DNA of 64,000 nucleotides from positions 1,860,001 through 1,924,000 of the forward strand of contig NZ_CP151642.1 in the NCBI RefSeq assembly GCF_038397785.1, in the 5' to 3' direction. A model generated the notes under the pieces. The model did not search any database. It saw only the letters and a list, made by a program, of their open reading frames with translations, and was not told the DNA's origin. Below, in pieces: positions 1-64,000 of the stretch (positions within the stretch are counted from its first letter, which is position 1; each line of letters begins with the position of its first letter). The DNA is from Salinibacterium sp. TMP30. GTDB taxonomy: Bacteria; Actinomycetota; Actinomycetes; Actinomycetales; Microbacteriaceae. A program made the translations under genes and the position numbers.

Positions 1-1429
1 GCAGTGCGATAGCCAAGAACGAGGCCAGTAGCGCGAAGAAGATGCGGATGCGCTTGGGGGGCTCTGCTGAGCCACCGGTGGCGATCATCGACATCACGAG
101 CGCCCCCGAATCTGCGGAGGTGACAAAGAAGATACCGATCAGCAAGATGGCCCCGAACGTGAGAGCGGTGCCTGCCGGCAAATCGGCAAGCAGATCAAAC
201 AGAGCAGAATCAGCATCCACTGATCCGTCTGCGGCAATGAGGCCACCCTGGCCATAAAGCTCCCGGTAGATGGCGTTTCCGCCGAGCACACTGAACCAGA
301 GGAACGTGAGAACCGTGGGGACAAGCATCACGCCGCCGACAAACTCGCGCACAGTACGGCCCTTGGAAACACGCGCAATGAACACACCGACGAACGGTGC
401 CCACGACATCCACCAGCCCCAGTAGAAGGTGGTCCAGCTGGCCTGCCACTGCTCGCCCGCGTCGCCAGCATAGGCGCTGACAGTGAAGCTGAGACCGATG
501 AAGTTCTGCAGGTAGTTACCCATCGACTGCACGAACTCGCGGAATAGGAACGCTGTCGGACCAACAATCAGCAGAAACACCAGGAGCACCGCAGCGAGCA
601 AGAGGTTGGTTGTGGAGAGCCATTTCATGCCGCGGCCGATACCCGAAACGAGAGACAGGATGGTGAACGCAACGATAACGACGATTACCACAATCTGAGT
701 GGTGAGGTTTGACTCGGCGACACCGTTCTTTTCGAGGCCAGCGGAGATCTGAAGAACGCCGAGGCCGAGCGATGTGGCAACACCGAAAACGGTACCGACG
801 AGAGCTATGACGTCGATGAGGTTGCCCCAGCCGCCATGAACCCGCTTGCCGAGCAGCGGCTCGAGCGTCCAGCGGATGGAAATGGGTCGACCGCGACGAT
901 GGATTGCGTAGGCGAGTGCGAGCCCGACAACCACGTAAATAGCCCACGCGTGCACGCCCCAGTGCAGGAACGTTTGGCTCATCGCCTGCTGCGCAAGTTC
1001 AATCTCGTTACCCGTGACGCCTGGGCGAGGGTTCGCAAAGTGACTGAGCGGCTCGGCAACCCCGTAGAAGACGAGGCCGATGCCCATGCCGGCAGCGAAA
1101 AGGAAGGAGATCCACGAGATCATCGAGAACTCGGGCTTGTCATCATCCTTGCCTAGCTTGATGTCACCGAAACGGCTGAAACCAAGCCACAGCGCGAACG
1201 CGACAAAGAACGCAGCAATCAACACGTAGTACCAACTGAACGAGTTGACGACGCTTGACTGCAGAGTGTCGAACACAGTATTGGCCATCGTTGGCGCGAT
1301 CATCGAGAACGCCGTAATCGCAATGACCAGACCGGCGGCTGGCCAGAACACCCAGGGTGCCAATAAGCGTGTTGCTTTAGGTCTCTCCGGCGCTCCGGGT
1401 TCTGAAGGGAGGGTCGATTCTGCGGTCAT
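1..1429 (-). CDS. BCCT family betaine/carnitine/choline transporter (partial, C-terminus off the left edge)
   Basis: Secondary transporter for quaternary ammonium osmolytes such as glycine betaine or choline, in the cytoplasmic membrane. Reading the minus strand from an ATG at 1429 (GGAGACGC just upstream) gives an open frame to the window edge, about 476 codons. Family signatures are clear: GMGIGLVFYGVAEP near residue 95, LHWGVHAWAIY, the substrate-site segment WTTFYWGWWMSWAPFVG about two thirds along, and FFVTSADSGALV. Many hydrophobic helices are visible, as expected for a 12-helix LeuT-fold protein. The C-terminal tail that carries osmosensing or regulation in some members is outside the window, so regulation cannot be judged. 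The leader carries a 9-bp direct repeat. Substrate is not deducible. Confidence 0.95.
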   Translation of the reverse strand, partial: MTAESTLPSEPGAPERPKATRLLAPWVFWPAAGLVIAITAFSMIAPTMANTVFDTLQSSVVNSFSWYYVLIAAFFVAFALWLGFSRFGDIKLGKDDDKPEFSMISWISFLFAAGMGIGLVFYGVAEPLSHFANPRPGVTGNEIELAQQAMSQTFLHWGVHAWAIYVVVGLALAYAIHRRGRPISIRWTLEPLLGKRVHGGWGNLIDVIALVGTVFGVATSLGLGVLQISAGLEKNGVAESNLTTQIVVIVVIVAFTILSLVSGIGRGMKWLSTTNLLLAAVLLVFLLIVGPTAFLFREFVQSMGNYLQNFIGLSFTVSAYAGDAGEQWQASWTTFYWGWWMSWAPFVGVFIARVSKGRTVREFVGGVMLVPTVLTFLWFSVLGGNAIYRELYGQGGLIAADGSVDADSALFDLLADLPAGTALTFGAILLIGIFFVTSADSGALVMSMIATGGSAEPPKRIRIFFALLASFLAIAL

Positions 1430-1446
1430 TGCGTCTCCGATCGCCT

Positions 1447-1472
1447 GAGTACGACGCTCTTTAGAGTACGAC
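1447..1472 (-). repeat. Direct repeat in the BCCT transporter leader
   Basis: The 9-mer GAGTACGAC (plus-strand reading) occurs at 1447-1455 and again at 1464-1472, a 17-bp period, 18-43 bases upstream of the transporter ATG. The spacing and position suit a regulator site, but no partner regulator is identified. Confidence 0.35.
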
Positions 1473-1565
1473 CGTTCGGTGCAGACAGGAAGCTTTATGC
1501 CCAACCTCTGCACGGTGGACTGGGTTTTCGGTGCGGATAGGCTCAACCGAGCAGTTCTCTGCCAC

Positions 1566-2606
1566 CTACTTCTCTGACTCGAAGCGGTATCCCAGTTGCC
1601 AGCGAGCACTATCGATGGTGTCAAGGATGGCGATCGTCTCAGCCAGCGAGTGGATAGGCGACTCAGTCAAGCTTTGGTCGACGTAACCAGCGAGTGCTGT
1701 GGCCTGATAGCTGAGCCCGCGATGGCCGACAATGCCAGACTCGTCGGCCCAGTGAATCGACTCTCCGTCGAAACTTGGCTTCGAGAGGGTGAAACCGCTG
1801 GGAGTGAAAAATGGCCCGCCAATCTGGAGCAGTGCATTCTCACCGGCGATCGATGCCGTAGTGGGTGTGCGAACGCGCAGGCTCGTGTTGAGCTGCGCCT
1901 GGGCTCCACTGGCATAGCTGCACGTCAGTAGCGATTGAGCGTCAACGCCGGTGTCGATGAGCGAGCCAACATTGTGGATGGCCGTGGGTGTGCCCAGAAT
2001 TTGTGAGGCAAACGCGATGGGGTAGATGCCGAGATCAAGCAGGGCACCTCCCCCGCTGTCGAGTGCACGCACGCGGTGACCGACGGGCATATTTTGACCG
2101 TGGTCGGCAGTGACGAGCTTGATGTCGCCAAGAACACCGTCGGCAAGTAGCTGGGCTATCACGGAGGTTTGCGGAAGGTAGCGTGTCCACATTGCTTCCA
2201 TTGCGAAAGTACCCGCAGCACGTGCGGCAGCGACGATCTCACGGGCTTCGGCACCGTTCATGGCGAAGGGCTTCTCTACGAGGATGTGTTTGCCTGCGGC
2301 GACAGCCTGCAGTGCGAGGTCGCGGTGAACGTGTTGCTGGGCGGCGATGTAGACGACGTCGATGTCGGGGCTAGCAAGGAGTTCGGCATAGTCGCTGTAA
2401 GCGTCGGCGATGCCCCACGTTCTGGCGAAGTTTTGGGCGCGGTCAAGGCTGCGGGATGCCACGGCGACGAGTTTTTGGTTTGTGTGGGCTTGCACTGCTT
2501 CGGCGAAGGTCGCGGCGATTCCTCCCGGAGCGAGAATGCCCCAGCGCAGTGCCGGCACGGAATCCGCGGCGGGAACGATCGGGGCCGGGAACGTGGTGGG
2601 AAACAA
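1566..2606 (-). CDS. Gfo/Idh/MocA family NAD(P)-dependent oxidoreductase
   Basis: 346 residues with an N-terminal Rossmann fold (LRWGILAPGGIAATF near residues 20-34) followed by the family motif VEKPFAMN near residue 110 and a C-terminal alpha/beta substrate domain. Members oxidise or reduce sugars, inositols or trans-dihydrodiols; this one most resembles the dihydrodiol-dehydrogenase/sugar branch, but the substrate cannot be fixed. The start is uncertain. A TTG at 2606 has AAGGA close upstream; a GTG at 2558 would still keep the Rossmann fold whole. It lies downstream of tadC in the same direction with a 70-bp gap and may be transcribed separately. Confidence 0.9.
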   Translation of the reverse strand: MFPTTFPAPIVPAADSVPALRWGILAPGGIAATFAEAVQAHTNQKLVAVASRSLDRAQNFARTWGIADAYSDYAELLASPDIDVVYIAAQQHVHRDLALQAVAAGKHILVEKPFAMNGAEAREIVAAARAAGTFAMEAMWTRYLPQTSVIAQLLADGVLGDIKLVTADHGQNMPVGHRVRALDSGGGALLDLGIYPIAFASQILGTPTAIHNVGSLIDTGVDAQSLLTCSYASGAQAQLNTSLRVRTPTTASIAGENALLQIGGPFFTPSGFTLSKPSFDGESIHWADESGIVGHRGLSYQATALAGYVDQSLTESPIHSLAETIAILDTIDSARWQLGYRFESEK

Positions 2607-2678
2607 AGGAATCCTTGTCGTTGTGCGTGCTACCTGCGACGCCGCAGGCCTCGACCAGTCTAGGACCGGAGCCGCACT

Positions 2679-3617
2679 CTAGAACCCGACCTGCAGTACG
2701 AAGATTCCGGGGAAGATCGCGAAAGCGATCGTGATCGGCAAGATAAGGAACACCAGCGGGAAGAGCATCGCCACTTCTTTTTTGCCTGCGAGTTCGAGCA
2801 GTTCGCGCTTGGACTCTTCACGAGCATCCTGAGCCTGGGCCTGCAACACCTCCGACAGCGGTGAGCCCCGGTCGAGTGCGCCCAAGATTTGATCAACACA
2901 GCGCGCAAAGGGCGGCAGCTCGAGCTCGCGCGACAGCACGCCGAGGGTTTCTCCGAACGGGAGCCCCGTGTTTACGGCTGCGACTACGCGAGCGAGTTCT
3001 CGAGAAAGCTCGCCGCCACTGACCTGTGAAATCCGGCGCACCGCATCCAAGATTCCTTCGCCGGCAGACAGGCTCAGGGCCAAGAACTCGAGCACGACGG
3101 GAAGCTCTGCCGTGAGTCGTCGGATTCGGCCCTTTGCCGAGCGCTGCAAAAGGTAGTCGCGGGCCGTAATGCCCAGCACGCCGCCGACTATCGCGAGCAC
3201 CAGCTGTGCAATGAGGGGAACCTGTTGCGCGTTCGCGATTGTGACGTCGAACACAACCCCGAGCATCGCGCCCCCCAGCATCGCGAGCAGTTGCTGCGAG
3301 CGATACGCTTCAACACCCATCTCAGACCCAGCCTGGCGCAACCGACGTGCAATCTGGTCTCCGCCACCAGCAACCGACGCCAAGGTGCTGCGCAACCATT
3401 GTGCGGCCGGCACGAACAGCACCCCGAGCACAGGAAGCGGCCCGACCGAACGCGGTGCAACATGCTCGCGGGCTCCCGCCGAAACGTCGATCACGTAGGG
3501 TGCAACACGGTTGGCAAGAGTGGGCCGACTCAGCCGTGGAATGAGACTAAGAATCGACCACAACCCCAGCCCACCGGCAATTCCCGCAACGACTGCCCAC
3601 GCAAGAGAGTCGCTCAT
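2679..3617 (-). CDS. tadC: TadC-like type II secretion system F family membrane protein
   Basis: Inner-membrane platform protein of a Tad (Flp-type) pilus or secretion machine. A T2SSF domain occupies roughly residues 150-280 (LEFLALSLSAGEGILDAVRRIS), flanked by N-terminal helices and a C-terminal pair (VAMLFPLVFLILPITIAFAI). The start chosen is the ATG at 3617, whose ATGA overlaps the tadB stop by 4 bases and indicates translational coupling; an in-frame codon at 3626 lies inside tadB. No flp pilin, TadE/TadF or TadZ gene follows, so the apparatus is incomplete here. Confidence 0.9.
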   Translation of the reverse strand: MSDSLAWAVVAGIAGGLGLWSILSLIPRLSRPTLANRVAPYVIDVSAGAREHVAPRSVGPLPVLGVLFVPAAQWLRSTLASVAGGGDQIARRLRQAGSEMGVEAYRSQQLLAMLGGAMLGVVFDVTIANAQQVPLIAQLVLAIVGGVLGITARDYLLQRSAKGRIRRLTAELPVVLEFLALSLSAGEGILDAVRRISQVSGGELSRELARVVAAVNTGLPFGETLGVLSRELELPPFARCVDQILGALDRGSPLSEVLQAQAQDAREESKRELLELAGKKEVAMLFPLVFLILPITIAFAIFPGIFVLQVGF

Positions 3618-4480
3618 GCAAACCACCTCGGCTGCTCAGGAAAGCGGCCAATACCCGCCATGATCCGATACGCAATAACGGAAAGCGCAAGGCCGGCAAC
3701 GATGAGCGCGATACCGCCGGTTGAGTTGTACGCAAGTGCTGCCTCAGGCCGTGTAGTGAGCAAGAACAGCACCACCCACGGAGCCGCCAAACCCAGGCGA
3801 GCCGCGTTCATGACCCACGACTGGCGAGCCTCGATTTCTGAACGAATCGCCGCCTCTTGGCGGAGGTAGATGCTGAGGCTGCGCAGGATGTTTGTGAGTT
3901 CACTGCCGCCGACCTCCCTCGACATCCGCAGAGTTTCAAGGATGCGGTCGGCGACGGGATCGGCTAGCGCTACCTTCAGTTCGTCTACCGAAATCGAGAA
4001 GTTGCCCGTCGCGCGATACCGCTGGGAAAAGGCCACAAACGCACTGCGGGTTACTGCGGGACCAGTATGAGCGAGAGTCATGAGGCTGTCGGGAAGGGCG
4101 AGCCCCGAGCGCACGGCCGACACCAGCTGGTCAACCACGTCTGGCCACACAACCCGGGTCGCGCGACGGCGCACTCGCGCACGCCAGCTGATCGCGAGCA
4201 TCGGAGCCAGGAGCGCGGTCGCCGCCGCACACACCACGACCGCAAGAACCGAAGTAAGAACGAAGGTGAGTGCCCCGACAGCGATAGCGAGAACGAGTGC
4301 GACCAACACGACAACCATGGGACTTGTTGTCGGCAACCCCGCCTGCACGAGTCGTTCCCGCAGCCGCAGAGACCAGGCAGATCGACCTCGCACGCGTCGT
4401 TCGCGTCGTTCCGGCCACAGGAATGTCGCAGCGATCAGCACTGTTCCCACCGCGAGCGCGATGCCCAACAGAAGACTCAT
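3614..4480 (-). CDS. tadB: TadB-like type II secretion system F family membrane protein
   Basis: 288 residues; N-terminal transmembrane segment (LLLGIALAVGTVLIAATFLW), a second hydrophobic block near residues 55-95, a T2SSF domain (DQLVSAVRSGLALPDSLMTLA; TLRMSREVGGSELTNILRSL) and C-terminal helices. It pairs with TadC to form the membrane platform energised by the TadA ATPase. It overlaps tadA by 4 bases (ATGA) at its start and tadC by 4 bases at its end, so the three genes form one coupled operon in the usual tadA-tadB-tadC order. Confidence 0.92.
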   Translation of the reverse strand: MSLLLGIALAVGTVLIAATFLWPERRERRVRGRSAWSLRLRERLVQAGLPTTSPMVVVLVALVLAIAVGALTFVLTSVLAVVVCAAATALLAPMLAISWRARVRRRATRVVWPDVVDQLVSAVRSGLALPDSLMTLAHTGPAVTRSAFVAFSQRYRATGNFSISVDELKVALADPVADRILETLRMSREVGGSELTNILRSLSIYLRQEAAIRSEIEARQSWVMNAARLGLAAPWVVLFLLTTRPEAALAYNSTGGIALIVAGLALSVIAYRIMAGIGRFPEQPRWFA

Positions 4481-5715
4481 GCGACAGCCGTCAACAGCAG
4501 CGAAACCGGGTCGACTCCGGCAGCACGGAACTTGGAGAGTCGCGCAGGAACGACGCCGGTCTGGATGAGGGTGCCCTGCACTGTTCGGAAAAGAGCCGAA
4601 CTCTCGACAGCCCCATCACTGACCTCCCCGCTGAGTGACGCGATCTCGACGACCCGCCTCGTGCCGTTAGCCGTCAGCTCACAGTGCACGACAACATCCA
4701 CTGAACTCGCAACTGTGGGCACCACAAAGGCTGAATCGATATTGCGGCCGGCGAGCAGGGGCAGGGTGCAGAGCTTCACCAGCGCTTCGCGTGCACTGTT
4801 GGCGTGGATGCTCGACATCCCGGGAAGTCCACTGTTAAGGGCGATCAGCAGGTCGAGCGATTCGGCGTCGCGCACTTCGCCGACCACGAGCCTGTCGGGG
4901 CGCATCCGCAGTGCCTCCTTAATCAGTCTGCGCAAGCTGATCTCGCCCGTGCCCTCAAGGCTGGGTTGGCGACACTGCATGCCGACGCTGTCGTGGCTGG
5001 GTACACTCAGCTCGAACGTCTCCTCAACGGTGACCACCCGCTCATTGGGTCTGCCCGCAGCGAGCAAGGCGTTGAGCATCGTGGTTTTGCCACTTTGGGT
5101 TGCGCCAGACACCACAATGTTCTGGCCAGACAGCACACACAATCGTAAGTAGTCGGCGGCATGCTGGGTGAGGCTGCCGAGTTCGACGAGACGATCGAGG
5201 TCGCGAATGCGCTGACTGAATTTGCGAACGTTCACCGCCCAGTGCTTGCGGGTGACATCCGGAATCACCACATGCAGTCGCGAACCATCGGGCAAGGAGG
5301 CATCAACGAATGGAGAGCTCAGATCTACGCGACGACCGGAAGTTTGCAGCATCCGCTCCACCAGATCACGCACTTGGGAATCAGTGAGGCGGATGCCCGT
5401 GAACTCAGGCACACCGTTGCGGGCAACAAAAACGTGCTCGGGTCCGTTGATCCAGAGTTCCTCAACGGTGTCATCGTCAAAGAACGGTTGGAGCGGACCG
5501 TACCCGGTCAGCGCGGCAACCACCTCGCGGGCTGCTTGCGCTTCATCTGCGAGCAGCGGCACCGAACCACCGAGCGCCCGCTCGCTATAGCGCCGCACCT
5601 CATCCCGAACATAGCGAGACGCAAGTTCGCTGTCTCGCGAAAGGTCGACGCCATCGCGGCGAACCCGCTGGCGAACCTGATCAGCAATGGTCACCACGGC
5701 GTTAGACATGCTCAC
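4477..5715 (-). CDS. tadA: TadA/CpaF family secretion ATPase
   Basis: 412 residues, the usual length for CpaF/TadA hexameric ATPases that power Flp pilus assembly. Visible features are the N-terminal domain (YGPLQPFFDDDTVEELWINGP), Walker A GATQSGKTTMLNA, the Asp-box region VVTVEETFEL, Walker B LRMRPDRLVVGEVRDAE and the histidine box GMSSIHANSAREAL. The longest frame begins at a GTG (5715); an ATG two codons later (5709) is equally possible, and neither has a strong ribosome site. First gene of the tadABC operon and divergent from the ArsR gene across about 130 bp. Confidence 0.95.
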   Translation of the reverse strand: MSMSNAVVTIADQVRQRVRRDGVDLSRDSELASRYVRDEVRRYSERALGGSVPLLADEAQAAREVVAALTGYGPLQPFFDDDTVEELWINGPEHVFVARNGVPEFTGIRLTDSQVRDLVERMLQTSGRRVDLSSPFVDASLPDGSRLHVVIPDVTRKHWAVNVRKFSQRIRDLDRLVELGSLTQHAADYLRLCVLSGQNIVVSGATQSGKTTMLNALLAAGRPNERVVTVEETFELSVPSHDSVGMQCRQPSLEGTGEISLRRLIKEALRMRPDRLVVGEVRDAESLDLLIALNSGLPGMSSIHANSAREALVKLCTLPLLAGRNIDSAFVVPTVASSVDVVVHCELTANGTRRVVEIASLSGEVSDGAVESSALFRTVQGTLIQTGVVPARLSKFRAAGVDPVSLLLTAVA

Positions 5716-5777
5716 ATTGTGGTGAGTGGGCGCCCAACCGTTCGCCCGTTGTCCACAGGATCCGTTGTCGGGGGCGG

Positions 5778-5806
5778 CTCGCCAGACCCCCTAGTGCTGG
5801 TATGAT
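5778..5806 (+). promoter_or_regulatory. Likely promoter of the ArsR-SulP operon
   Basis: TATGAT at 5801-5806 is a near-consensus -10, with CTCGCC at 5778-5783 as a weak -35, 17 bp apart. Just downstream TGAT(N6)ATCA (5803-5816) and ACCA(N6)TGGT (about 5821-5834) form short dyads suitable for ArsR autorepression. The promoter assignment is by eye. Confidence 0.5.
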
Positions 5807-5847
5807 GGTTTTATCAAGTCACCAAGTGAGTGGTTAGGAGCACCGCA

Positions 5848-6213
5848 ATGGTCGTTCTCGATGAGCGCAGGCCGCTCTATGAGATCAAGGCGAATCTCTT
5901 CAAAGGGCTCGCGCATCCGCACCGCATCCGCGTGCTCGAAATTTTGTCGAGCAATGACGAAGCATCGGTGTCAGACATGCTCGCCGAAACAGGACTTGAA
6001 GCATCCCACCTCTCGCAGCACCTCTCAGTACTGCGGCGCTATGGGCTCGTCGTCTCCGAACGGCGTGCGAGCGTCGTGTACTACCGACTCGCACTCCCGC
6101 AGATTGCCGAACTGCTGCGCGTTGCCCGCGTACTTCTCGGCGAGATTCTCACCGAGCAGCACGCCCAACTGGCGTCAGTCGAGTCCCTGCCCGTGATCCC
6201 CGACGCCCGATGA
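5848..6213 (+). CDS. ArsR/SmtB-type winged-helix transcriptional regulator
   Basis: 121 residues. The core FKGLAHPHRIRVLEIL, then HTH SVSDMLAETGLEASHLSQHLSVLRRYGLV and the wing SERRASVVYYRL are typical ArsR. The ATG at 5848 is preceded by AGGAG at 5836-5840, better than the upstream GTG at 5830. There are no cysteine metal-site motifs in the DNA-recognition helix, so a metal ligand is not indicated. The 3' end overlaps the SulP gene by ATGA, meaning the regulator is co-translated with the transporter and probably controls it in response to an anion or sulfur-related signal. Confidence 0.92.
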   Translation: MVVLDERRPLYEIKANLFKGLAHPHRIRVLEILSSNDEASVSDMLAETGLEASHLSQHLSVLRRYGLVVSERRASVVYYRLALPQIAELLRVARVLLGEILTEQHAQLASVESLPVIPDAR

Positions 6214-7886
6214 ACGCGTCAAAGAAGTCACTGAAGTCGCTGCGGTCACTGAGGTCGCTGCTTCCCAGTCGGCAGGACTACCGCGGACTTCGCACAAGTT
6301 GGCGCGGCGATGTGCTGGCCGGCATCACCGTCGGCATCGTCGCGCTGCCGCTCGCCCTCGCCTTCGGAGTCAGTTCCGGCACGGGTGCCGAAGCAGGCCT
6401 GATCACCGCCATCGTCGCCGGAATCGTCGCCGCCGTCTTCGGCGGATCCAACGTGCAAGTCTCGGGCCCCACCGGCGCCATGGTCGTGGTTCTTGCCCCC
6501 ATCGTTGCCAGTCAAGGCATCGAAGCTGTCGCGATTGTTACCGTGCTCGCGGGCATCATCGTCGTCATCGCCGGCGTGCTGAGACTCGGCCGCACCGTCA
6601 GCTACATCCCCTGGCCTGTCATCGAAGGCTTCACCGTTGGCATTGGCATCATCATTTTCCTGCAGCAACTGCCCTCCGCTCTGGGAACCGAAGGCACCGA
6701 GCACCCCACCAACGCAATATTCGCCGCGGGCGCCTTTATCACCGCCGCGCAGTGGCCTGCTGCCCTGCTGCCACTCGGGGTCGTCGCCGCCGTAATCGCC
6801 ATCATGTTGCTGCTCTCGCGCATCAGCGGACGCCTCCCCGCCTCTTTCATCGCCATCGCGATCGCGACGATTGTCGCGCAAGCACTCTCGCTGCCACTGG
6901 CGACGATCGGTGAACTTCCCGCCTCGTTGCCCGCACCCACCGTGCCCTCGTTCAGCTTTGACCTCACAACCCTGATCGGTCCAGCCTTCGCCGTCGCCGC
7001 GCTCGCGTCAATCGAATCGCTCCTCTCCGCCCGGGTCGCCTCCAGCATGTCTGACACCGGGCCCTACAACGCCGATCGCGAACTCGTGGGTCAGGGCCTG
7101 GCATCCATTGCGTCCAGCTTCTTTGGGGGGATGCCGGCCACCGGTGCCATTGCCCGCACCGCCGTGAATGTGCGCTCTGGCGGTCGAACGCGCCTCTCAG
7201 CGGTCGTGCACGCTCTCGCGCTGCTCATCGTCGTCTATCTCGCCGCGCAAGTCGTCGCGGTCATCCCGTTGGCTGCACTCTCGGGCGTTCTGATGGCCAC
7301 CGCCGCCCGCATGGTGTCCCCCACCCTGATCAAGCAAATGCTGCGCACCGGACGATCCGAAGCCGCCGTGTTTGTCATCACCGGGGTGATCACGGTCAGC
7401 TTTGACCTCATCATCGCTGTTGGCATCGGCATCGCCGCCGCCGCGTTCTTCGCCCTCCGAGCTCTCAGCAAGGCCAGCGGCGTTCACCGTGAAGAACTAC
7501 CCGGCTCCCCCGAACCCGGCGACGAACGCATCGCTCTGTTCCGCATCGACGGCTCACTATTCTTTGGTGCAGCAGAACGACTCATCGACCGCATCAACGA
7601 CCACGAGGGCATCGAAGTGGTGATCGTGCGCCTCTCACAACTACACCTCATAGACGCCACCGGTGCTCACACCCTCACCGAACTCATCACCGCCCTCGAG
7701 AAACGCGGCGTAACCGTCATCATCAAGGGCATCCGCCCCGAACATCTGGATGTGCTGAAACGGCTAGGAGTGATCAGCTCGCTTCGACATCCCAACCATC
7801 TGTTTGCCGAACTCGAGCCCGCGATCGAACACGCCCGCTCGCACATTCGGCGGTCGACGCTCGCGGACGAGGCAGCAACGGACTGA
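6210..7886 (+). CDS. SulP family inorganic anion transporter with STAS domain
   Basis: 558 residues. The transporter part (about residues 25-420) has the family pattern LAGITVGIVALPLALAFGVSSG, GPTGAMVVVLAPIV and a long series of hydrophobic helices. A C-terminal STAS domain follows (about 445-545; FRIDGSLFFGAAERLID, VIVRLSQLHLIDATGAHTL). SulP proteins move sulfate, bicarbonate, or other anions with protons or sodium; the substrate cannot be assigned from sequence alone. It is coupled by a 4-base overlap to the preceding ArsR regulator. It is convergent with the beta-glucosidase gene. Confidence 0.95.
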   Translation: MNASKKSLKSLRSLRSLLPSRQDYRGLRTSWRGDVLAGITVGIVALPLALAFGVSSGTGAEAGLITAIVAGIVAAVFGGSNVQVSGPTGAMVVVLAPIVASQGIEAVAIVTVLAGIIVVIAGVLRLGRTVSYIPWPVIEGFTVGIGIIIFLQQLPSALGTEGTEHPTNAIFAAGAFITAAQWPAALLPLGVVAAVIAIMLLLSRISGRLPASFIAIAIATIVAQALSLPLATIGELPASLPAPTVPSFSFDLTTLIGPAFAVAALASIESLLSARVASSMSDTGPYNADRELVGQGLASIASSFFGGMPATGAIARTAVNVRSGGRTRLSAVVHALALLIVVYLAAQVVAVIPLAALSGVLMATAARMVSPTLIKQMLRTGRSEAAVFVITGVITVSFDLIIAVGIGIAAAAFFALRALSKASGVHREELPGSPEPGDERIALFRIDGSLFFGAAERLIDRINDHEGIEVVIVRLSQLHLIDATGAHTLTELITALEKRGVTVIIKGIRPEHLDVLKRLGVISSLRHPNHLFAELEPAIEHARSHIRRSTLADEAATD

Positions 7887-7937
7887 ATCAGTCGGCGGCA
7901 CGCTGCCTGAGCGTCTCCTGACTCAGTATCGCCCACG

Positions 7938-9347
7938 TCAATTAAGCGGGGGCGTCACCTTCGTTTTCGCGACTTCAGAAACCCACAGCCCGCTGTCTTT
8001 CACAATGCGTTCTTGGGTGTCGTAGTCGACGCGCACAATGCCGAAGCGCTTCGAATATCCAAAGCCCCACTCAAAGTTGTCGAGCAGCGACCACACAAGG
8101 TAGCCACGCAGATCGACTCCCCGCTCGATAGCACGGTGTGCTGCGGTGAAGTGCCGGTTGAGATAGTCAACCCGCTCCGGATCGTGCACCCGACCATCCG
8201 TCACGTCGTCTTCGAACGCAGCACCATTTTCGGTGATCATTAGCGGCAGTTCGGGGAAGCGTTCGTGCAGGTCGACCAGCAACTCTTCGAGACCGTCGGG
8301 TGCGATGTTCCAGTCCATCGCCGTGTAAGGGCCGGGCTGCTCGAGGAACTCGACGTCACGGCTGCCGGGCCACGGTGATCCGCCCATGTCTTTGTGCCCA
8401 TCGTTGTTTTTGCGCACCGTTAGGCCATCCCACATTTTCACTGTGACCGTGGAGTAGTAGTTGACCCCCAGGAAGTCGAGGGGCTGGTGGATGCTCGCCA
8501 GATCGTCCTCGCGAACGAATGACCAATCCGTCACATCACTCGTGTCAGCGATGAGGTCATCGTCGTAGCGACCCAATAGCATCGGGCTTGTGAAGGCACG
8601 ATTGGCGAGTGCGTCAATTCGGCGCTTCGCTTCAGCGTCATCACCCCGAATGACGTGGAAATTGAGTGTGGCCGACACTTCAGGGTCATTGCTCGCCGCC
8701 TCCCGCAGTCGCGGAACCGCCAAGCCGTGCGCCAGATTGAGGTGGTGCACAGCGGCGAGCGCATCGGCACCGTCGGTGCGGCCAGGAGCATGCGCGCCCG
8801 AACCGTAGCCGAGATACGCCGAACACCAGGGTTCGTTGAGGGTCGTCCACGTGTGTACGCGGTCGCCAAGCGCAGTGGCAGCAAGTTCGGCGTAGTCTGC
8901 GAACCGCAGCGCAGTGTCGCGCACAGGCCAACCACCCGCATCCTCAAGCTCTTGAGGCAAATCCCAGTGATACAGGGTGGCGATGGGGCGGATGCCGCGG
9001 CTCAACAAACCGTCAACGAGGCGCGAGTAGAACGACACCCCCTCCGGGTTTACCTCACCTTGGCCACCGGGCTGAAGGCGCGGCCAAGAAATCGAGAAGC
9101 GGTAGGCATCGAGGCCAAGCTGGGCCATGAGATCGAGGTCAGACTCGAAGCGGTAATAATGATCGTCAGCGACATCGCCGGTGTCACCATTCCAGGTTTT
9201 GCCCGGGGTGTGACTGAAGGTGTCCCAAATCGACTCGCTGCGGCCACCATCACGCGCGGCACCCTCCACCTGATAGGCGGCCGTCGCCGAGCCCACAATG
9301 AAGTTGGGCGCAAAAACGAGGCCACTGTCGCGGTAGTCAGAACTCAT
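7938..9347 (-). CDS. Glycoside hydrolase family 1 beta-glucosidase
   Basis: 469 residues, normal for GH1, with no signal peptide, so cytoplasmic. It begins with [15 protein letters not shown]; the acid/base glutamate is in TLNEP (E172) and the nucleophile in LMITENG near residue 375; WSLLDNFEW is the aglycone-site signature. It hydrolyses beta-linked glucosides or galactosides (cellobiose-type). The ATG at 9347 lies 6 bases after TAGGGT (9354-9359 on the minus strand) and has no Shine-Dalgarno, so the mRNA is probably leaderless. No sugar transporter is adjacent. Confidence 0.96.
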
Positions 9348-9392
9348 GAAGCAACCCTAAAGCTTCTGACTCGTCACCCGACCACAAGACGA

Positions 9393-9890
9393 CTATTCAG
9401 CCGATTCGCGAGCGCTCAGCAGCTGACGGAGTAACGCTTCAAGTTCACCGCGTTGCGCGAGCCCGAGCGATGCGAGCAGTCTTTCTTCGTTCTCGACGTG
9501 AGCGAGCAGCGCGCGATTCACTACCTCGAGGCCCGCGTCGGTGAGCGCGACTCTCACGGTTCGACGATTCTCGGGATCGACCTCGCGCGAGATGAGTTCT
9601 TTGGCGACCAGACGGTCAAGCCGGTTGGTGATGGCGCCCGAAGTAACCATTGAGCTGCTGGCTAAGGCACCAGCGGTGAGTCCCCGCGCGCCGGCATCCG
9701 ACCTCAGTAGTGTCGCGAGGATATCGAACTCCCCCGCCTGCAGGCCGTGCCCTTCGAAGACATCGAGCTGGGCTCGCTCGAGCAGTCGGGTTACTCGCGA
9801 GAGTCTCCCGAGGATGCCCATCGCCGAGACATCGAGTTCGGGGCGCACGGCACCCCACTGGGCCATGATGCGGTCGACACTGTCAGTCAT
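9393..9890 (-). CDS. MarR family transcriptional regulator
   Basis: 165 residues with a winged helix: LQAGEFDILATLLRS, the recognition region SSMVTSGAITNRLDRLVAKELI and wing DPENRRTVRVALTDAG. The ATG at 9890 has GAGAGG about 5 bases upstream; an upstream TTG at 9902 would overlap that ribosome site. It is divergent from the DMT transporter gene across a 92-bp AT-rich spacer that holds two inverted repeats, so it probably represses both itself and the transporter. Confidence 0.92.
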   Translation of the reverse strand: MTDSVDRIMAQWGAVRPELDVSAMGILGRLSRVTRLLERAQLDVFEGHGLQAGEFDILATLLRSDAGARGLTAGALASSSMVTSGAITNRLDRLVAKELISREVDPENRRTVRVALTDAGLEVVNRALLAHVENEERLLASLGLAQRGELEALLRQLLSARESAE

Positions 9891-9905
9891 GACACCTCTC
9901 AACGG

Positions 9906-9956
9906 TCAATTGTTTGACGTTTACCGTACAACACTCTAGATTGTTTAACATTAAAC
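9906..9956. promoter_or_regulatory. Candidate MarR operator pair between divergent genes
   Basis: Two dyads in an AT-rich spacer: TCAA(N4)TTGA at 9906-9917 and GTTTAA(CA)TTAAAC at 9943-9956. They lie between the divergent MarR and DMT transporter genes, where an autoregulating MarR dimer would bind. The match is by eye. Confidence 0.5.
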
Positions 9957-9982
9957 TATTTAACATTGTACATTGAGGGAAA

Positions 9983-10672
9983 ATGAGACAACTCCGCGAC
10001 ACGCTGCTCACCGGACTGGCACCGCTGACCTGGGGCACAACCTACATTGTGACTACCGAACTACTGCCTGCCGGGCATCCGCTGTTCGCGTCGCTTGTTC
10101 GCGCACTCCCCGCCGGCCTTATCGCTCTCGCCATCGCCCGACAGCTGCCGAGCGGGGCATGCTGGTGGAAGTCCGCAGTCCTCGGCGTGCTCAACATTGG
10201 CGCGTTCTTTCCACTGCTCTTCATCGCCGCCTACCACCTCGCCGGAACCTCTTCGATGGCTCTCGGCGTAGTGCTCGCCAAGCGCTGGGGAAAACCGCCT
10301 CAGGTTTCCGCTGTAGGATATGCGGGCTGGCTTCTCACCGCTGGTGGACTGTTTTTGCTGCCGATCGCTCTCCTTGCTGAAGGCATTCCGTCTGCCATCG
10401 GCGGCCCAGCGCTACTCGGTTATGCGTGGCTCGGAATTGTGGGCGGCCTCGTTGCCTACACGCTGTGGTTTCGCGGCATCCGAATACTCCCGATTGGTTC
10501 AGTCGCCGTCTTGGGGTTGGTATCGCCGCTGGCAGCGGCAGCACTCGGAGCGATCGTTCTCGGGCAAACGTTCGGTGCGGTCCAGAGTGTCGGTTTCGTG
10601 CTCGCGATGACCGCAATCGTTGGGGGCCAAATCACCGCTGGACGCCGGAAAAATTGGTCCAAGAATCGCTAA
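9983..10672 (+). CDS. EamA/DMT family transporter with internal deletion (probably non-functional or shortened)
   Basis: 229 residues against about 290-300 for this PecM/YdeD-like branch. The first EamA repeat starts normally (TWGTTYIVTTELLP, RALPAGLIALAIAR, GAFFPLLFIAAYHLAG). Right after residue ~90 the sequence jumps to MALGVVLAKRWG, which belongs to the beginning of the second repeat. The last helices of repeat one and the linker (about 65-70 residues) are missing, in frame. The rest of repeat two is intact (YAWLGIVGGLVAYTLWFRGI). RBS GAGGGA precedes the ATG. It may be a decaying gene or a reduced transporter; regulated by the divergent MarR gene. Confidence 0.85.
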   Translation: MRQLRDTLLTGLAPLTWGTTYIVTTELLPAGHPLFASLVRALPAGLIALAIARQLPSGACWWKSAVLGVLNIGAFFPLLFIAAYHLAGTSSMALGVVLAKRWGKPPQVSAVGYAGWLLTAGGLFLLPIALLAEGIPSAIGGPALLGYAWLGIVGGLVAYTLWFRGIRILPIGSVAVLGLVSPLAAAALGAIVLGQTFGAVQSVGFVLAMTAIVGGQITAGRRKNWSKNR

Positions 10673-10708
10673 GTGGTCCACAACCACCACACGTTTTGGG
10701 GGGACAGA

Positions 10709-10720
10709 CAGAACGTTCTG
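10709..10720. promoter_or_regulatory. Perfect 12-bp palindrome upstream of the GTPase/roadblock operon
   Basis: CAGAACGTTCTG is a perfect palindrome between the DMT gene and the GTPase operon. It is close to, but not the same as, the actinobacterial LexA box (CGAACN4GTTCG), so SOS control is not claimed. Confidence 0.35.
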
Positions 10721-10790
10721 CATAGTGTTTATACGGGCGATTATGACCGACACCCAAACGGGGGGCTATTACCCTGCAACGGGGGCTTGC

Positions 10791-10813
10791 ATGCTTCAGT
10801 GAGATAGAAGCAT
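10791..10813 (+). promoter_or_regulatory. Hairpin in the leader of the GTPase/roadblock operon
   Basis: ATGCTTC (10791-10797) pairs perfectly with GAAGCAT (10807-10813) across 9 bases, 29 bases before the GTPase start. Just upstream a G-rich element beginning AACGGGGG is repeated (around 10757 and 10778). The 169-bp gap is thus more structured than its neighbours. No known riboswitch consensus was recognised. Confidence 0.4.
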
Positions 10814-10841
10814 AGGCACAACTCCTGGGGGGAGGTATCAG

Positions 10842-11420
10842 ATGTCAGAACACGTGATCCTGTTCGCAGGGCCGATGGGCGCGGGTAAGACGACCGCCAT
10901 CCGTGCCCTCAGCGAGATTGAAGTTGTCAGCACGGAGGCTGCGAACAGCGACCGCGCCGCAGCCGACAAGGCGACCACGACTGTTGCTCTCGACTATGGC
11001 GAGATCAGTGTTAATGATGCCGAAAAAGTTCGTCTCTATGGCATCCCCGGCCAACGACGTTTCGACTTCATGTGGTCGATCCTTGCCGAACGGGCTGAGG
11101 GCGTACTGCTCTTAGTGAACGCGGATGCCGAAAACCCTGTCGAGATCGCAATCGACTACGTCAAAGAGTTCTACGCCCTCTATGAGCGCGGCGGAATCGT
11201 CATCGGTCTCACTCGTGCCGATCTGGTTCCCGAGTCGCTGATCGAGGAATACGCGAATGCTCTGGCTGACGAAATGCCTGACGTTCTGATCCCCGTATTC
11301 ACGGTGGATGCCCGCTCCAACGCCGACATGACCGTACTCCTTATGACCCTGGTTGCGAATGTTGAGCTTAAGCAGGCCGTCGCCGCCAACCCTGGGCTGA
11401 CATCAGGGGGGGCACGATGA
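10842..11420 (+). CDS. Small Ras-like ATP/GTP-binding protein (conservon/MglA-type GTPase)
   Basis: 192 residues. Walker A/G1 is FAGPMGAGKTTAIRAL (residues ~8-23). The G3 switch reads LYGIPGQRRFDFMW in place of canonical DxxGQ, as in the CvnD-type GTPases of actinobacterial conservons. The base-recognition motif is weak: LTRADL stands where Ras has NKxD. GGGGGGAGG gives a strong ribosome site 6 bases before the ATG. It overlaps the roadblock gene by ATGA, and roadblock proteins are the usual regulators of such GTPases, so the pair is likely a signalling switch. No sensor kinase or DUF742 gene is next to it. Confidence 0.9.
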   Translation: MSEHVILFAGPMGAGKTTAIRALSEIEVVSTEAANSDRAAADKATTTVALDYGEISVNDAEKVRLYGIPGQRRFDFMWSILAERAEGVLLLVNADAENPVEIAIDYVKEFYALYERGGIVIGLTRADLVPESLIEEYANALADEMPDVLIPVFTVDARSNADMTVLLMTLVANVELKQAVAANPGLTSGGAR

Positions 11421-11818
11421 CTATCGCAACCCACCTCAACAAGAAGTACATCTCCCGCGGAGAACTCGCTCTCAGCGGCCTCAAAGACCTTGCTCCCTCA
11501 CTGAGCTACGCGACCATCCTCACCGAAGACGGCTTCAGCGTGGTCAGTGTTGACGGTAGCGAACTCGACAGCAATCGATTCGCGAGCATGGCCAGTTCGA
11601 CTCAGGCCCTCGCCGATGCTGTTGCACGGGAGCTCAAACTCGGAGACAACGAGTTTGTGATCGTCGCGGCCGAACAGGGCCACGTCGTACAGGTACGAGT
11701 TGAAGGCCACCCACTAGTACTCGCTGCCCTCTTCACCGACAACGAGACAATCGGCAAATCACTTTCTGCCGCACGCCGAACCGCACGACGGCTCAACGTT
11801 TTTCTCTCCGCCCGCTAA
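11417..11818 (+). CDS. Roadblock/LC7 domain protein
   Basis: 133 residues forming one roadblock/LC7 (MglB-like) fold: LSYATILTEDGFSVVSVDG is the first strand pair, followed by a long helix (RFASMASSTQALADAVAREL) and the sheet EFVIVAAEQGHVVQVRVEG. Roadblock dimers act as GAPs or scaffolds for MglA/CvnD GTPases. It is translationally coupled (ATGA) to the GTPase gene, which strongly suggests that they interact. Confidence 0.92.
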   Translation: MTIATHLNKKYISRGELALSGLKDLAPSLSYATILTEDGFSVVSVDGSELDSNRFASMASSTQALADAVARELKLGDNEFVIVAAEQGHVVQVRVEGHPLVLAALFTDNETIGKSLSAARRTARRLNVFLSAR

Positions 11819-11832
11819 GGTCCCACATTTTT

Positions 11833-11891
11833 ACCCGCATCACCCGAAAAACCCGCATCACCCGAACGCCCGAATACCCGCATCACCCGAA
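11833..11891 (+). repeat. Short tandem repeat between roadblock and DUF2510 genes
   Basis: The 16-mer ACCCGCATCACCCGAA occurs exactly three times (11833-11848, 11851-11866, 11876-11891). Degenerate pieces follow: AACCCGAAGCATCACC near 11892 and TTTTTACCCGCAAGCATCACC-like sequence near 11970, matching the lead-in TTTTTACCCGCATCACC of copy one. The copies are too short and unevenly spaced for CRISPR. The 219-bp gap is otherwise without a recognised gene. Confidence 0.7.
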
Positions 11892-12037
11892 AACCCGAAG
11901 CATCACCAGGAAATACGAACAGCGAACGACCAATTGCCTAACCCGCAGGCCGTCCTCTGAATCGAGGATTTTTACCCGCAAGCATCACCGCGGTGCACCC
12001 TCGGCACCGCACACCAATTCACGCAGGAGGCGTGAAG

Positions 12038-12991
12038 ATGACTACCTACTCAACCAACATTCCCGCCGGCTGGTACCCCGACCCGCTTGGCCTGCCCCAA
12101 CTACGATGGTGGGACAATCACACGTGGACCGATCAGATCTCTGGGGCGCGCGCTCCGCTTGTGCACCAACTCGTTGATTTTGCTGATCCTGCTGAGGAAG
12201 CGCGCTACGGCACGCTGAACGCTAGCGCCGAGCCCGAGACGCCGCCAACGAATGTACCCACTCCCCCCGAGACCGCTGTCGCCAGTTCGCTGCGCCAACT
12301 TGAAGCGCCGTTGCCCGAGGATGCGGTCGAATCTGCGCACCTGAGTGACCCTACGGCCGGATACCGCAGCAGCATCGACGACGACAGTGATCTCACTATT
12401 GCCGCCTCTGAATGGGCGCAGGTTGCCGAGGCCATCAAGATTGCGTCAAGCAACAAGCAGCCGACCGTGTTGGCCATCACCTCATCCAGTTTTCCCATGC
12501 TCATCATTGACGTGTTCGAGCGTTCCTACTGGTGGAAGGCTGAAATTACAGACTTCCCACCTAGTCCCGCGAGCATCTGCATCCGCAGCCATATTCGCGA
12601 CGCCGTGATCATGCCAACCGGCGCAGGCCAAGACCTGAGTGCACTGTTGTGGATGATCGGCCTCAACGGCTACGCACACTCTCCTGCGCCCTGGCTCACC
12701 GACGGTGCGCGCTACCGTCTGCGCCGCTGGCCTAACATCACTAACCTGCCGCACGACGCCGACCAGCTGCGGATGACATCGATCCTGAGCCACGCACCGC
12801 TATCGGCGAAGGAACTCGCCGCAATCGCCGAAACCGAACCTCGTTCGGCACACGCTCTCGTTGCTGCGCTCAGTCTCATGAACATCTTGCGTGTGCTTCC
12901 GGGAGCTAGCGACGATGAGATCGGCGCACCGACACCCACACCAGCACCTCGTGGCTTTTTTGCGCGACTGCGTGGGCGTCACAGCAGGTAG
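12038..12991 (+). CDS. DUF2510 protein with long C-terminal domain; putative effector of the GTPase/roadblock pair
   Basis: 317 residues from the ATG at 12038, which has AGGAGG 7 bases upstream. Residues ~7-33 are a DUF2510 module (PAGWYPDPLGLPQLRWWDNH). A Pro/Thr/Glu-rich linker (about 60-110) leads to an unrecognised domain (TIAASEWAQVAEAIKIASS onward). The C-terminal ~80 residues (LRMTSILSHAPLSAKELAAIAE, then SAHALVAALSLMNILRVLPG) look like a winged helix, by inspection only. There is no signal peptide or membrane helix. Same strand and close spacing to the GTPase and roadblock genes suggest a common function. Confidence 0.75.
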   Translation: MTTYSTNIPAGWYPDPLGLPQLRWWDNHTWTDQISGARAPLVHQLVDFADPAEEARYGTLNASAEPETPPTNVPTPPETAVASSLRQLEAPLPEDAVESAHLSDPTAGYRSSIDDDSDLTIAASEWAQVAEAIKIASSNKQPTVLAITSSSFPMLIIDVFERSYWWKAEITDFPPSPASICIRSHIRDAVIMPTGAGQDLSALLWMIGLNGYAHSPAPWLTDGARYRLRRWPNITNLPHDADQLRMTSILSHAPLSAKELAAIAETEPRSAHALVAALSLMNILRVLPGASDDEIGAPTPTPAPRGFFARLRGRHSR

Positions 12992-13048
12992 CGGCCGTTG
13001 GCAGAGCCTCTGCGCCAACTAACCCGTGATCCGATTGACTTGACTTCT

Positions 13049-13066
13049 ATCTCTATATAGCTAGAT
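13049..13066. promoter_or_regulatory. AT-rich imperfect dyad before the PadR gene
   Basis: ATCTCTATATAGCTAGAT is an imperfect inverted repeat that overlaps a TAGATT -10 box (13062-13067), which is 6 bases before the PadR ATG. PadR proteins often bind TATA-containing dyads at their own promoter, so autoregulation is plausible. Confidence 0.4.
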
Positions 13067-13073
13067 TAGGGGA

Positions 13074-13412
13074 ATGGAACCCCTCTCTCGCGTAACCGCC
13101 GCCACTCTCGATGTGCTCGGAGCACTCACCGCAGCGCCTCAGCCGCTCTGGGGGTTGCGGGTTGTCAAGAGCACCAGGCGGCCAGCGGGAAGTGTCTACC
13201 CGATTCTCGAACGCCTCGAACGCCTCGGCTGGGTCACCTCAGAATGGGAAGATGATCCCGAGAGAACGGGCCCTCGCCGCCGACTCTACGAACTGACATC
13301 GGATGGCACTGCGGCAGCATCGACACTCCTCACAGCGCAGCGGTCCCCTACCGGTAACAACTCATCCGCTCATGCGTTTTCTGCCGTTCAGGCGTTCGAG
13401 GCCACCGCGTGA
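13074..13412 (+). CDS. PadR family transcriptional regulator
   Basis: 112 residues: LDVLGALTAAPQPLWGLRVVK, then the recognition part GSVYPILERLERLGWVTSEWE and wing RRRLYELTSDG are characteristic of PadR. The C-terminal dimerisation helix is short, so it belongs to the small PadR class. The ATG is 6 bases after TAGATT, with AGGGGA between; the mRNA may be leaderless. The stop overlaps the following membrane-protein start (GTGA), so the two are co-translated, and the regulator probably controls that gene. Confidence 0.92.
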   Translation: MEPLSRVTAATLDVLGALTAAPQPLWGLRVVKSTRRPAGSVYPILERLERLGWVTSEWEDDPERTGPRRRLYELTSDGTAAASTLLTAQRSPTGNNSSAHAFSAVQAFEATA

Positions 13413-14566
13413 ATCTCGCTCAGCGCGCGGTCGGGGCAATCGCCTGCACGATACCCACGGCAGCTCGCGCGCGTTACAGGGAAGAATGGCTCGCCGATCT
13501 TGATGGAGTCGACGAACTCAACATGTCTGAGGCATCGATCGTGTGGGGAGCCGCCGCTACCGCAGTCACGATTGACCGGGATGCCCCAGAAGTCAGCGGA
13601 ATCACTCTGCACGCCGCGGCTGCTCGCCGTGCACGATGGGCAGTGGCTGCCTTCATCAGCGCCGGCATCCTCGGCACGGGCCTGGTCTTTTGGGGAGGTT
13701 ACGGAGTTCAGAGCGCAACGACCAGTCTGGGCACGGCGCTCCTGGGCGCAGCGGGACTCACGGTGAAGCTCGCCGCCATCATCTTTGTGGTACTGGGACT
13801 GCTCGCTACAGTTCGTGCTCTCCTGACTCAGCGCGCCGGGTCGCGTCGATCCGACTCCGCCGCCATGTCCACGTCAGGTCTACGACCGTCGTCACTCGTG
13901 CTCTGGCTGATGATCGCCGCCGTGCTCACGATCGGAGCGCTCATGGTCATACCTTTCCTTGTGTTTGCCATGGCAGTGTTGGCAACTCCGGTGGTGCTGG
14001 TGATCGCTGCCGGAAGCAATCCCCCCGTACGAGATCGAGTTCTTGCGCGTATGGCTACTCGACTGGCCATCGGCCTCGGCACTGTCGCGGTTACGCTTGC
14101 AACGGTTGCCGTGGGCACCCTCCACATCGTGGTGTGGAACCCGATTGCCGCGATGCCTGGGCTCGACCTCGACGCAATCTATGGCCAGATGGCCGCAGCA
14201 GGCGAGTCCCCCTCAGCGATACTCATTTGGCTATGGGCAGCATTCTGGACATTCACCGCTGTCGCTTTCGGTGTCGCCTGCCTCGTTCCCCAGATCGGAG
14301 CCAGGATGTCGGCACGCACCCTAGCAACAGCCGGGTTGACCGTCGTTGGACTCACTCTCGCATTTCACTGGGTCGCCGGATTCAATATGGGAATGTCTCT
14401 TGCTGACACTTTTGCGATTTCCGGTGGAGACGCGGCCATTTCTGGCCCCGCGCTGTCGATCCTTGGCCAGTTATGCCTCGTGACGATCGTCTGGCTCGCA
14501 CTACTTCCCCGACGCACGAACGCGGGCCGCCTGCCTGAGCAGACGACCCGCGTCGTGACACACTAA
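13409..14566 (+). CDS. Polytopic membrane protein coupled to PadR
   Basis: 385 residues from a GTG that overlaps the PadR stop by 4 bases. A soluble N-terminal ~70 residues (containing PTAARARYREEWLADLDG) precedes about seven hydrophobic segments, e.g. WAVAAFISAGILGTGLVFW, VKLAAIIFVVLGLLATVRAL and LWLMIAAVLTIGALMVIPFL. PadR-coupled membrane proteins are common in Actinobacteria, but this one has no motif that I recognise. Function unknown. Confidence 0.75.
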   Translation: MNLAQRAVGAIACTIPTAARARYREEWLADLDGVDELNMSEASIVWGAAATAVTIDRDAPEVSGITLHAAAARRARWAVAAFISAGILGTGLVFWGGYGVQSATTSLGTALLGAAGLTVKLAAIIFVVLGLLATVRALLTQRAGSRRSDSAAMSTSGLRPSSLVLWLMIAAVLTIGALMVIPFLVFAMAVLATPVVLVIAAGSNPPVRDRVLARMATRLAIGLGTVAVTLATVAVGTLHIVVWNPIAAMPGLDLDAIYGQMAAAGESPSAILIWLWAAFWTFTAVAFGVACLVPQIGARMSARTLATAGLTVVGLTLAFHWVAGFNMGMSLADTFAISGGDAAISGPALSILGQLCLVTIVWLALLPRRTNAGRLPEQTTRVVTH

Positions 14567-14567
14567 C

Positions 14568-14583
14568 CGGCCCGTGGGGGCCG
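14568..14583. terminator. Small GC hairpin between convergent genes
   Basis: CGGCCC(GTGG)GGGCCG lies in the 24-bp gap between the convergent membrane-protein and oxygenase genes. No T-tract is evident, so termination is a guess. Confidence 0.35.
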
Positions 14584-14590
14584 AGTCGCT

Positions 14591-15658
14591 TTAGCTGTGA
14601 ACCGCTGCGAGGGTGCGACGGTCGTCGAGCAGCTGTGGCCAGAGCTTGCGGCGGTCGCGCACAACGAAACCACGCGCAATGAAACGGTCTTTGCCATCAA
14701 AGCGCGGGGTGTACATTGAGCGACCGTGCATGGCGCGCAGATTGTCGAGCATGAGCAGGTCACCCGGCTGCAAAACGTGGGCATCGCGGTGCTCGATGTA
14801 GGTTTCAACAACCTTGCCGAGCAGACGCTGCGCTTCAGCGGTGATGCCGTGCATGAGGTCCTGATCAACAAGAATGTACGGGTCATCTTCTGGACCGGTC
14901 AGGATCGGGAACGGACCACGGACGTCATCCGGGCGCGGAATGTACGGCTGGAACGACTCATCGATCGTGGTGGCCCATAGTGGCTGGCGCAGCTTGGCGA
15001 CGTCTTCAGCAGACATGTGCTGCACGAGCTTGCGACCCGAGAACGCATACGTCTTGGCGTTCTCATCGCCACGAAGCGCGCCGAGAATGACGTAGTCAGG
15101 CTTGAATACCGAGAAGCACTGCTCGGTGTGAGCTTCAAGCTCAACCTTCGAACCCTGCGACTGCTGAGTCACGGCAAGCTTCGGGTTGGGGACCATGTCT
15201 TGGATGAGGTGGCCGTTTCCCTCAGCTTCGTAAGCAACCATGCTCCCGAGCAGGTGAGCCAGCATACCCATTTCCTTGGCGAACACGGTGCCGGCACCGA
15301 GACCGCTCTTGTTGTTGAGCGGGGTATCTGTGAGGTCTTCATCGACATACAGACCACGCACAACCATAATTCCGGCCTCAGAACCGACCTCAGCGAAATT
15401 CAGAACAGCGGCACGGACCTCTTCAGGCAAACTAAACGCTGCCGCGAGCGCCTGTCGACCGAAGTCATCCGGGTTTTCGTTGGGGTGAGCAGTAATGCGC
15501 TCAGCAGCAGTACGAATCGCTTCGGCCGTAGCCGAGTCGAGAGTGAAAAGGCTCGATTGGAGCTCGTGAACGGTAATGTCGCTCTCCTTGCTTCGTGCGA
15601 CGCGCAAGCTGTGGCTCAATTGGCTCTGGGAAGGCGCGATCGCGGACATCGTCTCCAT
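14591..15658 (-). CDS. Clavaminate-synthase-like Fe(II)/2-oxoglutarate-dependent oxygenase (TauD superfamily)
   Basis: 355 residues with a complete catalytic set: HTE motif (H177, E179) in LEAHTEQCF, distal histidine H311 in DNLRAMHGRS and an arginine for 2-oxoglutarate in DRFIARGF. The Hx(E) rather than Hx(D) and the overall layout match the clavaminate synthase / arginine and asparagine beta-hydroxylase branch (VioC, AsnO type), which acts on free or carrier-bound amino acids. It is not in a recognisable peptide-synthetase cluster. The start may be the ATG at 15658 or one at 15649 (GGAG nearby). It could act with the amino-acid import operon across the tRNA, but that is only proximity. Confidence 0.88.
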   Translation of the reverse strand: METMSAIAPSQSQLSHSLRVARSKESDITVHELQSSLFTLDSATAEAIRTAAERITAHPNENPDDFGRQALAAAFSLPEEVRAAVLNFAEVGSEAGIMVVRGLYVDEDLTDTPLNNKSGLGAGTVFAKEMGMLAHLLGSMVAYEAEGNGHLIQDMVPNPKLAVTQQSQGSKVELEAHTEQCFSVFKPDYVILGALRGDENAKTYAFSGRKLVQHMSAEDVAKLRQPLWATTIDESFQPYIPRPDDVRGPFPILTGPEDDPYILVDQDLMHGITAEAQRLLGKVVETYIEHRDAHVLQPGDLLMLDNLRAMHGRSMYTPRFDGKDRFIARGFVVRDRRKLWPQLLDDRRTLAAVHS

Positions 15659-15800
15659 AGGGAAGACACTTCATAAATTACACCCTCTAGCCCCAAAAGT
15701 AAGGGCATCCGCAGCGAATCAAAGGGTGTGCACAGCAAAAACGAAGTGATGCCTTAAGTGCAACCTGTTGCCTGCTTCTCGCGCTAAGATTATTCGGCCA

Positions 15801-15882
15801 GCGGGAGTGGTGAAATTGGTATACACGCAGGATTTAGGTTCCTGTGCTTTCGAGCGTGCGGGTTCAAGTCCCGCCTTCCGCA
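15801..15882 (+). tRNA. tRNA-Leu (anticodon UAG)
   Basis: Acceptor arms GCGGGAG (15801-15807) and CTTCCGC (15875-15881) pair over 7 bp with one G-U. The anticodon stem CAGGA/TCCTG encloses the loop TTTAGGT, giving anticodon TAG. The T arm GCGGGTTCAAGTCCCGC and the extended variable arm (class II) fit leucine. Discriminator A at 15882; CCA is not encoded. Confidence 0.95.
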
Positions 15883-15958
15883 CAAAACGCAGCGCAGCGC
15901 AGATCGAGTACGTTAGCCCACGGGCGCGAATCGTCGCTCACGAGCACCGAGGGGTGGA

Positions 15959-16627
15959 ATGTCGGTCGAAATCAACTCGAATCGCTCAGCTTCGGTCATT
16001 GCTGATGCGATTCGCGAGGAAATCCTTAACGACTCGTTCAGCCAGGGCTCACCACTGCGCGAGGTTAGCCTTGCTGCGCGCTTCGGTGTCTCTCGAAGAA
16101 CTATCCGCGAAGCGCTGTTAGCACTTACCGCTGATGGTCTCGTAACTCATCGGCACAATCAGGGTGCGTCGGTACGAAAGTATGAACGCCAGGATGTTCG
16201 AGACCTTTACCGAGTTCGCCGTCTTCTTGAGTCGGAGGCTGCGCGTTGCGTCTCAACCGTAAGCTCAACGCTGCTCGAACGCATCGATGATGCCTGTAAC
16301 GCCATGGAAACGGCTTCAGAACACGGGTTCACGTCGGTTGAACTCGCAAAGGCAGACGCCGCTTTCCATGGAACCGTGATCGCGCTTCTTGAGAGCCCCC
16401 GATTCAGCGAGTTCTATTCTTCGATCGCGCAACAAGTGGTGCGAGTGATCACTATTGCTCAGGAGACGGATGTCGCTCTTCAACGTGATGTCACAACTAT
16501 CGTCGCTGAGCACCGCGCTATCCGCGATGCGCTCATGCACCGTGATGGCTGGGAAGCGCAACGTTTGATCACCGAACACATCGACCGCCACGAGCAGAAC
16601 CTGATCGTCGGTCTCGACGCGCACTAG
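15959..16627 (+). CDS. GntR family regulator, FadR/FCD subfamily
   Basis: 222 residues. The N-terminal winged helix is clear: ADAIREEILNDSFSQGSPLREVSLAARFGVSRRTIREALLALTADGLV. The C-terminal all-helical FCD ligand domain begins about residue 80 (DLYRVRRLLESEAARC) and holds spaced histidines (AAFHGTVI, EHRAIRDAL, ITEHIDRHEQ) that bind metal and carboxylate ligands in this family. GAGGGG precedes the ATG. It heads the ABC-importer/2-hydroxyacid catabolic cluster and probably senses the imported acid or a metabolite of it. Confidence 0.93.
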   Translation: MSVEINSNRSASVIADAIREEILNDSFSQGSPLREVSLAARFGVSRRTIREALLALTADGLVTHRHNQGASVRKYERQDVRDLYRVRRLLESEAARCVSTVSSTLLERIDDACNAMETASEHGFTSVELAKADAAFHGTVIALLESPRFSEFYSSIAQQVVRVITIAQETDVALQRDVTTIVAEHRAIRDALMHRDGWEAQRLITEHIDRHEQNLIVGLDAH

Positions 16628-16831
16628 TCATCGTTCGCTATTGGCTCAACCATCGGTGGAGGGCGTATTTTGGGTGCCTCTAATTCAGTATTTCAGGGCC
16701 TAGAGTCAATTTGGTCTTCAATTTATGCAAAATCAGACGCTTAGTTTAATTTTTGGTGATCAATGCGGTACAGTCGTGGGCGGGCCACGGCCTGAACTTG
16801 ACGCATTTCACTCAACGACGAGGAGAACCCA

Positions 16832-17749
16832 ATGTCCATGAAGCCACGCCCCTCAACGCTGACCGCGGTCGCCGCGGTCGCCGCAGCAGCACTATTCCTC
16901 ACCGGATGTTCAGCTACCGAAGTGGGGAGCCAAGACGTTCCGGCAAGTGACCGACCCACGGCAGCCCTGAACACCGACATTCAAGCGATGCTGCCAGAAC
17001 GCATCATGGAGTCTGGCGTGATCACCGTCGGCACCGAGGCGTACTACCCGCCCTACGAGTCTTTCGCAGACGACGACGCCACCATCATCGGCCTTGACCC
17101 CGACCTCCTTCACGCGGTGGGCGATGTGCTCGGAGTGGAGATCAAGCTCGAGAATATGGCGTTTGATGGACTCCTGCCGGCCCTTGACGCAAAGCGCCTC
17201 GACATTGTGAGCGCTGCCTTGACGATCAACGCGGATCGGGTTGAGAAGTATGACTTCGTCACGTACTTCAACACACCTCAGGGCATCACTGTCCCCGCCG
17301 ATAACCCCAAGGGGATCACAACACGAGACGATCTTTGCGGGCTCAACGTCGCAGTGCTCGACGCATCACATCAACTTTCGCTTCTCGAAGCTATGAATGA
17401 CGACCTCTGCTCCGACAACCAGATGACGGTCACTGCATTTACCTCTGACGCGGATGCACTGCAGCAGCTCCAGTCGGGACGGGCCGATGCCAGCCTCTCT
17501 CAGTACCCTGTCGCGGCGTACAGCGCTGCGAACTTCGGCAATGGCAATATCTTCACTGCCATCAGCGATCCCTCGTTCGGGCCATCACTGCTCGGCGAAG
17601 TATTCCGCAAGGACGACACACAATTGCGCGATGCTGTGCAGGCTGCCATAAATGACCTCATTGACTCCGGGGTTTATGAAGAGGTTCTCGACGCGAACGA
17701 CCTTGCCGTAGGCGCTATTACACAAGCAGAAATCAACGAGATCCCGTAG
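16832..17749 (+). CDS. Polar amino acid ABC transporter substrate-binding lipoprotein
   Basis: 305 residues with a lipoprotein signal ending LFLTGC (C26), so lipid-anchored outside the membrane. The family 3 solute-binding fold is seen from VITVGTEAYYPPYESF (first lobe) and ADASLSQYPVAAYSAANF (second lobe). GAGGAG precedes the ATG. The 204-bp upstream gap holds an AT-rich, promoter-like stretch (about 16710-16770) and no gene. Permease and ATPase follow immediately. The ligand is probably an amino acid or related acid; sequence alone does not say which. Confidence 0.93.
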   Translation: MSMKPRPSTLTAVAAVAAAALFLTGCSATEVGSQDVPASDRPTAALNTDIQAMLPERIMESGVITVGTEAYYPPYESFADDDATIIGLDPDLLHAVGDVLGVEIKLENMAFDGLLPALDAKRLDIVSAALTINADRVEKYDFVTYFNTPQGITVPADNPKGITTRDDLCGLNVAVLDASHQLSLLEAMNDDLCSDNQMTVTAFTSDADALQQLQSGRADASLSQYPVAAYSAANFGNGNIFTAISDPSFGPSLLGEVFRKDDTQLRDAVQAAINDLIDSGVYEEVLDANDLAVGAITQAEINEIP

Positions 17750-17755
17750 CCCGCG

Positions 17756-18715
17756 ATGAGTACCCGCAACTCTCGGATAGAAGACCTAGAGAAAGCCGCG
17801 CACGGAACTGGCGCCATCCACTCTGTGCCCGTACGCCATCCTGGTCAGGCAATCGCTGGCGCCTTACTGGTTCTCGCCCTCGGAGCATTGATCTGGTCTA
17901 TCGTCACGAACGACAACATCAGGTGGGCGATCGTTTTCGAGAATCTTACCGGTGAAACCATTCTGCGCGGCCTCGGCACGACACTGCTGCTTACCGCAAT
18001 TGCGATGCTGATCGGTCTCACCCTTGGTGTGCTACTTGCCATTGCACGACTGTCTAAGAACCGAGTAATGCAAGCGGTGTCGGCAGGGTACATCTGGTTG
18101 TTCCGCGGAACACCATTGCTTGTGCAGCTCTTACTGTGGTTCAACCTGGCACTGTTCTTTCCACGAATCGGCATCGCGGATTTCTCAATCGATACCAACG
18201 TGATCATCACTGCCTTTGGCGCAGCGATTCTTGGACTAGGCCTCAACGAGGGTGCCTATATGGCCGAGATCGTGCGGGGCGGCATCCAATCAGTGAACAA
18301 GGGTCAGATCGAAGCTGCTGCAGCGCTGGGCATGCGGCAGCGTCACGTGACGTGGCGCATCGTACTTCCGCAAGCCATGCGCGTCATCATTCCCCCCATC
18401 GGAAACAACCTCATCACCATGCTGAAAATGACCTCGCTGGTCAGCGTCATCGCCGTGCCTGATCTCCTGAATCGAGCACAAGCGATTAGCGCGAAGAACT
18501 TCTACGTGTTCGAGATGCTGATCGTGGCAACAATTTGGTACTTGGTGATGACAACAATTTTCACCATTCTCCAGATGCAACTTGAGAAGCGCTTCGACCG
18601 AGGCTTCAGCACTAGCAGCCCAAGGGTGGGAAAGCGACTAGCAAAAAATCTGCGCCCCGGCCGCGTATCTAATACCGAGCTATTGCAAACGGTGCAGGAA
18701 AAGAGCAAAGAATGA
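17756..18715 (+). CDS. Polar amino acid ABC transporter permease
   Basis: 319 residues, HisM/GlnP-type. The hydrophobic core begins about residue 30 ([15 protein letters not shown]); the signature [19 protein letters not shown] and the EAA loop [24 protein letters not shown], which contacts the ATPase, are present. The N- and C-terminal extensions (about 25 and 45 residues) are longer than usual. It starts 6 bases after the binding-protein stop and overlaps the ATPase by ATGA. Confidence 0.93.
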
Positions 18716-19506
18716 GCAATGAGTTTTCGCCTCAAACGAACTCCGACGTGCCGATGGTGGTCGCAAAGAACATCCATAAGTCTTTCGGCCACAACGAGGT
18801 TCTCAAGGGCATTGACATGGAAGTGCCTCGTGGCAGCGTCGTGTCTTTGCTCGGTGCGAGTGGCAGCGGAAAGTCAACCTTTCTGCGGTGCATCAACAGC
18901 CTAGAGAAGATCGATGGTGGCCGCATTTGGATCGATGGCGAGCTAGTCGGCTACAAAGAGAAGAACGGCAAACTGCACGATATGACGGAGGCGGAGATCA
19001 CGCGGCAGCGTATTCGCACCGGCATGGTTTTTCAGCAGTTCAATCTCTTTGCGCATATGACCGTACTTGAGAACATCATCGAGGCGCCGATGAAGGTTCT
19101 CGGCCGGCCGCGCAAACAGGCGATTGAGCGCGCACGTGAACTGCTCGAACGAGTTGGGCTCTCCTCCCATCACGCTCACTACCCCATGCAGCTCTCCGGC
19201 GGACAACAACAGCGTGTCGCTATCGCCCGCGCTCTTGCCATGGATCCTGAGATCATGCTGTTCGATGAGCCGACGAGTGCACTCGACCCCGAGCTTGTCG
19301 GCGAAGTTCTCGACGTCATGCGCGGTCTCGCAGACAGCGGAATGACCATGATCGTTGTGACACATGAGATCGGTTTCGCGCGCGAGGTCTGCGATCAAGT
19401 CGCGTTCTTGCATGCGGGACAAGTAGTGGAGCAAGGACGACCAGAAGACGTGATCAGCAATCCGCAGCACGAACGTACTCGGTCGTTCTTGTCCAAAGTG
19501 CTGTAG
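18712..19506 (+). CDS. Polar amino acid ABC transporter ATP-binding protein
   Basis: 264 residues of GlnQ/HisP type. Walker [18 protein letters not shown]-loop [19 protein letters not shown], signature [15 protein letters not shown], Walker [13 protein letters not shown] and switch VVTHEIGFA are all intact. An insertion between the first strands ([20 protein letters not shown]) is seen in some amino acid importers. Translationally coupled to the permease; a 68-bp gap follows before the dehydrogenase. Confidence 0.95.
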
Positions 19507-19574
19507 TTCGCCACTCCGCCACGCTCAACTTCGAGAACTTTTGGCCGCTCGACGGCCCGAATGAAAGGATTCCT

Positions 19575-20558
19575 GTGTCTGCGACCACTCCCCTGGTGCT
19601 CTTTTCAGACTTCACCGATCTTGATCCCGCACCTGCTAAACAACTACTCCACAACCACGGAATCACTTCCGAGCTGATGCGAGTCGATTCTTCGGGGCAG
19701 ATCGATGAATCACAGCGTCACGCGATCGGCATCGTCGTGGGCTTTTCAGACATCAGTGCTCAGATGATCGACCAGTTGCCGCAACTCGGAATCATCGCTG
19801 CAACGAGCAATGGCACCGACATGATCGATGTCACACATGCGACAGCGCGCGGAATCTGGGTGACCAATGTTGGTCATGCTGCTACCGAAGAGGTTGCCGC
19901 GCACGCACTCATGCTCACGCTTGTTGCATTGCGGGAGTACCCCGCGATGGTGCAGACAGTAAGAAATGGCGGCTGGACAGACGACCTCGCCGTGGTTCCG
20001 CGTCGCATCAGCAGTCTCACTCTCGGCCTCATTGGCTACGGAAGGATCGGCGCAGAGTTTGCCCGGATAGCGGCGCCGCTGTTCGGTCGCGTCATTGCTT
20101 TCGATCCGTTCCGTGCCCCAACTGACGGTGTCGCCGAGCCTGCAAGCCTCGAAACAGTAATCACCGAATCGGATGTGGTATCGCTTCACCTTCCGCTCAC
20201 TGCGGACACGCGCGACCTCATCGGTGCCGATGAAATCACCAGCATGCGTGACAATGCCGTGCTCATCAATGTTTCCCGCGGTGAACTAGTCGACCTCGAC
20301 GCCTGCATCCGGGCTCTCGACAGCGAAAAACTCGCGAGCGTTGGCTTCGACGTGCTGGATGGCGAACCGCCCGCGGCTGATCATCGGCTCCGCAACCATC
20401 CGCGCGCTGTGGTGACCCCCCACGCAGCCTTCCTCTCAGATGAGGCACTAAGGCACTACGAGACCGACCCTGCCAGCTACATCACTGAGTGGTATTCGAG
20501 TGGTTCACCGACAGCCTGCGTTGTTGGCCGCCCGGCCACCGCCACACCTCCCCTCTAA
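19575..20558 (+). CDS. D-isomer-specific 2-hydroxyacid dehydrogenase
   Basis: 327 residues from a GTG with GAAAGGA about 7 bases upstream. The NAD-binding motif is LIGYGRIGAEFARI; the catalytic arginine is in INVSRGELVDLD; the histidine lies in VVTPHAAFLSDEALRHY. Members interconvert 2-hydroxy and 2-oxo acids. Its position between an amino/organic-acid importer and a ThDP decarboxylase suggests a step that delivers a 2-oxo acid for decarboxylation, or reduces one. A phosphoglycerate dehydrogenase role is unlikely as it lacks the ACT domain. Confidence 0.88.
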   Translation: MSATTPLVLFSDFTDLDPAPAKQLLHNHGITSELMRVDSSGQIDESQRHAIGIVVGFSDISAQMIDQLPQLGIIAATSNGTDMIDVTHATARGIWVTNVGHAATEEVAAHALMLTLVALREYPAMVQTVRNGGWTDDLAVVPRRISSLTLGLIGYGRIGAEFARIAAPLFGRVIAFDPFRAPTDGVAEPASLETVITESDVVSLHLPLTADTRDLIGADEITSMRDNAVLINVSRGELVDLDACIRALDSEKLASVGFDVLDGEPPAADHRLRNHPRAVVTPHAAFLSDEALRHYETDPASYITEWYSSGSPTACVVGRPATATPPL

Positions 20559-20611
20559 CAACTGCCCTCCGCACACCTCTGGGCCGCAGTCAACGAAAAC
20601 TGAGATACATC

Positions 20612-22330
20612 ATGAATCCAACGAACTCATCCGACGACAATGCCCAGAGCGCGACGGGAAAAAATGAGCGCATCGGTGGCGACCTTGTCCTCGAGACAAT
20701 TCAGGCGCTCGGTGGGCGACATGTGGTCGGATTGCCCGGCCAACATGCACTGGGACTCTTCGACGCTATCCGCCGAAGCGATCTGCACTACCTGAGTTCA
20801 CGCGTCGAGAACAACGCCGGATTCATGGCTGACGGCCTCGCACGCGCAACCGGCACCGTAGCTCCGCTGTTCTTGTCTGCTGGCCCCGGCGCGCTGACCT
20901 CGCTCGCCGCCCTTCAAGAAGCAGCAGCCTCGTCGATTCCTGTTCTTGCGGTCGCCGCCCAAATCCCGGTCCGCGGCCTTGGTGGCGGACGACACGGATA
21001 CCTCCACGAGTTGCCGGACCAGGCTGCATCATTCAAGGGTGTCGTGAAAGACACGTTCACTGTTCGGCATGTCTCCCAGATCGTGCCAGCCGTAATCGAG
21101 GCCTGGCAACACGCCCTTGACGCCCCAGCCGGACCGGTGCTCTTGGAATTGCCGCAAGATGTGCTGCTCGAACGCATCGACGAGGATCTATTCCCCGTTC
21201 CCACTCCGATGCTGGTTCACGGCAAAACTCCCCGCATTTCGCAACCACTTATCGAGCGCGCAGCCGAGATCCTTGCCTCGGCCGCACGGCCCGTTATCTA
21301 CGCCGGTGGTGGTGTTCGTGCCGCCGCGGCCACGACTGAGTTGCTCCAACTTGCCGAAAGACTTGCCGCTCCGGTCGCAACGACATTCGGCGGCAAGGAG
21401 GTGTTCCCCTGGGAGCACCCGCTCAGCCTGCAATCGTGGGCAGAAGACTTGCATACGACCGAGTTTTTGGAGGACGCCGACGTGCTCTTGGTGGTCGGCA
21501 GCGGTCTCGGCGAACTATCAAGCAACTACTTCACGCTTGACCCACGAGGAACAGTCATCCACATCGATGCCGACCTGGGGCAGCTAACAGCCAATTACCG
21601 AGGTATGGGAATTCACGCAGACGCACGCGATGCACTGAGCGGTATCCTCGCTGCCCTGCCGGAAGGCGACGCTAGCGAGGAAAAGTTCGCTTTAAGCGCC
21701 GCGCGTGCCGCAGAAGTCCGAGACAAGGTGGCGGCGCGCCTCGCAGCTCAGCCGCTTGAGAAGGAAATGAAGTTGATTGCCGAACTTCGTGCTGCTGTAC
21801 CTGCGCACACGGACACGTTCTGGGACATGACTGTTCTCGCCTACTGGGCTTGGTCGGCGTGGAACCCTCAGCAGGGGATTTCTGCTTCGGCACAGGGCTC
21901 AGGCGGTCTCGGCTACGGGCTTCCCGCAGCAATCGGATCCGCGCTTGCCGCCCACACCGACGGCGGGAGTTCGAAGCTCGCCGTGAGCGGTGACGGCGGC
22001 TCGTTGTATGGCATCGCGGAGCTCGCCACACTCGCGCAGCACAACCTAGATGTCACCTGGCTCATCATCGACGACGGCGGCTACGGAATCCTGCGAGAGT
22101 ACATGGTCGCCGAGTTCGGAGCGGCGACCGCAACCGAGCTCACTCGCCCTGACTACGTGGCACTCGCGAAGTCCTTCGGAATCTCAGCGCGGAAAGTGTC
22201 CATCGAAGATGCGCCGGCGGCGGTAGCCGAGGGACTAGCTGCTGGCGGCCCTCAGCTAGTGCTCGTCGAAACAAAGCTCGAGCTCTTTGCCCCGACTCAC
22301 CTGGACCGTCCAGCAGCGCACGAGAAGTAA
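20612..22330 (+). CDS. ThDP-dependent 2-oxoacid decarboxylase-like enzyme (benzoylformate decarboxylase / IlvB superfamily)
   Basis: 572 residues from the ATG at 20612; an open frame continues upstream into the dehydrogenase gene but is not likely coding. The Pyr domain contains the essential glutamate in SSRVENNAGFMADGLARATG (E66); a central domain follows; the PP domain has GDGGSLYGIAELATLAQHNL and ends the ThDP motif with DDGGYG in place of the usual NNGGYG. The motif identifies the superfamily, not the substrate. Last gene of the GntR-ABC-dehydrogenase cluster, implying decarboxylation of an imported or derived 2-oxo acid. Confidence 0.88.
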   Translation: MNPTNSSDDNAQSATGKNERIGGDLVLETIQALGGRHVVGLPGQHALGLFDAIRRSDLHYLSSRVENNAGFMADGLARATGTVAPLFLSAGPGALTSLAALQEAAASSIPVLAVAAQIPVRGLGGGRHGYLHELPDQAASFKGVVKDTFTVRHVSQIVPAVIEAWQHALDAPAGPVLLELPQDVLLERIDEDLFPVPTPMLVHGKTPRISQPLIERAAEILASAARPVIYAGGGVRAAAATTELLQLAERLAAPVATTFGGKEVFPWEHPLSLQSWAEDLHTTEFLEDADVLLVVGSGLGELSSNYFTLDPRGTVIHIDADLGQLTANYRGMGIHADARDALSGILAALPEGDASEEKFALSAARAAEVRDKVAARLAAQPLEKEMKLIAELRAAVPAHTDTFWDMTVLAYWAWSAWNPQQGISASAQGSGGLGYGLPAAIGSALAAHTDGGSSKLAVSGDGGSLYGIAELATLAQHNLDVTWLIIDDGGYGILREYMVAEFGAATATELTRPDYVALAKSFGISARKVSIEDAPAAVAEGLAAGGPQLVLVETKLELFAPTHLDRPAAHEK

Positions 22331-22547
22331 AGGCCTGCAGTTACCGCGCCTCCGCGCACTCCACAGAGGTCGAAACGGAGACCAAGGCGCACGGTAAGCG
22401 TGGTGCAGTGTGTGCCGACTACAAACAGTTGAGGAATCCGGGGGTAATCCCCACAGCGGCGACCCGACAACACGCGATACTGTATCTCCTAGTTCATTGC
22501 TAACGTCGCCGACTACGCGCACCTAGCCGACGATTCTGGAGATCCCT

Positions 22548-23285
22548 TTGGTAGGCACCGCTCTGATTCCCTGGCTTGACCCCAACAACCTCATCGAGGG
22601 CTTCGGAGCGTTTGCGCTGCTCGGGGTCGCGTTCATTGTGTTCGCCGAGACAGGACTGCTCGTTGGCTTCCTCTTGCCCGGCGATACGCTGCTCATTATC
22701 ACCGGCGTGCTGACGTTCACTGGCGTCATCGGCTTTGATATTTGGTGGGTGTGTTTGGCCATCAGCGTTGCAGCATTCTTGGGTGGCGAGGTCGGCTACC
22801 TGATTGGGCACAAATTGGGCCCGAAAGTTTTCGAACGAAAAGAGACCGGGTTGTTTAGCGTCGAGAACGTTAAACGCACCAATGCCTTCTTCGGCCGCTT
22901 CGGCGGTCTCGCAGTAATCTTGGCCCGCTTCGTTCCCGTCGTGCGAACCTTCGCACCGGTAGCAGCAGGCGTCGGCCATATGGACTACCGCAAATACTCC
23001 CTTTACAACGCCATCGGCGCACTCATCTGGGGTTCCGGCCTCACCTACGCCGGATTCCTGCTCGGCTACATTCCGCCGCTGCGTGACTTCATCGTCAACT
23101 ACATCGACATCATCCTGCTCGCCGCCGTCACCATCTCGGTGCTACCGACTGCCTACCACTACTTTCGCTCGTCGTACAAAGCGAAGAAGGCACGTGACGC
23201 CGGTCGCGCCGCTGCACTCGATGACGATGAAGCAGAAAAGCTTGCACTTCACCCCAAGGACTTCGATCAGAAGCTCGACGACTAG
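22548..23285 (+). CDS. DedA family membrane protein
   Basis: 245 residues from a TTG start with GGAG six bases upstream (22538-22541). The first half has FAETGLLVGFLLPGDTLLIITGVL, typical of DedA; the conserved arginine region RFVPVVRTFAPVAAGVGHM follows, then two more membrane segments and a charged tail. DedA proteins are undecaprenyl-phosphate/phospholipid flippase-like proteins needed for envelope homeostasis. The 217 bp before it hold a small G/C hairpin near 22440 and no recognised gene. Confidence 0.92.
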   Translation: MVGTALIPWLDPNNLIEGFGAFALLGVAFIVFAETGLLVGFLLPGDTLLIITGVLTFTGVIGFDIWWVCLAISVAAFLGGEVGYLIGHKLGPKVFERKETGLFSVENVKRTNAFFGRFGGLAVILARFVPVVRTFAPVAAGVGHMDYRKYSLYNAIGALIWGSGLTYAGFLLGYIPPLRDFIVNYIDIILLAAVTISVLPTAYHYFRSSYKAKKARDAGRAAALDDDEAEKLALHPKDFDQKLDD

Positions 23286-23317
23286 GCGGAGTTCCTATGG
23301 ATGTTGCGGTCCGCTAG

Positions 23318-23860
23318 CTATTTGGCTTCACGCTTGCGGATTGCGTCCATGCCCTGCTGGGCGCCGCGACGCACCTCAATGTCTTCGTCTTTGACAAGGG
23401 ACGACATCGCTTCGATCTCTTCTGAGGTTCCGACGGTGCCAAGGGCACGCGCTGCTGCCGCACGAACACGCGGAGTTTCATCCGTGAGGAGCGCCACAAG
23501 CTGTTCGCGAGCGTCGAGTCGACGAGTAGCAACAACACGGGTTGCCATCTCTCGCACACGCCACGCCTGATTGCTGAGTGCCGCGCGTACGGCATCCGCA
23601 GCACTGTCATCCCAGGCGTGCAGCAGTGCGCGGGTTCCCCACAGTTCGGGCCAGTACAACACGGGCGCACCGTCGAGGATGCCCTGAGCGTGTTCGCCTC
23701 CGACGATCAATAGGAACTCTTTGCCCTCGTTGTTGCCCTCAATGAGAGAGACCGCGCGCTCGACAATGACGGCTTCGCCATGTCGTTCGCTCGCTGCCGC
23801 AATGCGGGCCGCGATAGGGAGTTCAAGATTTACTGCGTGGGGATCATCATGTTCAGACAC
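23318..23860 (-). CDS. HEAT-repeat domain protein
   Basis: 180 residues. The C-terminal half (about 85-175) has alpha-helical HEAT/PBS-lyase-like repeats, e.g. DAVRAALSNQAWRVREMATRV and PRVRAAAARALGTVGTSEEI. The N-terminal half is unrecognised (LLIVGGEHAQGILDG). It probably serves as a protein-binding scaffold. The GTG start is 6 bases after TAGGGT (23867-23872, minus strand) with no ribosome site, so the mRNA is probably leaderless. Confidence 0.82.
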   Translation of the reverse strand: MSEHDDPHAVNLELPIAARIAAASERHGEAVIVERAVSLIEGNNEGKEFLLIVGGEHAQGILDGAPVLYWPELWGTRALLHAWDDSAADAVRAALSNQAWRVREMATRVVATRRLDAREQLVALLTDETPRVRAAAARALGTVGTSEEIEAMSSLVKDEDIEVRRGAQQGMDAIRKREAK

Positions 23861-23906
23861 GCCTCAACCCTACGTTGTTGTTCTCCTGCACGAGAACGAC
23901 AAGCGC

Positions 23907-24536
23907 CTACTTCGTGTCGCCGAGCAATCGCGCGCGCACAATGGGCATGATCGCGGTGAACGCTTGCGCACGATGGCTAAGAGCGTCTTTTTGTTCCGAT
24001 GTCATCTCCGCCGACGTGATGCTTCCACCATCTGGCCAAAAAATGGGGTCATAACCAAAACCGTGGGCACCGCTACGTTCGGTCGCAACACGACCTGGCC
24101 ACAGCGCGAGCTCAACGAACTCGTGACGCTCAACGTTGCTATCAGCGCCTGCAGCAGCGGCACCATCGACGGGCACCACGAACGCCGCAGCACACGCAAA
24201 CTGCGCAGCACGATCATCCACACCCTCAAGGTTCGTCAGTAGCAGCTCAACGTTGTCGCTGTCATTGCGGGTGCCCGCATAGCGAGCCGAATGGATGCCG
24301 GGGGCACCACCCAGCGCATCAACGCAAATTCCAGAGTCGTCGGCAAGCGCAGGCAACCCACTATGGATGGCTGCTGCCCGCGCCTTGATCAGTGCATTCG
24401 CCTCAAAAGTGTCGCCGTCCTCTACGGGCTCAGGTCCGTCGTAGGCGACGAGTTCGATACCGTCGAGGGCTGGGCCCAAGATGCGGCGCAGCTCAAGAAC
24501 TTTGTGGGCATTGTGGGTGGCGAGGACGACGTGCAT
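23907..24536 (-). CDS. rdgB: RdgB/HAM1 non-canonical purine NTP pyrophosphatase
   Basis: 209 residues. It hydrolyses ITP, dITP and XTP to monophosphates, keeping damaged purines out of nucleic acid. The start VVLATHNAHKVLELRRIL, the core LADDSGICVDALGGAPGIHSARYAG and the end AHGFGYDPIFW match the family throughout. There is an insertion around residues 115-135 (DGAAAAGADSNVERHEF), an acceptable variation. The ATG overlaps the rph stop (TAATG), so it is co-translated with RNase PH. Confidence 0.96.
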   Translation of the reverse strand: MHVVLATHNAHKVLELRRILGPALDGIELVAYDGPEPVEDGDTFEANALIKARAAAIHSGLPALADDSGICVDALGGAPGIHSARYAGTRNDSDNVELLLTNLEGVDDRAAQFACAAAFVVPVDGAAAAGADSNVERHEFVELALWPGRVATERSGAHGFGYDPIFWPDGGSITSAEMTSEQKDALSHRAQAFTAIMPIVRARLLGDTK

Positions 24537-25285
24537 TATTTTGCGTCGGATCCTGCGGCACCTTCAGCAAGCGATGCGACCTGCATCGAGGTGAGGTCAA
24601 CTGCCCCCTCAAGGGCGAGGTCGAGAAGGGAGTCGAGTTCGCGGCGGTCGAATGGTGCACCTTCGGCGGTTCCCTGAACTTCTACGAAGAGGCCGCGCCC
24701 GGTGACAACAACATTCATATCGGTTTCGGCACGCACGTCTTCGACGTAGGCGAGGTCGAGCATGGGCTCACCATCGATGATTCCGACGCTCACGGCGGCG
24801 AGTGAGTCGAACAGGGCTTTGGAGTTCTTGCCGATGAATTTCTTTTCGCGACCCCACTCGATGGCGTCCGCGAGCGCAACGTAAGCGCCGGTGATGGCCG
24901 CCGTGCGGGTTCCTCCGTCGGCCTGGAGCACGTCACAGTCGATGACGATGGTGTTCTCGCCGAGAGCTTTCATGTCGACAACGGCACGGAGGCTGCGGCC
25001 GATGAGGCGCGAGATCTCGTGGGTGCGCCCGCCGACCTTACCCTTGACGGCTTCGCGGTCCATGCGGCTGTTCGTGCTGCGCGGCAGCATCGAGTACTCG
25101 GCCGTGACCCAGCCTTTGCCTTTGCCAGTCATCCAGCGCGGCACGCCATTGGTGAAGGATGCCGTGCACAGTACCTTCGTCTTACCGAAGGAAATGAGGG
25201 CTGACCCTTCTGCCTGGTCGCTCCAACCGCGCTCAATCGTGACCTTGCGCAGTTCGTTGTTTTCGCGACCATCGTGACGTGTCAT
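24536..25285 (-). CDS. rph: Ribonuclease PH
   Basis: 249 residues. A phosphorolytic 3'-5' exoribonuclease that trims tRNA 3' ends. The N-terminal [60 protein letters not shown]-type core and [20 protein letters not shown] are strongly conserved. The rph-rdgB pairing is a common actinobacterial arrangement, here with murI about 75 bp upstream on the same strand. It has a purine-rich leader (AGAGAAGAGAC) in place of a good Shine-Dalgarno. Confidence 0.97.
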
Positions 25286-25360
25286 GTCTCTTCTCTCTAT
25301 CGGTGAATTCTGGCGAGCGGGATAGTTGGCTAGGGGGTATCTGGCTAATAGAACTTCTGG

Positions 25361-26200
25361 CTAGCTGGGCAGCGTCGGCAAGCTAATTGCACCAGTCTCG
25401 AAGGTTTCAACTCGCACAATGTTGGGCCCCATGAATCGGGAAGCCAAACGCGTGAAGCCTTCCTTGTCTGGGCCTGTGGCCTCGAAGGTATGTTCGGCCG
25501 GTTCGGTCGAATCGCGCAACAGGTTGTGTGCCACCAAAGTGCTGTAGACGTCGTAGGCGGTTGCTTCAGCGCTGGAGACGAGCGTAACGTCGCGGCCCAT
25601 CACATACTGAATCGCCGCAGAAATGTGCGGGTAGTGGGTGCAGCCGAGCACAAGCGTGTCAATCTCGGCGGCCTTCAGTGGTGCCAAATACTCTTCCGCG
25701 ACCGCAAGAACTTCGGGCCCGGTCGTGATGCCGGCCTCCACAAATTCAACGAATCGTGGGCACGCCTGGGTGAACAATTCGATATCGGATGCTGCGGCGA
25801 AGGCATCCACATAGGCACGCGACTTGATGGTGCCCTCGGTGCCGATCACTCCGACGCGACGATTGCGGGTCTGGCTCACTGCCGCCCTCGTAGCGGGCTG
25901 GATCACTTCAACCACTTCGATACCGTACGCCTCGGTGTAACGCTCACGGGCATCCCGCAGCATCGCTGCGGAGGCAGTGTTGCACGCAATGACGAGCAGT
26001 TTGACGCCATCGTCGACGAGACGATCCATCACTTCGAGGGCATAGCGCCGAACATCCGCAATCGGTTTGGGTCCATAGGGCGAGTGGAGGGTATCGCCAA
26101 CATAAACGATCGACTCGTGAGGCAATTGGTCGATGATGGCGCGGGCGACGGTGAGGCCGCCGACTCCGGAGTCGAAAACGCCAATGGGTGCATCAGTCAC
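25361..26200 (-). CDS. murI: Glutamate racemase
   Basis: 279 residues. It makes D-glutamate for peptidoglycan. N-terminal [17 protein letters not shown] contains the conserved Asp-Ser; the two catalytic cysteines are in [11 protein letters not shown] (C73) and [10 protein letters not shown] (about residue 186). Starts at GTG 26200, 7 bases after TACGAT (26208-26213, minus strand) with no ribosome site; probably leaderless. The divergent pncB promoter is adjacent. Confidence 0.97.
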
Positions 26201-26230
26201 GCCATCAATCGTAGTGGTGGATGCGCAGGG

Positions 26231-26254
26231 AGACCCTGACCGCCTTCAGGGTCT
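26231..26254. promoter_or_regulatory. Inverted repeat between murI and pncB
   Basis: AGACCCTGA (26231-26239) and TCAGGGTCT (26246-26254) are perfect 9-bp arms separated by 6 bases. The dyad lies over the -35 area of a pncB promoter whose -10 is TACGCT at 26261-26266, and behind the murI promoter. It could be an operator for NAD metabolism control (an NrtR-like role would fit pncB), but this sequence was not matched to a known consensus. Confidence 0.5.
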
Positions 26255-26272
26255 GTCGCGTACGCTGATCAG

Positions 26273-27565
26273 GTGAGTACAGCTCTACTAACTGACCAAT
26301 ACGAGCTCACCATGCTCGACGCCGCCATCGGCAGTGGCCGCCATGAACGCCCCTGCGTGTTTGAGGCGTTTGCCCGCCGGCTTCCCGACAGCCGCCGCTA
26401 TGGCGTTGTTGCCGGCACCGGGCGGTTGCTTGAACTGGTTGAACAGTTCCGTTTCGGCGACGACGAACTCTCCTTTTTGCAGCAGAACAAGATAGTTCAC
26501 CCGAACACCATCGATTGGCTCGCCAACTACCGCTTCACCGGCAATATCACCGGCTACCGCGAAGGTGACGCCTACTTCCCCGGTTCCCCCGTGCTCATCG
26601 TGGAGGGATCGTTCGCCGAGGCTGTGCTGCTCGAAACCCTTGCGCTGAGTGTGCTGAACTATGACTCGGCTGTCGCCTCCGCTGCTGCGCGCATGGTGTC
26701 TGCTGCCGACGCACGGCCCATCGCTGAGATGGGATCACGTCGCACCGGAGAACGTTCTGCTGTGGCATCCGCCCGCGCCGCCTATATTGCTGGCTTCAGC
26801 GCAACCAGCAACCTCGAAGCCGGCCGCAGTTGGGGGGTGCCAACGATGGGCACCGCTGCTCACTCGTTCACTCTGCTGCACGATTCAGAAGAAGAAGCGT
26901 TTCAGGCGCAAGTTGACGCCTTCGGGCCCTCGACGACACTGCTCGTCGACACCTATGACGTAGAGAAAGCTGTCGATCTTGCAGTGAAGGTTGCCGGCAC
27001 TGAACTCGGTGCGGTGCGCATCGACTCTGGCGACCTTGCCGCTCAGGTCGCGGCGGTTCGCGCGCAGCTGGATTCGCTCGGGGCAACCAACACCCGCATC
27101 ACTGTTACCAACGATCTCGATGAGTACGCCATCGCAGCGCTGCGATCTGCCCCCGTTGACTCTTACGGTGTCGGAACCTCAGTAGTGACCGGTTCCGGTC
27201 ATCCGGCTGCGGGCATGGTCTACAAACTCGTGGCCCACCACAACGATGCCGGTGAATGGGTGTCGGTTGCGAAGAAGTCGACGGCAAAGGCCACCGTCGG
27301 CGGGCACAAGGCAGCGGTAAGAACACTTGAGGGTGGTCGTGCCGTGACCGAGCTGATCTACCAGACCTCCGAAGGTCGGCCCGATGTTGAGGGCCGCGAT
27401 CTCATCGTCGACCTCATGACAAAGGGAACTGCGGATGCCCGCTGGCTTGGTCATGACGGAACGTGCGCCGCACGCGACCACCGAGAGCAGGCTTTGGCAG
27501 AGCTGCCGCAGAATGCGTTCCGGCTGTCGCGCGGTGAACCCGTCGTACCGACCGTCTACTACTAG
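26273..27565 (+). CDS. pncB: Nicotinate phosphoribosyltransferase
   Basis: 430 residues. It converts nicotinate and PRPP to NaMN in the NAD salvage pathway. The start ALLTDQYELTMLDAAIGSG, EMGSRRTGERSAVASARAAYIAGF in the middle, and the phosphate-binding region VDTYDV / VRIDSGDLAAQV identify it. The GTG at 26273 is 6 bases from the -10 box TACGCT; probably leaderless. It overlies a short duplication (CTAGGCGCTAG twice, 27562-27585) at its 3' end. Confidence 0.95.
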   Translation: MSTALLTDQYELTMLDAAIGSGRHERPCVFEAFARRLPDSRRYGVVAGTGRLLELVEQFRFGDDELSFLQQNKIVHPNTIDWLANYRFTGNITGYREGDAYFPGSPVLIVEGSFAEAVLLETLALSVLNYDSAVASAAARMVSAADARPIAEMGSRRTGERSAVASARAAYIAGFSATSNLEAGRSWGVPTMGTAAHSFTLLHDSEEEAFQAQVDAFGPSTTLLVDTYDVEKAVDLAVKVAGTELGAVRIDSGDLAAQVAAVRAQLDSLGATNTRITVTNDLDEYAIAALRSAPVDSYGVGTSVVTGSGHPAAGMVYKLVAHHNDAGEWVSVAKKSTAKATVGGHKAAVRTLEGGRAVTELIYQTSEGRPDVEGRDLIVDLMTKGTADARWLGHDGTCAARDHREQALAELPQNAFRLSRGEPVVPTVYY

Positions 27566-27585
27566 GCGCTAGTACTAGGCGCTAG
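27562..27585 (+). repeat. 11-bp tandem duplication at the end of pncB
   Basis: CTAGGCGCTAG occurs at 27562-27572 and 27575-27585. It includes the pncB stop codon and the stop of the convergent DUF3039 gene (27582-27584). Each unit is itself partly palindromic. Likely a chance local duplication. Confidence 0.45.
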
Positions 27586-27842
27586 CCCTTGAGCTTCTCA
27601 TAAACTTCTTTGCACGTGGGGCAGACGGGAAACTTCTCGGGATCGCGACCTGGCGTCCACAGTTTTCCGCACAGAGCACGGATTGGTTTTCCGGAGAGCG
27701 CCGATTCCATAATTTTGTTCTTCGGCGCGTAGTGAGAGAAACGTTCGTGGTCGCCCTCTTCAACCTGCTCCTGATTGAGCAGTTCTTCAAGTTCGCGGTC
27801 GAGAGTGTCAGTTCCGCCGCCAGTGTGATCGGTGTCAGCCAT
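27582..27842 (-). CDS. DUF3039 family protein
   Basis: 86 residues. The pattern HERFSHYAPKNKIMESALSGKPIRALCGKLW followed by FPVCPTCKEVYEKL is characteristic of DUF3039, a small protein widespread in Actinobacteria. Three cysteines (LCGK and CPTC) suggest zinc binding. The function is unknown. The ATG lies 6 bases after TAGAAT (27849-27854 minus strand), so it is likely leaderless. Convergent with pncB. Confidence 0.93.
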   Translation of the reverse strand: MADTDHTGGGTDTLDRELEELLNQEQVEEGDHERFSHYAPKNKIMESALSGKPIRALCGKLWTPGRDPEKFPVCPTCKEVYEKLKG

Positions 27843-27870
27843 ACGTCAATTCTACTTCGCGTTGGCCGGT

Positions 27871-29442
27871 TTAGTTCTGGGTTGACAGGGCAAGCAATTC
27901 TGGACCGCGACGGACCATGATGCGTCCGCCCCAGTACACACCGATGACCAGCACTATCAAACCGAGAGGCACCCCAACGAGGAACGCAGCCCAGTTCGGG
28001 TCTAGCGCCTCGAAAGGGTTGAAGAACACGACGGCAAGCACGGGCGCTGCAAATAATAGCGACAGCGCGAACGTGAATGACTGCACAGTTGCCGCGTTGG
28101 AAATCAGTGACTGAGGCTGAATAAACGCTCCGTGGCCTGGCAGCGGCGCAGCGTAGGGGAATGCTGCCGAACTGATGCTCGACACTCCTAATCCCGCAAA
28201 GAGCAAGCACAGGCTGAGCCCGATCAAACCGGGCAATGCCTCAGAGTTGCCCACGATGATGACGGTGATGATGCTGCCGACGATCCCGAGAGGGATTCCG
28301 ACAAGGAGACCGGGAACGATTCGACCCCAACGATCATCGGCGCCGTGCGTGTGGGCGGAGACATGGGTCCAGAGTGCGGTGTTGTCGTGTGCGACGTCAT
28401 TGTGCGCGCTCCAGCCGAGGAACAGGCACATGACGGGAACAGGAATCCACGCAATTATGCCGGCACCGATTCCCCCAACGAGGAGTGCTGCGACCATTCC
28501 GATGGGGATGATCGGGATCGCCGCTAAGGCGACGAAGTAGCGGGCGTCGCGTGCCCAATAGCTGAGACTGCGGGCCGCAATTGCGCCGAGTGGTGTGGAC
28601 GGCATCAGGCGGAACCACCCCAAACCGGAGCGGTAGGTTTCGACAGCGCTGCGCTCGGGCCGGGAGAGCACGAAGCCGAGCATGGCGTACCAGATGGCGG
28701 CAAGCACGACGAGGAATCCGAAAGCAATCGCGAGCTTGGCTGCGGCTTCACTCGCACTGCCGGCAGCGCTAGCGGCCGGTGCACTGAATGCGACTCCCAG
28801 CGGCGTCCATTCGAGCACCGCCGCACTTCTCCGAAGTACGGGAAGCACTTGCGACTGGTAGTCAGAAAGTGCCAAGAGCACGGCGATCGGCAGTAATGCG
28901 ATAACGAGCGCGATGGCAACGAAGCCGAAACTTTCGCGCAGTCGGCGAGTGCTCAAGTACCGTGCAGCAATCAGGCTTGCGAGCCGTGAACCAATAACTG
29001 CGGTGGCGATCACGATGAGGCCAGATAGCACCGCGACGATGGCGGATGTTGCGGCTCCCGACCAGGCGACAATCTGAGCTACCGCAAGGCCGACAAGCAT
29101 GAGCGTGGGAATGCTGATGGCGCCGGCAAGTAGTAACAGCAGCGCGAGGCGGAGCCGAGTGAGCGGCAGGTAGGAGAATCTGCGTGGGTCGAGTGCGTCA
29201 TCCGCATTCCACCCGAGGGGCATGAAGAGGAATCCAATCAGCACCATTGAGCCGAAAACTACGAGAGTGCTGCCAGCGATTTCCGGTGTGGTGTCGCGCA
29301 GATTCGCGACCGCAATGATCGCGATGACCGCGAGGACAAGGCTGTAGAGCAACACCAAGGCCATGCTTGATGCCACGAGTGGCCCTCGACGGAACGTGTT
29401 CGCGAGGAGGGTCAGTTTCAGTCGGAGAAACTGTTCAACCAC
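27871..29442 (-). CDS. ABC transporter permease (multi-span)
   Basis: 523 residues with about twelve predicted hydrophobic segments (e.g. ALVLLYSLVLAVIAIIAVAN, LLLLLAGAISIPTLMLVGLA). No sequence-specific signature for substrate. Its GTG start (29442, GGAGGG upstream) lies 25 bases inside the end of the ABC ATPase gene, so the two are co-translated and form one exporter. The arrangement of cytoplasmic ATPase plus a 12-span permease fits drug or peptide exporters of the ABC-2 type. Confidence 0.85.
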   Translation of the reverse strand: MVEQFLRLKLTLLANTFRRGPLVASSMALVLLYSLVLAVIAIIAVANLRDTTPEIAGSTLVVFGSMVLIGFLFMPLGWNADDALDPRRFSYLPLTRLRLALLLLLAGAISIPTLMLVGLAVAQIVAWSGAATSAIVAVLSGLIVIATAVIGSRLASLIAARYLSTRRLRESFGFVAIALVIALLPIAVLLALSDYQSQVLPVLRRSAAVLEWTPLGVAFSAPAASAAGSASEAAAKLAIAFGFLVVLAAIWYAMLGFVLSRPERSAVETYRSGLGWFRLMPSTPLGAIAARSLSYWARDARYFVALAAIPIIPIGMVAALLVGGIGAGIIAWIPVPVMCLFLGWSAHNDVAHDNTALWTHVSAHTHGADDRWGRIVPGLLVGIPLGIVGSIITVIIVGNSEALPGLIGLSLCLLFAGLGVSSISSAAFPYAAPLPGHGAFIQPQSLISNAATVQSFTFALSLLFAAPVLAVVFFNPFEALDPNWAAFLVGVPLGLIVLVIGVYWGGRIMVRRGPELLALSTQN

Positions 29443-31067
29443 TCAAGCCCTCCCCCGCTGGAGTTCTTGCCCGTCAACTGCACAAAGCGGTCTTCGAGCG
29501 ACATCCCGTTTCGAACGTCATCAATTGTTCCATCGGCGAGCAGGCTGCCTTCGACGATCACGGCAACATGGCTGCAGACTCGCTGTACCAGCTCCATGCG
29601 GTGGCTGGAGAGCAACACTGTTCCACCGGCATCCACATATTGCTTCAGGATGCGGGTAACCGTGGTAGCCGAGACGGGGTCGACCGATTCGAAGGGTTCG
29701 TCAAGAACCAACAGTCGTGGCGAATGGATCATTGCAGCGGCGAGCGCCACCTTCTTGAGCATGCCAGAGGAGTAGTCGCTGACGAGGCGACCCATCACGT
29801 CGTCGAGTCCGAACGCTGTCGCCAAATCTGCCGAGCGCTTTCTCACTTCAGCCGCTTTGAGCCCGCGAAGCACGCCCGAATAGTAGAGGAGTTGCGAACC
29901 GGTGAGGCGGTCGAAGATGCGCAGGCGATCGGGCAGCACACCGATGGAGCGTTTAGCGATCTCGGGCGAATCCCACACGTCAATGCCATTGATGGTGGCG
30001 GTTCCGGAATCGGGTCGCAAGAGCCCGGTAATCATTGACAGGGTGGTCGTTTTTCCGGCACCGTTGGGGCCGACGATGCCGTAGAAGACTCCGGCACGAA
30101 CGTTCAAGTCGATGTCATTGACCGCAACCGTGTCGCCAAAGCCCTTCGAAAGCCCGCGAACTTTCAAAACAATATCGGTGGATGTCGCCTCACGAGCGTG
30201 AGAGACCGTCGACTGCACTGCAACCACACCAGCGCTCTCACGCTCGCGCTGCGGCTGCGGCTCCGGCGCGACCGGTGTCTTGTCCTTGGGCTTCCGCTTC
30301 GGCGCTGCACGGGGTGTGGAATCGACAAGCGCGGCGGTGTGGGCCGATGAGTCCTCTGTGGGCTCCGCATCGATCCCCCTAGCCTCGTGACGCTCTGAGT
30401 CGGGAGCTGTTTCTGCGACCACCTCAGCATCGTGCTTTACCGGGTTCTCAACACTCTTCGGTCCAGAGTCGAGCTCTACGGCGGGAGCTGATGCGGCGAA
30501 CTGTGAGGCAAGAGCGCGTAAGCGAGCGAGGCCTGCGAGCGCGCCATCCGGCTTCTCGATGGGTTCCGGGCTCTCCGATTCAGGTGCCTGACGTTCGGGT
30601 GTCTGAAGTGCGGGTGTCTGAAGTTCTGGTGTCTGAAGTTCAGGGCTCTTAGCTTCAGCTGCATCTGCCACGATTGCGGCTGGCTCAGACTCCGGCGTCG
30701 CCGCCTCTGCATTCGCTGTCTGTGTGGTCGTTGCCCGCTTTTTGGCCGCGACCCGAGTAGCTGTCGTCCTCGGAGTCGTTGGCTTGGCCGACGATGGCTT
30801 GGCCGACGTTGGCTTCGCGCCGGTTGCCCTCGAACGTGCACTGTTTGCCGCTGCGGACCGCGGGACGGTGCTCTTTGCCACCGGCGTTGCGGGGGCGGTG
30901 GGTTTCTTGGCTGCCACCTTGCGAGGAGCAGAGGATGCTGGCTTCGCGTCGCCCGGCTTTGCTTGAGCACCGCGTGCAGCGGCGGGCTTGCGGGTGCTCG
31001 TTGCGGGCTTCGTTACCGGCGTTTTAACAGTCTTCTTGCCCTCGTCGGGTGTCTGGGCATTTTCCAC
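29418..31067 (-). CDS. ABC transporter ATPase with ~300-residue low-complexity N-terminal extension
   Basis: 549 residues. Only the last ~247 (from about residue 303, VRGLSKGFGDTVAVNDIDL) are an ABC domain, with Walker A GPNGAGKTTTLSMI, signature YSSGMLKKVALAAAM and Walker B LLVLDEPFESVDP. Ahead of it, about residues 1-110 are Lys/Ala/Pro/Thr-rich and basic like histone H1 tails (KPAAARGAQAKPGDAKPASS), then comes a Pro/Glu-rich acidic part with ELQTP repeats. The GTG start at 31067 is 6 bases after TAGGTT (31074-31079 minus strand), probably leaderless, which supports the long form. An internal start near the ABC domain cannot be excluded. Overlaps the permease by 25 bases. Confidence 0.88.
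   Translation of the reverse strand: MENAQTPDEGKKTVKTPVTKPATSTRKPAAARGAQAKPGDAKPASSAPRKVAAKKPTAPATPVAKSTVPRSAAANSARSRATGAKPTSAKPSSAKPTTPRTTATRVAAKKRATTTQTANAEAATPESEPAAIVADAAEAKSPELQTPELQTPALQTPERQAPESESPEPIEKPDGALAGLARLRALASQFAASAPAVELDSGPKSVENPVKHDAEVVAETAPDSERHEARGIDAEPTEDSSAHTAALVDSTPRAAPKRKPKDKTPVAPEPQPQRERESAGVVAVQSTVSHAREATSTDIVLKVRGLSKGFGDTVAVNDIDLNVRAGVFYGIVGPNGAGKTTTLSMITGLLRPDSGTATINGIDVWDSPEIAKRSIGVLPDRLRIFDRLTGSQLLYYSGVLRGLKAAEVRKRSADLATAFGLDDVMGRLVSDYSSGMLKKVALAAAMIHSPRLLVLDEPFESVDPVSATTVTRILKQYVDAGGTVLLSSHRMELVQRVCSHVAVIVEGSLLADGTIDDVRNGMSLEDRFVQLTGKNSSGGGLEWLNSFSD
30583..30642 (-). repeat. 15-bp tandem repeat inside the ABC ATPase gene
   Basis: Four contiguous 15-bp units, close to GGTGTCTGAAGTTCN on the plus strand, start at 30583, 30598, 30613 and 30628. 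On the coding strand they give the five-residue repeat E-(L/R)-Q-(T/A)-P. Being in frame, copy number could vary without breaking the gene. Confidence 0.8.
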
Positions 31068-31269
31068 TGTCCAAACCTACCAATCAGATGCCGGGAGCAT
31101 GAGCGAGTATCACAAATACACAACAACCCCGAAATATCTATGGAGTTCTCGGCAAGCACAGCTAGCCTGACTATCGCACAAAGGTGTGTCGATTTTACCA
31201 ATCCCGGGTGAACAGCAGATTAACTACACAATCTCGTCCCCGGATCCCAGAACCACTGAGGAGACCACC

Positions 31270-31962
31270 ATGACTACACAGGTCGTAATTCTAGCTGCCG
31301 GCATGGGCAGTCGTTTGGGCCGTTCGCTTCCGAAGCCGCTTACTGAGCTCAACGATGGCCGCACGATCATGAAGCAGCAGTTTGACAACATCCACCACGC
31401 ATTCGGCAACAACGTAAAGGTCACGATCGTTGTTGGCTACAAGCTTGAACACATCATCGAAGCTTTCCCTGAAGCATCGTTCGTTTACAACGAGCAGTAC
31501 GACCAGACCAATACCTCCAAGAGCCTGATGCGGGCACTGCAGGCATCCACTCCCGGTGGAGTGCTCTGGATGAACGGCGATGTCGTCTTCGACCCGACCG
31601 CACTTGAGCGCGCAGCACTGATGGTTGCGCGCGACCAGTCATTCGTCAGCGTCAACACCGCCAAGGTTTCTGACGAAGAAGTCAAGTACACAACCGACGC
31701 AGAAGGTTTCATCAAGGAACTCTCGAAGACCGTCAAGGGCGGCCTCGGCGAAGCGGTTGGCATCAACTACATCTCGCGCGACGCAAAGGCGACGCTGGTC
31801 CGCCACCTCAAGAGGGTTGGCGACCAGGACTACTTCGAGCGCGGCATTGAGCTCGCCATCGACGAAGATCGCCTACTCATCGAGCCCATCGACATTTCTG
31901 ATCTCTACGCGATCGAGGTCGACTTCGCTGAAGACCTTGAGCGGGCAAACCTCTTCGTTTAG
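31270..31962 (+). CDS. NTP transferase / nucleotidyltransferase for surface polymer precursors
   Basis: 230 residues from the ATG at 31270 (GAGGAG six bases upstream). N-terminal VILAAGMGSRLGRSLPKPL binds the NTP; YNEQYDQTNTSKSLMRAL and LWMNGDVVFDP are the metal/substrate motifs. The NTSKSL element and small size recall LicC and inositol-phosphate cytidylyltransferases more than glucose-1-phosphate enzymes. The following TagGH-type exporter, CDP-glycerol-type transferase and CDP-alcohol phosphotransferase make a CDP-activated polyol or choline-type donor plausible. The base and alcohol cannot be fixed. The 202-bp gap upstream has no recognised gene. Confidence 0.85.
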   Translation: MTTQVVILAAGMGSRLGRSLPKPLTELNDGRTIMKQQFDNIHHAFGNNVKVTIVVGYKLEHIIEAFPEASFVYNEQYDQTNTSKSLMRALQASTPGGVLWMNGDVVFDPTALERAALMVARDQSFVSVNTAKVSDEEVKYTTDAEGFIKELSKTVKGGLGEAVGINYISRDAKATLVRHLKRVGDQDYFERGIELAIDEDRLLIEPIDISDLYAIEVDFAEDLERANLFV

Positions 31963-32062
31963 GTCACATCCGCTGCGGCTTCACACGTCGCGCACCGAAG
32001 AATCTCTCACCTCACAGCGCTGCTGTGCCAGAGTTAGGGTTTCGCCCGCCTACTATAGGGGC

Positions 32063-32863
32063 GTGGCGTACACAGCACTTGGCCGACCGGCATGGTCTCC
32101 CATCACCCGATACCGCCGCATTCTCTGGTTGCTCACTGTCCGCGACCTGCGCGTGCGGTACTCCACCTCAGCCCTCGGCTACGTGTGGTCCATTCTTGAC
32201 CCTCTTGTGATGGCCGGCATCTACTGGTTTGTCTTTACCCAAGTCTTTGATCGCACTGTAGGCGAGCAGCCCTACATCGTGTTCCTCCTCACCGCACTGT
32301 TGCCGTGGATGTGGTTCAACGGTGCAGTTTCGGATGCCACCCGTGCCTACCTGCGTGAAGCCAAGCTGATCAGGTCTACCAAAATTCCGCGCACCATCTG
32401 GGTTGCGCGACTCGTACTCTCGAAAGGGATCGAGTTCATCGCCAGCCTGCCCGTGCTCGCCTTCTTCGCGATAATCACCGGAGCGGTACTGCACTGGGAA
32501 GCCATATATTTCCTGCTAGGCGTTCTGCTTCAGGCGATCCTCACCGTGGGCGTCGGGCTCATTGTTGCGCCCCTCGTTGTGTTCTTCCGTGACCTCGAAC
32601 GGGCCACCAAACTTGCCCTACGTTTTCTCTTCTACGCTTCCCCCATCATTTATGGGATCCCCGATCTGCAGAAGCTCGGGCTTGACGGTCTTGCCGCATT
32701 CAACCCGCTCGCCGGTATCTTCTCGCTCTACCGGGCAGCATTCTTTCCCGACCAACTTGACTGGTATGCCGTACTCATTGGGGCACTCATGAGCTGCATT
32801 CTGGTGGCCGTCGGAATCCTCGTCTTCGTGCGCACCGAGCGTGCTGTGCTGAAGGAGATCTAG
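32063..32863 (+). CDS. Polysaccharide/teichoic acid ABC exporter permease (TagG/RfbD type)
   Basis: 266 residues with six membrane segments of the ABC-2 type: the motif RDLRVRYSTSALGYVWSILDPLVMAGIYWFVF, the pocket YIVFLLTALLPWMWFNGAVSDA and FLFYASPIIYGIP. The frame is open far upstream, but the sensible start is GTG 32063. It sits 6 bases after the -10 box TACTAT (32051-32056), so likely leaderless. Ends TAGTG, overlapping the ATPase start by 1 base. It exports an undecaprenol-linked glycopolymer. Confidence 0.9.
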   Translation: MAYTALGRPAWSPITRYRRILWLLTVRDLRVRYSTSALGYVWSILDPLVMAGIYWFVFTQVFDRTVGEQPYIVFLLTALLPWMWFNGAVSDATRAYLREAKLIRSTKIPRTIWVARLVLSKGIEFIASLPVLAFFAIITGAVLHWEAIYFLLGVLLQAILTVGVGLIVAPLVVFFRDLERATKLALRFLFYASPIIYGIPDLQKLGLDGLAAFNPLAGIFSLYRAAFFPDQLDWYAVLIGALMSCILVAVGILVFVRTERAVLKEI

Positions 32864-33603
32864 TGAACGACACAACCGTAATCCAGGTGCGGGATGCGGG
32901 CATCCGGTTTCGACTCAATCGGCGATCACGTCGCAGCTTCAAAGATCTGTTCGCGGGCCGCAAGCGTCGCGCTCGTGCCAACGAATTCTGGGCGTTGCGC
33001 AACGTCAGCTTCGATGTCACTGCTGGCGAAGCGATCGGTGTTGTCGGCCGCAATGGTCAGGGTAAGTCAACCCTGCTGAAGCTGGTCGCCGAAGTGATGC
33101 TCGCCGATGAAGGAACCGTGCAGGTGGGTCAGGGCGTTGCCCCGCTCATCGAAATTACCGGTGGCTTTGTCGAGGATCTGAGCGTGCGCGACAACGTATA
33201 CCTCACCGCTGGCCTGCACGGAATGACAAAGCGAGAGATCAACGAGCGCTTCGACGAGATCATCAGCTTTGCTGAGATCGAGCGATTCATCGATACCCCT
33301 TACAAACACCTCTCGAGCGGCATGAAGGTGCGTATTGCCTTCGCCGTGATCTCACGCCTCGAAGAGCCCATTATTTTGGTTGATGAGGTACTTGCGGTGG
33401 GCGACAAACCGTTCCGTGAGAAGTGTTACCGACGAATTGAAGAACTCCTTATGGGCGGGCGCACCCTGTTCTTTGTCTCCCACAATGAACGCGACCTGCG
33501 TCGCTTCTGCAGCCGCGGGCTTTACCTCGACAAGGGTGAACTTGTGCTCGATGGCCCCATCGGCGATGTACTGGCCCGCTACAACGCTGATTACGGTTCC
33601 TGA
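32863..33603 (+). CDS. Polysaccharide/teichoic acid ABC exporter ATPase (TagH/Wzt type)
   Basis: 246 residues. Walker A VGRNGQGKSTLLKL, the exporter-specific stretch EITGGFVEDLSVRDNVYLTAGLHGM, signature HLSSGMKVRIAFAVIS and Walker B PIILVDEVLAVGD mark the Wzt/TagH class. There is no C-terminal carbohydrate-binding extension as in Wzt, so recognition of the polymer is not by that route. Directly coupled to the permease by a 1-base overlap. Confidence 0.93.
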   Translation: MNDTTVIQVRDAGIRFRLNRRSRRSFKDLFAGRKRRARANEFWALRNVSFDVTAGEAIGVVGRNGQGKSTLLKLVAEVMLADEGTVQVGQGVAPLIEITGGFVEDLSVRDNVYLTAGLHGMTKREINERFDEIISFAEIERFIDTPYKHLSSGMKVRIAFAVISRLEEPIILVDEVLAVGDKPFREKCYRRIEELLMGGRTLFFVSHNERDLRRFCSRGLYLDKGELVLDGPIGDVLARYNADYGS

Positions 33604-33656
33604 ACGGCTGCCGAATTTTCGGGGTGCCGTCAGAGCGCTCCGGTACGGTTTACCCC

Positions 33657-34517
33657 ATGGCATCAAGCGAAGTAAGCACGTCGAACCCCATGGTTGCGCG
33701 CGGCATTGACCGTGTGCTCACCGTGCAACGACCGGTTGTGCTCGCCCACATTCGAAGCATCCGCAAAGGAAAGCCTCACGCGACGCCGAATGAAATCATT
33801 GCGATCTTGGAGCGCCGCTACCTCGCAGCCGTAACGACCGGCGGTGCCCTAGTAGGTGCGAGTGCGGCCATCCCCGCGGTGGGTACCGGCGCATCGCTCG
33901 CGTTGTCGAGCGTCGAAACTGCCGGCTTTCTGGAAGCCAGTGCGCTCTTCGCCCAGTCCGTTACTGAAGTCCACGGAATTGTCGTCGACGACCCTGACCG
34001 AGCACGCGCCCTCGTGATGACGATGGTGCTGGGCACCGCCGGCAGTGATCTTGTTAAGCAGCTCGCCGCGCAAGCCACCGGCTCCGGTGGTGCCCGTTCC
34101 GCCTACTGGGGCGAAACCCTCGCCAAAGGCGTACCCACCGCCCTTATGGGGCCGCTCGCAGACCGCATCAAACACACCTTTCTGAAAAAGTTTGCTGCCG
34201 CTCAGGGCACCAATATCGTCGGACGCTTGATGCCCTTCGGCATCGGTGCCGTGATTGGTGGAGGCGGTAACCACATCCTGGGGCGACAGATCATCCGCAC
34301 CTCGCGTCAAGGTTTCGGGCCTGCGCCGACCACACTGCCAGCGTGGCTTGAGCCGGTGCTCGTCGTCAAGACAGCCAAGGAACCCAAGGAACCGAAGGAA
34401 CCGAAGAAGCCGAAAGTGTCGAAGCCGCCGAAGGAACGCGGCGAACGCACAGCACCCAACGGTCGCAAGCGGATGCCACAACTGCCTAAGCTGCCTCAGT
34501 TGCGCAAACGCCCCTAA
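33657..34517 (+). CDS. Hypothetical protein with Gly/Ala-rich hydrophobic core and Lys/Pro-rich tail
   Basis: 286 residues from ATG 33657, which follows TACGGT (33644-33649) by 7 bases and is probably leaderless. Residues ~60-115 contain ITTGGALVGASAAIP-like hydrophobic Gly/Ala stretches, and near 200 a second Gly-rich patch (MPFGIGAVIGGGGNH); these could be membrane-associating. The last ~55 residues are strongly basic, with KEPKEPKEPKKPK. I do not recognise the family. It stands directly after the polymer exporter genes and converges on the CDP-glycerol-type transferase. Confidence 0.75.
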   Translation: MASSEVSTSNPMVARGIDRVLTVQRPVVLAHIRSIRKGKPHATPNEIIAILERRYLAAVTTGGALVGASAAIPAVGTGASLALSSVETAGFLEASALFAQSVTEVHGIVVDDPDRARALVMTMVLGTAGSDLVKQLAAQATGSGGARSAYWGETLAKGVPTALMGPLADRIKHTFLKKFAAAQGTNIVGRLMPFGIGAVIGGGGNHILGRQIIRTSRQGFGPAPTTLPAWLEPVLVVKTAKEPKEPKEPKKPKVSKPPKERGERTAPNGRKRMPQLPKLPQLRKRP

Positions 34518-34542
34518 GTCACCTACTCGGCAGCAGGTGACT
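34517..34542. terminator. Hairpin at the junction of convergent genes
   Basis: AGTCACCT (34517-34524) and AGGTGACT (34535-34542) are perfect 8-bp arms with a 10-base loop. They overlap the ends of the two convergent genes. No T-tract, so a terminator role is only likely. Confidence 0.45.
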
Positions 34543-35815
34543 CGTCGTCGTCATCCTCAAAAGGGTCACCTTCACTGCCACGGCGATCACCGATATGAAT
34601 TTGTGCGTGCCTGTGCCACGACGCGATCAACGATTCAATGGCATCATGAAACCGCGTTGTCGCTGAACCCTGGCTCGTATCACCAAAATGGCGCTCCGCC
34701 CAATAACCCAAACGCTCCTGCGCTTCAGCATCGAACTGCACACGACTGACGATCGACAGAATGTCACCAGCTTGGTCAGCGCGCAACCACTCGCACGATC
34801 CCAGGTAGCCTGCCTCATCGATATCTGCCAGAGGCGACACCGGTCGAGCAACGATCAGCGGTTTACCCGTCGCGAGCCGGTCATAGACCATGGCCGAAAC
34901 GTCGGTGATGGCAACATCCGCCGCCACCAACTGCCAGCCCAGCTCATTACCGTCATCATAAATGTGTTGAACTGACGGATCCGTTTCGTTGGCTTCAGCA
35001 ATCGCCGCAATGATCGCAGTGTTCGCGCGCTTGTATTCGTCGTCGACAACACCACTTCGCGGGTGCGGACGGTAGATCAGACGGTGCTTGTCGCTGGCCA
35101 GAACTGCGTTCGCCAATGCCTCACCGTGGGTGGCGATTGAGCCGTAGGCTGCAGCCTCCCGGTCGCCCTCCCACGTCGGGGCGTAGAGAACCACAGTGCG
35201 GTCGTCTGGCGTGTACGGCAATTCTCCCGCAAAGTGGTCGGCTTGCGGACGCCCGATCGGGATGGCGCGCTTCGCGAGATCAAAGTCCCAGAGCTTGTGG
35301 CTCAACCGGTCGAGGGCCGCTTCGCCAGCGACAAAACTATAGTCATAGGCCTTGAACTGGTTCGTGGTCATGTACATTTTGTCGCTCTCACCATGGTTGA
35401 TGAAAACGTGCCACATGCGACCGTAACGGAACATCTGAAAGTTTTTGGAGTTTTGATTGACGTAAAACACGATCTTGAGCGGCTGCTCTGACACAAAGTG
35501 CTCAAGCTCTGACACCCGACGCAAGTACACCGTGGGAACCGGGGCCTCATCCCACAGCGCCAACACTGAACTGGGCGACCGAGCGATGATGCTCACGGGA
35601 AAACGCTTCGACAACTCCGCAAGCGGCGCATACCACTGGCGGATTTGGTACAGATTGACTTTGGTGTCCGCAAAGTAGACGGCGATACTGACTGACCCGG
35701 GCGTTGGCAGCGGATGCTGGCCCACGAGGCTTGCGACGCGACGCCGATTGCGGCGCGAACGCAGCATTGTGCGCACCACTTTTCGTGCGGTTGTGAAATC
35801 TTTCAGTAACGCCAT
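34523..35815 (-). CDS. CDP-glycerol glycerophosphotransferase-family protein (TagF/TagB-like)
   Basis: 430 residues from ATG 35815. The C-terminal two thirds have family motifs: VFINHGESDKMYMTTNQFKAYD and AIPIGRPQADHF, then VVLYAPTWEGDREAAAYGS, and KHRLIYRPHPRSGVVDDEYK and AAADVAITDVSAMVYDRLATGKPL-type sequence. These enzymes polymerise glycerol or ribitol phosphate onto a lipid-linked primer. The position beside a TagGH-type exporter supports a teichoic-acid-like polymer. A longer open frame to 36031 is not favoured because it extends into the divergent helicase. Confidence 0.9.
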   Translation of the reverse strand: MALLKDFTTARKVVRTMLRSRRNRRRVASLVGQHPLPTPGSVSIAVYFADTKVNLYQIRQWYAPLAELSKRFPVSIIARSPSSVLALWDEAPVPTVYLRRVSELEHFVSEQPLKIVFYVNQNSKNFQMFRYGRMWHVFINHGESDKMYMTTNQFKAYDYSFVAGEAALDRLSHKLWDFDLAKRAIPIGRPQADHFAGELPYTPDDRTVVLYAPTWEGDREAAAYGSIATHGEALANAVLASDKHRLIYRPHPRSGVVDDEYKRANTAIIAAIAEANETDPSVQHIYDDGNELGWQLVAADVAITDVSAMVYDRLATGKPLIVARPVSPLADIDEAGYLGSCEWLRADQAGDILSIVSRVQFDAEAQERLGYWAERHFGDTSQGSATTRFHDAIESLIASWHRHAQIHIGDRRGSEGDPFEDDDDESPAAE

Positions 35816-36006
35816 GGTCTCAATCAGATCGGTGGAGGGCCGGTGCAACGCACTTCCCACCACACCGTTACCGAGCCGATGCTGATGCGGTGTCGTGAGA
35901 TTGGGCCGCGGTTTCGATAGTACTCGCCCTGCCTCGCATGGAATTCTGGGGGGCACACTACTCGAATCCGCGGGATTTCGCAGCTTGAGGAGGTACGGTT
36001 GATAGA

Positions 36007-37950
36007 ATGACCGATTCTGATTCAACCGCACCGTCTGACACCACCGAGACCGCGATCACTTTCTCCGACCTCTCGCTCAGCGATGCGGTACTGAAAGCGG
36101 TCCGCGACATTGGCTACGAGACGCCCTCTGCGATCCAAGCCGCCACGATCCCTACTCTTCTGGAGGGGCGCGACGTGGTCGGCCTCGCACAGACCGGAAC
36201 AGGTAAGACTGCAGCGTTTGCGCTGCCCATCCTGTCCCGCCTCGATGTTTCGCAACGCAAGCCACAAGCGCTCGTGCTCTCCCCTACCCGCGAACTTGCC
36301 TTGCAGGTGTGTGAGGCGTTCGAGAAGTACGCCACCCACATGCGCGGCGTACACGTGCTCCCTGTTTATGGCGGCCAGGCTTACGGCGTTCAGCTTTCTG
36401 CTCTGCGTCGCGGTGTTCACGTTGTTGTCGGTACTCCCGGCCGCATCATGGACCACCTTGCCAAAGGCACCCTTGACCTCTCGGAGCTCAAGTATCTTGT
36501 GCTCGATGAAGCCGACGAGATGCTCAAGATGGGCTTCGCCGAAGACGTCGAGACGATCCTCGCCGATACCCCCGAAGACAAGCAGGTGGCGCTGTTCTCA
36601 GCAACCATGCCTGCTCAGATTCGCCGCATCTCCAAGAAATACCTGCGTGACGCTGAAGAGATCACCGTCAAATCGCAGACCACCACTTCGGCAAACACGA
36701 GCCAGCGTTACCTCGTTGTCTCTTACCCGCAGAAGGTGGATGCTCTGACGCGCATCCTCGAAGTCGAAAACTTTGAGGGAATGATCGTCTTCGTTCGCAC
36801 CAAGAGCGAAACAGAAAACTTGGCGGAAAAGCTTCGCGCACGGGGTTATTCGGCTGCGGCAATCAGTGGCGATGTGGCTCAGGCTCAGCGCGAGCGCACC
36901 GTCAACCAACTCAAGTCGGGCAAGCTCGACATTCTGGTAGCAACAGATGTTGCTGCCCGTGGACTCGACGTCGACCGCATCAGTCACGTTGTGAACTTCG
37001 ACATCCCCGTTGATACCGAATCGTACGTGCACCGCATTGGCCGCACGGGTCGTGCTGGTCGCAGCGGTTCGGCAATCAGTTTCGTCACGCCGCGTGAACG
37101 TCGCCTCCTCACCGCAATTGAGAAGGCAACCCGCCAGCCGCTCACCCAGATGCAATTGCCTTCAGTAGAAGACGTCAACTCCACCCGTCTCACTCGCTTT
37201 GATGACGCAATTACTGAGGCCCTCAACCAGCAGGGGCGTATCACCGCCTTCCGCGACATCATCGGGCACTACGTCGAGCACCACGACATTCCTGAAATGG
37301 ATGTCGCTGCCGCTCTTGCCGTTGTGGCTCAGGGCGAGACTCCTCTGCTGCTGTCGGCTGAGGAGGAACGCGCCCAGCGTTTCAGCGAACGTGACGATCG
37401 CAACTCACGCAACGATCGCCCTGAGCGTGGCGGAGATCGTGGTGGAGATCGTGGAGACCGCCCAGAGCGTCGCCCCCGTTCGACCAAACCGATGACGGCA
37501 TACCGCATTGAGGTGGGCAAGCGTCAACGCGTTGAGCCTCGCCAGATTGTGGGAGCCCTCGCCAATGAGGGTGGGCTCAGCCGGGAAGACTTTGGTCACA
37601 TCCAGATTCGCCCCGATTTCTCACTCGTCGAGTTGCCTGCAGACATGTCGAAGGATGTGTTGGAGAAGCTGCGCGATACCCGCATCAGCGGCAAACTGAT
37701 CGAGATCAGCCCCGACCGTAAAGCAAACGGTGGCGGAGCACGTGGTGGCGACGGCAAGTACCCGAGCCGAGACCGTTCTTTCGAAGGTGGAGCCCGCGCG
37801 AACCGTGAGCGTGAAGAGTCGCGCGGCTACAACAAGCGTGATTCAGGCCCGCGTGACGATGTTGGACGCGACAGCACCACTCGCGACAGCGGCACCCGCG
37901 ACAGCGGCAGCCGTTACGAAGACCGCCCGACGCGCAAACCACGCAGCTAG
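36007..37950 (+). CDS. DEAD-box ATP-dependent RNA helicase (DeaD/CsdA type)
   Basis: 647 residues. All helicase motifs are present: Q motif, motif I AQTGTGKT, Ia PTRELALQ, DEAD in LVLDEADEML, SAT, and the second RecA domain (VATDVAARGLDVDRISHVVNFD, YVHRIGRTGRAGR). After it come a hydrophilic Arg/Asp-rich linker (RGGDRGGDRGDRPERR) and a DbpA-type RNA-binding domain (~residues 505-570). The tail is again Arg/Gly/Asp/Ser-rich. It acts in ribosome assembly and RNA turnover, often induced in cold. ATG is 7 bases after TACGGT (35994-35999); the GAGGAGG farther up is too distant, so the message may be leaderless. Confidence 0.96.
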   Translation: MTDSDSTAPSDTTETAITFSDLSLSDAVLKAVRDIGYETPSAIQAATIPTLLEGRDVVGLAQTGTGKTAAFALPILSRLDVSQRKPQALVLSPTRELALQVCEAFEKYATHMRGVHVLPVYGGQAYGVQLSALRRGVHVVVGTPGRIMDHLAKGTLDLSELKYLVLDEADEMLKMGFAEDVETILADTPEDKQVALFSATMPAQIRRISKKYLRDAEEITVKSQTTTSANTSQRYLVVSYPQKVDALTRILEVENFEGMIVFVRTKSETENLAEKLRARGYSAAAISGDVAQAQRERTVNQLKSGKLDILVATDVAARGLDVDRISHVVNFDIPVDTESYVHRIGRTGRAGRSGSAISFVTPRERRLLTAIEKATRQPLTQMQLPSVEDVNSTRLTRFDDAITEALNQQGRITAFRDIIGHYVEHHDIPEMDVAAALAVVAQGETPLLLSAEEERAQRFSERDDRNSRNDRPERGGDRGGDRGDRPERRPRSTKPMTAYRIEVGKRQRVEPRQIVGALANEGGLSREDFGHIQIRPDFSLVELPADMSKDVLEKLRDTRISGKLIEISPDRKANGGGARGGDGKYPSRDRSFEGGARANREREESRGYNKRDSGPRDDVGRDSTTRDSGTRDSGSRYEDRPTRKPRS

Positions 37951-37993
37951 GGTTCGCTGCTAGTGGTGCGCCTCTACTGCTGAGACGCCGAGT

Positions 37994-38860
37994 TTAGATC
38001 ACGGGAGGGCGGCCGGCACGAGCCATCCGCCCCACGGTCGCCCAGCCAATGCTGCGGCGGCCTCCCGGGTTTTCTCGCCACCCAGCAAACCAGCCACCCC
38101 ACCAGGCGCGCATGCCGACGGGGTCGCGAGCTGATCGCAGGATTTGGATCGCGGTCCAACTGGCAACGTAGATCGGCACAAGCACAATGGGCAGGTTGCG
38201 TTTTGCCAACCAGATGCGGTTGCGTGCGTTGAGTCGGTAATAGTAGCTGTGCCTGGCCGGATCGATGGCCGGATGATTGGCAACGAGATCTCCGGCATAC
38301 CAGGCGCGTTTTCCTGCACCCCACACTCGCCACGCCAGCTCTATGCCTTCGTGGGCATAGAAATAGGGGTCGCCCCATCCACCGATTTCGTCGAACAGTG
38401 GGCGAGGCATGAGCACTGCACCTTCCCACACGGAGAAGACGTCACTCGGATGCTTTGGGTCACCCTTACGGATGCGGGGTATCCACCGCCGCGGGTTTTC
38501 TTTGCCCTCGGCATCGTCTACGCGTGGCTGCAGGAGCCCGATCGTGGGGTCGGCCACCATTCTGGCAACTGCGTCGTTGAGGAAGGTTGGTGAGGGGATG
38601 CTGGCGTCGTCATCGAGAAAGAAAATCCAGTCACCGGTGACGTGCTCCACACCGCGGTTGCGGCCTGCAGGAATGCCGAGGTTGTCGGCCAGGTGAAGGC
38701 CTCGCACGCCATCGGGAAGCCCGGTGGGCTCCCAGCCGTTGCCGACGACGATGATGTCGAGTTCAACGCCCTGTTGTGCTTGCAGGGAGGCGAGCCCGCG
38801 AGCGAGTTCGTCGGGGCGCTTTCCCTGAGTGAGGGAAACTACGCCAATGTGGTGGGTCAT
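37994..38860 (-). CDS. Glycosyltransferase family 2
   Basis: 288 residues. GT-A fold: GVVSLTQGKRPDELARGLASLQ, LDIIVVGNG, then IFFLDDDASIPSPTFLNDAV with the metal-binding Asp series and GGWGDPYFYAHEGIELAWRVW as acceptor-side ED-like region. No membrane segment except a possible C-terminal hydrophobic stretch (LPIVLVPIYVASWTAIQIL). It overlaps the CDP-alcohol phosphotransferase by ATGA and is the last gene in a three-gene minus-strand operon. Confidence 0.9.
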   Translation of the reverse strand: MTHHIGVVSLTQGKRPDELARGLASLQAQQGVELDIIVVGNGWEPTGLPDGVRGLHLADNLGIPAGRNRGVEHVTGDWIFFLDDDASIPSPTFLNDAVARMVADPTIGLLQPRVDDAEGKENPRRWIPRIRKGDPKHPSDVFSVWEGAVLMPRPLFDEIGGWGDPYFYAHEGIELAWRVWGAGKRAWYAGDLVANHPAIDPARHSYYYRLNARNRIWLAKRNLPIVLVPIYVASWTAIQILRSARDPVGMRAWWGGWFAGWRENPGGRRSIGWATVGRMARAGRPPVI

Positions 38861-39675
38861 GAGCGAACGCGCTTGGATGCCATAATCGCAACGAAGTGAC
38901 CGACCAGGGCGAGCGCTGCTAGCGGAAGCAGGATGAGAAGTACGGCGCGTTCGGCGGCCAGCGCGGGAACAAAGAGCGCCACGATCGCTGTTGCGAAGGC
39001 GATCATGGTGAGCTCTACCGAGTGGTACAGGCGGTGGAAGGGAACGAAACGGGCCAGTCGACGCAGTCGTGCAACGACGCTGTGACTCGGTTCGGCTTCG
39101 CCTTTGCGGTCGCTGAGTTTCTCTAGCCCAGCATTGGCGCGAGCCACGTGAACCATGTCATTGAGGGCTTTGTTGAGCACGATGAGAAGTGCGAGCGCAA
39201 AGCCGGCGGTGGTCCAGGCAAAATCTGCCGGAAAGTCGAGTGGCCACCCTGCTGCCCGGATGCCGAGGGCGATGGGGATGAGCGCTTCGGTTGTGTAGTG
39301 CCCAACTTTGTCGAGGAACACCCCGGCCGGTGAGCGCGTGTTGCGCCAGCGAGCAACTTCGCCGTCGCTGCAGTCGACGAGCATCTGTAGTTGGCCGAGT
39401 ACGAGGGCGAGGGCGGCACCGGTGAAGCCGGGGATGAGGAGGGCCGCTGCGGTGAGCCATCCGGTGAGGATCATGAGCCCGGTTACACCGTTGGCGCTAA
39501 TTGAGGTTTTGAGCAGTATCCAGGTGAGGTAGGGCGAGATGTCGCGCAGGTAGAGCGAAGCCGTCCAGTGTTCGGCGTTAGCTCGCATCCGCACTTCGGG
39601 GGGTTGCGTTATTTCGCGTAGTTGCGCAATGTTTTGTGGGCGGGCTGAGGGGTCTGCTGGTGTGTGGGTAGACAC
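38857..39675 (-). CDS. CDP-alcohol phosphatidyltransferase-family protein with altered catalytic motif
   Basis: 272 residues, several membrane segments. The family motif D-x2-D-G-x2-A-R-x8-G-x3-D-x3-D is seen as D101, D104-G105, A108-R109, G118, D122, but position 126, normally the last Asp and proposed base, is His (VGHYTTE). The GTG start (39675) has GGGAAGG seven bases upstream. Family members join CDP-activated groups (diacylglycerol or an alcohol) to an alcohol. Sandwiched between two GT2 genes in an operon, it could build a phosphodiester-linked glycolipid or polymer unit. The His may be a subfamily trait or a loss of activity. Confidence 0.85.
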   Translation of the reverse strand: MSTHTPADPSARPQNIAQLREITQPPEVRMRANAEHWTASLYLRDISPYLTWILLKTSISANGVTGLMILTGWLTAAALLIPGFTGAALALVLGQLQMLVDCSDGEVARWRNTRSPAGVFLDKVGHYTTEALIPIALGIRAAGWPLDFPADFAWTTAGFALALLIVLNKALNDMVHVARANAGLEKLSDRKGEAEPSHSVVARLRRLARFVPFHRLYHSVELTMIAFATAIVALFVPALAAERAVLLILLPLAALALVGHFVAIMASKRVRS

Positions 39676-39679
39676 GCGG

Positions 39680-40708
39680 TCACCTTCCCGTTTGCGCAGT
39701 GATGTTTTTGGTGAGTTTTAGGAATCCGAGGATGAAGCCTGTGCCCCATCCGAAGTGGATGCACGGCAGCACGATCAGGTACCAGAGGCCTGATCGTAGC
39801 CCTTCTTTGGCGGCTGCAATGCCAGAGGCGCTGAGAACGAAGAGGCCGTAGATTGCTGGGGCGATGTAGGCGAGGTTCAGCCAGTTGGCATTTGTTGCGC
39901 TGCCGATGATACCGAGGATGAGTCCGAGGAGTGTTCCGAGCACTGCGAGGGGTGGCACGAAGTAGCGCAGGGAGTTTGCTGTGCCGAAGCGGCGGGAGAG
40001 TTCGCCACGCCAGATGCCGGTGGCAACGAATTGGCGGATGAGTTTGCGCAGGTTTGAGCGTGGGCGGTAAACAACCCGGAGCTCTGGCGTGAACCAGACT
40101 GTGCCGCCGCTGGCGCGGAGTCGACGGTTGAGTTCCCAGTCTTGGCCGCGCTTGATGTCTTCGTCGAAGAGGCCAACTGCGACGAGGCGGTGTCGTTGGA
40201 AGACTCCGAGGTAGGCGGTGTCGGCTGGGCCGGCTTTGCCGCCGGTGTGGTGTTGGGTGCCGCCGAGGCCTTCTGGCGATCCGTAGGCGTGCGCGACGGC
40301 CCGTTCGAACGGTGTGCGGCCTTCGGCTTTCATGATGCCGCCGACGTTGTCTGCCCCGGTGCTTTCGAGGGTTTCGACGGCGATGCGGGTGTAGTCGGTT
40401 GGCAGCACTGAGTGGGCGTCTACACGCACCACGATGGGGTAGCTGGATGCTCGAATTGCTGCGTTGAGCCCGCCAGGGGTGGAGCCGAGTTCGTTGATGA
40501 TGTGGCGAATGCGTGGGTCTAGTCGCGCCATTTCGTCGATTACGGCGTTGGTTCCGTCGATGCTGGGGCCGAGCGCGAGAACGATTTCGAAGGGTCCTTC
40601 GTAGTCTTGCGCTGTGAGGCTTTCAATGGCTGCCTCGATGTGTTCAACTTCGTTGAGTACGGGCATTACGTACGACACACCTGTGAGGGCTTGAACCTTC
40701 TTTGCCAT
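39680..40708 (-). CDS. Glycosyltransferase family 2 with C-terminal membrane segments (ExoA-like)
   Basis: 342 residues from ATG 40708. The N-terminal GT-A domain has SYVMPVLNEVEHIEAAIESL, the DxD-like VVRVDAHSVLP and the acceptor motif FDEDIKRGQDWELNRRLRASGG. The C-terminal part has hydrophobic helices (VPPLAVLGTLLGLILGIIG, LIVLPCIHFGWGTGFIL). The arrangement recalls ExoA of succinoglycan synthesis. First gene of the GT2 / CDP-alcohol phosphotransferase / GT2 operon. Confidence 0.9.
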   Translation of the reverse strand: MAKKVQALTGVSYVMPVLNEVEHIEAAIESLTAQDYEGPFEIVLALGPSIDGTNAVIDEMARLDPRIRHIINELGSTPGGLNAAIRASSYPIVVRVDAHSVLPTDYTRIAVETLESTGADNVGGIMKAEGRTPFERAVAHAYGSPEGLGGTQHHTGGKAGPADTAYLGVFQRHRLVAVGLFDEDIKRGQDWELNRRLRASGGTVWFTPELRVVYRPRSNLRKLIRQFVATGIWRGELSRRFGTANSLRYFVPPLAVLGTLLGLILGIIGSATNANWLNLAYIAPAIYGLFVLSASGIAAAKEGLRSGLWYLIVLPCIHFGWGTGFILGFLKLTKNITAQTGR

Positions 40709-40784
40709 GTGTTCCAATACGTCGGACCGGGTTGTCGGTTGAGCTTATCGTGTGGGGTGCACACTGCGGGGCTTACACACGTAT

Positions 40785-40820
40785 GCGGCGCGCATGGGCT
40801 GGTGTGCCCGTGCGCGCCGC
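40785..40820 (-). terminator. Strong GC hairpin after htrA
   Basis: GCGGCGCGCA (40785-40794) and TGCGCGCCGC (40811-40820) are perfect 10-bp arms, extended inside by GGGC/GCCC, 16 bases beyond the htrA stop. It likely terminates htrA transcription before the GT2 operon. The T-tract is weak. Confidence 0.6.
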
Positions 40821-40836
40821 AGTGGTGTTGTTGTTG

Positions 40837-42276
40837 TTAGTTCAGCGATCCCAGCGTGACGTCGACGGTGTTTGCCTTGCCGTCGCGTACGTAGCTGATG
40901 GTGGTTTTTTCACCGGCCGAGCGCGCACGCACTTGGGCGGTGAGGTCTGTTTTGTTGGTGATGGGTAGGCCGTCGAAGCTGGTGACGATGTCGCCGACTT
41001 TGAGTCCGGCGTCTGCTGCGGCGCCGCCTGATGAGATGTCGACGATGCTTGCGCCTACGACTTGGGCTTTGCTCTGGGCGGGGTCGTCGGTGACGTCGGC
41101 GACTGAGGCTCCGAGGAGGCCGTGGGTGGCTGTTCCTGTTTCGAGGATTTCGTTGGCTACTCGACTGGCAAAGTTCGCGGGGATCGCGAAGCCGACTCCG
41201 ATGCTGCCTGCGGTGCCGCCTGATGATGCGATGGCGACGTTTATTCCGATGAGTTCACCGTCGGAGTTGAGCAGTGCGCCGCCGGAGTTTCCGGGGTTGA
41301 TGGCGGCATCGGTTTGGATTACGGAGAGCGCTACTGAGGCTTGGTTTGCGGATCCTTGACCGCCGCCTTGACCGTTTTCTCCGAAGAGGTCGAAGTTCCA
41401 GAGGTCTGGGGATTCGGGGCTGTTGGGGTCTGGTGCGGTTTCGGGGTCTGCGGGTAGTGCGGACGATGCGACGGTGATGCTGCGGTTGAGGGCGCTGACG
41501 ATTCCGCTGGTTACGGTGCCGGAGAGTCCGAGTGGGGCGCCGATGGCTACGGTGCTGTCTCCGACGTTGAGGGCGCTGGAGTCTGCGATATTGACGAAGG
41601 GCATGTCGCTGGCGTCGTCAATGTTGATTACGGCGATGTCGGAGATGGGGTCGAACCCTACGACGGTTGCGGAGAGTAGGCGTCCGTCGTTTGTGGTGAC
41701 GGTGACTTTGGGGTCTGCGACTTTGCCGTCGAGGGTGACGACGTGTGCGTTGGTGATGACGTTTCCGTCTGCACTGATGATGACGCCGGATCCGCTGCCG
41801 CCGGCGTTTTGTCCGCTTACGTTGATGGTGACGATGGCGGGGGCTGCTTTGGCGACGACTGATGTGACGAGTGTTGCGTTGCCGGGGTCGTTGACGGTGA
41901 TGGATGCGGGGCCTGCTGTGCCGCTGATGGAGGCGGTGTTTTGGTTGCCGACGGCCCAGAGGGTGACTCCGGCGCCAGAGGCGCCGCCAAGTAGCGCGAC
42001 GATGGCGAATCCGGCGACGAGCCCGAGGGTCATGCTGGGTTTCTTTGTTTCGGCTTTTGCGTGGCTGGTGTCTGTGTCAGTTGTTGCTGCGGGGCCGAAG
42101 CTTGAGCTTGGGGTGGCTGCGGGGATTGTGGCGACAGCTGCGGGGTCTTGTGCCGGCGTTGGTGCGCTGGTGGGGGTTGTTTCGCGAGCGGTTGGTGTGT
42201 CGTTGCTCGGGGTGGTGGGGGTGGTGTTTTTGCCGGGTGTTGTTTCGGGGGTGGGTTCTTTGGGGACCTCAGTCAT
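40837..42276 (-). CDS. HtrA/DegP-type S1C serine protease with PDZ domain
   Basis: 479 residues from ATG 42276 (GGAG eight bases upstream). A Pro/Thr-rich cytoplasmic region (about 85 residues) precedes one membrane span (LGLVAGFAIVALLGGASGAG), so the protease faces outwards. The triad is complete: His in TNAHVV, Asp in ISDIAVI and Ser in NPGNSGGALL. A single PDZ domain follows (VGASIVDISSGGAAADAGLKVGDIV). It degrades or senses misfolded envelope proteins. It may share transcription with the two exported-protein genes upstream. Confidence 0.95.
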   Translation of the reverse strand: MTEVPKEPTPETTPGKNTTPTTPSNDTPTARETTPTSAPTPAQDPAAVATIPAATPSSSFGPAATTDTDTSHAKAETKKPSMTLGLVAGFAIVALLGGASGAGVTLWAVGNQNTASISGTAGPASITVNDPGNATLVTSVVAKAAPAIVTINVSGQNAGGSGSGVIISADGNVITNAHVVTLDGKVADPKVTVTTNDGRLLSATVVGFDPISDIAVINIDDASDMPFVNIADSSALNVGDSTVAIGAPLGLSGTVTSGIVSALNRSITVASSALPADPETAPDPNSPESPDLWNFDLFGENGQGGGQGSANQASVALSVIQTDAAINPGNSGGALLNSDGELIGINVAIASSGGTAGSIGVGFAIPANFASRVANEILETGTATHGLLGASVADVTDDPAQSKAQVVGASIVDISSGGAAADAGLKVGDIVTSFDGLPITNKTDLTAQVRARSAGEKTTISYVRDGKANTVDVTLGSLN

Positions 42277-42423
42277 GTTGTGCTCCTTTCGGCTGTGCAA
42301 GCTTCTATCGCCAACCTGAGCATTCTATTTAGACGCGCTGTACGGGGGCTGCGTGCTGGCCGCGAGTCAGCCGGGGTGTTGTCAGTTGAGGTTTGTGGTG
42401 GGGTCGGCACGTTCGGGTTCGGT

Positions 42424-43236
42424 TTAGCAGCCGATTCCGGTGGGGTTGGCGTTGCAGTCTTTGTCTACGAGCACTGTTGTGGCGTGGCCTGCGGTTGCGG
42501 TGAGTGGTGGGGCGGCGATGGTGAGGGTGCCGATGACGTTTCGCCAGCTGGTTCCGGCTACGCGGTATTCGGCGCTGTAGGTGACAGTCAGGGTAATTGT
42601 GTAGTTGCCTGGCTCGTCGTAGACGTGGCTGGTTGGTGTGGGATCAAATTCGGCGATCTTGTATTTTGCCCAGGTTGTGCCTGCTGTTCCGAGTGTCGCG
42701 CTGGAGTTGTCGCCGTAGTTCCAGTTGTAGGCGATTGGGGTGAAGCGCACTTGGGCGGTGCCACCGAAGAGTGTTCCGTCAACGACATGAGCGGATGCGT
42801 TGGTGTAGAAGTTGGTGTCGAGCCCGACGATCATCCACTGGTTGGGTTGCATCCCTGCCGCTGGTTGCTGTGGTCGGAACGTCGCAATGTCGGAGATTGT
42901 GACGGGGCCGGTCTCTACTTCTGTGGCCGGTGGCGTCCGCGGGACACAGGGCAGTCGCTGAAGGTCGCACCAGCTCTCGCCCACCGAGTCGACGACTTCG
43001 ACCGCGGTCCCGGCGTCGAAATCAACGCCGTCAGCCGAATTGTCGCTCGAGCTAGAGCCACCCGATTGACCGGTCGCGTCAGTTTCAATGGTCCCGACTA
43101 CCTCCACCGCGCCTTGTTCAGGATCTATTCCGGCAAGCAAATCTTCTTCATTGGGCGGAGCTGCCTGAACGCCCACCGCAAGAACGAGCGATAGCCCAAT
43201 CACCGCCTTTGCGGCGCTAACAGCGAGATTCAGCAT
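42424..43236 (-). CDS. Exported protein with PKD-like domain
   Basis: 270 residues from ATG 43236 (a GTG at 43251 is alternative). A signal peptide (AVIGLSLVLAVGVQA) is followed by a Ser/Asp-rich region with SSSSD. The C-terminal half has PKD-like features: YNWNYGDNSSATLG, then SHVYDEPGNYTITLTVTY, and a disulfide-suited CNANPTGIGC end. I know similar proteins beside secretion genes in Microbacteriaceae, but no function is fixed. It overlaps the upstream lipoprotein gene by 7 bases and is probably co-translated. Confidence 0.75.
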   Translation of the reverse strand: MLNLAVSAAKAVIGLSLVLAVGVQAAPPNEEDLLAGIDPEQGAVEVVGTIETDATGQSGGSSSSDNSADGVDFDAGTAVEVVDSVGESWCDLQRLPCVPRTPPATEVETGPVTISDIATFRPQQPAAGMQPNQWMIVGLDTNFYTNASAHVVDGTLFGGTAQVRFTPIAYNWNYGDNSSATLGTAGTTWAKYKIAEFDPTPTSHVYDEPGNYTITLTVTYSAEYRVAGTSWRNVIGTLTIAAPPLTATAGHATTVLVDKDCNANPTGIGC

Positions 43237-43784
43237 TCCGATTCTGTCCACACATCGCGCTCGGAAAGTCGCAGCTTCTGCTCAAGCGGATCGAAGTCGA
43301 AAGTCACTTCAAGCTGAACTCTGGCTTGGCGATCGGCCTTGACGAGTGAATTTCCATCCGCATCAACCAACTCGACACCAGTGACATCGTGACAAACGTA
43401 GATTGTGATGATTTTCGCATTTCCACCTATCGCCGAGTAGCGTTGCAACACGGCCGAATCGAACTGAGCGTTGCCGACGCTCCTTTTCCCTTCGCGCCCA
43501 AATTTCTCGTAGGAATCGAGCGTCCGACTGGCAAAATCTCCTACGGTGATCGACTCGATCCGCTCGGGGTCTGCTCCGCCTTCATTGAGTATTTCGTTCG
43601 ATATCGTGACGAACCCCGCATACGCCTCCTCTGCCGCGGCGAGCGCCTCTTCGTCGGTCGCATAGGGCGCGACGAAAGTCGCGGCGGGGTCTGGTGGGGG
43701 TGAAGCGTCGGACGGCGCGCATCCACTGAGCAAAGCCAGAAGGAGCGCACCGCCCGCCACATATACGAGGTTCGGTAGCCGCAT
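43230..43784 (-). CDS. Lipoprotein of unknown function
   Basis: 184 residues from ATG 43784. The lipobox is LLSGC (C22), then Pro/Ser-rich linker. The rest is not recognised. Alternating sheets suggest a small beta-rich secreted domain (IITIYVCHDVTGVELVDADG; ARVQLEVTFDFDPLEQ). The ATG is 6 bases after TACGGT (43791-43796 minus strand), so leaderless. Coupled to the PKD-like protein. Confidence 0.75.
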   Translation of the reverse strand: MRLPNLVYVAGGALLLALLSGCAPSDASPPPDPAATFVAPYATDEEALAAAEEAYAGFVTISNEILNEGGADPERIESITVGDFASRTLDSYEKFGREGKRSVGNAQFDSAVLQRYSAIGGNAKIITIYVCHDVTGVELVDADGNSLVKADRQARVQLEVTFDFDPLEQKLRLSERDVWTESEC

Positions 43785-43878
43785 ACATCGACCGTAAACA
43801 TCGCCCGCGAATGCGGTAGTCAACTTTCCACAGACAAAAGCAGAAACCAGAACAGCAAGTAGTTAGGCTTGCAGAACG

Positions 43879-45081
43879 ATGACTGTTACCGGATCTTGGG
43901 AACGCGCCGCCAATGGTGCCATGCTGCTTGGTGCCGACGGGCAACTCAGCCAAACAATTTTTGCCGAAATGTCTGCCCTTGCTGTAGCCACTGGGGCAAT
44001 TAACCTCGGCCAAGGCTTCCCCGATGAAGATGGCCCGCCCGAAGTGCTGGAGGCCGCCCGCAAAGCCATCAGCGACGGCATCAACCAATACCCACCCGGC
44101 AACGGCCTACCCGTGCTGCGCAACGCGATCGCCGAACATCAAGAACGCTTCTACGGAATCGACCTCGACCCCGACACCGAAGTACTTGCCACCGCAGGTG
44201 CCACCGAAGCACTAGCCGCCACCATTCTCGCCCTTACTGACACCGATGACGAAGTCATCACCCTTGAACCCTTCTATGACGCGTACGGCGCCATGATCAA
44301 CTACGCGCGGGCCACCCATGTAACCATTCCGCTGCGCTACCCCGACTTTCAGCCTGACCACGACGACATCCGGGCTGCCTTCAGCGGACGCACCAGACTG
44401 ATCATCCTGAACAGCCCCCACAACCCCACCGGCAGTGTGCTCGACCGCGAAACCCTCGAACTGATCGTCGAACTCGCGCACAAATATGACGCGCTCATCG
44501 TCACCGACGAAGTGTACGAACACATCACCTTCGGCCACGAACACATCCCCATCGCGAGCCTGCCGGGTGCCTTCGACCGCACCATCAGCATCTCCAGTGG
44601 CGGAAAAACGTTCAACACTACCGGCTGGAAAATCGGCTGGATCACCGCACCCCAACCCATCCTGCAAGCCATCATGGCCGTCAAGCAGTACCTCACCTAC
44701 GTCAACGGCGCACCACTGCAGCCTGCAATCGCTGTCGGCCTCGGGCTCTCAGACGACTACTTTGCGGGACTCGCCGACGGGCTCGCCCGCAAACGAGACA
44801 CCCTCGGGGCTGGTCTCCGCAACGCCGGCTTCGACGTCACGACACCCCAAGCCGGCTACTTCATCATCGCGGATGCCGCACCACTCGGAGTGACCGACGC
44901 CGCCGAATTCTGCCGCACCCTCCCCGAACTCGCCGGAGTCGTCGGAATCCCCGTCACCGCGTTCGTGCACCCCCAGAACCACGACGACTACAACACGCTC
45001 ATCCGCTTCGCCTTCTGCAAAAAGACAGACGTGCTCGACCGCGCAGCAGCCCAACTCTCCGGAATGAAACTGCGCCACTAG
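43879..45081 (+). CDS. PLP-dependent class I/II aminotransferase (glutamine/methionine/kynurenine transaminase-like)
   Basis: 400 residues. N-terminal GAINLGQGFPDEDGPPEVLEAA and the Schiff-base lysine in SISSGGKTFNTTGWKIGW with ILNSPHNPTGSV place it in the fold type I Ia family including KAT/glutamine transaminase K, MtnE and DapC. The following gene (convergent, minus strand) is an omega-amidase-like hydrolase; together they could run a glutamine-transaminase/omega-amidase route. The exact amino donor cannot be deduced. Confidence 0.88.
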   Translation: MTVTGSWERAANGAMLLGADGQLSQTIFAEMSALAVATGAINLGQGFPDEDGPPEVLEAARKAISDGINQYPPGNGLPVLRNAIAEHQERFYGIDLDPDTEVLATAGATEALAATILALTDTDDEVITLEPFYDAYGAMINYARATHVTIPLRYPDFQPDHDDIRAAFSGRTRLIILNSPHNPTGSVLDRETLELIVELAHKYDALIVTDEVYEHITFGHEHIPIASLPGAFDRTISISSGGKTFNTTGWKIGWITAPQPILQAIMAVKQYLTYVNGAPLQPAIAVGLGLSDDYFAGLADGLARKRDTLGAGLRNAGFDVTTPQAGYFIIADAAPLGVTDAAEFCRTLPELAGVVGIPVTAFVHPQNHDDYNTLIRFAFCKKTDVLDRAAAQLSGMKLRH

Positions 45082-45102
45082 CGCGGCGGGGAGCGCGCCG
45101 CG
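45082..45102. terminator. GC hairpin between aminotransferase and amidase genes
   Basis: CGCGGCG (45082-45088) pairs with CGCCGCG (45096-45102), right after the aminotransferase stop. No T-tract. Confidence 0.4.
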
Positions 45103-45155
45103 AAATCGGCAGGAGTAGAAACGGCGCAATCAGAGCGAGCGCCGGAAACTAGCGG

Positions 45156-45971
45156 TCAGCGCTCCTCGCGCGGGCGCACTTCATAGCGCCGCAACTCGAG
45201 CGCGGGATTGATAGCCCGCACCTCATCGAGGCGCGCGTGCTCAATGTGGGCGACCGCAACATCCGTGCGCTCACCAATCGTCACCAACTCAACCCCCATC
45301 GGGTCAACCACCATGCTGTTGCCGACACCGATCGGCGGCGCATGATCCGCAGCCGCGACGAAGACCGTGTTTTCGATCGCACGCGCCGTGAGCAGAGTGC
45401 GCCAGTGGTACTCCTTCAGCGGGCCACGCACCCACTCGGCGGGCACCACAATGAGGTTGGCCCCGGCATCCACCAAACGGCGTGACACCTCCGGGAACCG
45501 GATGTCGTAACAGGTCTGCAAACCGACAGTGAAGCCCTCCCACGCAAACGTCTCCGGCGCACCAATCGACCCCGGAATGACCCAGTCCGATTCGCGCTGC
45601 CCGAACGCATCGTAGAGGTGCTGCTTACGGTAAGTCGCCACCACAGCACCGGTGGGTGCAATCGCCACCAGGGTGTTCGAGAAGCGACCGATTTCGTCGC
45701 TCGACTCCAACATGCCAGCAGCGACATGAATGCGCAAACGCTGCGCCAGTGACGTCAACGCCTGCACGAAAGGGCCATCGAGCGGCTCCGCCGCCGCCAC
45801 CCAGTCATCCCCCATCGTGGGCGTAAAGTACGCCGAATACTCGGGGAACACCACAAAATTAGCCCCCCGCGAAACCGCCCGCCCAGCGAGCTCCGTGATC
45901 TTGGCGATATTCTCATCGCGATCAGCACCGGGCGCAAACTGGGCAACAGCAATGGTCGAGGCGGAAGTCAT
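45156..45971 (-). CDS. Carbon-nitrogen hydrolase (Nit/omega-amidase-like)
   Basis: 271 residues. The nitrilase-superfamily triad is E44 (VVFPEYSAYF), K116 (ATYRKQHLYD) and C154 (LQTCYDIRFPE). The KQHLYDAFG element and lack of a signal peptide fit the Nit1/Nit2 branch (omega-amidase or deaminated glutathione amidase) better than a true nitrilase. It starts at ATG 45971, 6 bases after TAGGCT (45978-45983 minus strand) which overlaps the preceding stop; so it has its own probable leaderless promoter. Confidence 0.9.
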   Translation of the reverse strand: MTSASTIAVAQFAPGADRDENIAKITELAGRAVSRGANFVVFPEYSAYFTPTMGDDWVAAAEPLDGPFVQALTSLAQRLRIHVAAGMLESSDEIGRFSNTLVAIAPTGAVVATYRKQHLYDAFGQRESDWVIPGSIGAPETFAWEGFTVGLQTCYDIRFPEVSRRLVDAGANLIVVPAEWVRGPLKEYHWRTLLTARAIENTVFVAAADHAPPIGVGNSMVVDPMGVELVTIGERTDVAVAHIEHARLDEVRAINPALELRRYEVRPREER

Positions 45972-45980
45972 GACCCCAGC

Positions 45981-47207
45981 CTACGACCCACCCTCAGCAA
46001 TCAGCTTGCGATACGGCAGCAGCGCAGCCTTCATGCCAATTCCCAGCACCCCCACAAGGCGGTCGTCGCGGTAGTAGCCCACGGCAACTTGATCGGCGAG
46101 GTCTCCCTCAAGGATGCGGATGTCGTCATCCGAGACCAAACCCAGCAGACCATAAGCCTGCAGTTTGATCTCGAACTGGTTCGACCAAAACGATGGCATT
46201 GGAGCGAAAGGCTTCGCAACAACCTCATCGAAAGAACCGTCATCGGCAAACCACGCAGCCAGCACTGCGCCAGCGCGCTTGCCCGTGTCGGTCGGGATAT
46301 TCCAGTGCTCAATACGACGAGCCACATCATCAAACATCGGGTTCGGGAAACGCGCAATATCGCCAACGACATAGACGTCATCGAGCGCGACACCCTCGGT
46401 CGTCACGGCACGCATCGCGTTATCAGCGAGCACACCATCTCCCATGTCGAGGCCAGTGCCCTCCAGCCATTCGATATTGCAGTCCGAGCCAACAGACTCA
46501 ATCAGAACATCAGCCTCAATCACGCGGCCATCGCTCAACTCAACAGACTCGACCGAAGTCTCACCATTGATTGCAGCAACAGTCACACCAGAGAAAATCT
46601 CCACGCCCTCAGCGTTAAGTCGCCGACGCATCTCCTGAGCGACCAGCAACCCCAACGGGCGAATCATTGGCTCAACGCTCGGAGTGACAATCGTCACCGA
46701 ACAACCCAGCTTGCTGGCGGTCGCACTCAGCTCGCAGCCCAAAAAGCCTGAACCGACAACAACCACACGCGCACCGTCAGTGAGCTCCGCGCGCAACGCC
46801 ATCGCGTCATCCAAGGAACGAACCACGTGACGGCCGGCGATCGGCTCAAAATCCAAGCGACGGGCGCGCAAACCGGTCGCAATCACCAGGGCACGCCACT
46901 CGTGCACGTTGCCATCGTCAGTAGTCAGAGTGCGAGCCTCGAGATCCACCGCGGATGCCCGAACCCCGAGCATCCACTCAACATCACCCATCTCCGCTCG
47001 CGACGGAAACGCCACAGCCTCGTGGGTCACGTCAGTGGCCAACACTTCCTTGGACAGGGGCGGACGGTTATAGGGCGCATGAAGCTCATCGCCCACGACA
47101 CGAATAGCACCGGTGTAGCCCGAACGACGCAGAGACTCCGCCGCGCGAAGCCCACCCATCGCCGCACCGACAATAACGACCGGTGCGGCGGGGTTAACCT
47201 CAGACAC
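45981..47207 (-). CDS. FAD/NAD(P)H-dependent ferredoxin reductase
   Basis: 408 residues from GTG 47207, whose first base is the last of the ferredoxin stop (TAGTG). The FAD motif PVVIVGAAMGGLRAAESL, NAD motif VVVVGSGFLGCELSATASKLG and YVVGDIARFP identify a rubredoxin/putidaredoxin reductase-type protein with a C-terminal dimerisation domain. It probably passes electrons from NADH to the co-encoded ferredoxin and on to the P450 in the divergent operon. Confidence 0.93.
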   Translation of the reverse strand: MSEVNPAAPVVIVGAAMGGLRAAESLRRSGYTGAIRVVGDELHAPYNRPPLSKEVLATDVTHEAVAFPSRAEMGDVEWMLGVRASAVDLEARTLTTDDGNVHEWRALVIATGLRARRLDFEPIAGRHVVRSLDDAMALRAELTDGARVVVVGSGFLGCELSATASKLGCSVTIVTPSVEPMIRPLGLLVAQEMRRRLNAEGVEIFSGVTVAAINGETSVESVELSDGRVIEADVLIESVGSDCNIEWLEGTGLDMGDGVLADNAMRAVTTEGVALDDVYVVGDIARFPNPMFDDVARRIEHWNIPTDTGKRAGAVLAAWFADDGSFDEVVAKPFAPMPSFWSNQFEIKLQAYGLLGLVSDDDIRILEGDLADQVAVGYYRDDRLVGVLGIGMKAALLPYRKLIAEGGS

Positions 47208-47398
47208 TATTCGACGATTCGGATGGCCTGCATCGGGCACACATCAACAGCAGCTTCAATGTTGTCGCGCTCAGAGTCGGGCGCTTCAGCCACATACTCA
47301 AGCTTGTCGTCATCGTTGAGCTTGAAGTTGTCGGGTGCCTCAAACACGCACTGGCCATAGTGCTGGCACTGGTTCATGTCGACTTCGATTTTGATCAT
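47207..47398 (-). CDS. [3Fe-4S] ferredoxin (P450-type)
   Basis: 63 residues, the usual length for ferredoxins serving actinobacterial P450s. Ligands are C11, C17 and C54 (CQHYGQC and VCPMQAI); the fourth ligand position is Y14, which predicts a [3Fe-4S] rather than a [4Fe-4S] cluster. It starts by ATGA overlap with the FAH-family gene and ends TAGTG in the reductase start, so translation is tightly coupled through the operon. Confidence 0.95.
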   Translation of the reverse strand: MIKIEVDMNQCQHYGQCVFEAPDNFKLNDDDKLEYVAEAPDSERDNIEAAVDVCPMQAIRIVE

Positions 47399-48273
47399 CG
47401 CTTTTCCTCAACTTTCGACGGGTAGAGATCTTTAGAAGGAGTACGAATTCCTCGGAACTCCCAGTCGCCACCCATTGCGGTCGACATTACCTCTTCGCTC
47501 TGGGTCGGCTGTGCACCCACGTCGGTGCGGATCGGAGTCGGGCCAGTAACAATGCGGTTAGTGAGCTTTCCGAGGCCTTCCACTTCAACCTCGACGACGT
47601 CTCCGGGCTGAACCGGACGTGAGAACGCGGGCGTTCCCGAGAACAACAGGTCACCAGGGCTCAGCGTGATTGTGCGCGCAATATCGGCAACGAGATAGTT
47701 CATATCCCACTCCATGTTGTCGGTGTTGTCGTCTTGCTTCACCTCACCATTCACAATGGTGCGCAACTGCTTGCCACGGAAATCCCAGTCTGTAACCAGG
47801 CCAGGACCGACCGGGGCGAGCGTATCGCTACCCTTCACTCGAAGCATGGAACCGGCATCCGTGTCACGGAAGTCATGCAGTCCGTAGTCGTTGCCGATGG
47901 TGTAACCAGCGATGTAGTCGCCAGCTTCATCAGGAGAAACGTTGCGGCACGTGCGACCAATGACGATCACAATTTCACCCTCGAAGTTCAACCACTTGCA
48001 GCCCTCGGGGCGCACAACATCACCCTTGTGGGTGTTGAGAGCGGTGACCGGCTTGTGAAAGTACGTCGGAGCTCCGGGCAGCTTGGTCATGAACTCTTCG
48101 GTGCGGCTTGCGTAGTTCAAGTGCACGGCAATGATTTTGCTTGGTTCGGTTGGCGGCAAATGGATTGCTTCATCCACGCCCACCTCGCGACCGTCACCGG
48201 CCACGAGGGTGTCACCATGGCGCACCACCTGTGTTGGGTAGCCGTCAAGAAGTACTCTGCGAAGCTCAGTCAC
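47395..48273 (-). CDS. Fumarylacetoacetate hydrolase-family protein (HpaG-like)
   Basis: About 292 residues. FAH-fold signatures: SKIIAVHLNYASR, EGEIVIVIGRTCRNV, GYTIGNDYGLHDF and SPGDLLFSGTPAF, with the metal-binding Glu/Asp. Known members in homoprotocatechuate degradation act as the 2-oxo-hept-3-ene-dioate isomerase/decarboxylase (HpaG) or hydratase. The gene order after HpaE- and HpaD-like genes supports HpaG. The start is uncertain: GTG 48273 overlaps the dioxygenase stop by 8 bases; ATG 48288 is an alternative. Overlaps the ferredoxin gene by ATGA. Confidence 0.88.
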   Translation of the reverse strand: MTELRRVLLDGYPTQVVRHGDTLVAGDGREVGVDEAIHLPPTEPSKIIAVHLNYASRTEEFMTKLPGAPTYFHKPVTALNTHKGDVVRPEGCKWLNFEGEIVIVIGRTCRNVSPDEAGDYIAGYTIGNDYGLHDFRDTDAGSMLRVKGSDTLAPVGPGLVTDWDFRGKQLRTIVNGEVKQDDNTDNMEWDMNYLVADIARTITLSPGDLLFSGTPAFSRPVQPGDVVEVEVEGLGKLTNRIVTGPTPIRTDVGAQPTQSEEVMSTAMGGDWEFRGIRTPSKDLYPSKVEEKR

Positions 48274-49177
48274 GAGAGAGGACCACATCCTTTGCTGCGG
48301 GGAAGCCACCTTCGGGCTTCGGGAACCAGACATGTACCTGGCCGGTGCCGATCGAGTTCTCATACTCGCTATACATCACACCGGGAGCCGTGCACGCTTC
48401 TTCACCGATCGCACCCGCCGTAATCAGCCAATGGCCAAACATTGCTTCGGGGCGAACTTTCTGGAACGCCGGCATGGTCTCCAGCACCTTCGCGTGGTTG
48501 CCCTCCTTGAACCAGTCAAGACGCTCATAGTCTGCCTCGCGGGCGGCATCCGAGAAGATGTGTGCCGGGTCGGCCATCTCGTGCTTGCGCAGTTCGCGCA
48601 GCTTGAAGAAGGTGTGCGAGAGAGCGCCAGAGGCGAGCAGGATGACGCGGCGGTCACTCTTAGCGATAGCCTCACCAATCGCACGGCCTGCACGCAGGAA
48701 GTCCTCGTCCGTTGCGGTCTGGCAGATCGAGACGCTCACCCATTTCTTGTTAGGCAGTCCCTTGCCGAGGTAGTCCCACAGGTTGATCGTGGCGTACATG
48801 ATCGGCAAGTACTCGTCATCAATCGGGGTGATCCAAGTACCGTTTTTCTCGGCCTGCTCCCCCATCAGCTTCGCAAGCTCAGGGTCGCCCTTAAAGTCGT
48901 AAGGCACAGCACTCATGCCACGCGGAAGCTCCTCCGAGGTGAACTTGCCGTGACGACGCTCATGCGAAGTAACAACAAACTCCACAGTGGTTGCCCAGTG
49001 GCTGTCGAGCACGACAACAGTGTCGTAGTCGTCGTTCTCGAAGTAATCCTTGCGGAGCCGTTCGAGGCCTTCAACGAGCGTCGAGTCTTTGCCCTCATTG
49101 AGCTCCATACGGGTCTCTTTAGGCAACATGATCGTGGGTACGTGAGCAATCAGCCCAACCCCAACAACTTCTCCCAT
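48266..49177 (-). CDS. hpaD: Class III extradiol ring-cleavage dioxygenase (HpaD-like, homoprotocatechuate 2,3-dioxygenase)
   Basis: 303 residues from ATG 49177 with AAGGA six bases upstream. It follows enterobacterial HpaD: LIAHVPTIMLP at the start (metal His), VVVLDSHWATT, FTSEELPRGMSAVPYDFKGDPELA, LLASGALSHTF and near the end IGTGQVHVWFP. It would open the catechol ring of homoprotocatechuate with Fe(II) and oxygen. Two bases separate it from the aldehyde dehydrogenase gene. Substrate by homology; other catechols cannot be excluded. Confidence 0.88.
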   Translation of the reverse strand: MGEVVGVGLIAHVPTIMLPKETRMELNEGKDSTLVEGLERLRKDYFENDDYDTVVVLDSHWATTVEFVVTSHERRHGKFTSEELPRGMSAVPYDFKGDPELAKLMGEQAEKNGTWITPIDDEYLPIMYATINLWDYLGKGLPNKKWVSVSICQTATDEDFLRAGRAIGEAIAKSDRRVILLASGALSHTFFKLRELRKHEMADPAHIFSDAAREADYERLDWFKEGNHAKVLETMPAFQKVRPEAMFGHWLITAGAIGEEACTAPGVMYSEYENSIGTGQVHVWFPKPEGGFPAAKDVVLSRD

Positions 49178-49179
49178 GA

Positions 49180-50643
49180 CTATTCCTTCCATCCGTTCGG
49201 TGAAACCACCGTGTTCTTAACATCTGCATAGAAATCAAACGACCAGGTGCCGCCCTCGCGACCAACACCCGACTTCTTCGAGCCACCAAAGGGTGCCCGC
49301 AAGTCACGGACAAAGAAGCAGTTGACCCAGATTGTGCCTGCCACAAGCTGCTTGGCAATGAGATCGGCGTGGTCGCGGTTGCCCGAGACCAGAATTGCGG
49401 CCAAGCCAAACTCGGTGCCGTTGGCCATCGCCACGACTTCCTCATCGGTGCGGAATGTCTGCATCGTCAGCACCGGCCCGAAGACCTCCTGAGTGACAAT
49501 CTCACTACCAACTTCGGGATTTTTCACCAGAGTCGGTGCGAAGTAGAGCCCGCCTAGTTCGGCGTTCGGGGTGCCGCCAACAACGATATTCGCGCCGCCC
49601 TCCTTTGCACGATCGACGAAGCCCTTGATCCGCTCAAAGTGCACGCGGTGAATCTGTGGGCCAATGTCGGTCTCGATGTCGCGAGGGTCACCCTGACGCA
49701 AAGTCGCAACCTTGGCCGTGAAAGCGTCGGCAAAGGCATCCGCGATGTCTTCATGAACGAGGATGCGCGTACCCGAGAGGCATACCTGCCCAGCGTTGTC
49801 GTACTGCTCCACCGCAAGGGTTGCTGCGAGCTCGAGGTCGGCATCGTGCATGACAATGCACGGGCTTTTGCCCCCAAGCTCAAAACTGCAGGGGGTCAGG
49901 TTGTCTGCCGCTGCACGGGCGATCGACTTGGCGGTGGGCACGGAGCCAGTGAACGAGATACGACTGAGGTCGGGGTGGGCCACTAAGGCTGCACCCGCCT
50001 CTTTGCCGTAGCCTTGCACGACGTTGAACACGCCTGCCGGCAAGCCTGCTTCGACGGTGATGTCGGCCAACAGCGATGCGGTGAGCGGCGTCCATTCTGC
50101 GGGCTTCAGCACCACGGTGTCCCCGGCGGCGAGCGCGGGGGCGATCTTCCACGTGGCAAGCATGAGGGGTGCATTCCACGGGGTGATTAGCGCGGCAACG
50201 CCCGAGGGATCCCACGAGACGTGGTTGTTGTGACCGCGCGTTTCGAAGTCGGGATGCCCAAGGTCGTTCACGAGGTAGTCAGCGAAGAACCGGAAATTGT
50301 GCGCCACTCGCGGCATTACACCGCGCAGGTGGCTGCGCAGTAGTGCGCCGTTGTCCATCGTCTCAACGTTGGCAAGTTCGCTGACGCGATCTTCGACAAG
50401 GTCGGCGATCTTGTGCAAGATCGCTGCACGGTCATGGGGGCTTGTTGCGGCCCATGCGGGGAACGCTGCACGCGCTGCCGCGACCGCAAGGTCGACTTCT
50501 GGTTGGCCACCGCGGGAAATTTCTCCGAGGTTGCTGCCGTCGATGGGGGATGTGTTCGTGAAGGTTTCGTCGGAGGCTACGCGTTCTCCGTTGATGAAGT
50601 GCCGCGTATCGACGGTCACCCCGGCTACTTGAACGTTCGTCAT
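49180..50643 (-). CDS. hpaE: Aldehyde dehydrogenase (HpaE-like)
   Basis: 487 residues. Catalytic C288 in NAGQVCLSGTRI, E255 in FELGGKSP, and the NAD motif SFTGSVPTAKS are intact. Adjacent HpaD- and HpaG-like genes suggest 5-carboxymethyl-2-hydroxymuconate semialdehyde dehydrogenase, the step after ring cleavage; a gamma-glutamyl aldehyde (PuuC-like) substrate is also possible given the amine genes nearby. First gene of the minus-strand catabolic operon. A candidate promoter (TTGTTT, 17 bp, TAAGGT, minus strand) is followed by a perfect dyad at 50672-50697. Confidence 0.85.
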   Translation of the reverse strand: MTNVQVAGVTVDTRHFINGERVASDETFTNTSPIDGSNLGEISRGGQPEVDLAVAAARAAFPAWAATSPHDRAAILHKIADLVEDRVSELANVETMDNGALLRSHLRGVMPRVAHNFRFFADYLVNDLGHPDFETRGHNNHVSWDPSGVAALITPWNAPLMLATWKIAPALAAGDTVVLKPAEWTPLTASLLADITVEAGLPAGVFNVVQGYGKEAGAALVAHPDLSRISFTGSVPTAKSIARAAADNLTPCSFELGGKSPCIVMHDADLELAATLAVEQYDNAGQVCLSGTRILVHEDIADAFADAFTAKVATLRQGDPRDIETDIGPQIHRVHFERIKGFVDRAKEGGANIVVGGTPNAELGGLYFAPTLVKNPEVGSEIVTQEVFGPVLTMQTFRTDEEVVAMANGTEFGLAAILVSGNRDHADLIAKQLVAGTIWVNCFFVRDLRAPFGGSKKSGVGREGGTWSFDFYADVKNTVVSPNGWKE

Positions 50644-50671
50644 AGTGGTCCCGTCTCGAATTGCTCGCCGT

Positions 50672-50697
50672 TAAGTCATTCGGATACTAATGACTTA
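50672..50697. promoter_or_regulatory. Regulon dyad A upstream of the ALDH operon
   Basis: TAAGTCATT (50672-50680) and AATGACTTA (50689-50697) are perfect 9-bp arms about the 8-base centre CGGATACT. The centre contains GATA, as in sites B, C and D. It lies just downstream of a candidate promoter, where a bound MarR dimer would block transcription. Confidence 0.7.
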
Positions 50698-50765
50698 CCT
50701 TAGCGAGTGATTCCAAGCCAAACAAGCGTTAGCAGCGTCTGACCATCAAAAAATATGGGCGAACA

Positions 50766-51266
50766 CTAATTCTTCGGCTCGACGCCAGCCGTAATAACCC
50801 GCAGCATCTCAGCCAGTTCTTCACGTTTGGCGGGATCAACGGGACCGGTCACTGCCTGCTCTTGAATGTTGAATGCCGGAAAGAGTTCTATCATCAGCGC
50901 GCGGCCACGATCCGTGAGCTTGACGACAACTAGGCGTCCATCGCTCGCACTACGTTCACGGGTGAGCCAGCCGCGGCGTTCGAGTGTGGAAAGCACGCCA
51001 GTGAGGGTCGCTTTCGAAAAACCACCCTCGAGCGCGATCTGACGAGTCTCGATGGGCTCCCAGATCCATGTGACCCACAGCACAACAAAGGCCGTCCACG
51101 ACAGGTTGTGTTCTGACAGAACCGTGCGCTCAAAGTGATTGCGCACAGCATTTGCCGCACGAAAAAGGTTCGACGCAACTGCCATCGCAGAGTAGTCAAG
51201 CGGCAAGCCGCCAACTCTCGCCTGTACCTGACGCTCTGTTTCGGTGAGTGTGTGTGGTCCGGCCAC
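50766..51266 (-). CDS. MarR family transcriptional regulator of the catabolic island
   Basis: 166 residues from GTG 51266 (GAGGGGACC upstream). Winged helix: LSWTAFVVLWVTWIW, then GFSKATLTGVLSTLERRGWLTRE and wing RSASDGRLVVVKLTDRG. In E. coli HpaR, also a MarR protein, represses the homoprotocatechuate genes, so an aromatic-acid ligand is likely. It lies between the ALDH operon and the divergent P450 operon, with dyad B between it and P450. It probably represses itself and both operons. Confidence 0.9.
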   Translation of the reverse strand: MAGPHTLTETERQVQARVGGLPLDYSAMAVASNLFRAANAVRNHFERTVLSEHNLSWTAFVVLWVTWIWEPIETRQIALEGGFSKATLTGVLSTLERRGWLTRERSASDGRLVVVKLTDRGRALMIELFPAFNIQEQAVTGPVDPAKREELAEMLRVITAGVEPKN

Positions 51267-51370
51267 TGAGGTCCCCTCGCTCGCATTTAGCTGCGGTTAC
51301 TCTATCCAACCACCGGCGTCGAGAAAGTTTTTGTGGGCAACCACTCGCCCTAACGTGACCACGTGCCCTA

Positions 51371-51388
51371 TTGTTTGGATACAAACAA
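51371..51388. promoter_or_regulatory. Regulon dyad B between MarR and P450 genes
   Basis: TTGTTTGGATACAAACAA: perfect 7-bp arms TTGTTTG/CAAACAA around GATA. It sits 17 bp before the P450 start and close to the MarR promoter, suitable for autorepression and P450 control. Confidence 0.75.
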
Positions 51389-51404
51389 CTTTCGGAGGAT
51401 TGAG

Positions 51405-52658
51405 TTGACTTCAACGGCGAACGTCACCCTGGCAGACCTAGACCTATTCGAAAACGGCACACCGTGGAACGTTTTCGACAAGCTTCGAACAGAAGCACCC
51501 GTGCACTGGTCAGAAGAAGCAGCGCCCAACCATGGCTTCTGGTCGCTCACTCGGTATCACGACATCGTTGCTGTGCTGCGGGATACTGAAACGTTTTCGA
51601 GCGAACGTGGCGGTGTCAACATTGAAGAACTTGATGACGAGCAGCTCGAAGTACGCAAGTCAATGCTCGAGACGGACGGTGTGCGTCACCGGGCACTCCG
51701 ACGACTGATGCAGGGTGAATTCACGCCCAAGGCGGTCGGTGGTTATGAGATCTTTCTCCGCGGCCTCACTGCGAGCACGCTGGATGCTGCGTTTGCCAAC
51801 AAGGAGTTTGAGTTCGTCAGCCAGGTAGCGGCAGACTTCCCTATCCGCGTTCTCGCCAAGATGCTTGATGTTCCCGACGCGGACACCCACAAGCTCATCG
51901 ACTGGGGCGACCGGATGATCGGCAACGACGATCCGGAACACGCCGATGTGCTGGCAAGCTCCGCAGAGAGTGAAGAGTTTCGTCTCCTGCCTTTCCGCTC
52001 CCCGGCCGCACGTGAAGTATTCGAATACGGCAATGATCTGGCCAACAAGCGTCGCGGAAAAGATGGCACCGACCTCGTTTCGCGCCTCGTCAACCAAGAG
52101 CCGATGGATGGTAAAGCTCTCAACGAGCGCGACTTCAATAGCTACTTCCTGCTGCTCGTCGTCGCCGGTAACGAGACCACTCGCCACACGATTACGCACA
52201 CCATGAACTACCTCATGGACAACCCTGAGCAGATGGCGCTGCTGCAAGAAAAGCCCGAGCTCATCCCGTGGGCTGTTGAAGAGTTCTTGCGCATGGCAAG
52301 CCCCGTCTATCACTTCCGTCGTACGGCCACGAAAGACACCGAGATCAACGGTCAAGCCATCAAAGAAGGCCAAAAAGTCGTCACGTGGTTTGCCGCCGGC
52401 AACCGTGACCCCGAGGTCTTCGAAAACCCCTACACAATGGATGTCACTCGCAACCCGAACGAACACATGGCGTTCGGTCGCGGTGGTCCGCACATGTGTC
52501 TCGGAAACTCTCTTGCGCGTCTTGAAATCCGTATTATGTTCGAGACGCTGTTGCCCCGGATTTCCGGAATGACGAAACTGAGTGAAGCAGCACGTCTGCG
52601 CAGTAATTTTGTCAACGGAATCAAACGACTCCCGGTACGCGTCGAATTAGCAAAGTAG
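51405..52658 (+). CDS. Cytochrome P450 (class I bacterial, CYP125/CYP124-like branch)
   Basis: 417 residues from TTG 51405 (GGAGG six bases upstream). The I-helix oxygen motif is VVAGNETTRH; the K-helix ExxR is in VEEFLRMASP; the haem loop FGRGGPHMCLGNSLARLE has C365. The GNETTR and FGxGGPHxCLG forms are typical of the steroid/fatty acid/terpenoid CYP125-124-268 group; function in aromatic or aryl-ether oxidation cannot be excluded. The divergent operon supplies a [3Fe-4S] ferredoxin and reductase. It starts the plus-strand operon with the PLP decarboxylase four bases behind. Confidence 0.93.
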   Translation: MTSTANVTLADLDLFENGTPWNVFDKLRTEAPVHWSEEAAPNHGFWSLTRYHDIVAVLRDTETFSSERGGVNIEELDDEQLEVRKSMLETDGVRHRALRRLMQGEFTPKAVGGYEIFLRGLTASTLDAAFANKEFEFVSQVAADFPIRVLAKMLDVPDADTHKLIDWGDRMIGNDDPEHADVLASSAESEEFRLLPFRSPAAREVFEYGNDLANKRRGKDGTDLVSRLVNQEPMDGKALNERDFNSYFLLLVVAGNETTRHTITHTMNYLMDNPEQMALLQEKPELIPWAVEEFLRMASPVYHFRRTATKDTEINGQAIKEGQKVVTWFAAGNRDPEVFENPYTMDVTRNPNEHMAFGRGGPHMCLGNSLARLEIRIMFETLLPRISGMTKLSEAARLRSNFVNGIKRLPVRVELAK

Positions 52659-52662
52659 GCAC

Positions 52663-54033
52663 ATGAGCGAGGTACGCCCACAAGGTCGGCCCCACGCGGT
52701 GTGGGGCGACGAGACTGACGTAGTACAGCTCGCCTTGGACTGGACCGCCAAACGGATGGTTCGCAAAACCGACCCCCTGTCAACAGCTCGGCCCGCAGCC
52801 GAACTTGCGGCGGAGGTTGGCGACGCGATCCGTCCGGAAGGCATCGGAGGCGCGGAAGCTTTGCGCATCTTCGACGAAATTCTTGAGCCCGCAACTCGTG
52901 CTCAAGATGACCCGCTGAACCTCGCGTATATCGCTGCTGCGCCCACCCGGGCTGCGGTTGCGTTCGATCTCGTCACGAGCGCTGCGAACATTTTTGGTGG
53001 GCTCTGGGAGTCAGGCGCCGGGGCGATCTTCGCAGAAAATCAGGCACTCCAGTGGATCATCGGACTGCTCGACTGGCCAGAAACGGCCGGCGGAACCTTC
53101 GTCTCGGGGGGCACCTCAGGAAACCTCTCTGCGCTCATGACTGCACGCGAAACCGCCAAGACCCGCCGTGGTGGAAGACCCGCGGGAGGTTGGCAACTCG
53201 CCTGCACCACCAACGCGCACTCGTCGATTCAGTCAGCTGCGAAAGCGCTCGACGTTGACGTGGTTGATGTACCAATCGATGACCGAGGGCACATGACCGG
53301 TGCTGCCTTGCGGGCCATTCTTGAACAGTCACCTAATGTGTTTGCCGTTGTGGCATCCGCCGGCACCACCAATGAAGGTCTCGTCGATGACCTTTCGGAC
53401 ATTGCCGACGTCTGCGAGGAGTTCGGAGTGTGGATGCACGTTGATGGCGCCTACGGCGGCGCGGGGCTCGCTGCCCCGAGCATCCGGCACCTGTTCGACG
53501 GCATTGAACGGGCCGACAGCTTCATCGTTGACCCGCACAAGTGGCTCTTCGCACCCTATGACTGTTGTGCCCTCGTGTACCGCGAACCCGAGCTTGCGCG
53601 AGCGGTGCACTCGCAGCATGCCAGCTATCTGGATGCCATCGACCGCAACGAGTGGAACCCTAGCGAACTCGCCCTGCACCTTTCGCGGCGCGTACGCGGG
53701 CTACCGCTGTGGTTCAGTCTTGCTACCCACGGCACCGACAAGTATCGGGATGCGATCGAGAGTTCGGTGACAACTGCTCGCGAAGTTGCCCGCGCCATCG
53801 ACGAGAGCGACTTTCTCGAACTCGTTCGCGAACCAGAACTGTCGGTGCTGCTGTTCGAACGAAAAGGGTGGACGGGCGAGCAGTATTCGGAGTGGTCGAA
53901 GAAGGCTGCGCACGATGGTGTGATCCTGTGTGTTCCCACGTCATGGCGCGGCAAGAGTGTGCTGCGACTCGCGTTCGTGAACCCCGATACCGAGACCGCA
54001 CAGGTGATGGCGGCCCTCGAAACGCTTCACTAG
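52663..54033 (+). CDS. Group II PLP-dependent decarboxylase (aromatic-L-amino-acid/glutamate decarboxylase family)
   Basis: 456 residues. MHVDGAYGGAGLAAPSIRHL has the Asp that contacts the PLP ring nitrogen; the Schiff-base Lys is in IVDPHKWLFAPYDC. FVSGGTSGNLSALMTARE and NAHSSIQSAAKAL agree with the DOPA/tyrosine/tryptophan decarboxylase group. Its product would be an aromatic or other primary amine plus CO2, which fits with the amine-handling (gamma-glutamyl) enzymes farther along. The substrate is not determined. Four bases after the P450 stop, in the same operon. Confidence 0.88.
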   Translation: MSEVRPQGRPHAVWGDETDVVQLALDWTAKRMVRKTDPLSTARPAAELAAEVGDAIRPEGIGGAEALRIFDEILEPATRAQDDPLNLAYIAAAPTRAAVAFDLVTSAANIFGGLWESGAGAIFAENQALQWIIGLLDWPETAGGTFVSGGTSGNLSALMTARETAKTRRGGRPAGGWQLACTTNAHSSIQSAAKALDVDVVDVPIDDRGHMTGAALRAILEQSPNVFAVVASAGTTNEGLVDDLSDIADVCEEFGVWMHVDGAYGGAGLAAPSIRHLFDGIERADSFIVDPHKWLFAPYDCCALVYREPELARAVHSQHASYLDAIDRNEWNPSELALHLSRRVRGLPLWFSLATHGTDKYRDAIESSVTTAREVARAIDESDFLELVREPELSVLLFERKGWTGEQYSEWSKKAAHDGVILCVPTSWRGKSVLRLAFVNPDTETAQVMAALETLH

Positions 54034-54089
54034 GCAAGGCAATCGCGTTTGCCTAACGTTGGTGAGAACAAAGGGAAAGGCGTGACGGC

Positions 54090-54425
54090 ATGAAAACAAC
54101 AGTGTCTCTTGTTGACCTAGCCGAAACAGAGTTGGCGCGTGCTATCGAATCCGAAAACGGGCGTAGTGCCGTCACCGTGCAGGGAGGTCGCGATCAGCAG
54201 CTCCGTCAAACTCTCATGGCGATGCGAGCTGGCGAGGGCTTAGCGGAGCACTCGAGCCCCGGCGAGGCAACCCTGCAGGTGCTTATCGGTCGCGTCATGC
54301 TGCGTTCAGGCGAACAATCGTGGCCCGGAGTTGTTGGAGATCTTCTTCCGATCCCTGCGGCCTCTCATGCTCTGGATGCCGTCGAAGATTCAGTGGTTTT
54401 GCTGACGGTCGTGAAGGCTGTCTAG
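54090..54425 (+). CDS. Small cupin-domain protein
   Basis: 111 residues forming a single cupin barrel: LMAMRAGEGLAEHSSPGEATLQVLIGRVML then GDLLPIPAASHALDAVEDSVVLL. Of the usual metal ligands, H in AEHSSP and the H of SHALDA can be seen, with the Glu close by. Such small cupins bind metals or ligands and are found as auxiliary or detoxifying proteins. 56 bases after the decarboxylase on the same strand, possibly the same transcript. Convergent with the amidotransferase. Confidence 0.75.
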   Translation: MKTTVSLVDLAETELARAIESENGRSAVTVQGGRDQQLRQTLMAMRAGEGLAEHSSPGEATLQVLIGRVMLRSGEQSWPGVVGDLLPIPAASHALDAVEDSVVLLTVVKAV

Positions 54426-54470
54426 CGTCGCGCTGGCCCATGCGAGGTGCTGATTGAGCTTCGCAAGGCA

Positions 54471-55178
54471 CTAGCCGAGCTTGGCTACCCGATCCAAGAA
54501 GGCATCCACAAGTTCCGCCGTGCGCTGGCCAGCGATGCCCTCTTCGGCGCGAGTTTGCGCCAGCATTGCCTCGGGGTTTTGACCATCGGCGATCACTTCG
54601 TTGATGCCCCCTTGGTCAAGCCAGCCTGCGAGGATGGCAGTGTTCAGTTCGGGGTGAAACTGCACCGCCAGGCTGCGGCCATACGTGAATGCCTGCGGGG
54701 CAATCGGGTTGCGGGCGATTTCGACGGCGCCCTCGGGCATCGTCCACTGGTCGTAGTGAAACTGGAACCAGGGGCCATTAGAGACGAGCGATGTGTCGTC
54801 ACTGTGGATTGCCGTCCATCCGATCTCAGCCTTTACTCCGCGGGCGACAGTTCCGCCGAGCGCGCGAGCAATCAGCTGACCGCCGAAGCAAATTCCGAGC
54901 ACCGGGATGTCTGCTTCGATGGTTGTGCGCACCCACTCAAGTTCGGGAGCCAACCAACGGCCGATGCACGCATCATCCCAGGCACCCCAGGGGGCACCCA
55001 TCGGAATAACGAGGTCGTACTGGGAAGCATCCGGAAACTCGAAGTCCACATTGGGGGTCTCGAAGTTCTCTTCGGTGACGACCATGATTTCGTCGATGTC
55101 GAAACCGCGTTCGCGGAGACGATCGCCTACTGGCCCGCTCGCGGTGACGTGATCATGCTGCACCAAGAGTGCTCTCAT
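54471..55178 (-). CDS. Class I glutamine amidotransferase-like protein
   Basis: 235 residues. The nucleophile elbow is VLGICFGGQLIARALGG (C97); the His lies in VQFHPELN. No synthetase domain is attached, so it is a stand-alone amidotransferase/hydrolase. Placed divergently from a gamma-glutamylamide synthetase-like gene across a shared operator, it may cleave gamma-glutamyl amides (PuuD-like function), although the sequence class is closer to GMP synthase-like GATases. AAAGG lies upstream of the ATG. Confidence 0.85.
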   Translation of the reverse strand: MRALLVQHDHVTASGPVGDRLRERGFDIDEIMVVTEENFETPNVDFEFPDASQYDLVIPMGAPWGAWDDACIGRWLAPELEWVRTTIEADIPVLGICFGGQLIARALGGTVARGVKAEIGWTAIHSDDTSLVSNGPWFQFHYDQWTMPEGAVEIARNPIAPQAFTYGRSLAVQFHPELNTAILAGWLDQGGINEVIADGQNPEAMLAQTRAEEGIAGQRTAELVDAFLDRVAKLG

Positions 55179-55235
55179 CTGTATACCTTTCAGGTAAATT
55201 CTCGCTAGGAGTGGACAGCGACACGGCTATGTGGC

Positions 55236-55250
55236 TTAGTATCTCACTAA
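55236..55250. promoter_or_regulatory. Short inverted repeat upstream of the glutamine-synthetase-like gene
   Basis: TTAGT (55236-55240) and ACTAA (55246-55250) with 5-base spacer; immediately precedes dyad E and may be a half-site variant. Confidence 0.35.
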
Positions 55251-55270
55251 TCGTTCAGTGCCGAACGATT
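55249..55270. promoter_or_regulatory. Regulon dyad E between the amidotransferase and glutamine-synthetase-like genes
   Basis: AATCGTTC (55249-55256) and GAACGATT (55263-55270), perfect 8-bp arms. The half-site TCGTTC matches the left arm of site D (TCGTTCG). The centre is AGTGCC instead of GATA. It lies within 20 bases of the synthetase start, between the divergent genes. Confidence 0.65.
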
Positions 55271-55286
55271 TATTTTCGGAGGAAGA

Positions 55287-56633
55287 ATGACTCTCGACAT
55301 ACCAGCTCTACAAGCAGACTTGCAGGCCAAAGGGATCGATGTTCTGCGCCTGATTTTCCCTGATGTCCTCGGGCTCACGCGCTCGAAGGACCTTCTTGTC
55401 AGCCAACTTCACAACACCAAGTCTCCGATGTTCTGTCAGGGGGTGTGGGTCACTACCACCGGCGGTGACGTGCTCGATGGCAATCACATCATGTCCTCCG
55501 GCCTCCCGGATCTCCTCACCCAGATTGACCCCAACACACTGTCAATGATGCCGTGGGAGCCCGGCGTTGCGATGGTCATTGGAGATGCCTTCAACCCCGA
55601 CCACAGCGTCAGTGAAATCGCGCCCCGCTCGGTACTGCAGAGCGTTATCGCACAATACACAGCGCTCGGACTCACACCGATCGTGGGCCCCGAACTCGAG
55701 TTTTACATTGCCAACTACGACGAAACAGAGGGCTGGAGCCGCAGCCTCAGCCGCACCGGCCGCGTCTACACGACCGGAGAAAGCGTTGACCCTGGTGGTC
55801 AGTTCCTCAACCTCATGCGCATGCTCGACGGAATGGACATCGGTGTCTTCGCCGGCAACCACGAGTTCAGCCCCTCGCAATATGAGATCAACCTCTGGCA
55901 CAGCGAAGCCTTGGATGCCGCCGACCGCACCTTCTTGTTCAAGACAGCGGTTCGCGACATCGTCGCTCGCACCGGCAAGCACGCTCTCTTCACTGGCAAG
56001 CCCTGGGACGACGAGGGTGGCAGTGGATTCCACCTGCACTTCTCTGTTGTCGACCAACAGGGCAACAACATCATGTCGGATGGCGGTCACGGCCTTTCCG
56101 ATATTGCCCACCACATGATCGCGGGCCTCCTCGAGAACGCCGGAGCAATCGCAGCGCTCTCGAACCCCACGATCAACGCCTACAAGCGCTTGGGGCCAGA
56201 CACACTCGCTCCCTACCGCGCCAACTGGGGCCACGATAACCGCAGCGCGATGTTGCGCGTACCGCCTGAGCGCGGCGCCGGGACGCGATTGGAAATGCGC
56301 CTTGGCGACCCAGCAGCGAACCCCTACCTGCTGATCGCATCCACGCTGGCTGCCGGGCTCGATGGCATCACGCGGAGCCTTACGGCCCCAGCACCGGTCG
56401 CAGGCTGGGCTTACGAAGACAACTCCGCCCCGATCCTCCCGATGACCCTCACCGCTGCTCTCGACGCCTTAGACGCGGACACAGTGATGCGGGAAGCTAT
56501 GGGCAGCACCGTTATCGATGTCTTCAGCGTGCTCAAGCGCGATGAAGTGAAGCGCTACGAAGATTCTGTGGCAGACAAGAACACGCGCGAAGTGAGCCAG
56601 TGGGAGATCGACGAGTACTTCGCCGACTACTAA
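55287..56633 (+). CDS. Glutamine synthetase-like gamma-glutamylamide synthetase (type I family)
   Basis: 448 residues. GS-fold motifs are intact: metal site VGPELEFYI, ammonium/amine region GSGFHLHFSV, and NPTINAYKRLGPDTLAPYRANWGHDNRSAMLRV. The N-terminal domain is short, and there is no adenylylation-site Tyr motif typical of GlnA, so it belongs with PuuA/GlnA3/GlnA4-type enzymes that join glutamate to an amine using ATP. The amine may be the product of the PLP decarboxylase, but this is inferred. CGGAGG precedes the ATG; the terminator at 56673 follows. Confidence 0.88.
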   Translation: MTLDIPALQADLQAKGIDVLRLIFPDVLGLTRSKDLLVSQLHNTKSPMFCQGVWVTTTGGDVLDGNHIMSSGLPDLLTQIDPNTLSMMPWEPGVAMVIGDAFNPDHSVSEIAPRSVLQSVIAQYTALGLTPIVGPELEFYIANYDETEGWSRSLSRTGRVYTTGESVDPGGQFLNLMRMLDGMDIGVFAGNHEFSPSQYEINLWHSEALDAADRTFLFKTAVRDIVARTGKHALFTGKPWDDEGGSGFHLHFSVVDQQGNNIMSDGGHGLSDIAHHMIAGLLENAGAIAALSNPTINAYKRLGPDTLAPYRANWGHDNRSAMLRVPPERGAGTRLEMRLGDPAANPYLLIASTLAAGLDGITRSLTAPAPVAGWAYEDNSAPILPMTLTAALDALDADTVMREAMGSTVIDVFSVLKRDEVKRYEDSVADKNTREVSQWEIDEYFADY

Positions 56634-56672
56634 ACCTTGACCGCGGTCCAATGTGGTCGTTGGGAACATATG

Positions 56673-56705
56673 AAAAGCCTCGCCGAGTGGATTGGCGAGG
56701 CTTTT
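56673..56705. terminator. Strong bidirectional terminator
   Basis: AAAAGCCTCGCC (56673-56684) and GGCGAGGCTTTT (56694-56705), perfect 12-bp arms with a 9-base loop. The A- and T-runs on both flanks suit termination on either strand, between the convergent synthetase and acetoacetate decarboxylase-family genes. Confidence 0.92.
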
Positions 56706-56723
56706 CTTATGCGCAGAGGCTAT

Positions 56724-57533
56724 TTAGATGGCGTTCGAGCGATCTTCCACTAGGTCTCCACCATTGAAGGTGACACCGATTTCGCGGTAGTAGCCCCCGA
56801 GAATCTCCTCAACGGGAAGGATCGAGTGCAGTTCGTCCCACTGGGAATCGCCCAAGTGCAGTTCTGCATCTCCCTTCCAGGTCTCACCAATCTCCACGTC
56901 AGTGCCGCCCATCGTGATGAGCTGGTCGAGCGACATGCCGGCATCTTTACTGATGGATGGCATGAAGCGACTGTGCAACATCTTGTGTCCATTGACAAAA
57001 CCGTTGCTCTCGGCAGGCTCACGCAGCGTGACGACGGCGGAGGCGAGACGGTGATCGTAGGCCGCGATGGACGCGCCGAATTGGCCACCGTTCTCGAGCT
57101 TGGGAGTTGCCTTGCCCTTGTTGAACACCCGCGTGACAGCAATGTTGCCGAGCTTCTTGGGGTAACCCTGGAACCAACCACGGCCAATCGCGAAGTCTTT
57201 GGTCACCCAGATGGCGACGCAACGGCTGTACACCGTGCCCTTGTACGAACAGCGCACAACCATGAACGCTTCTAAGTACTGTGCACGCACGGGATCAAGT
57301 AATTCGAGACCACCGGTGCTGCACGACTGCCAGTCAGCCCAGACGATGGCAACCGCACCGGGCTGCTCTGGGGCGAGGTCAATATCGGGTGGGAGAATCG
57401 CACGTACGTTGGCTGGATCGGTCAGATACTCGACGGTGAGTAGCGTTCCCGAGTAGTACCAGGGCATCTCAGGTACGAGCGAACTCGACCCTTGCGGTGT
57501 GAGCGGCGGGAGAAATCCTTTGAGTTCGGTCAT
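56724..57533 (-). CDS. Acetoacetate decarboxylase (ADC) family protein
   Basis: 269 residues. PWYYSGTLLTVEYLTDPANVRAILPPDI is the family's N-terminal region, and the Schiff-base lysine pair is present in QGYPKKLGNIAV. EASIHRxE-like part is replaced by VNGHKMLHSRFMPS. Members decarboxylate acetoacetate or act on other beta-keto/2-oxo acids, and some perform aldol or dehydratase chemistry. Divergent from the APC permease with two dyads (C and D) in the shared promoter, so it belongs to the same regulon. The substrate is unknown. Confidence 0.85.
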   Translation of the reverse strand: MTELKGFLPPLTPQGSSSLVPEMPWYYSGTLLTVEYLTDPANVRAILPPDIDLAPEQPGAVAIVWADWQSCSTGGLELLDPVRAQYLEAFMVVRCSYKGTVYSRCVAIWVTKDFAIGRGWFQGYPKKLGNIAVTRVFNKGKATPKLENGGQFGASIAAYDHRLASAVVTLREPAESNGFVNGHKMLHSRFMPSISKDAGMSLDQLITMGGTDVEIGETWKGDAELHLGDSQWDELHSILPVEEILGGYYREIGVTFNGGDLVEDRSNAI

Positions 57534-57556
57534 GCGCCAGAGTTTAGCCCAAAAGG

Positions 57557-57568
57557 TTCGTATCCGAA
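57557..57568. promoter_or_regulatory. Regulon dyad C upstream of the ADC-family gene
   Basis: TTCGTATCCGAA: arms TTCG/CGAA about TATC (GATA on the minus strand). On the minus strand it continues as TCATTCG-GATA, the same left half as site A. Confidence 0.65.
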
Positions 57569-57627
57569 TGAATTTTTGTATTCACTTGACTAAGACGCCC
57601 TGTCTTCGCCATTGTTTAACTCAACTC

Positions 57628-57645
57628 GTTCGGATACGGACGAAT
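57628..57645. promoter_or_regulatory. Regulon dyad D upstream of the APC permease
   Basis: TCGTTCGGATACGGACGA: outer arms TCGT/ACGA and inner CG/CG around GATA; one mismatched pair. It lies 30 bp before the permease start, and 60 bp from dyad C. Confidence 0.7.
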
Positions 57646-57674
57646 TGATATAAAACTCAACGAGGAGTTTCACT

Positions 57675-59171
57675 ATGGCGCTAGACCAAAAATCCCAAGA
57701 AAACTCCGATCGGACCCTGCGCAAAGAGCAGCTCGGTGTAATCGGAATCGTCTTCTTTGTCGTGGCAGCAGCCGCGCCTCTAGTCGGAATGACGGGCGCA
57801 GTGCCCGTCGCAATCGTGCTCGGCAATGGAGCGGCCGCCCCCGGCGCCTACCTATTCGCGGGCATCATCCTTCTCTTGTTCAGTGTCGGCTACGCCGCAA
57901 TGAGTCAACGCGTAACAAACACGGGAGCGTTCTTCGCCTATATCGGTCGCGGGCTTGGTCGCCATGCCGGAATCGCCGCATCCTTCGTTTCGGTGCTCGC
58001 CTACCTCACGATTCAGCTCGCCATCTTTGGATTCTTCGGCGGCGTTATGGCAGGACAAGTCGGCCTGCTCCCCTGGTGGGGTTGGACGCTCCTAGCTTGG
58101 CTGGCCGTAACGGCACTGTCATTGCTGCGCGTAGACGTCGGCGCCAAACTGCTCGGTGTGCTGATGCTCGCCGAACTCACGGTGCTCGTAATCGCCGCAG
58201 TTGCCATCCTCATCGATGGTGGACCCGAGGGACTCAACTGGGCAGCATCGTTCTCGCCTGACCTTATTCTTGCCGGAGGTCTTGCGGGTTCCGCCGGAAT
58301 TGCCTTCGCGTTCGCCTTCGCCTCGTTTATTGGATTCGAAGCCACCGCAATTTATGGCGAAGAAAGCAAAGACCCGAAGCGTGCCGTACCGCGCGCAACC
58401 TACCTCGCTGTTGGCGTGATCACGGTGCTCTTCGCCTTCACGTCATTCGCACTCGTCACCGGAATGGGCGCCTCGAACGTTATCGAAGAAACGCTTGCTC
58501 GCTCTGGAGGACTCGAAGACCCCGCCGGCGTGCTCTTCTCGCTCGCCAGCGACTACGTCGGGCCTTGGCTCGCCACCGTCATGAGCATCCTCGTGCTGTC
58601 GAGCCTGTTCGCGGGACTGCTCGCATTCCAGAACGCCGCAAGCCGCTACTTGTTTGCACTCGGCCGCGGTGGCGTAATTGCCAGTTCGGCAGGAACAGTA
58701 AATGGTCGCGGCGCTCCTGGCCGTGCATCCATGATCGTGTCGGTTATCACGGGAATCGTGATGATCCTGTTCGCCGTGTTCCAGCTCGACCCGATCGCCA
58801 ACATGTTCTTCTGGTTCAGCGGCCTCGCGGTCGTAGCGATCGTGCTCATCGAGGCGCTCGTGTGTATTGCGATCATCCGCTTCTTCCTGCAGAACAAGGG
58901 CACCGAGAACATATTTGTCACGATGATCGCACCGATCTTGGCATTCATCGGCCTCGTGCTCGCCGAGTACCTGCTGATGTCACGCTTTGGACTGCTCGCC
59001 GGTGACCTCACGCTCGCTGCCGGAGTCGATCCCACAGTGACCGCATTCGGGCTCAACGCGTTCGGCTGGTTCCTTGTGCTCTCACCATTCATCGTTCTCG
59101 TAATCGGCTACATCGTGTCGCTGACGCGTAAGAGCGTCAACGAAGAACTACTTCGGGATGAGATTTCCTAG
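57675..59171 (+). CDS. APC superfamily amino acid/amine permease
   Basis: 498 residues with about 12 membrane spans. LGVIGIVFFVVAAAAPLVGMTGAVPVA is the APC first helix, and FAFASFIGFEATAIYGEESKDPKRAVPRATY the family's conserved helix 6 region. GAGGAG precedes the ATG. Controlled through dyads C/D together with the divergent ADC-family gene; probably imports the amino acid or amine used by the island. A terminator follows its stop. Confidence 0.92.
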   Translation: MALDQKSQENSDRTLRKEQLGVIGIVFFVVAAAAPLVGMTGAVPVAIVLGNGAAAPGAYLFAGIILLLFSVGYAAMSQRVTNTGAFFAYIGRGLGRHAGIAASFVSVLAYLTIQLAIFGFFGGVMAGQVGLLPWWGWTLLAWLAVTALSLLRVDVGAKLLGVLMLAELTVLVIAAVAILIDGGPEGLNWAASFSPDLILAGGLAGSAGIAFAFAFASFIGFEATAIYGEESKDPKRAVPRATYLAVGVITVLFAFTSFALVTGMGASNVIEETLARSGGLEDPAGVLFSLASDYVGPWLATVMSILVLSSLFAGLLAFQNAASRYLFALGRGGVIASSAGTVNGRGAPGRASMIVSVITGIVMILFAVFQLDPIANMFFWFSGLAVVAIVLIEALVCIAIIRFFLQNKGTENIFVTMIAPILAFIGLVLAEYLLMSRFGLLAGDLTLAAGVDPTVTAFGLNAFGWFLVLSPFIVLVIGYIVSLTRKSVNEELLRDEIS

Positions 59172-59184
59172 ATTGCTCTCGACG

Positions 59185-59210
59185 GGCCCTGGCACTGCGG
59201 TGTCAGGGCC
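59185..59210 (+). terminator. Terminator after APC permease
   Basis: GGCCCTGGCAC (59185-59195) and GTGTCAGGGCC (59200-59210) pair with one mismatch across a TGCG loop, followed by TTTCGGCCTT. It is 13 bases after the permease stop. Confidence 0.8.
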
Positions 59211-59299
59211 TTTCGGCCTTAATGCGTCGCGTCAATAGCGGATACTGCGAAACCCGTCGCAGCGGGCTGTCGGCTCCAGCGCGTGCTACCTCTGACTCG

Positions 59300-60160
59300 C
59301 TACGGGTTCGGTCCGGTCGCGACCGAACGCTCAGGCTGATTCACCCACGCCGACCACGAACCCGGAAACAGTGCCGGGCGGAAGCCCGCGACAGTAAGCG
59401 CCAACGCATCGTGTGCCGCTGTGATGCCGGAACCGCAATACACACCGACGGGCCGATCCACGCTGACACCGAGTGATTCGTAGTGCTCACGCAACGAAAT
59501 GGCATCGAGAAATTGGCCAGTGTCGTTGAGGTTTCCCGAGGTGGGAGCGCTGATCGCACCAGGGATATGGCCGGCACGTGGATCGATCGGTTCGGTCTCA
59601 CCGCGATAGCGTTCACCGGCACGAGCATCCAGCAACACACCACTGTGAGGCAAAGATGCTGCGTCATCGGCCGTCAGCACAGGTTCGTGTCCCGCGCTCA
59701 GAGTGATGGTTCCCGGCGTGACGTTCGCCATCTCGTCAGTTCCTGTAGCAAGCGGATGCCCAGCCGCCGTCCACGCGGGCAGCGCACCGTCGAGCACCCG
59801 CACATTCTCGGCGCCCATATAACGCAGAAGCCACCAAGCCCGGCCCGCAGCGAGACTATTCCAGTCGTCATAGACGATGACGGTTTCGCCGTCGTTGAGT
59901 CCCCATGCTCGCGCCGAGGCCTGAAACGCGTCAGCTGCAGGCAAAGGATGACGCCCCTCATACGGTTCGCCATCACGAGCGAGCTCAGTGTCGAGATCGA
60001 CATACACCGCGCCAGGAATGTGGCCTGCGTCATAGAGCGGGAGTCCAGCCGGCCCACCCAAACTCCAGCGCACATCGAGAACCCGAACGGGTGCTCCCCC
60101 GCTGGCGGCATCGTTGAGCAGTGCAGCGAGTTCGTTCGCCGTGACAAGAGGATGAGGCAT
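59300..60160 (-). CDS. Rhodanese-type sulfurtransferase (thiosulfate/3-mercaptopyruvate)
   Basis: 286 residues from ATG 60160 (GGAG six bases upstream). Two rhodanese domains in tandem: the N-terminal inactive one (VRVLDVRWSLGGPAG, AGHIPGAVYVDLDTELA) and the active C-terminal one with the cysteine in VGVYCGSGITAAHDAL. The loop CGSGIT fits the TST/MST group. It transfers sulfur to cyanide or thiols. It is not obviously related to the catabolic genes on either side, and may be an inserted housekeeping gene. Confidence 0.93.
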   Translation of the reverse strand: MPHPLVTANELAALLNDAASGGAPVRVLDVRWSLGGPAGLPLYDAGHIPGAVYVDLDTELARDGEPYEGRHPLPAADAFQASARAWGLNDGETVIVYDDWNSLAAGRAWWLLRYMGAENVRVLDGALPAWTAAGHPLATGTDEMANVTPGTITLSAGHEPVLTADDAASLPHSGVLLDARAGERYRGETEPIDPRAGHIPGAISAPTSGNLNDTGQFLDAISLREHYESLGVSVDRPVGVYCGSGITAAHDALALTVAGFRPALFPGSWSAWVNQPERSVATGPNP

Positions 60161-60281
60161 CCGAGGCTCCGATCGTGGGGGTAGCTCCATGATCGCACTC
60201 ACCGCAGATGGTTCACACCCACGCGATTGTGCTCCCATCGACGCTGCACATGCGGTCGATGGGAACACAGCATCACGCTAT

Positions 60282-61826
60282 CTAGCTCCGGGGCTCATCG
60301 CGTCCGTCGAGCGCGAGGAGTTCCTCTTCGACGGCGCCGCCATAGCCTTCCTGTTGCGGATCTCTGTGCAGCCCACCTGAGATCGCATACTTCTCCTCTG
60401 GCGAGAGCACGAGACGCTTGCGTCCATACAGCGCGAAGATGATCAGCATGACGATATAAACCACGGCGATCGCGGCGATCGCCGGTCGTGCCGGTTCGTT
60501 GATGAAGAACCCGAAGAAAATCGCGAGCGAGAGAACACCAGCGATGATTGCGCCGGGAACACCCCAGGGGCTCCGATACGGACGGCTCGCGTTCGGGAAC
60601 TTCTTACGCAGGATAAGGAACGAGACCATCTGAAGGACGTAAGCGATTACCGCACCCCATACGGCGATGTTCAGGACGATCGCGCCAGCGACGCCTTCTG
60701 CACCGCCGAGCGAATCCACGAGCACCAACGCCACGAATCCGATGATGGCACCCACGAGCAGTGCAACTGCTGGGGTCTGGCGCTTACCTGTTAGCGACAG
60801 GAACTTCGGGTAGTAGCCAGCCCGCGAGAGCGAGTACATGTTGCGCCCGTAGGCAAACATGATCCCCTGCAGCGACGCGAGCAGCCCGACCAGGGCGAAC
60901 AGTGCGAGCGCGGCGGCGATCTGATCGCCGACGATGGCGCGGAACCCGTCGAGGAGAGGCTCGCCCGAGCTTGCGATCGTAGACGCACCGACAACGCCCG
61001 TGTTCAGGAAGAGCACCAGCAGACCAGTGATGATCAAGGTGGTGCGGGCGATCAGTCCTGCTTTGGGGATGTCGCGAACGGGGTTGTGCGCCTCTTCAGC
61101 CGCGAGTGGGAGCTCCTCGATGCCGAGGAAGAACCACATCGCGTAGGGAAGCGCGAACAAGATCGGGATCACACCGTGCGGCAGGAACGACGATTGGCCA
61201 GGATCGGGAGCGATATCGAAGAGGTTGTCCCAGCTGAACAGCCCAGAGAATGCCGCCATTGCCGAGAACACGAGAAGGATAGCGATCGAGATGATGGCCA
61301 CAATTATCGCGAACTTAAAGGAGATGGCAGCGCCGGCGGAGTTGAGCGCAATGAAAACGATGTACAGGATCAGCCACCAGACTGGTGCCGGCAGCGAGAA
61401 GCCCAGCAGCTCACTGGTGATGAAGTCCGCGTAGCCCGCTGAGAAATAAACGATAACAGCGGTGGTGGCGACGTATTCGATCGTCTCGGCAAGGCCGGTG
61501 ACGAAACCACCCCACGGCCCCATTGCCGCACGGGCGAAGGAATAGGCGCCTCCCGTGTGCGGCATTGCCGAGGCCATCTCTCCGATGCTAAAAATCATGC
61601 CGTAATACATGAAAATGAGGAGCGCGAAAGCGATCAGCATTCCCCCGAAACCGGCAAAGCCGATGCCGAAGTTCCAGCCCGAGAAGTCCCCGGAGATGAC
61701 GGCTGCTACGGCGAGGCCCCAGAGGCCCCAAATACCAGCAGTGCGTTTGAGGGTGCGCTTCTCGAAATACCCAGCCTCAGCCGTGGTGTACTTCACCCCG
61801 GAGACGTTCAGTGTGTCTTTGGACAT
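60282..61826 (-). CDS. APC superfamily permease, ethanolamine-permease-like
   Basis: 514 residues from ATG 61826 with AAAGGA upstream. About 12 spans; GIWGLWGLAVAAVISGDFSGWNFGIGF at the first helix and SIGEMASAMPHTGGAYSFARAAMGPWGGFVTGLAETIEY are much like ethanolamine permeases (Eat/EutP-type) and related amine importers. The divergent neighbour is a glutamine-synthetase-like gene of the GlnA4 branch, which in Streptomyces glutamylates ethanolamine, so ethanolamine or a monoamine is a plausible cargo. Confidence 0.9.
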   Translation of the reverse strand: MSKDTLNVSGVKYTTAEAGYFEKRTLKRTAGIWGLWGLAVAAVISGDFSGWNFGIGFAGFGGMLIAFALLIFMYYGMIFSIGEMASAMPHTGGAYSFARAAMGPWGGFVTGLAETIEYVATTAVIVYFSAGYADFITSELLGFSLPAPVWWLILYIVFIALNSAGAAISFKFAIIVAIISIAILLVFSAMAAFSGLFSWDNLFDIAPDPGQSSFLPHGVIPILFALPYAMWFFLGIEELPLAAEEAHNPVRDIPKAGLIARTTLIITGLLVLFLNTGVVGASTIASSGEPLLDGFRAIVGDQIAAALALFALVGLLASLQGIMFAYGRNMYSLSRAGYYPKFLSLTGKRQTPAVALLVGAIIGFVALVLVDSLGGAEGVAGAIVLNIAVWGAVIAYVLQMVSFLILRKKFPNASRPYRSPWGVPGAIIAGVLSLAIFFGFFINEPARPAIAAIAVVYIVMLIIFALYGRKRLVLSPEEKYAISGGLHRDPQQEGYGGAVEEELLALDGRDEPRS

Positions 61827-61997
61827 CCTGTTTCCTTTGCGCTCTGGTTGCATGCAGCGACGGGTCGGGCACACAACGCTGTGAGAATACCTGCGATGAC
61901 TATACGGCGATCAATGGTTGTTGACTACCCATAACCAACATAATTTTTGCCTGTTGCCGGGATATTTCTTCCGACATCTCGGACATATCTGTGATCT

Positions 61998-62019
61998 AAT
62001 GGTCGAAAAGTGCACCATT
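61998..62019. promoter_or_regulatory. Inverted repeat upstream of the second glutamine-synthetase-like gene
   Basis: AATGGT (61998-62003) and ACCATT (62014-62019) separated by 10 bases; 26 bases before the start. It does not match the GATA dyads, suggesting a different regulator. The 218-bp gap around it has no other gene that I can support. Confidence 0.45.
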
Positions 62020-62044
62020 TGGCTTGCTCAACGAGGAGAAGTTC

Positions 62045-63412
62045 ATGACACCCCGCTCCGGAAACCTCACGCTCGATGAACTGTCAGCAGACGTCGCCAC
62101 TGGCGCGATTGACACGGTTCTTGTTGCCTTCACCGACATGCAGGGACGGCTGGTGGGAAAGCGACTCTCGGCGAGACTCTTCCTCGAGGATGCCGCCTCT
62201 CACGGAGCGGAGTGCTGCAACTATCTGCTCGCCGTCGACGTCGACATGAATACTGTCGACGGCTATGCGATGTCGAGTTGGTCGCGCGGCTACGGAGACA
62301 TGGTGATGCTGCCCGATCTGGCGACTCTCCGTCGTGCGCCTTGGCTTCCGGGCACCGCGCTCGTCACTGCTGATCTCCGCTGGCACGACGACTCCCCTGT
62401 TGCTCCTTCACCCCGTCAGATCCTTAAGGCCCAGCTCGAGCGTCTCGCCGAGCGCGGCCTCGACACTTTTGTCGCGACGGAGCTCGAATTCATCGTCTTC
62501 GATGACAGCTACCGGGAGGCGTGGAAGAAGGGATACCGCGCACTCTCCACCGCCAGCGACTACAACATTGACTACAACGTGCTGGCATCGACTCGAATGG
62601 AGCCGCTCCTCCGCGACATCCGGAACGGTATGGATGGCGCCGGGATGTACTGCGAGGGCGTTAAAGGCGAGTGCAACCTCGGTCAGCAGGAGATCGGATT
62701 CCGCTACGCGTCCGCACTAGACACCTGCGACAACCATTCGATCTACAAGAACGGCGCCAAGGAAATCGCTGACGCCCACGGTAAGAGCCTCACCTTCATG
62801 GCGAAGTACGACGAGCGCGAAGGCAACAGTTGCCACATTCACATCAGTCTGCGGGGAACAGATGGCACTGCGGTCTTTGCCGACAAGGATGCCGAACACG
62901 GCATGTCAAAAATGTTCCGGCACTTCATCGCTGGCCAGCTCGCCGTAATGCGGGAGTTGACCCTCTTCTCGGCGCCGAACATCAACTCCTATAAGCGCTA
63001 CGTACCGGGAAGCTTCGCCCCAACAGCGCTGGCGTGGGGAATGGACAACCGCACCTGCGCGCTGCGCGTAGTTGGCCAGGGTCTGGGAATGCGCGTCGAG
63101 AACCGCGTACCCGGTGGTGACGTCAATCAGTATCTGGCAGTCAGTGCCCTCATCGCGGCTGGTCTCTATGGCATCGACAACGAGCTTGAGCTCGAGGACG
63201 CCTACGAGGGCAACGCGTACGCGAGCGACGTCGCTCGCGTGCCGGCCACGCTGAGGGAAGCCGCGGAACTCTTCGCGTCGTCAACGTTTGCTCGCGAGGC
63301 ATTTGGCGACGAAGTCGTCGACCATTACCTCAACAACGCCGCGATCGAGTTGGCAGCCTACGACTCTGCAGTGACCGACTGGGAAAAGGTGCGCGGCTTT
63401 GAGCGTCTCTGA
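62045..63412 (+). CDS. Glutamine synthetase-like gamma-glutamylamine synthetase (PuuA/GlnA4-like)
   Basis: 455 residues from ATG 62045 (GAGGAG six bases upstream). N-terminal TVLVAFTDMQGRLVGKRL is the GS beta-grasp; metal ligands lie in VATELEFIVF, GECNLGQQEIGFRYA and EGNSCHIHISLRG; the C-terminal NSYKRYVPGSFAPTALAWGMDNRTCALRV closes the site. It lacks the GlnA adenylylation site. The branch is that of PuuA and Streptomyces GlnA4, which glutamylate putrescine and ethanolamine respectively. Overlaps the downstream PuuD-like gene by 14 bases. Confidence 0.9.
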   Translation: MTPRSGNLTLDELSADVATGAIDTVLVAFTDMQGRLVGKRLSARLFLEDAASHGAECCNYLLAVDVDMNTVDGYAMSSWSRGYGDMVMLPDLATLRRAPWLPGTALVTADLRWHDDSPVAPSPRQILKAQLERLAERGLDTFVATELEFIVFDDSYREAWKKGYRALSTASDYNIDYNVLASTRMEPLLRDIRNGMDGAGMYCEGVKGECNLGQQEIGFRYASALDTCDNHSIYKNGAKEIADAHGKSLTFMAKYDEREGNSCHIHISLRGTDGTAVFADKDAEHGMSKMFRHFIAGQLAVMRELTLFSAPNINSYKRYVPGSFAPTALAWGMDNRTCALRVVGQGLGMRVENRVPGGDVNQYLAVSALIAAGLYGIDNELELEDAYEGNAYASDVARVPATLREAAELFASSTFAREAFGDEVVDHYLNNAAIELAAYDSAVTDWEKVRGFERL

Positions 63413-64000
63413 TCGGCCCGTTATCGGCCTGACCACCTACCTCGAACAGTCACAGACCGGCGTCTGGGATGTTCCAGCAGCGTTCCTTCCGAAGGCATAC
63501 TTCGAGGCCGTGACGCGAGCCGGTGGCATCGCGGTTTTGCTTCCGCCTCAGCCGGTCAGCCCTGAAATCGCCCGCCGGGTACTCCACGGACTCGACGGAC
63601 TGATTATCACCGGTGGCAAGGATTTCAACCCGGCGCGCTACGGCCAAGAACCCCACGCGACAACGGACGAACCTCGGCTCGACCGCGACGCCTGGGAAGA
63701 CGAGCTCCTTCGCCAGGCGCTCGATGCTGACCTTCCCTTCCTCGGCATTTGTCGGGGCGCACAAGTGCTCAATGTTGCGCTCGGCGGCACCCTGCACCAG
63801 CACCTCCCCGACATCGTCGGTCACACGAGATATCAGGCCGGCGGAGGAATCTTCACGCACGTGCCGGTCGAGCTCGAGGGGGATTTGCTCACCCGGGCGA
63901 TGCTCGGTGGCCAGCCTGAACCGCTGGTCGTCCCGTTATACCATCACCAGTCCATCGACCGCCTCGCCGAGGGACTCGTTGTCACGGCGCGCACCAGCGA
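63399..64000 (+). CDS. Gamma-glutamyl hydrolase / PuuD-like class I amidotransferase (partial, runs off the right edge)
   Basis: About 200 codons are visible from a TTG at 63399, with GGGAAAAGG about ten bases upstream. This frame overlaps the synthetase end by 14 bases. Sequence: IGLTTYLEQSQTGVWDVP at the start, then DGLIITGGKDFNPARYGQ, the nucleophile LGICRGAQVLNVALGG (C118) and the histidine region VVPLYHHQSID. This is the peptidase C26/PuuD pattern: it would release glutamate and the oxidised amine product from gamma-glutamyl intermediates. The GS/PuuD pair implies a gamma-glutamylated amine pathway; the oxidase and aldehyde dehydrogenase are not in view unless they lie to the right. Confidence 0.9.
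   Translation, partial: MSVSDRPVIGLTTYLEQSQTGVWDVPAAFLPKAYFEAVTRAGGIAVLLPPQPVSPEIARRVLHGLDGLIITGGKDFNPARYGQEPHATTDEPRLDRDAWEDELLRQALDADLPFLGICRGAQVLNVALGGTLHQHLPDIVGHTRYQAGGGIFTHVPVELEGDLLTRAMLGGQPEPLVVPLYHHQSIDRLAEGLVVTARTS

Follow-up and report, generated by a model that had tools for sequence, protein, structure and literature searches.

A single MarR-type repressor, HpaR-like and autoregulated in its bacterial family, probably controls a gene island of Salinibacterium sp. TMP30 through five sites. The window, meaning the whole stretch of 64,000 nucleotides that was analysed, lies within a single-contig genome of 2,685,429 bp (~2.69 Mb; 99.97% complete) and holds five 18-bp inverted repeats, all in promoter gaps, which in coordinate order are A, B, E, C and D. 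A preliminary description of this DNA had reported these repeats; all five exist in the window sequence, at positions that had been given correctly to within a few bases, with D off by 2 bp. The genes of the island and the predicted operators are as follows.

45156..45971, minus strand: carbon-nitrogen hydrolase, which may share the operon of A
45981..47240, minus strand: ferredoxin reductase (FdR), which from its strand and order may share the operon of A
47395..48363, minus strand: fumarylacetoacetate-hydrolase family (FAH), HpaG-like, below the equivalog cut-off
48266..49192, minus strand: LigB-type ring-cleavage dioxygenase, HpaD-like, below the equivalog cut-off
49180..50643, minus strand: aldehyde dehydrogenase (ALDH), HpaE-like, below the equivalog cut-off
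50676..50693, plus strand: predicted operator A, TCATTCGGATACTAATGA, before the ALDH operon (minus strand)
50766..51266, minus strand: MarR-family regulator, HpaR-like, 166 aa (PF01047), proposed reader of the operators
51371..51388, plus strand: predicted operator B, TTGTTTGGATACAAACAA, in the MarR/P450 gap, with perfect 7-bp arms
51405..52658, plus strand: cytochrome P450 (family match)
52663..54033, plus strand: PLP-dependent decarboxylase downstream of P450 (family match)
54471..55178, minus strand: class I glutamine amidotransferase (GATase; family match)
55251..55268, minus strand: predicted operator E, TCGTTCAGTGCCGAACGA, in the GATase/GS gap, with centre GGCACT on the minus strand
55287..56633, plus strand: glutamine-synthetase-like (GS) amine ligase (PF00120; gamma-glutamylputrescine synthetase model below cut-off)
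56724..57533, minus strand: acetoacetate-decarboxylase-family (ADC) protein (PF06314)
57554..57571, minus strand: predicted operator C, TCATTCGGATACGAACCT, before the ADC-family gene
57626..57643, plus strand: predicted operator D, TCGTTCGGATACGGACGA, before the APC permease gene
57675..59171, plus strand: APC amino-acid/amine permease (PF00324)

The 18-mer of A is nested in a 26-bp repeat (50672-50697), and A-D have the centre GGATAC in common, E having AGTGCC (GGCACT when read on the minus strand). The pattern TYRTTYGGATACRAAYRA, with up to three mismatches, is matched seven times in the window (both strands each for A, B and D, a single strand for C) where 0.52 matches are expected, and none of 100 shuffles reaches seven. 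Genome-wide, TYRTTYGGATAC has four matches, which are exactly A-D, and its reversed control has none; since this pattern was drawn from A-D, the fair test is conservation elsewhere. The arms alone are not rare, with nine exact matches in the genome and, at up to two mismatches, 33 in the window against 42.8 expected by chance (fewer than in shuffles), and arms-only patterns were discarded as a search motif because both counts make them too common for use. In the TMP30 genome the only exact matches to the consensus of the relatives, TYRTTHGGNNNYDAAYRA, are A, B and E; D departs from it by one mismatch and C by more than one. Allowing up to one mismatch yields 27 rows, 20 of them (18 places) outside the island, vs. 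16 rows for the reversed control. Eleven of these 18 places were inspected. Nine of them overlap reading frames that are 198 aa or longer, and of these nine two (L175 and L176) are in addition no more than 200 bp from the start of another frame. The other two are promoter-like, at 1131344 before a solute-binding protein and at 1377852 before a GDSL-like lipase. The site at 1131344 is chance-like, having diverged in relatives while the rest of the promoter is conserved, and the matches of relatives to 1377852 mostly leave the site out.

Conservation in orthologous promoters was assessed with a matrix built from A-D only, applied to 17 loci of seven other genera (leaving aside four own-genus loci, an ADC/APC region longer than 400 bp in L044, and regions with genes outside the stretch) and counting a region as positive when no more than one in 200 dinucleotide shuffles scored equally well. 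The matrix beats the shuffles before ALDH at 17/17 loci, in the MarR/P450 gap at 16/17, where by sequence the short palindrome lies near the regulator's own and the neighbouring promoter, in the GATase/GS gap at 11/16 and in the ADC/APC gap at 14/14. In the failing MarR/P450 region (L037) the arms are intact around a centre GGGGGC, and among the alignments listed the site is kept while the flanks diverge. The same matrix, at a score of 14, was run on 80 named loci minus six Salinibacterium/PHSC20C1 records (two MAG records titled Salinibacterium, L098 and L104, were kept), and finds sites before ALDH (70/71), MarR (63/71), P450 (63/71), ADC (46/51), APC (42/44), GS (43/64) and GATase (43/62), compared with LigB 0/65, FAH 0/41, PLP 0/10, nitrilase 0/7 and FdR 1/50 for the inner genes and about 1% or less in Markov controls. 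In most cases MarR/P450, GATase/GS and ADC/APC each form a divergent pair with a common gap, so that these seven genes amount to about four regions. The scan of related genomes that the preliminary description had proposed as a check reveals conserved sites in orthologous promoters. A 25-site family matrix, which is not independent because it was trained partly on the same promoters, was applied to orthologues in the 80 named loci that are at least 45% identical, align from residue 25 or earlier and have 250 bp upstream present; it gives 76/77 for ALDH, 75/77 each for MarR and P450, 68/70 for GS, 66/68 for GATase, 47/49 for APC and 52/56 for ADC. Before the inner genes of these loci it finds no site for LigB (0/71), FAH (0/47), PLP (0/16) or nitrilase (0/13) and one for FdR (1/56); the sites precede genes that open transcription units. 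Over the 1.07 Mb scanned, 331 of its 353 matches fall inside the 92 kb that make up the upstream windows of the seven genes, the Markov control having about seven matches in all.

The dyad had been described as GATA-centred, which is true of A-D with their shared GGATAC but is too narrow as a label, the centre being variable in orthologous promoters (GGATGC, GGGTAC, GGACAC, GGCACT) where the arms are constant. It follows that E belongs with the other four: its centre does differ, as had been noted, but it is a full member with a diverged centre. E scores low (8.7) under a GGATAC-rich matrix, and five of 16 GATase/GS regions fail the A-D matrix; yet a site with well-paired arms is present in 20 of the 20 GATase/GS regions listed, with centres such as GGCCAT, GGACTC and GGGTAA, two of the 70 GS genes are without a site under the family matrix, and some relatives do carry a GGATAC centre at the position of E (L055 and L056 have TCGTTAGGATACTAACGA). 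The centre of B is oriented opposite to that in the MarR/P450 regions of 20 relatives. Judging by these sequences, it is the arms that make up the code, with GATA being one of several centres.

What reads this code is most likely the product of the MarR gene. The protein scores 47.6 bits against PF01047 (curated cut-off 24.6), placing it in the family, and 53 bits against the HpaR model TIGR02337, its best NCBIfam match, which is below the equivalog cut-off of 121.2. Its structure model (pLDDT 90.9) has MarR structures as best structural matches and displays an ordinary MarR fold, to which a helix modelled with lower confidence is added at the N terminus; the nearest MarR genes among named records are from Salinibacterium and marine actinobacterium PHSC20C1. 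Among 21 aligned MarR proteins the stretch SK-TL-GV--TL around the predicted recognition helix is nearly invariant, the helix being assigned from the general build of MarR proteins and from the structure model. MarR relatives at E<=1e-15 occur in 56 of 398 family genomes; these include the distant homologues of G164 and G320, which have neither cluster nor site. The strict site pattern TYRTTHGGATACKAAYRA is present in 32 of the 398, comprising 31 of the 56 MarR-positive genomes and one (G270) of the 342 others, with a Fisher p of ~1e-29 that is inflated by relatedness; 25 MarR-positive genomes are without the strict pattern, and those inspected carry variants. As a separate observation, G270, G128 and G362, all of one genus, have the same site upstream of a cytochrome bd operon, at a distance of ~95 bp; G270 has no MarR match at 1e-15, and its relatives G128 and G362 are MarR-positive. 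Within the genus of TMP30, 11 of 27 genomes have a quartet of A-D-like matches, including all seven that the MarR search had found positive, and three genomes with only scattered matches (G242, G282, G394) have no MarR gene and no P450 at 1e-60. In G181, ADC/APC lie ~56 kb from MarR and both sites are kept.

The association extends beyond the family. Eight genomes of three other families have a MarR protein 46-54% identical, and in seven of them (L082, L083, L084, L087, L088, L089, L091) the cluster genes stand in changed order with sites kept. Each of these loci has between one and four sites that score >=16, against Markov means of 0-0.02, and most of the sites are by ALDH, ADC, GS and APC. 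The stretch scanned in the eighth, G537 (L085), has neither cluster genes nor sites, and MarR homologues without the cluster (L065, L066, L086, L090) have no sites of score >=16. A site of that score adjoins the MarR gene only in L087, in a gap common with GS, and in L089, and none does so in L082, L083, L084, L088 or L091, so autoregulation is clear in the bacterial family of TMP30 and not in the others.

These observations bear on whether the dyads are operators at all and, if so, on what reads them. Chance palindromes or transcription terminators could account for some features, since E was flagged as terminator-like and arms alone are common, but conservation beyond shuffles, the position at the starts of transcription units and the contrast with the chance-like match at 1131344, which diverged in relatives unlike the rest of its promoter, leave this idea with very little credibility. 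A different DNA-binding protein encoded elsewhere might instead read the sites, the MarR gene being merely one target. G270 has one site without a MarR match, and several other-family loci have no site of score >=16 adjoining the MarR gene, both of which would suit such a protein. Yet across the family the motif is found together with the MarR gene, in seven other-family genomes MarR has remained by the cluster despite the changed gene order, and the stretch around the predicted recognition helix is nearly invariant; we think a regulator from elsewhere unlikely. In L049 an additional gene stands between ALDH and MarR; it was considered as a rival regulator and dropped, as it encodes an amidotransferase. 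One regulator for all five sites, as the preliminary description had suggested for the coordination of the island, is strongly supported by comparison of the sequences, through conservation in orthologous promoters, co-occurrence with MarR, the site before the MarR gene in the family and survival of gene-order change.

We infer that the MarR protein binds the sites, represses rather than activates, and is released by a ligand. As a dimer, the protein encoded at 50766-51266 would occupy the TYRTTHG/CNAAYRA arms, on or next to the core promoters that serve the ALDH-LigB-FAH operon, the MarR gene itself along with P450-PLP, the GATase and GS genes, ADC and APC, and would keep the island off until a pathway compound, either the substrate amine or a ring intermediate, releases it. 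With start codons taken from the protein alignment, the end of the site stands at a median distance of 32 bp from the start of ALDH, 26 bp from that of P450, 28 bp for GS, 18 bp for ADC and 26 bp for APC; for the partner genes in the divergent pairs it is 104 bp (MarR) and 68 bp (GATase). By eye, A directly follows a minus-strand TTGTTT-17-TAAGGT, D follows TTGACT-18-CATTGT and E follows TAGTAT; B shares bases with TATTGT, and C may lie over a -35. A strict sigma-70 scan finds no promoter pair at the sites, so this overlap is only suggestive. The same protein could read the sites but activate, or act both ways, at some promoters, as is reported for HpaR of Yersinia pseudotuberculosis, which represses the hpa operon and activates T6SS4 (PMC7180172). 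We regard activation here as rather improbable, because median gaps of 18-32 bp to the nearest start suit blocking and A, B, D and E by eye coincide with a -10-like hexamer or directly follow one. A repressor that blocks polymerase is the best fit that these distances suggest.

The island seems to serve the uptake and degradation of aromatic amines, an aromatic amine being the likely substrate. Ring cleavage, P450 oxidation, amine glutamylation and uptake, the functions proposed earlier, fit the protein families as predicted activities. HpaB (PF03241) was not found in the genome by a search that finds it in 4 of 14 known genomes, so the P450 may oxidise the ring. Also present in relatives are Peptidase_C26 proteins that resemble, below cut-off, gamma-glutamyl-GABA hydrolase, and two other-family loci (L082, L087) have VanA-type oxygenases, that of L082 together with a reductase gene starting 28 bp from a site. 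The missing HpaB, the Peptidase_C26 proteins and the VanA-type oxygenases hint at an undescribed route for phenethylamine-type compounds (hydroxylated or methoxylated), with APC uptake, GS-like gamma-glutamylation, P450 oxidation or O-demethylation in place of HpaB and homoprotocatechuate-type cleavage, under one operator code in streamlined freshwater and marine actinobacteria; we offer this as a tentative possibility. Separately annotated genes thereby become one testable regulon, in an island that many actinobacteria of aquatic habitats have, among them Salinibacterium, Rhodoluna, Aurantimicrobium and Microcella. The operator code tells which genes belong to the pathway and narrows the substrate search, and the operators supply promoters for an expression or biosensor test.

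In the open-licence literature, with subscription papers mostly outside coverage, we found no account of this operator (core TTCGGATACGAA) or regulon. The AtdA and NpaA gamma-glutamylation modules for aniline and 1-naphthylamine likewise combine a GS-like ligase, an amidotransferase-like enzyme and an oxygenase (PMC11335346), but with a Rieske dioxygenase where the island has a P450; the island differs also in its HpaD-type cleavage genes. Structures of MftR, MexR, PcaV, Sco3205 and BpsR, some with DNA or aromatic ligands, have the same fold as the MarR model at 20-28% identity, and are likened here by fold and identity. HpaR, the regulator of homoprotocatechuate degradation in E. coli W and Yersinia pseudotuberculosis, is the nearest named regulator: it is a MarR-fold protein, its structure 7el2 is among the sequence matches of the MarR protein, and the MarR gene adjoins HpaE-, HpaD- and HpaG-like genes, all below equivalog cut-offs. 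It differs in its operator, which for Yersinia is TTAA-N4-TTAA (PMC7180172), a form that none of A-E has, as against TYRTTHG-N4-CNAAYRA here, and in its targets, to which the present regulon adds P450, GS-like, GATase, ADC and APC genes.

Operator B (51371-51388), the 18-bp dyad in the gap between the genes for the HpaR-like MarR regulator and the P450, has perfect arms, yet its GGATAC centre runs in the opposite orientation to that seen at the MarR/P450 sites in 20 relatives. Further sites of the same code are present in other genomes, including a locus from another family (L082):

L058, 15534-15551: weaker site TCTTTAGGATACAAACGG (operator matrix score 17), upstream of a PLP-decarboxylase homologue
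L082, 9746-9763: same-code site
L082, 13856-13873: same-code site

The homologue behind the L058 site is 31% identical and lies close to the relocated ADC/APC pair. Of the L082 pair, one site is located directly upstream of a reductase gene that adjoins a VanA-type oxygenase gene, and the other is upstream of a luciferase-like monooxygenase gene.

The same operator-like 18-mer, TCATTCGGATACGAACGA (minus strand), is also shared by three genomes from a single genus, where it sits ~95 bp upstream of a cytochrome bd oxidase operon:

L051, 7494-7511
L052, 7758-7775
L053, 7382-7399

In one of these genomes (G270), a search at 1e-15 found no MarR match.

Adjoining the island are a second APC permease gene and a second glutamine-synthetase-domain gene (60282-63412), where a scan of the window with the 18-mer pattern, allowing up to 3 mismatches, found no operator-like 18-mer. 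The gap between ALDH and MarR is occupied in one relative by an additional gene:

L049, 7784-8473: Peptidase_C26 amidotransferase gene

Several further relatives have an ALDH-MarR gap of similar size. Within the island, the convergent GS-like and ADC-family genes are separated by a gap containing one further element:

56673-56705: AAAAGCCTCGCC...GGCGAGGCTTTT, terminator-like

Judged by eye from the sequence, this element looks like a candidate two-way terminator.
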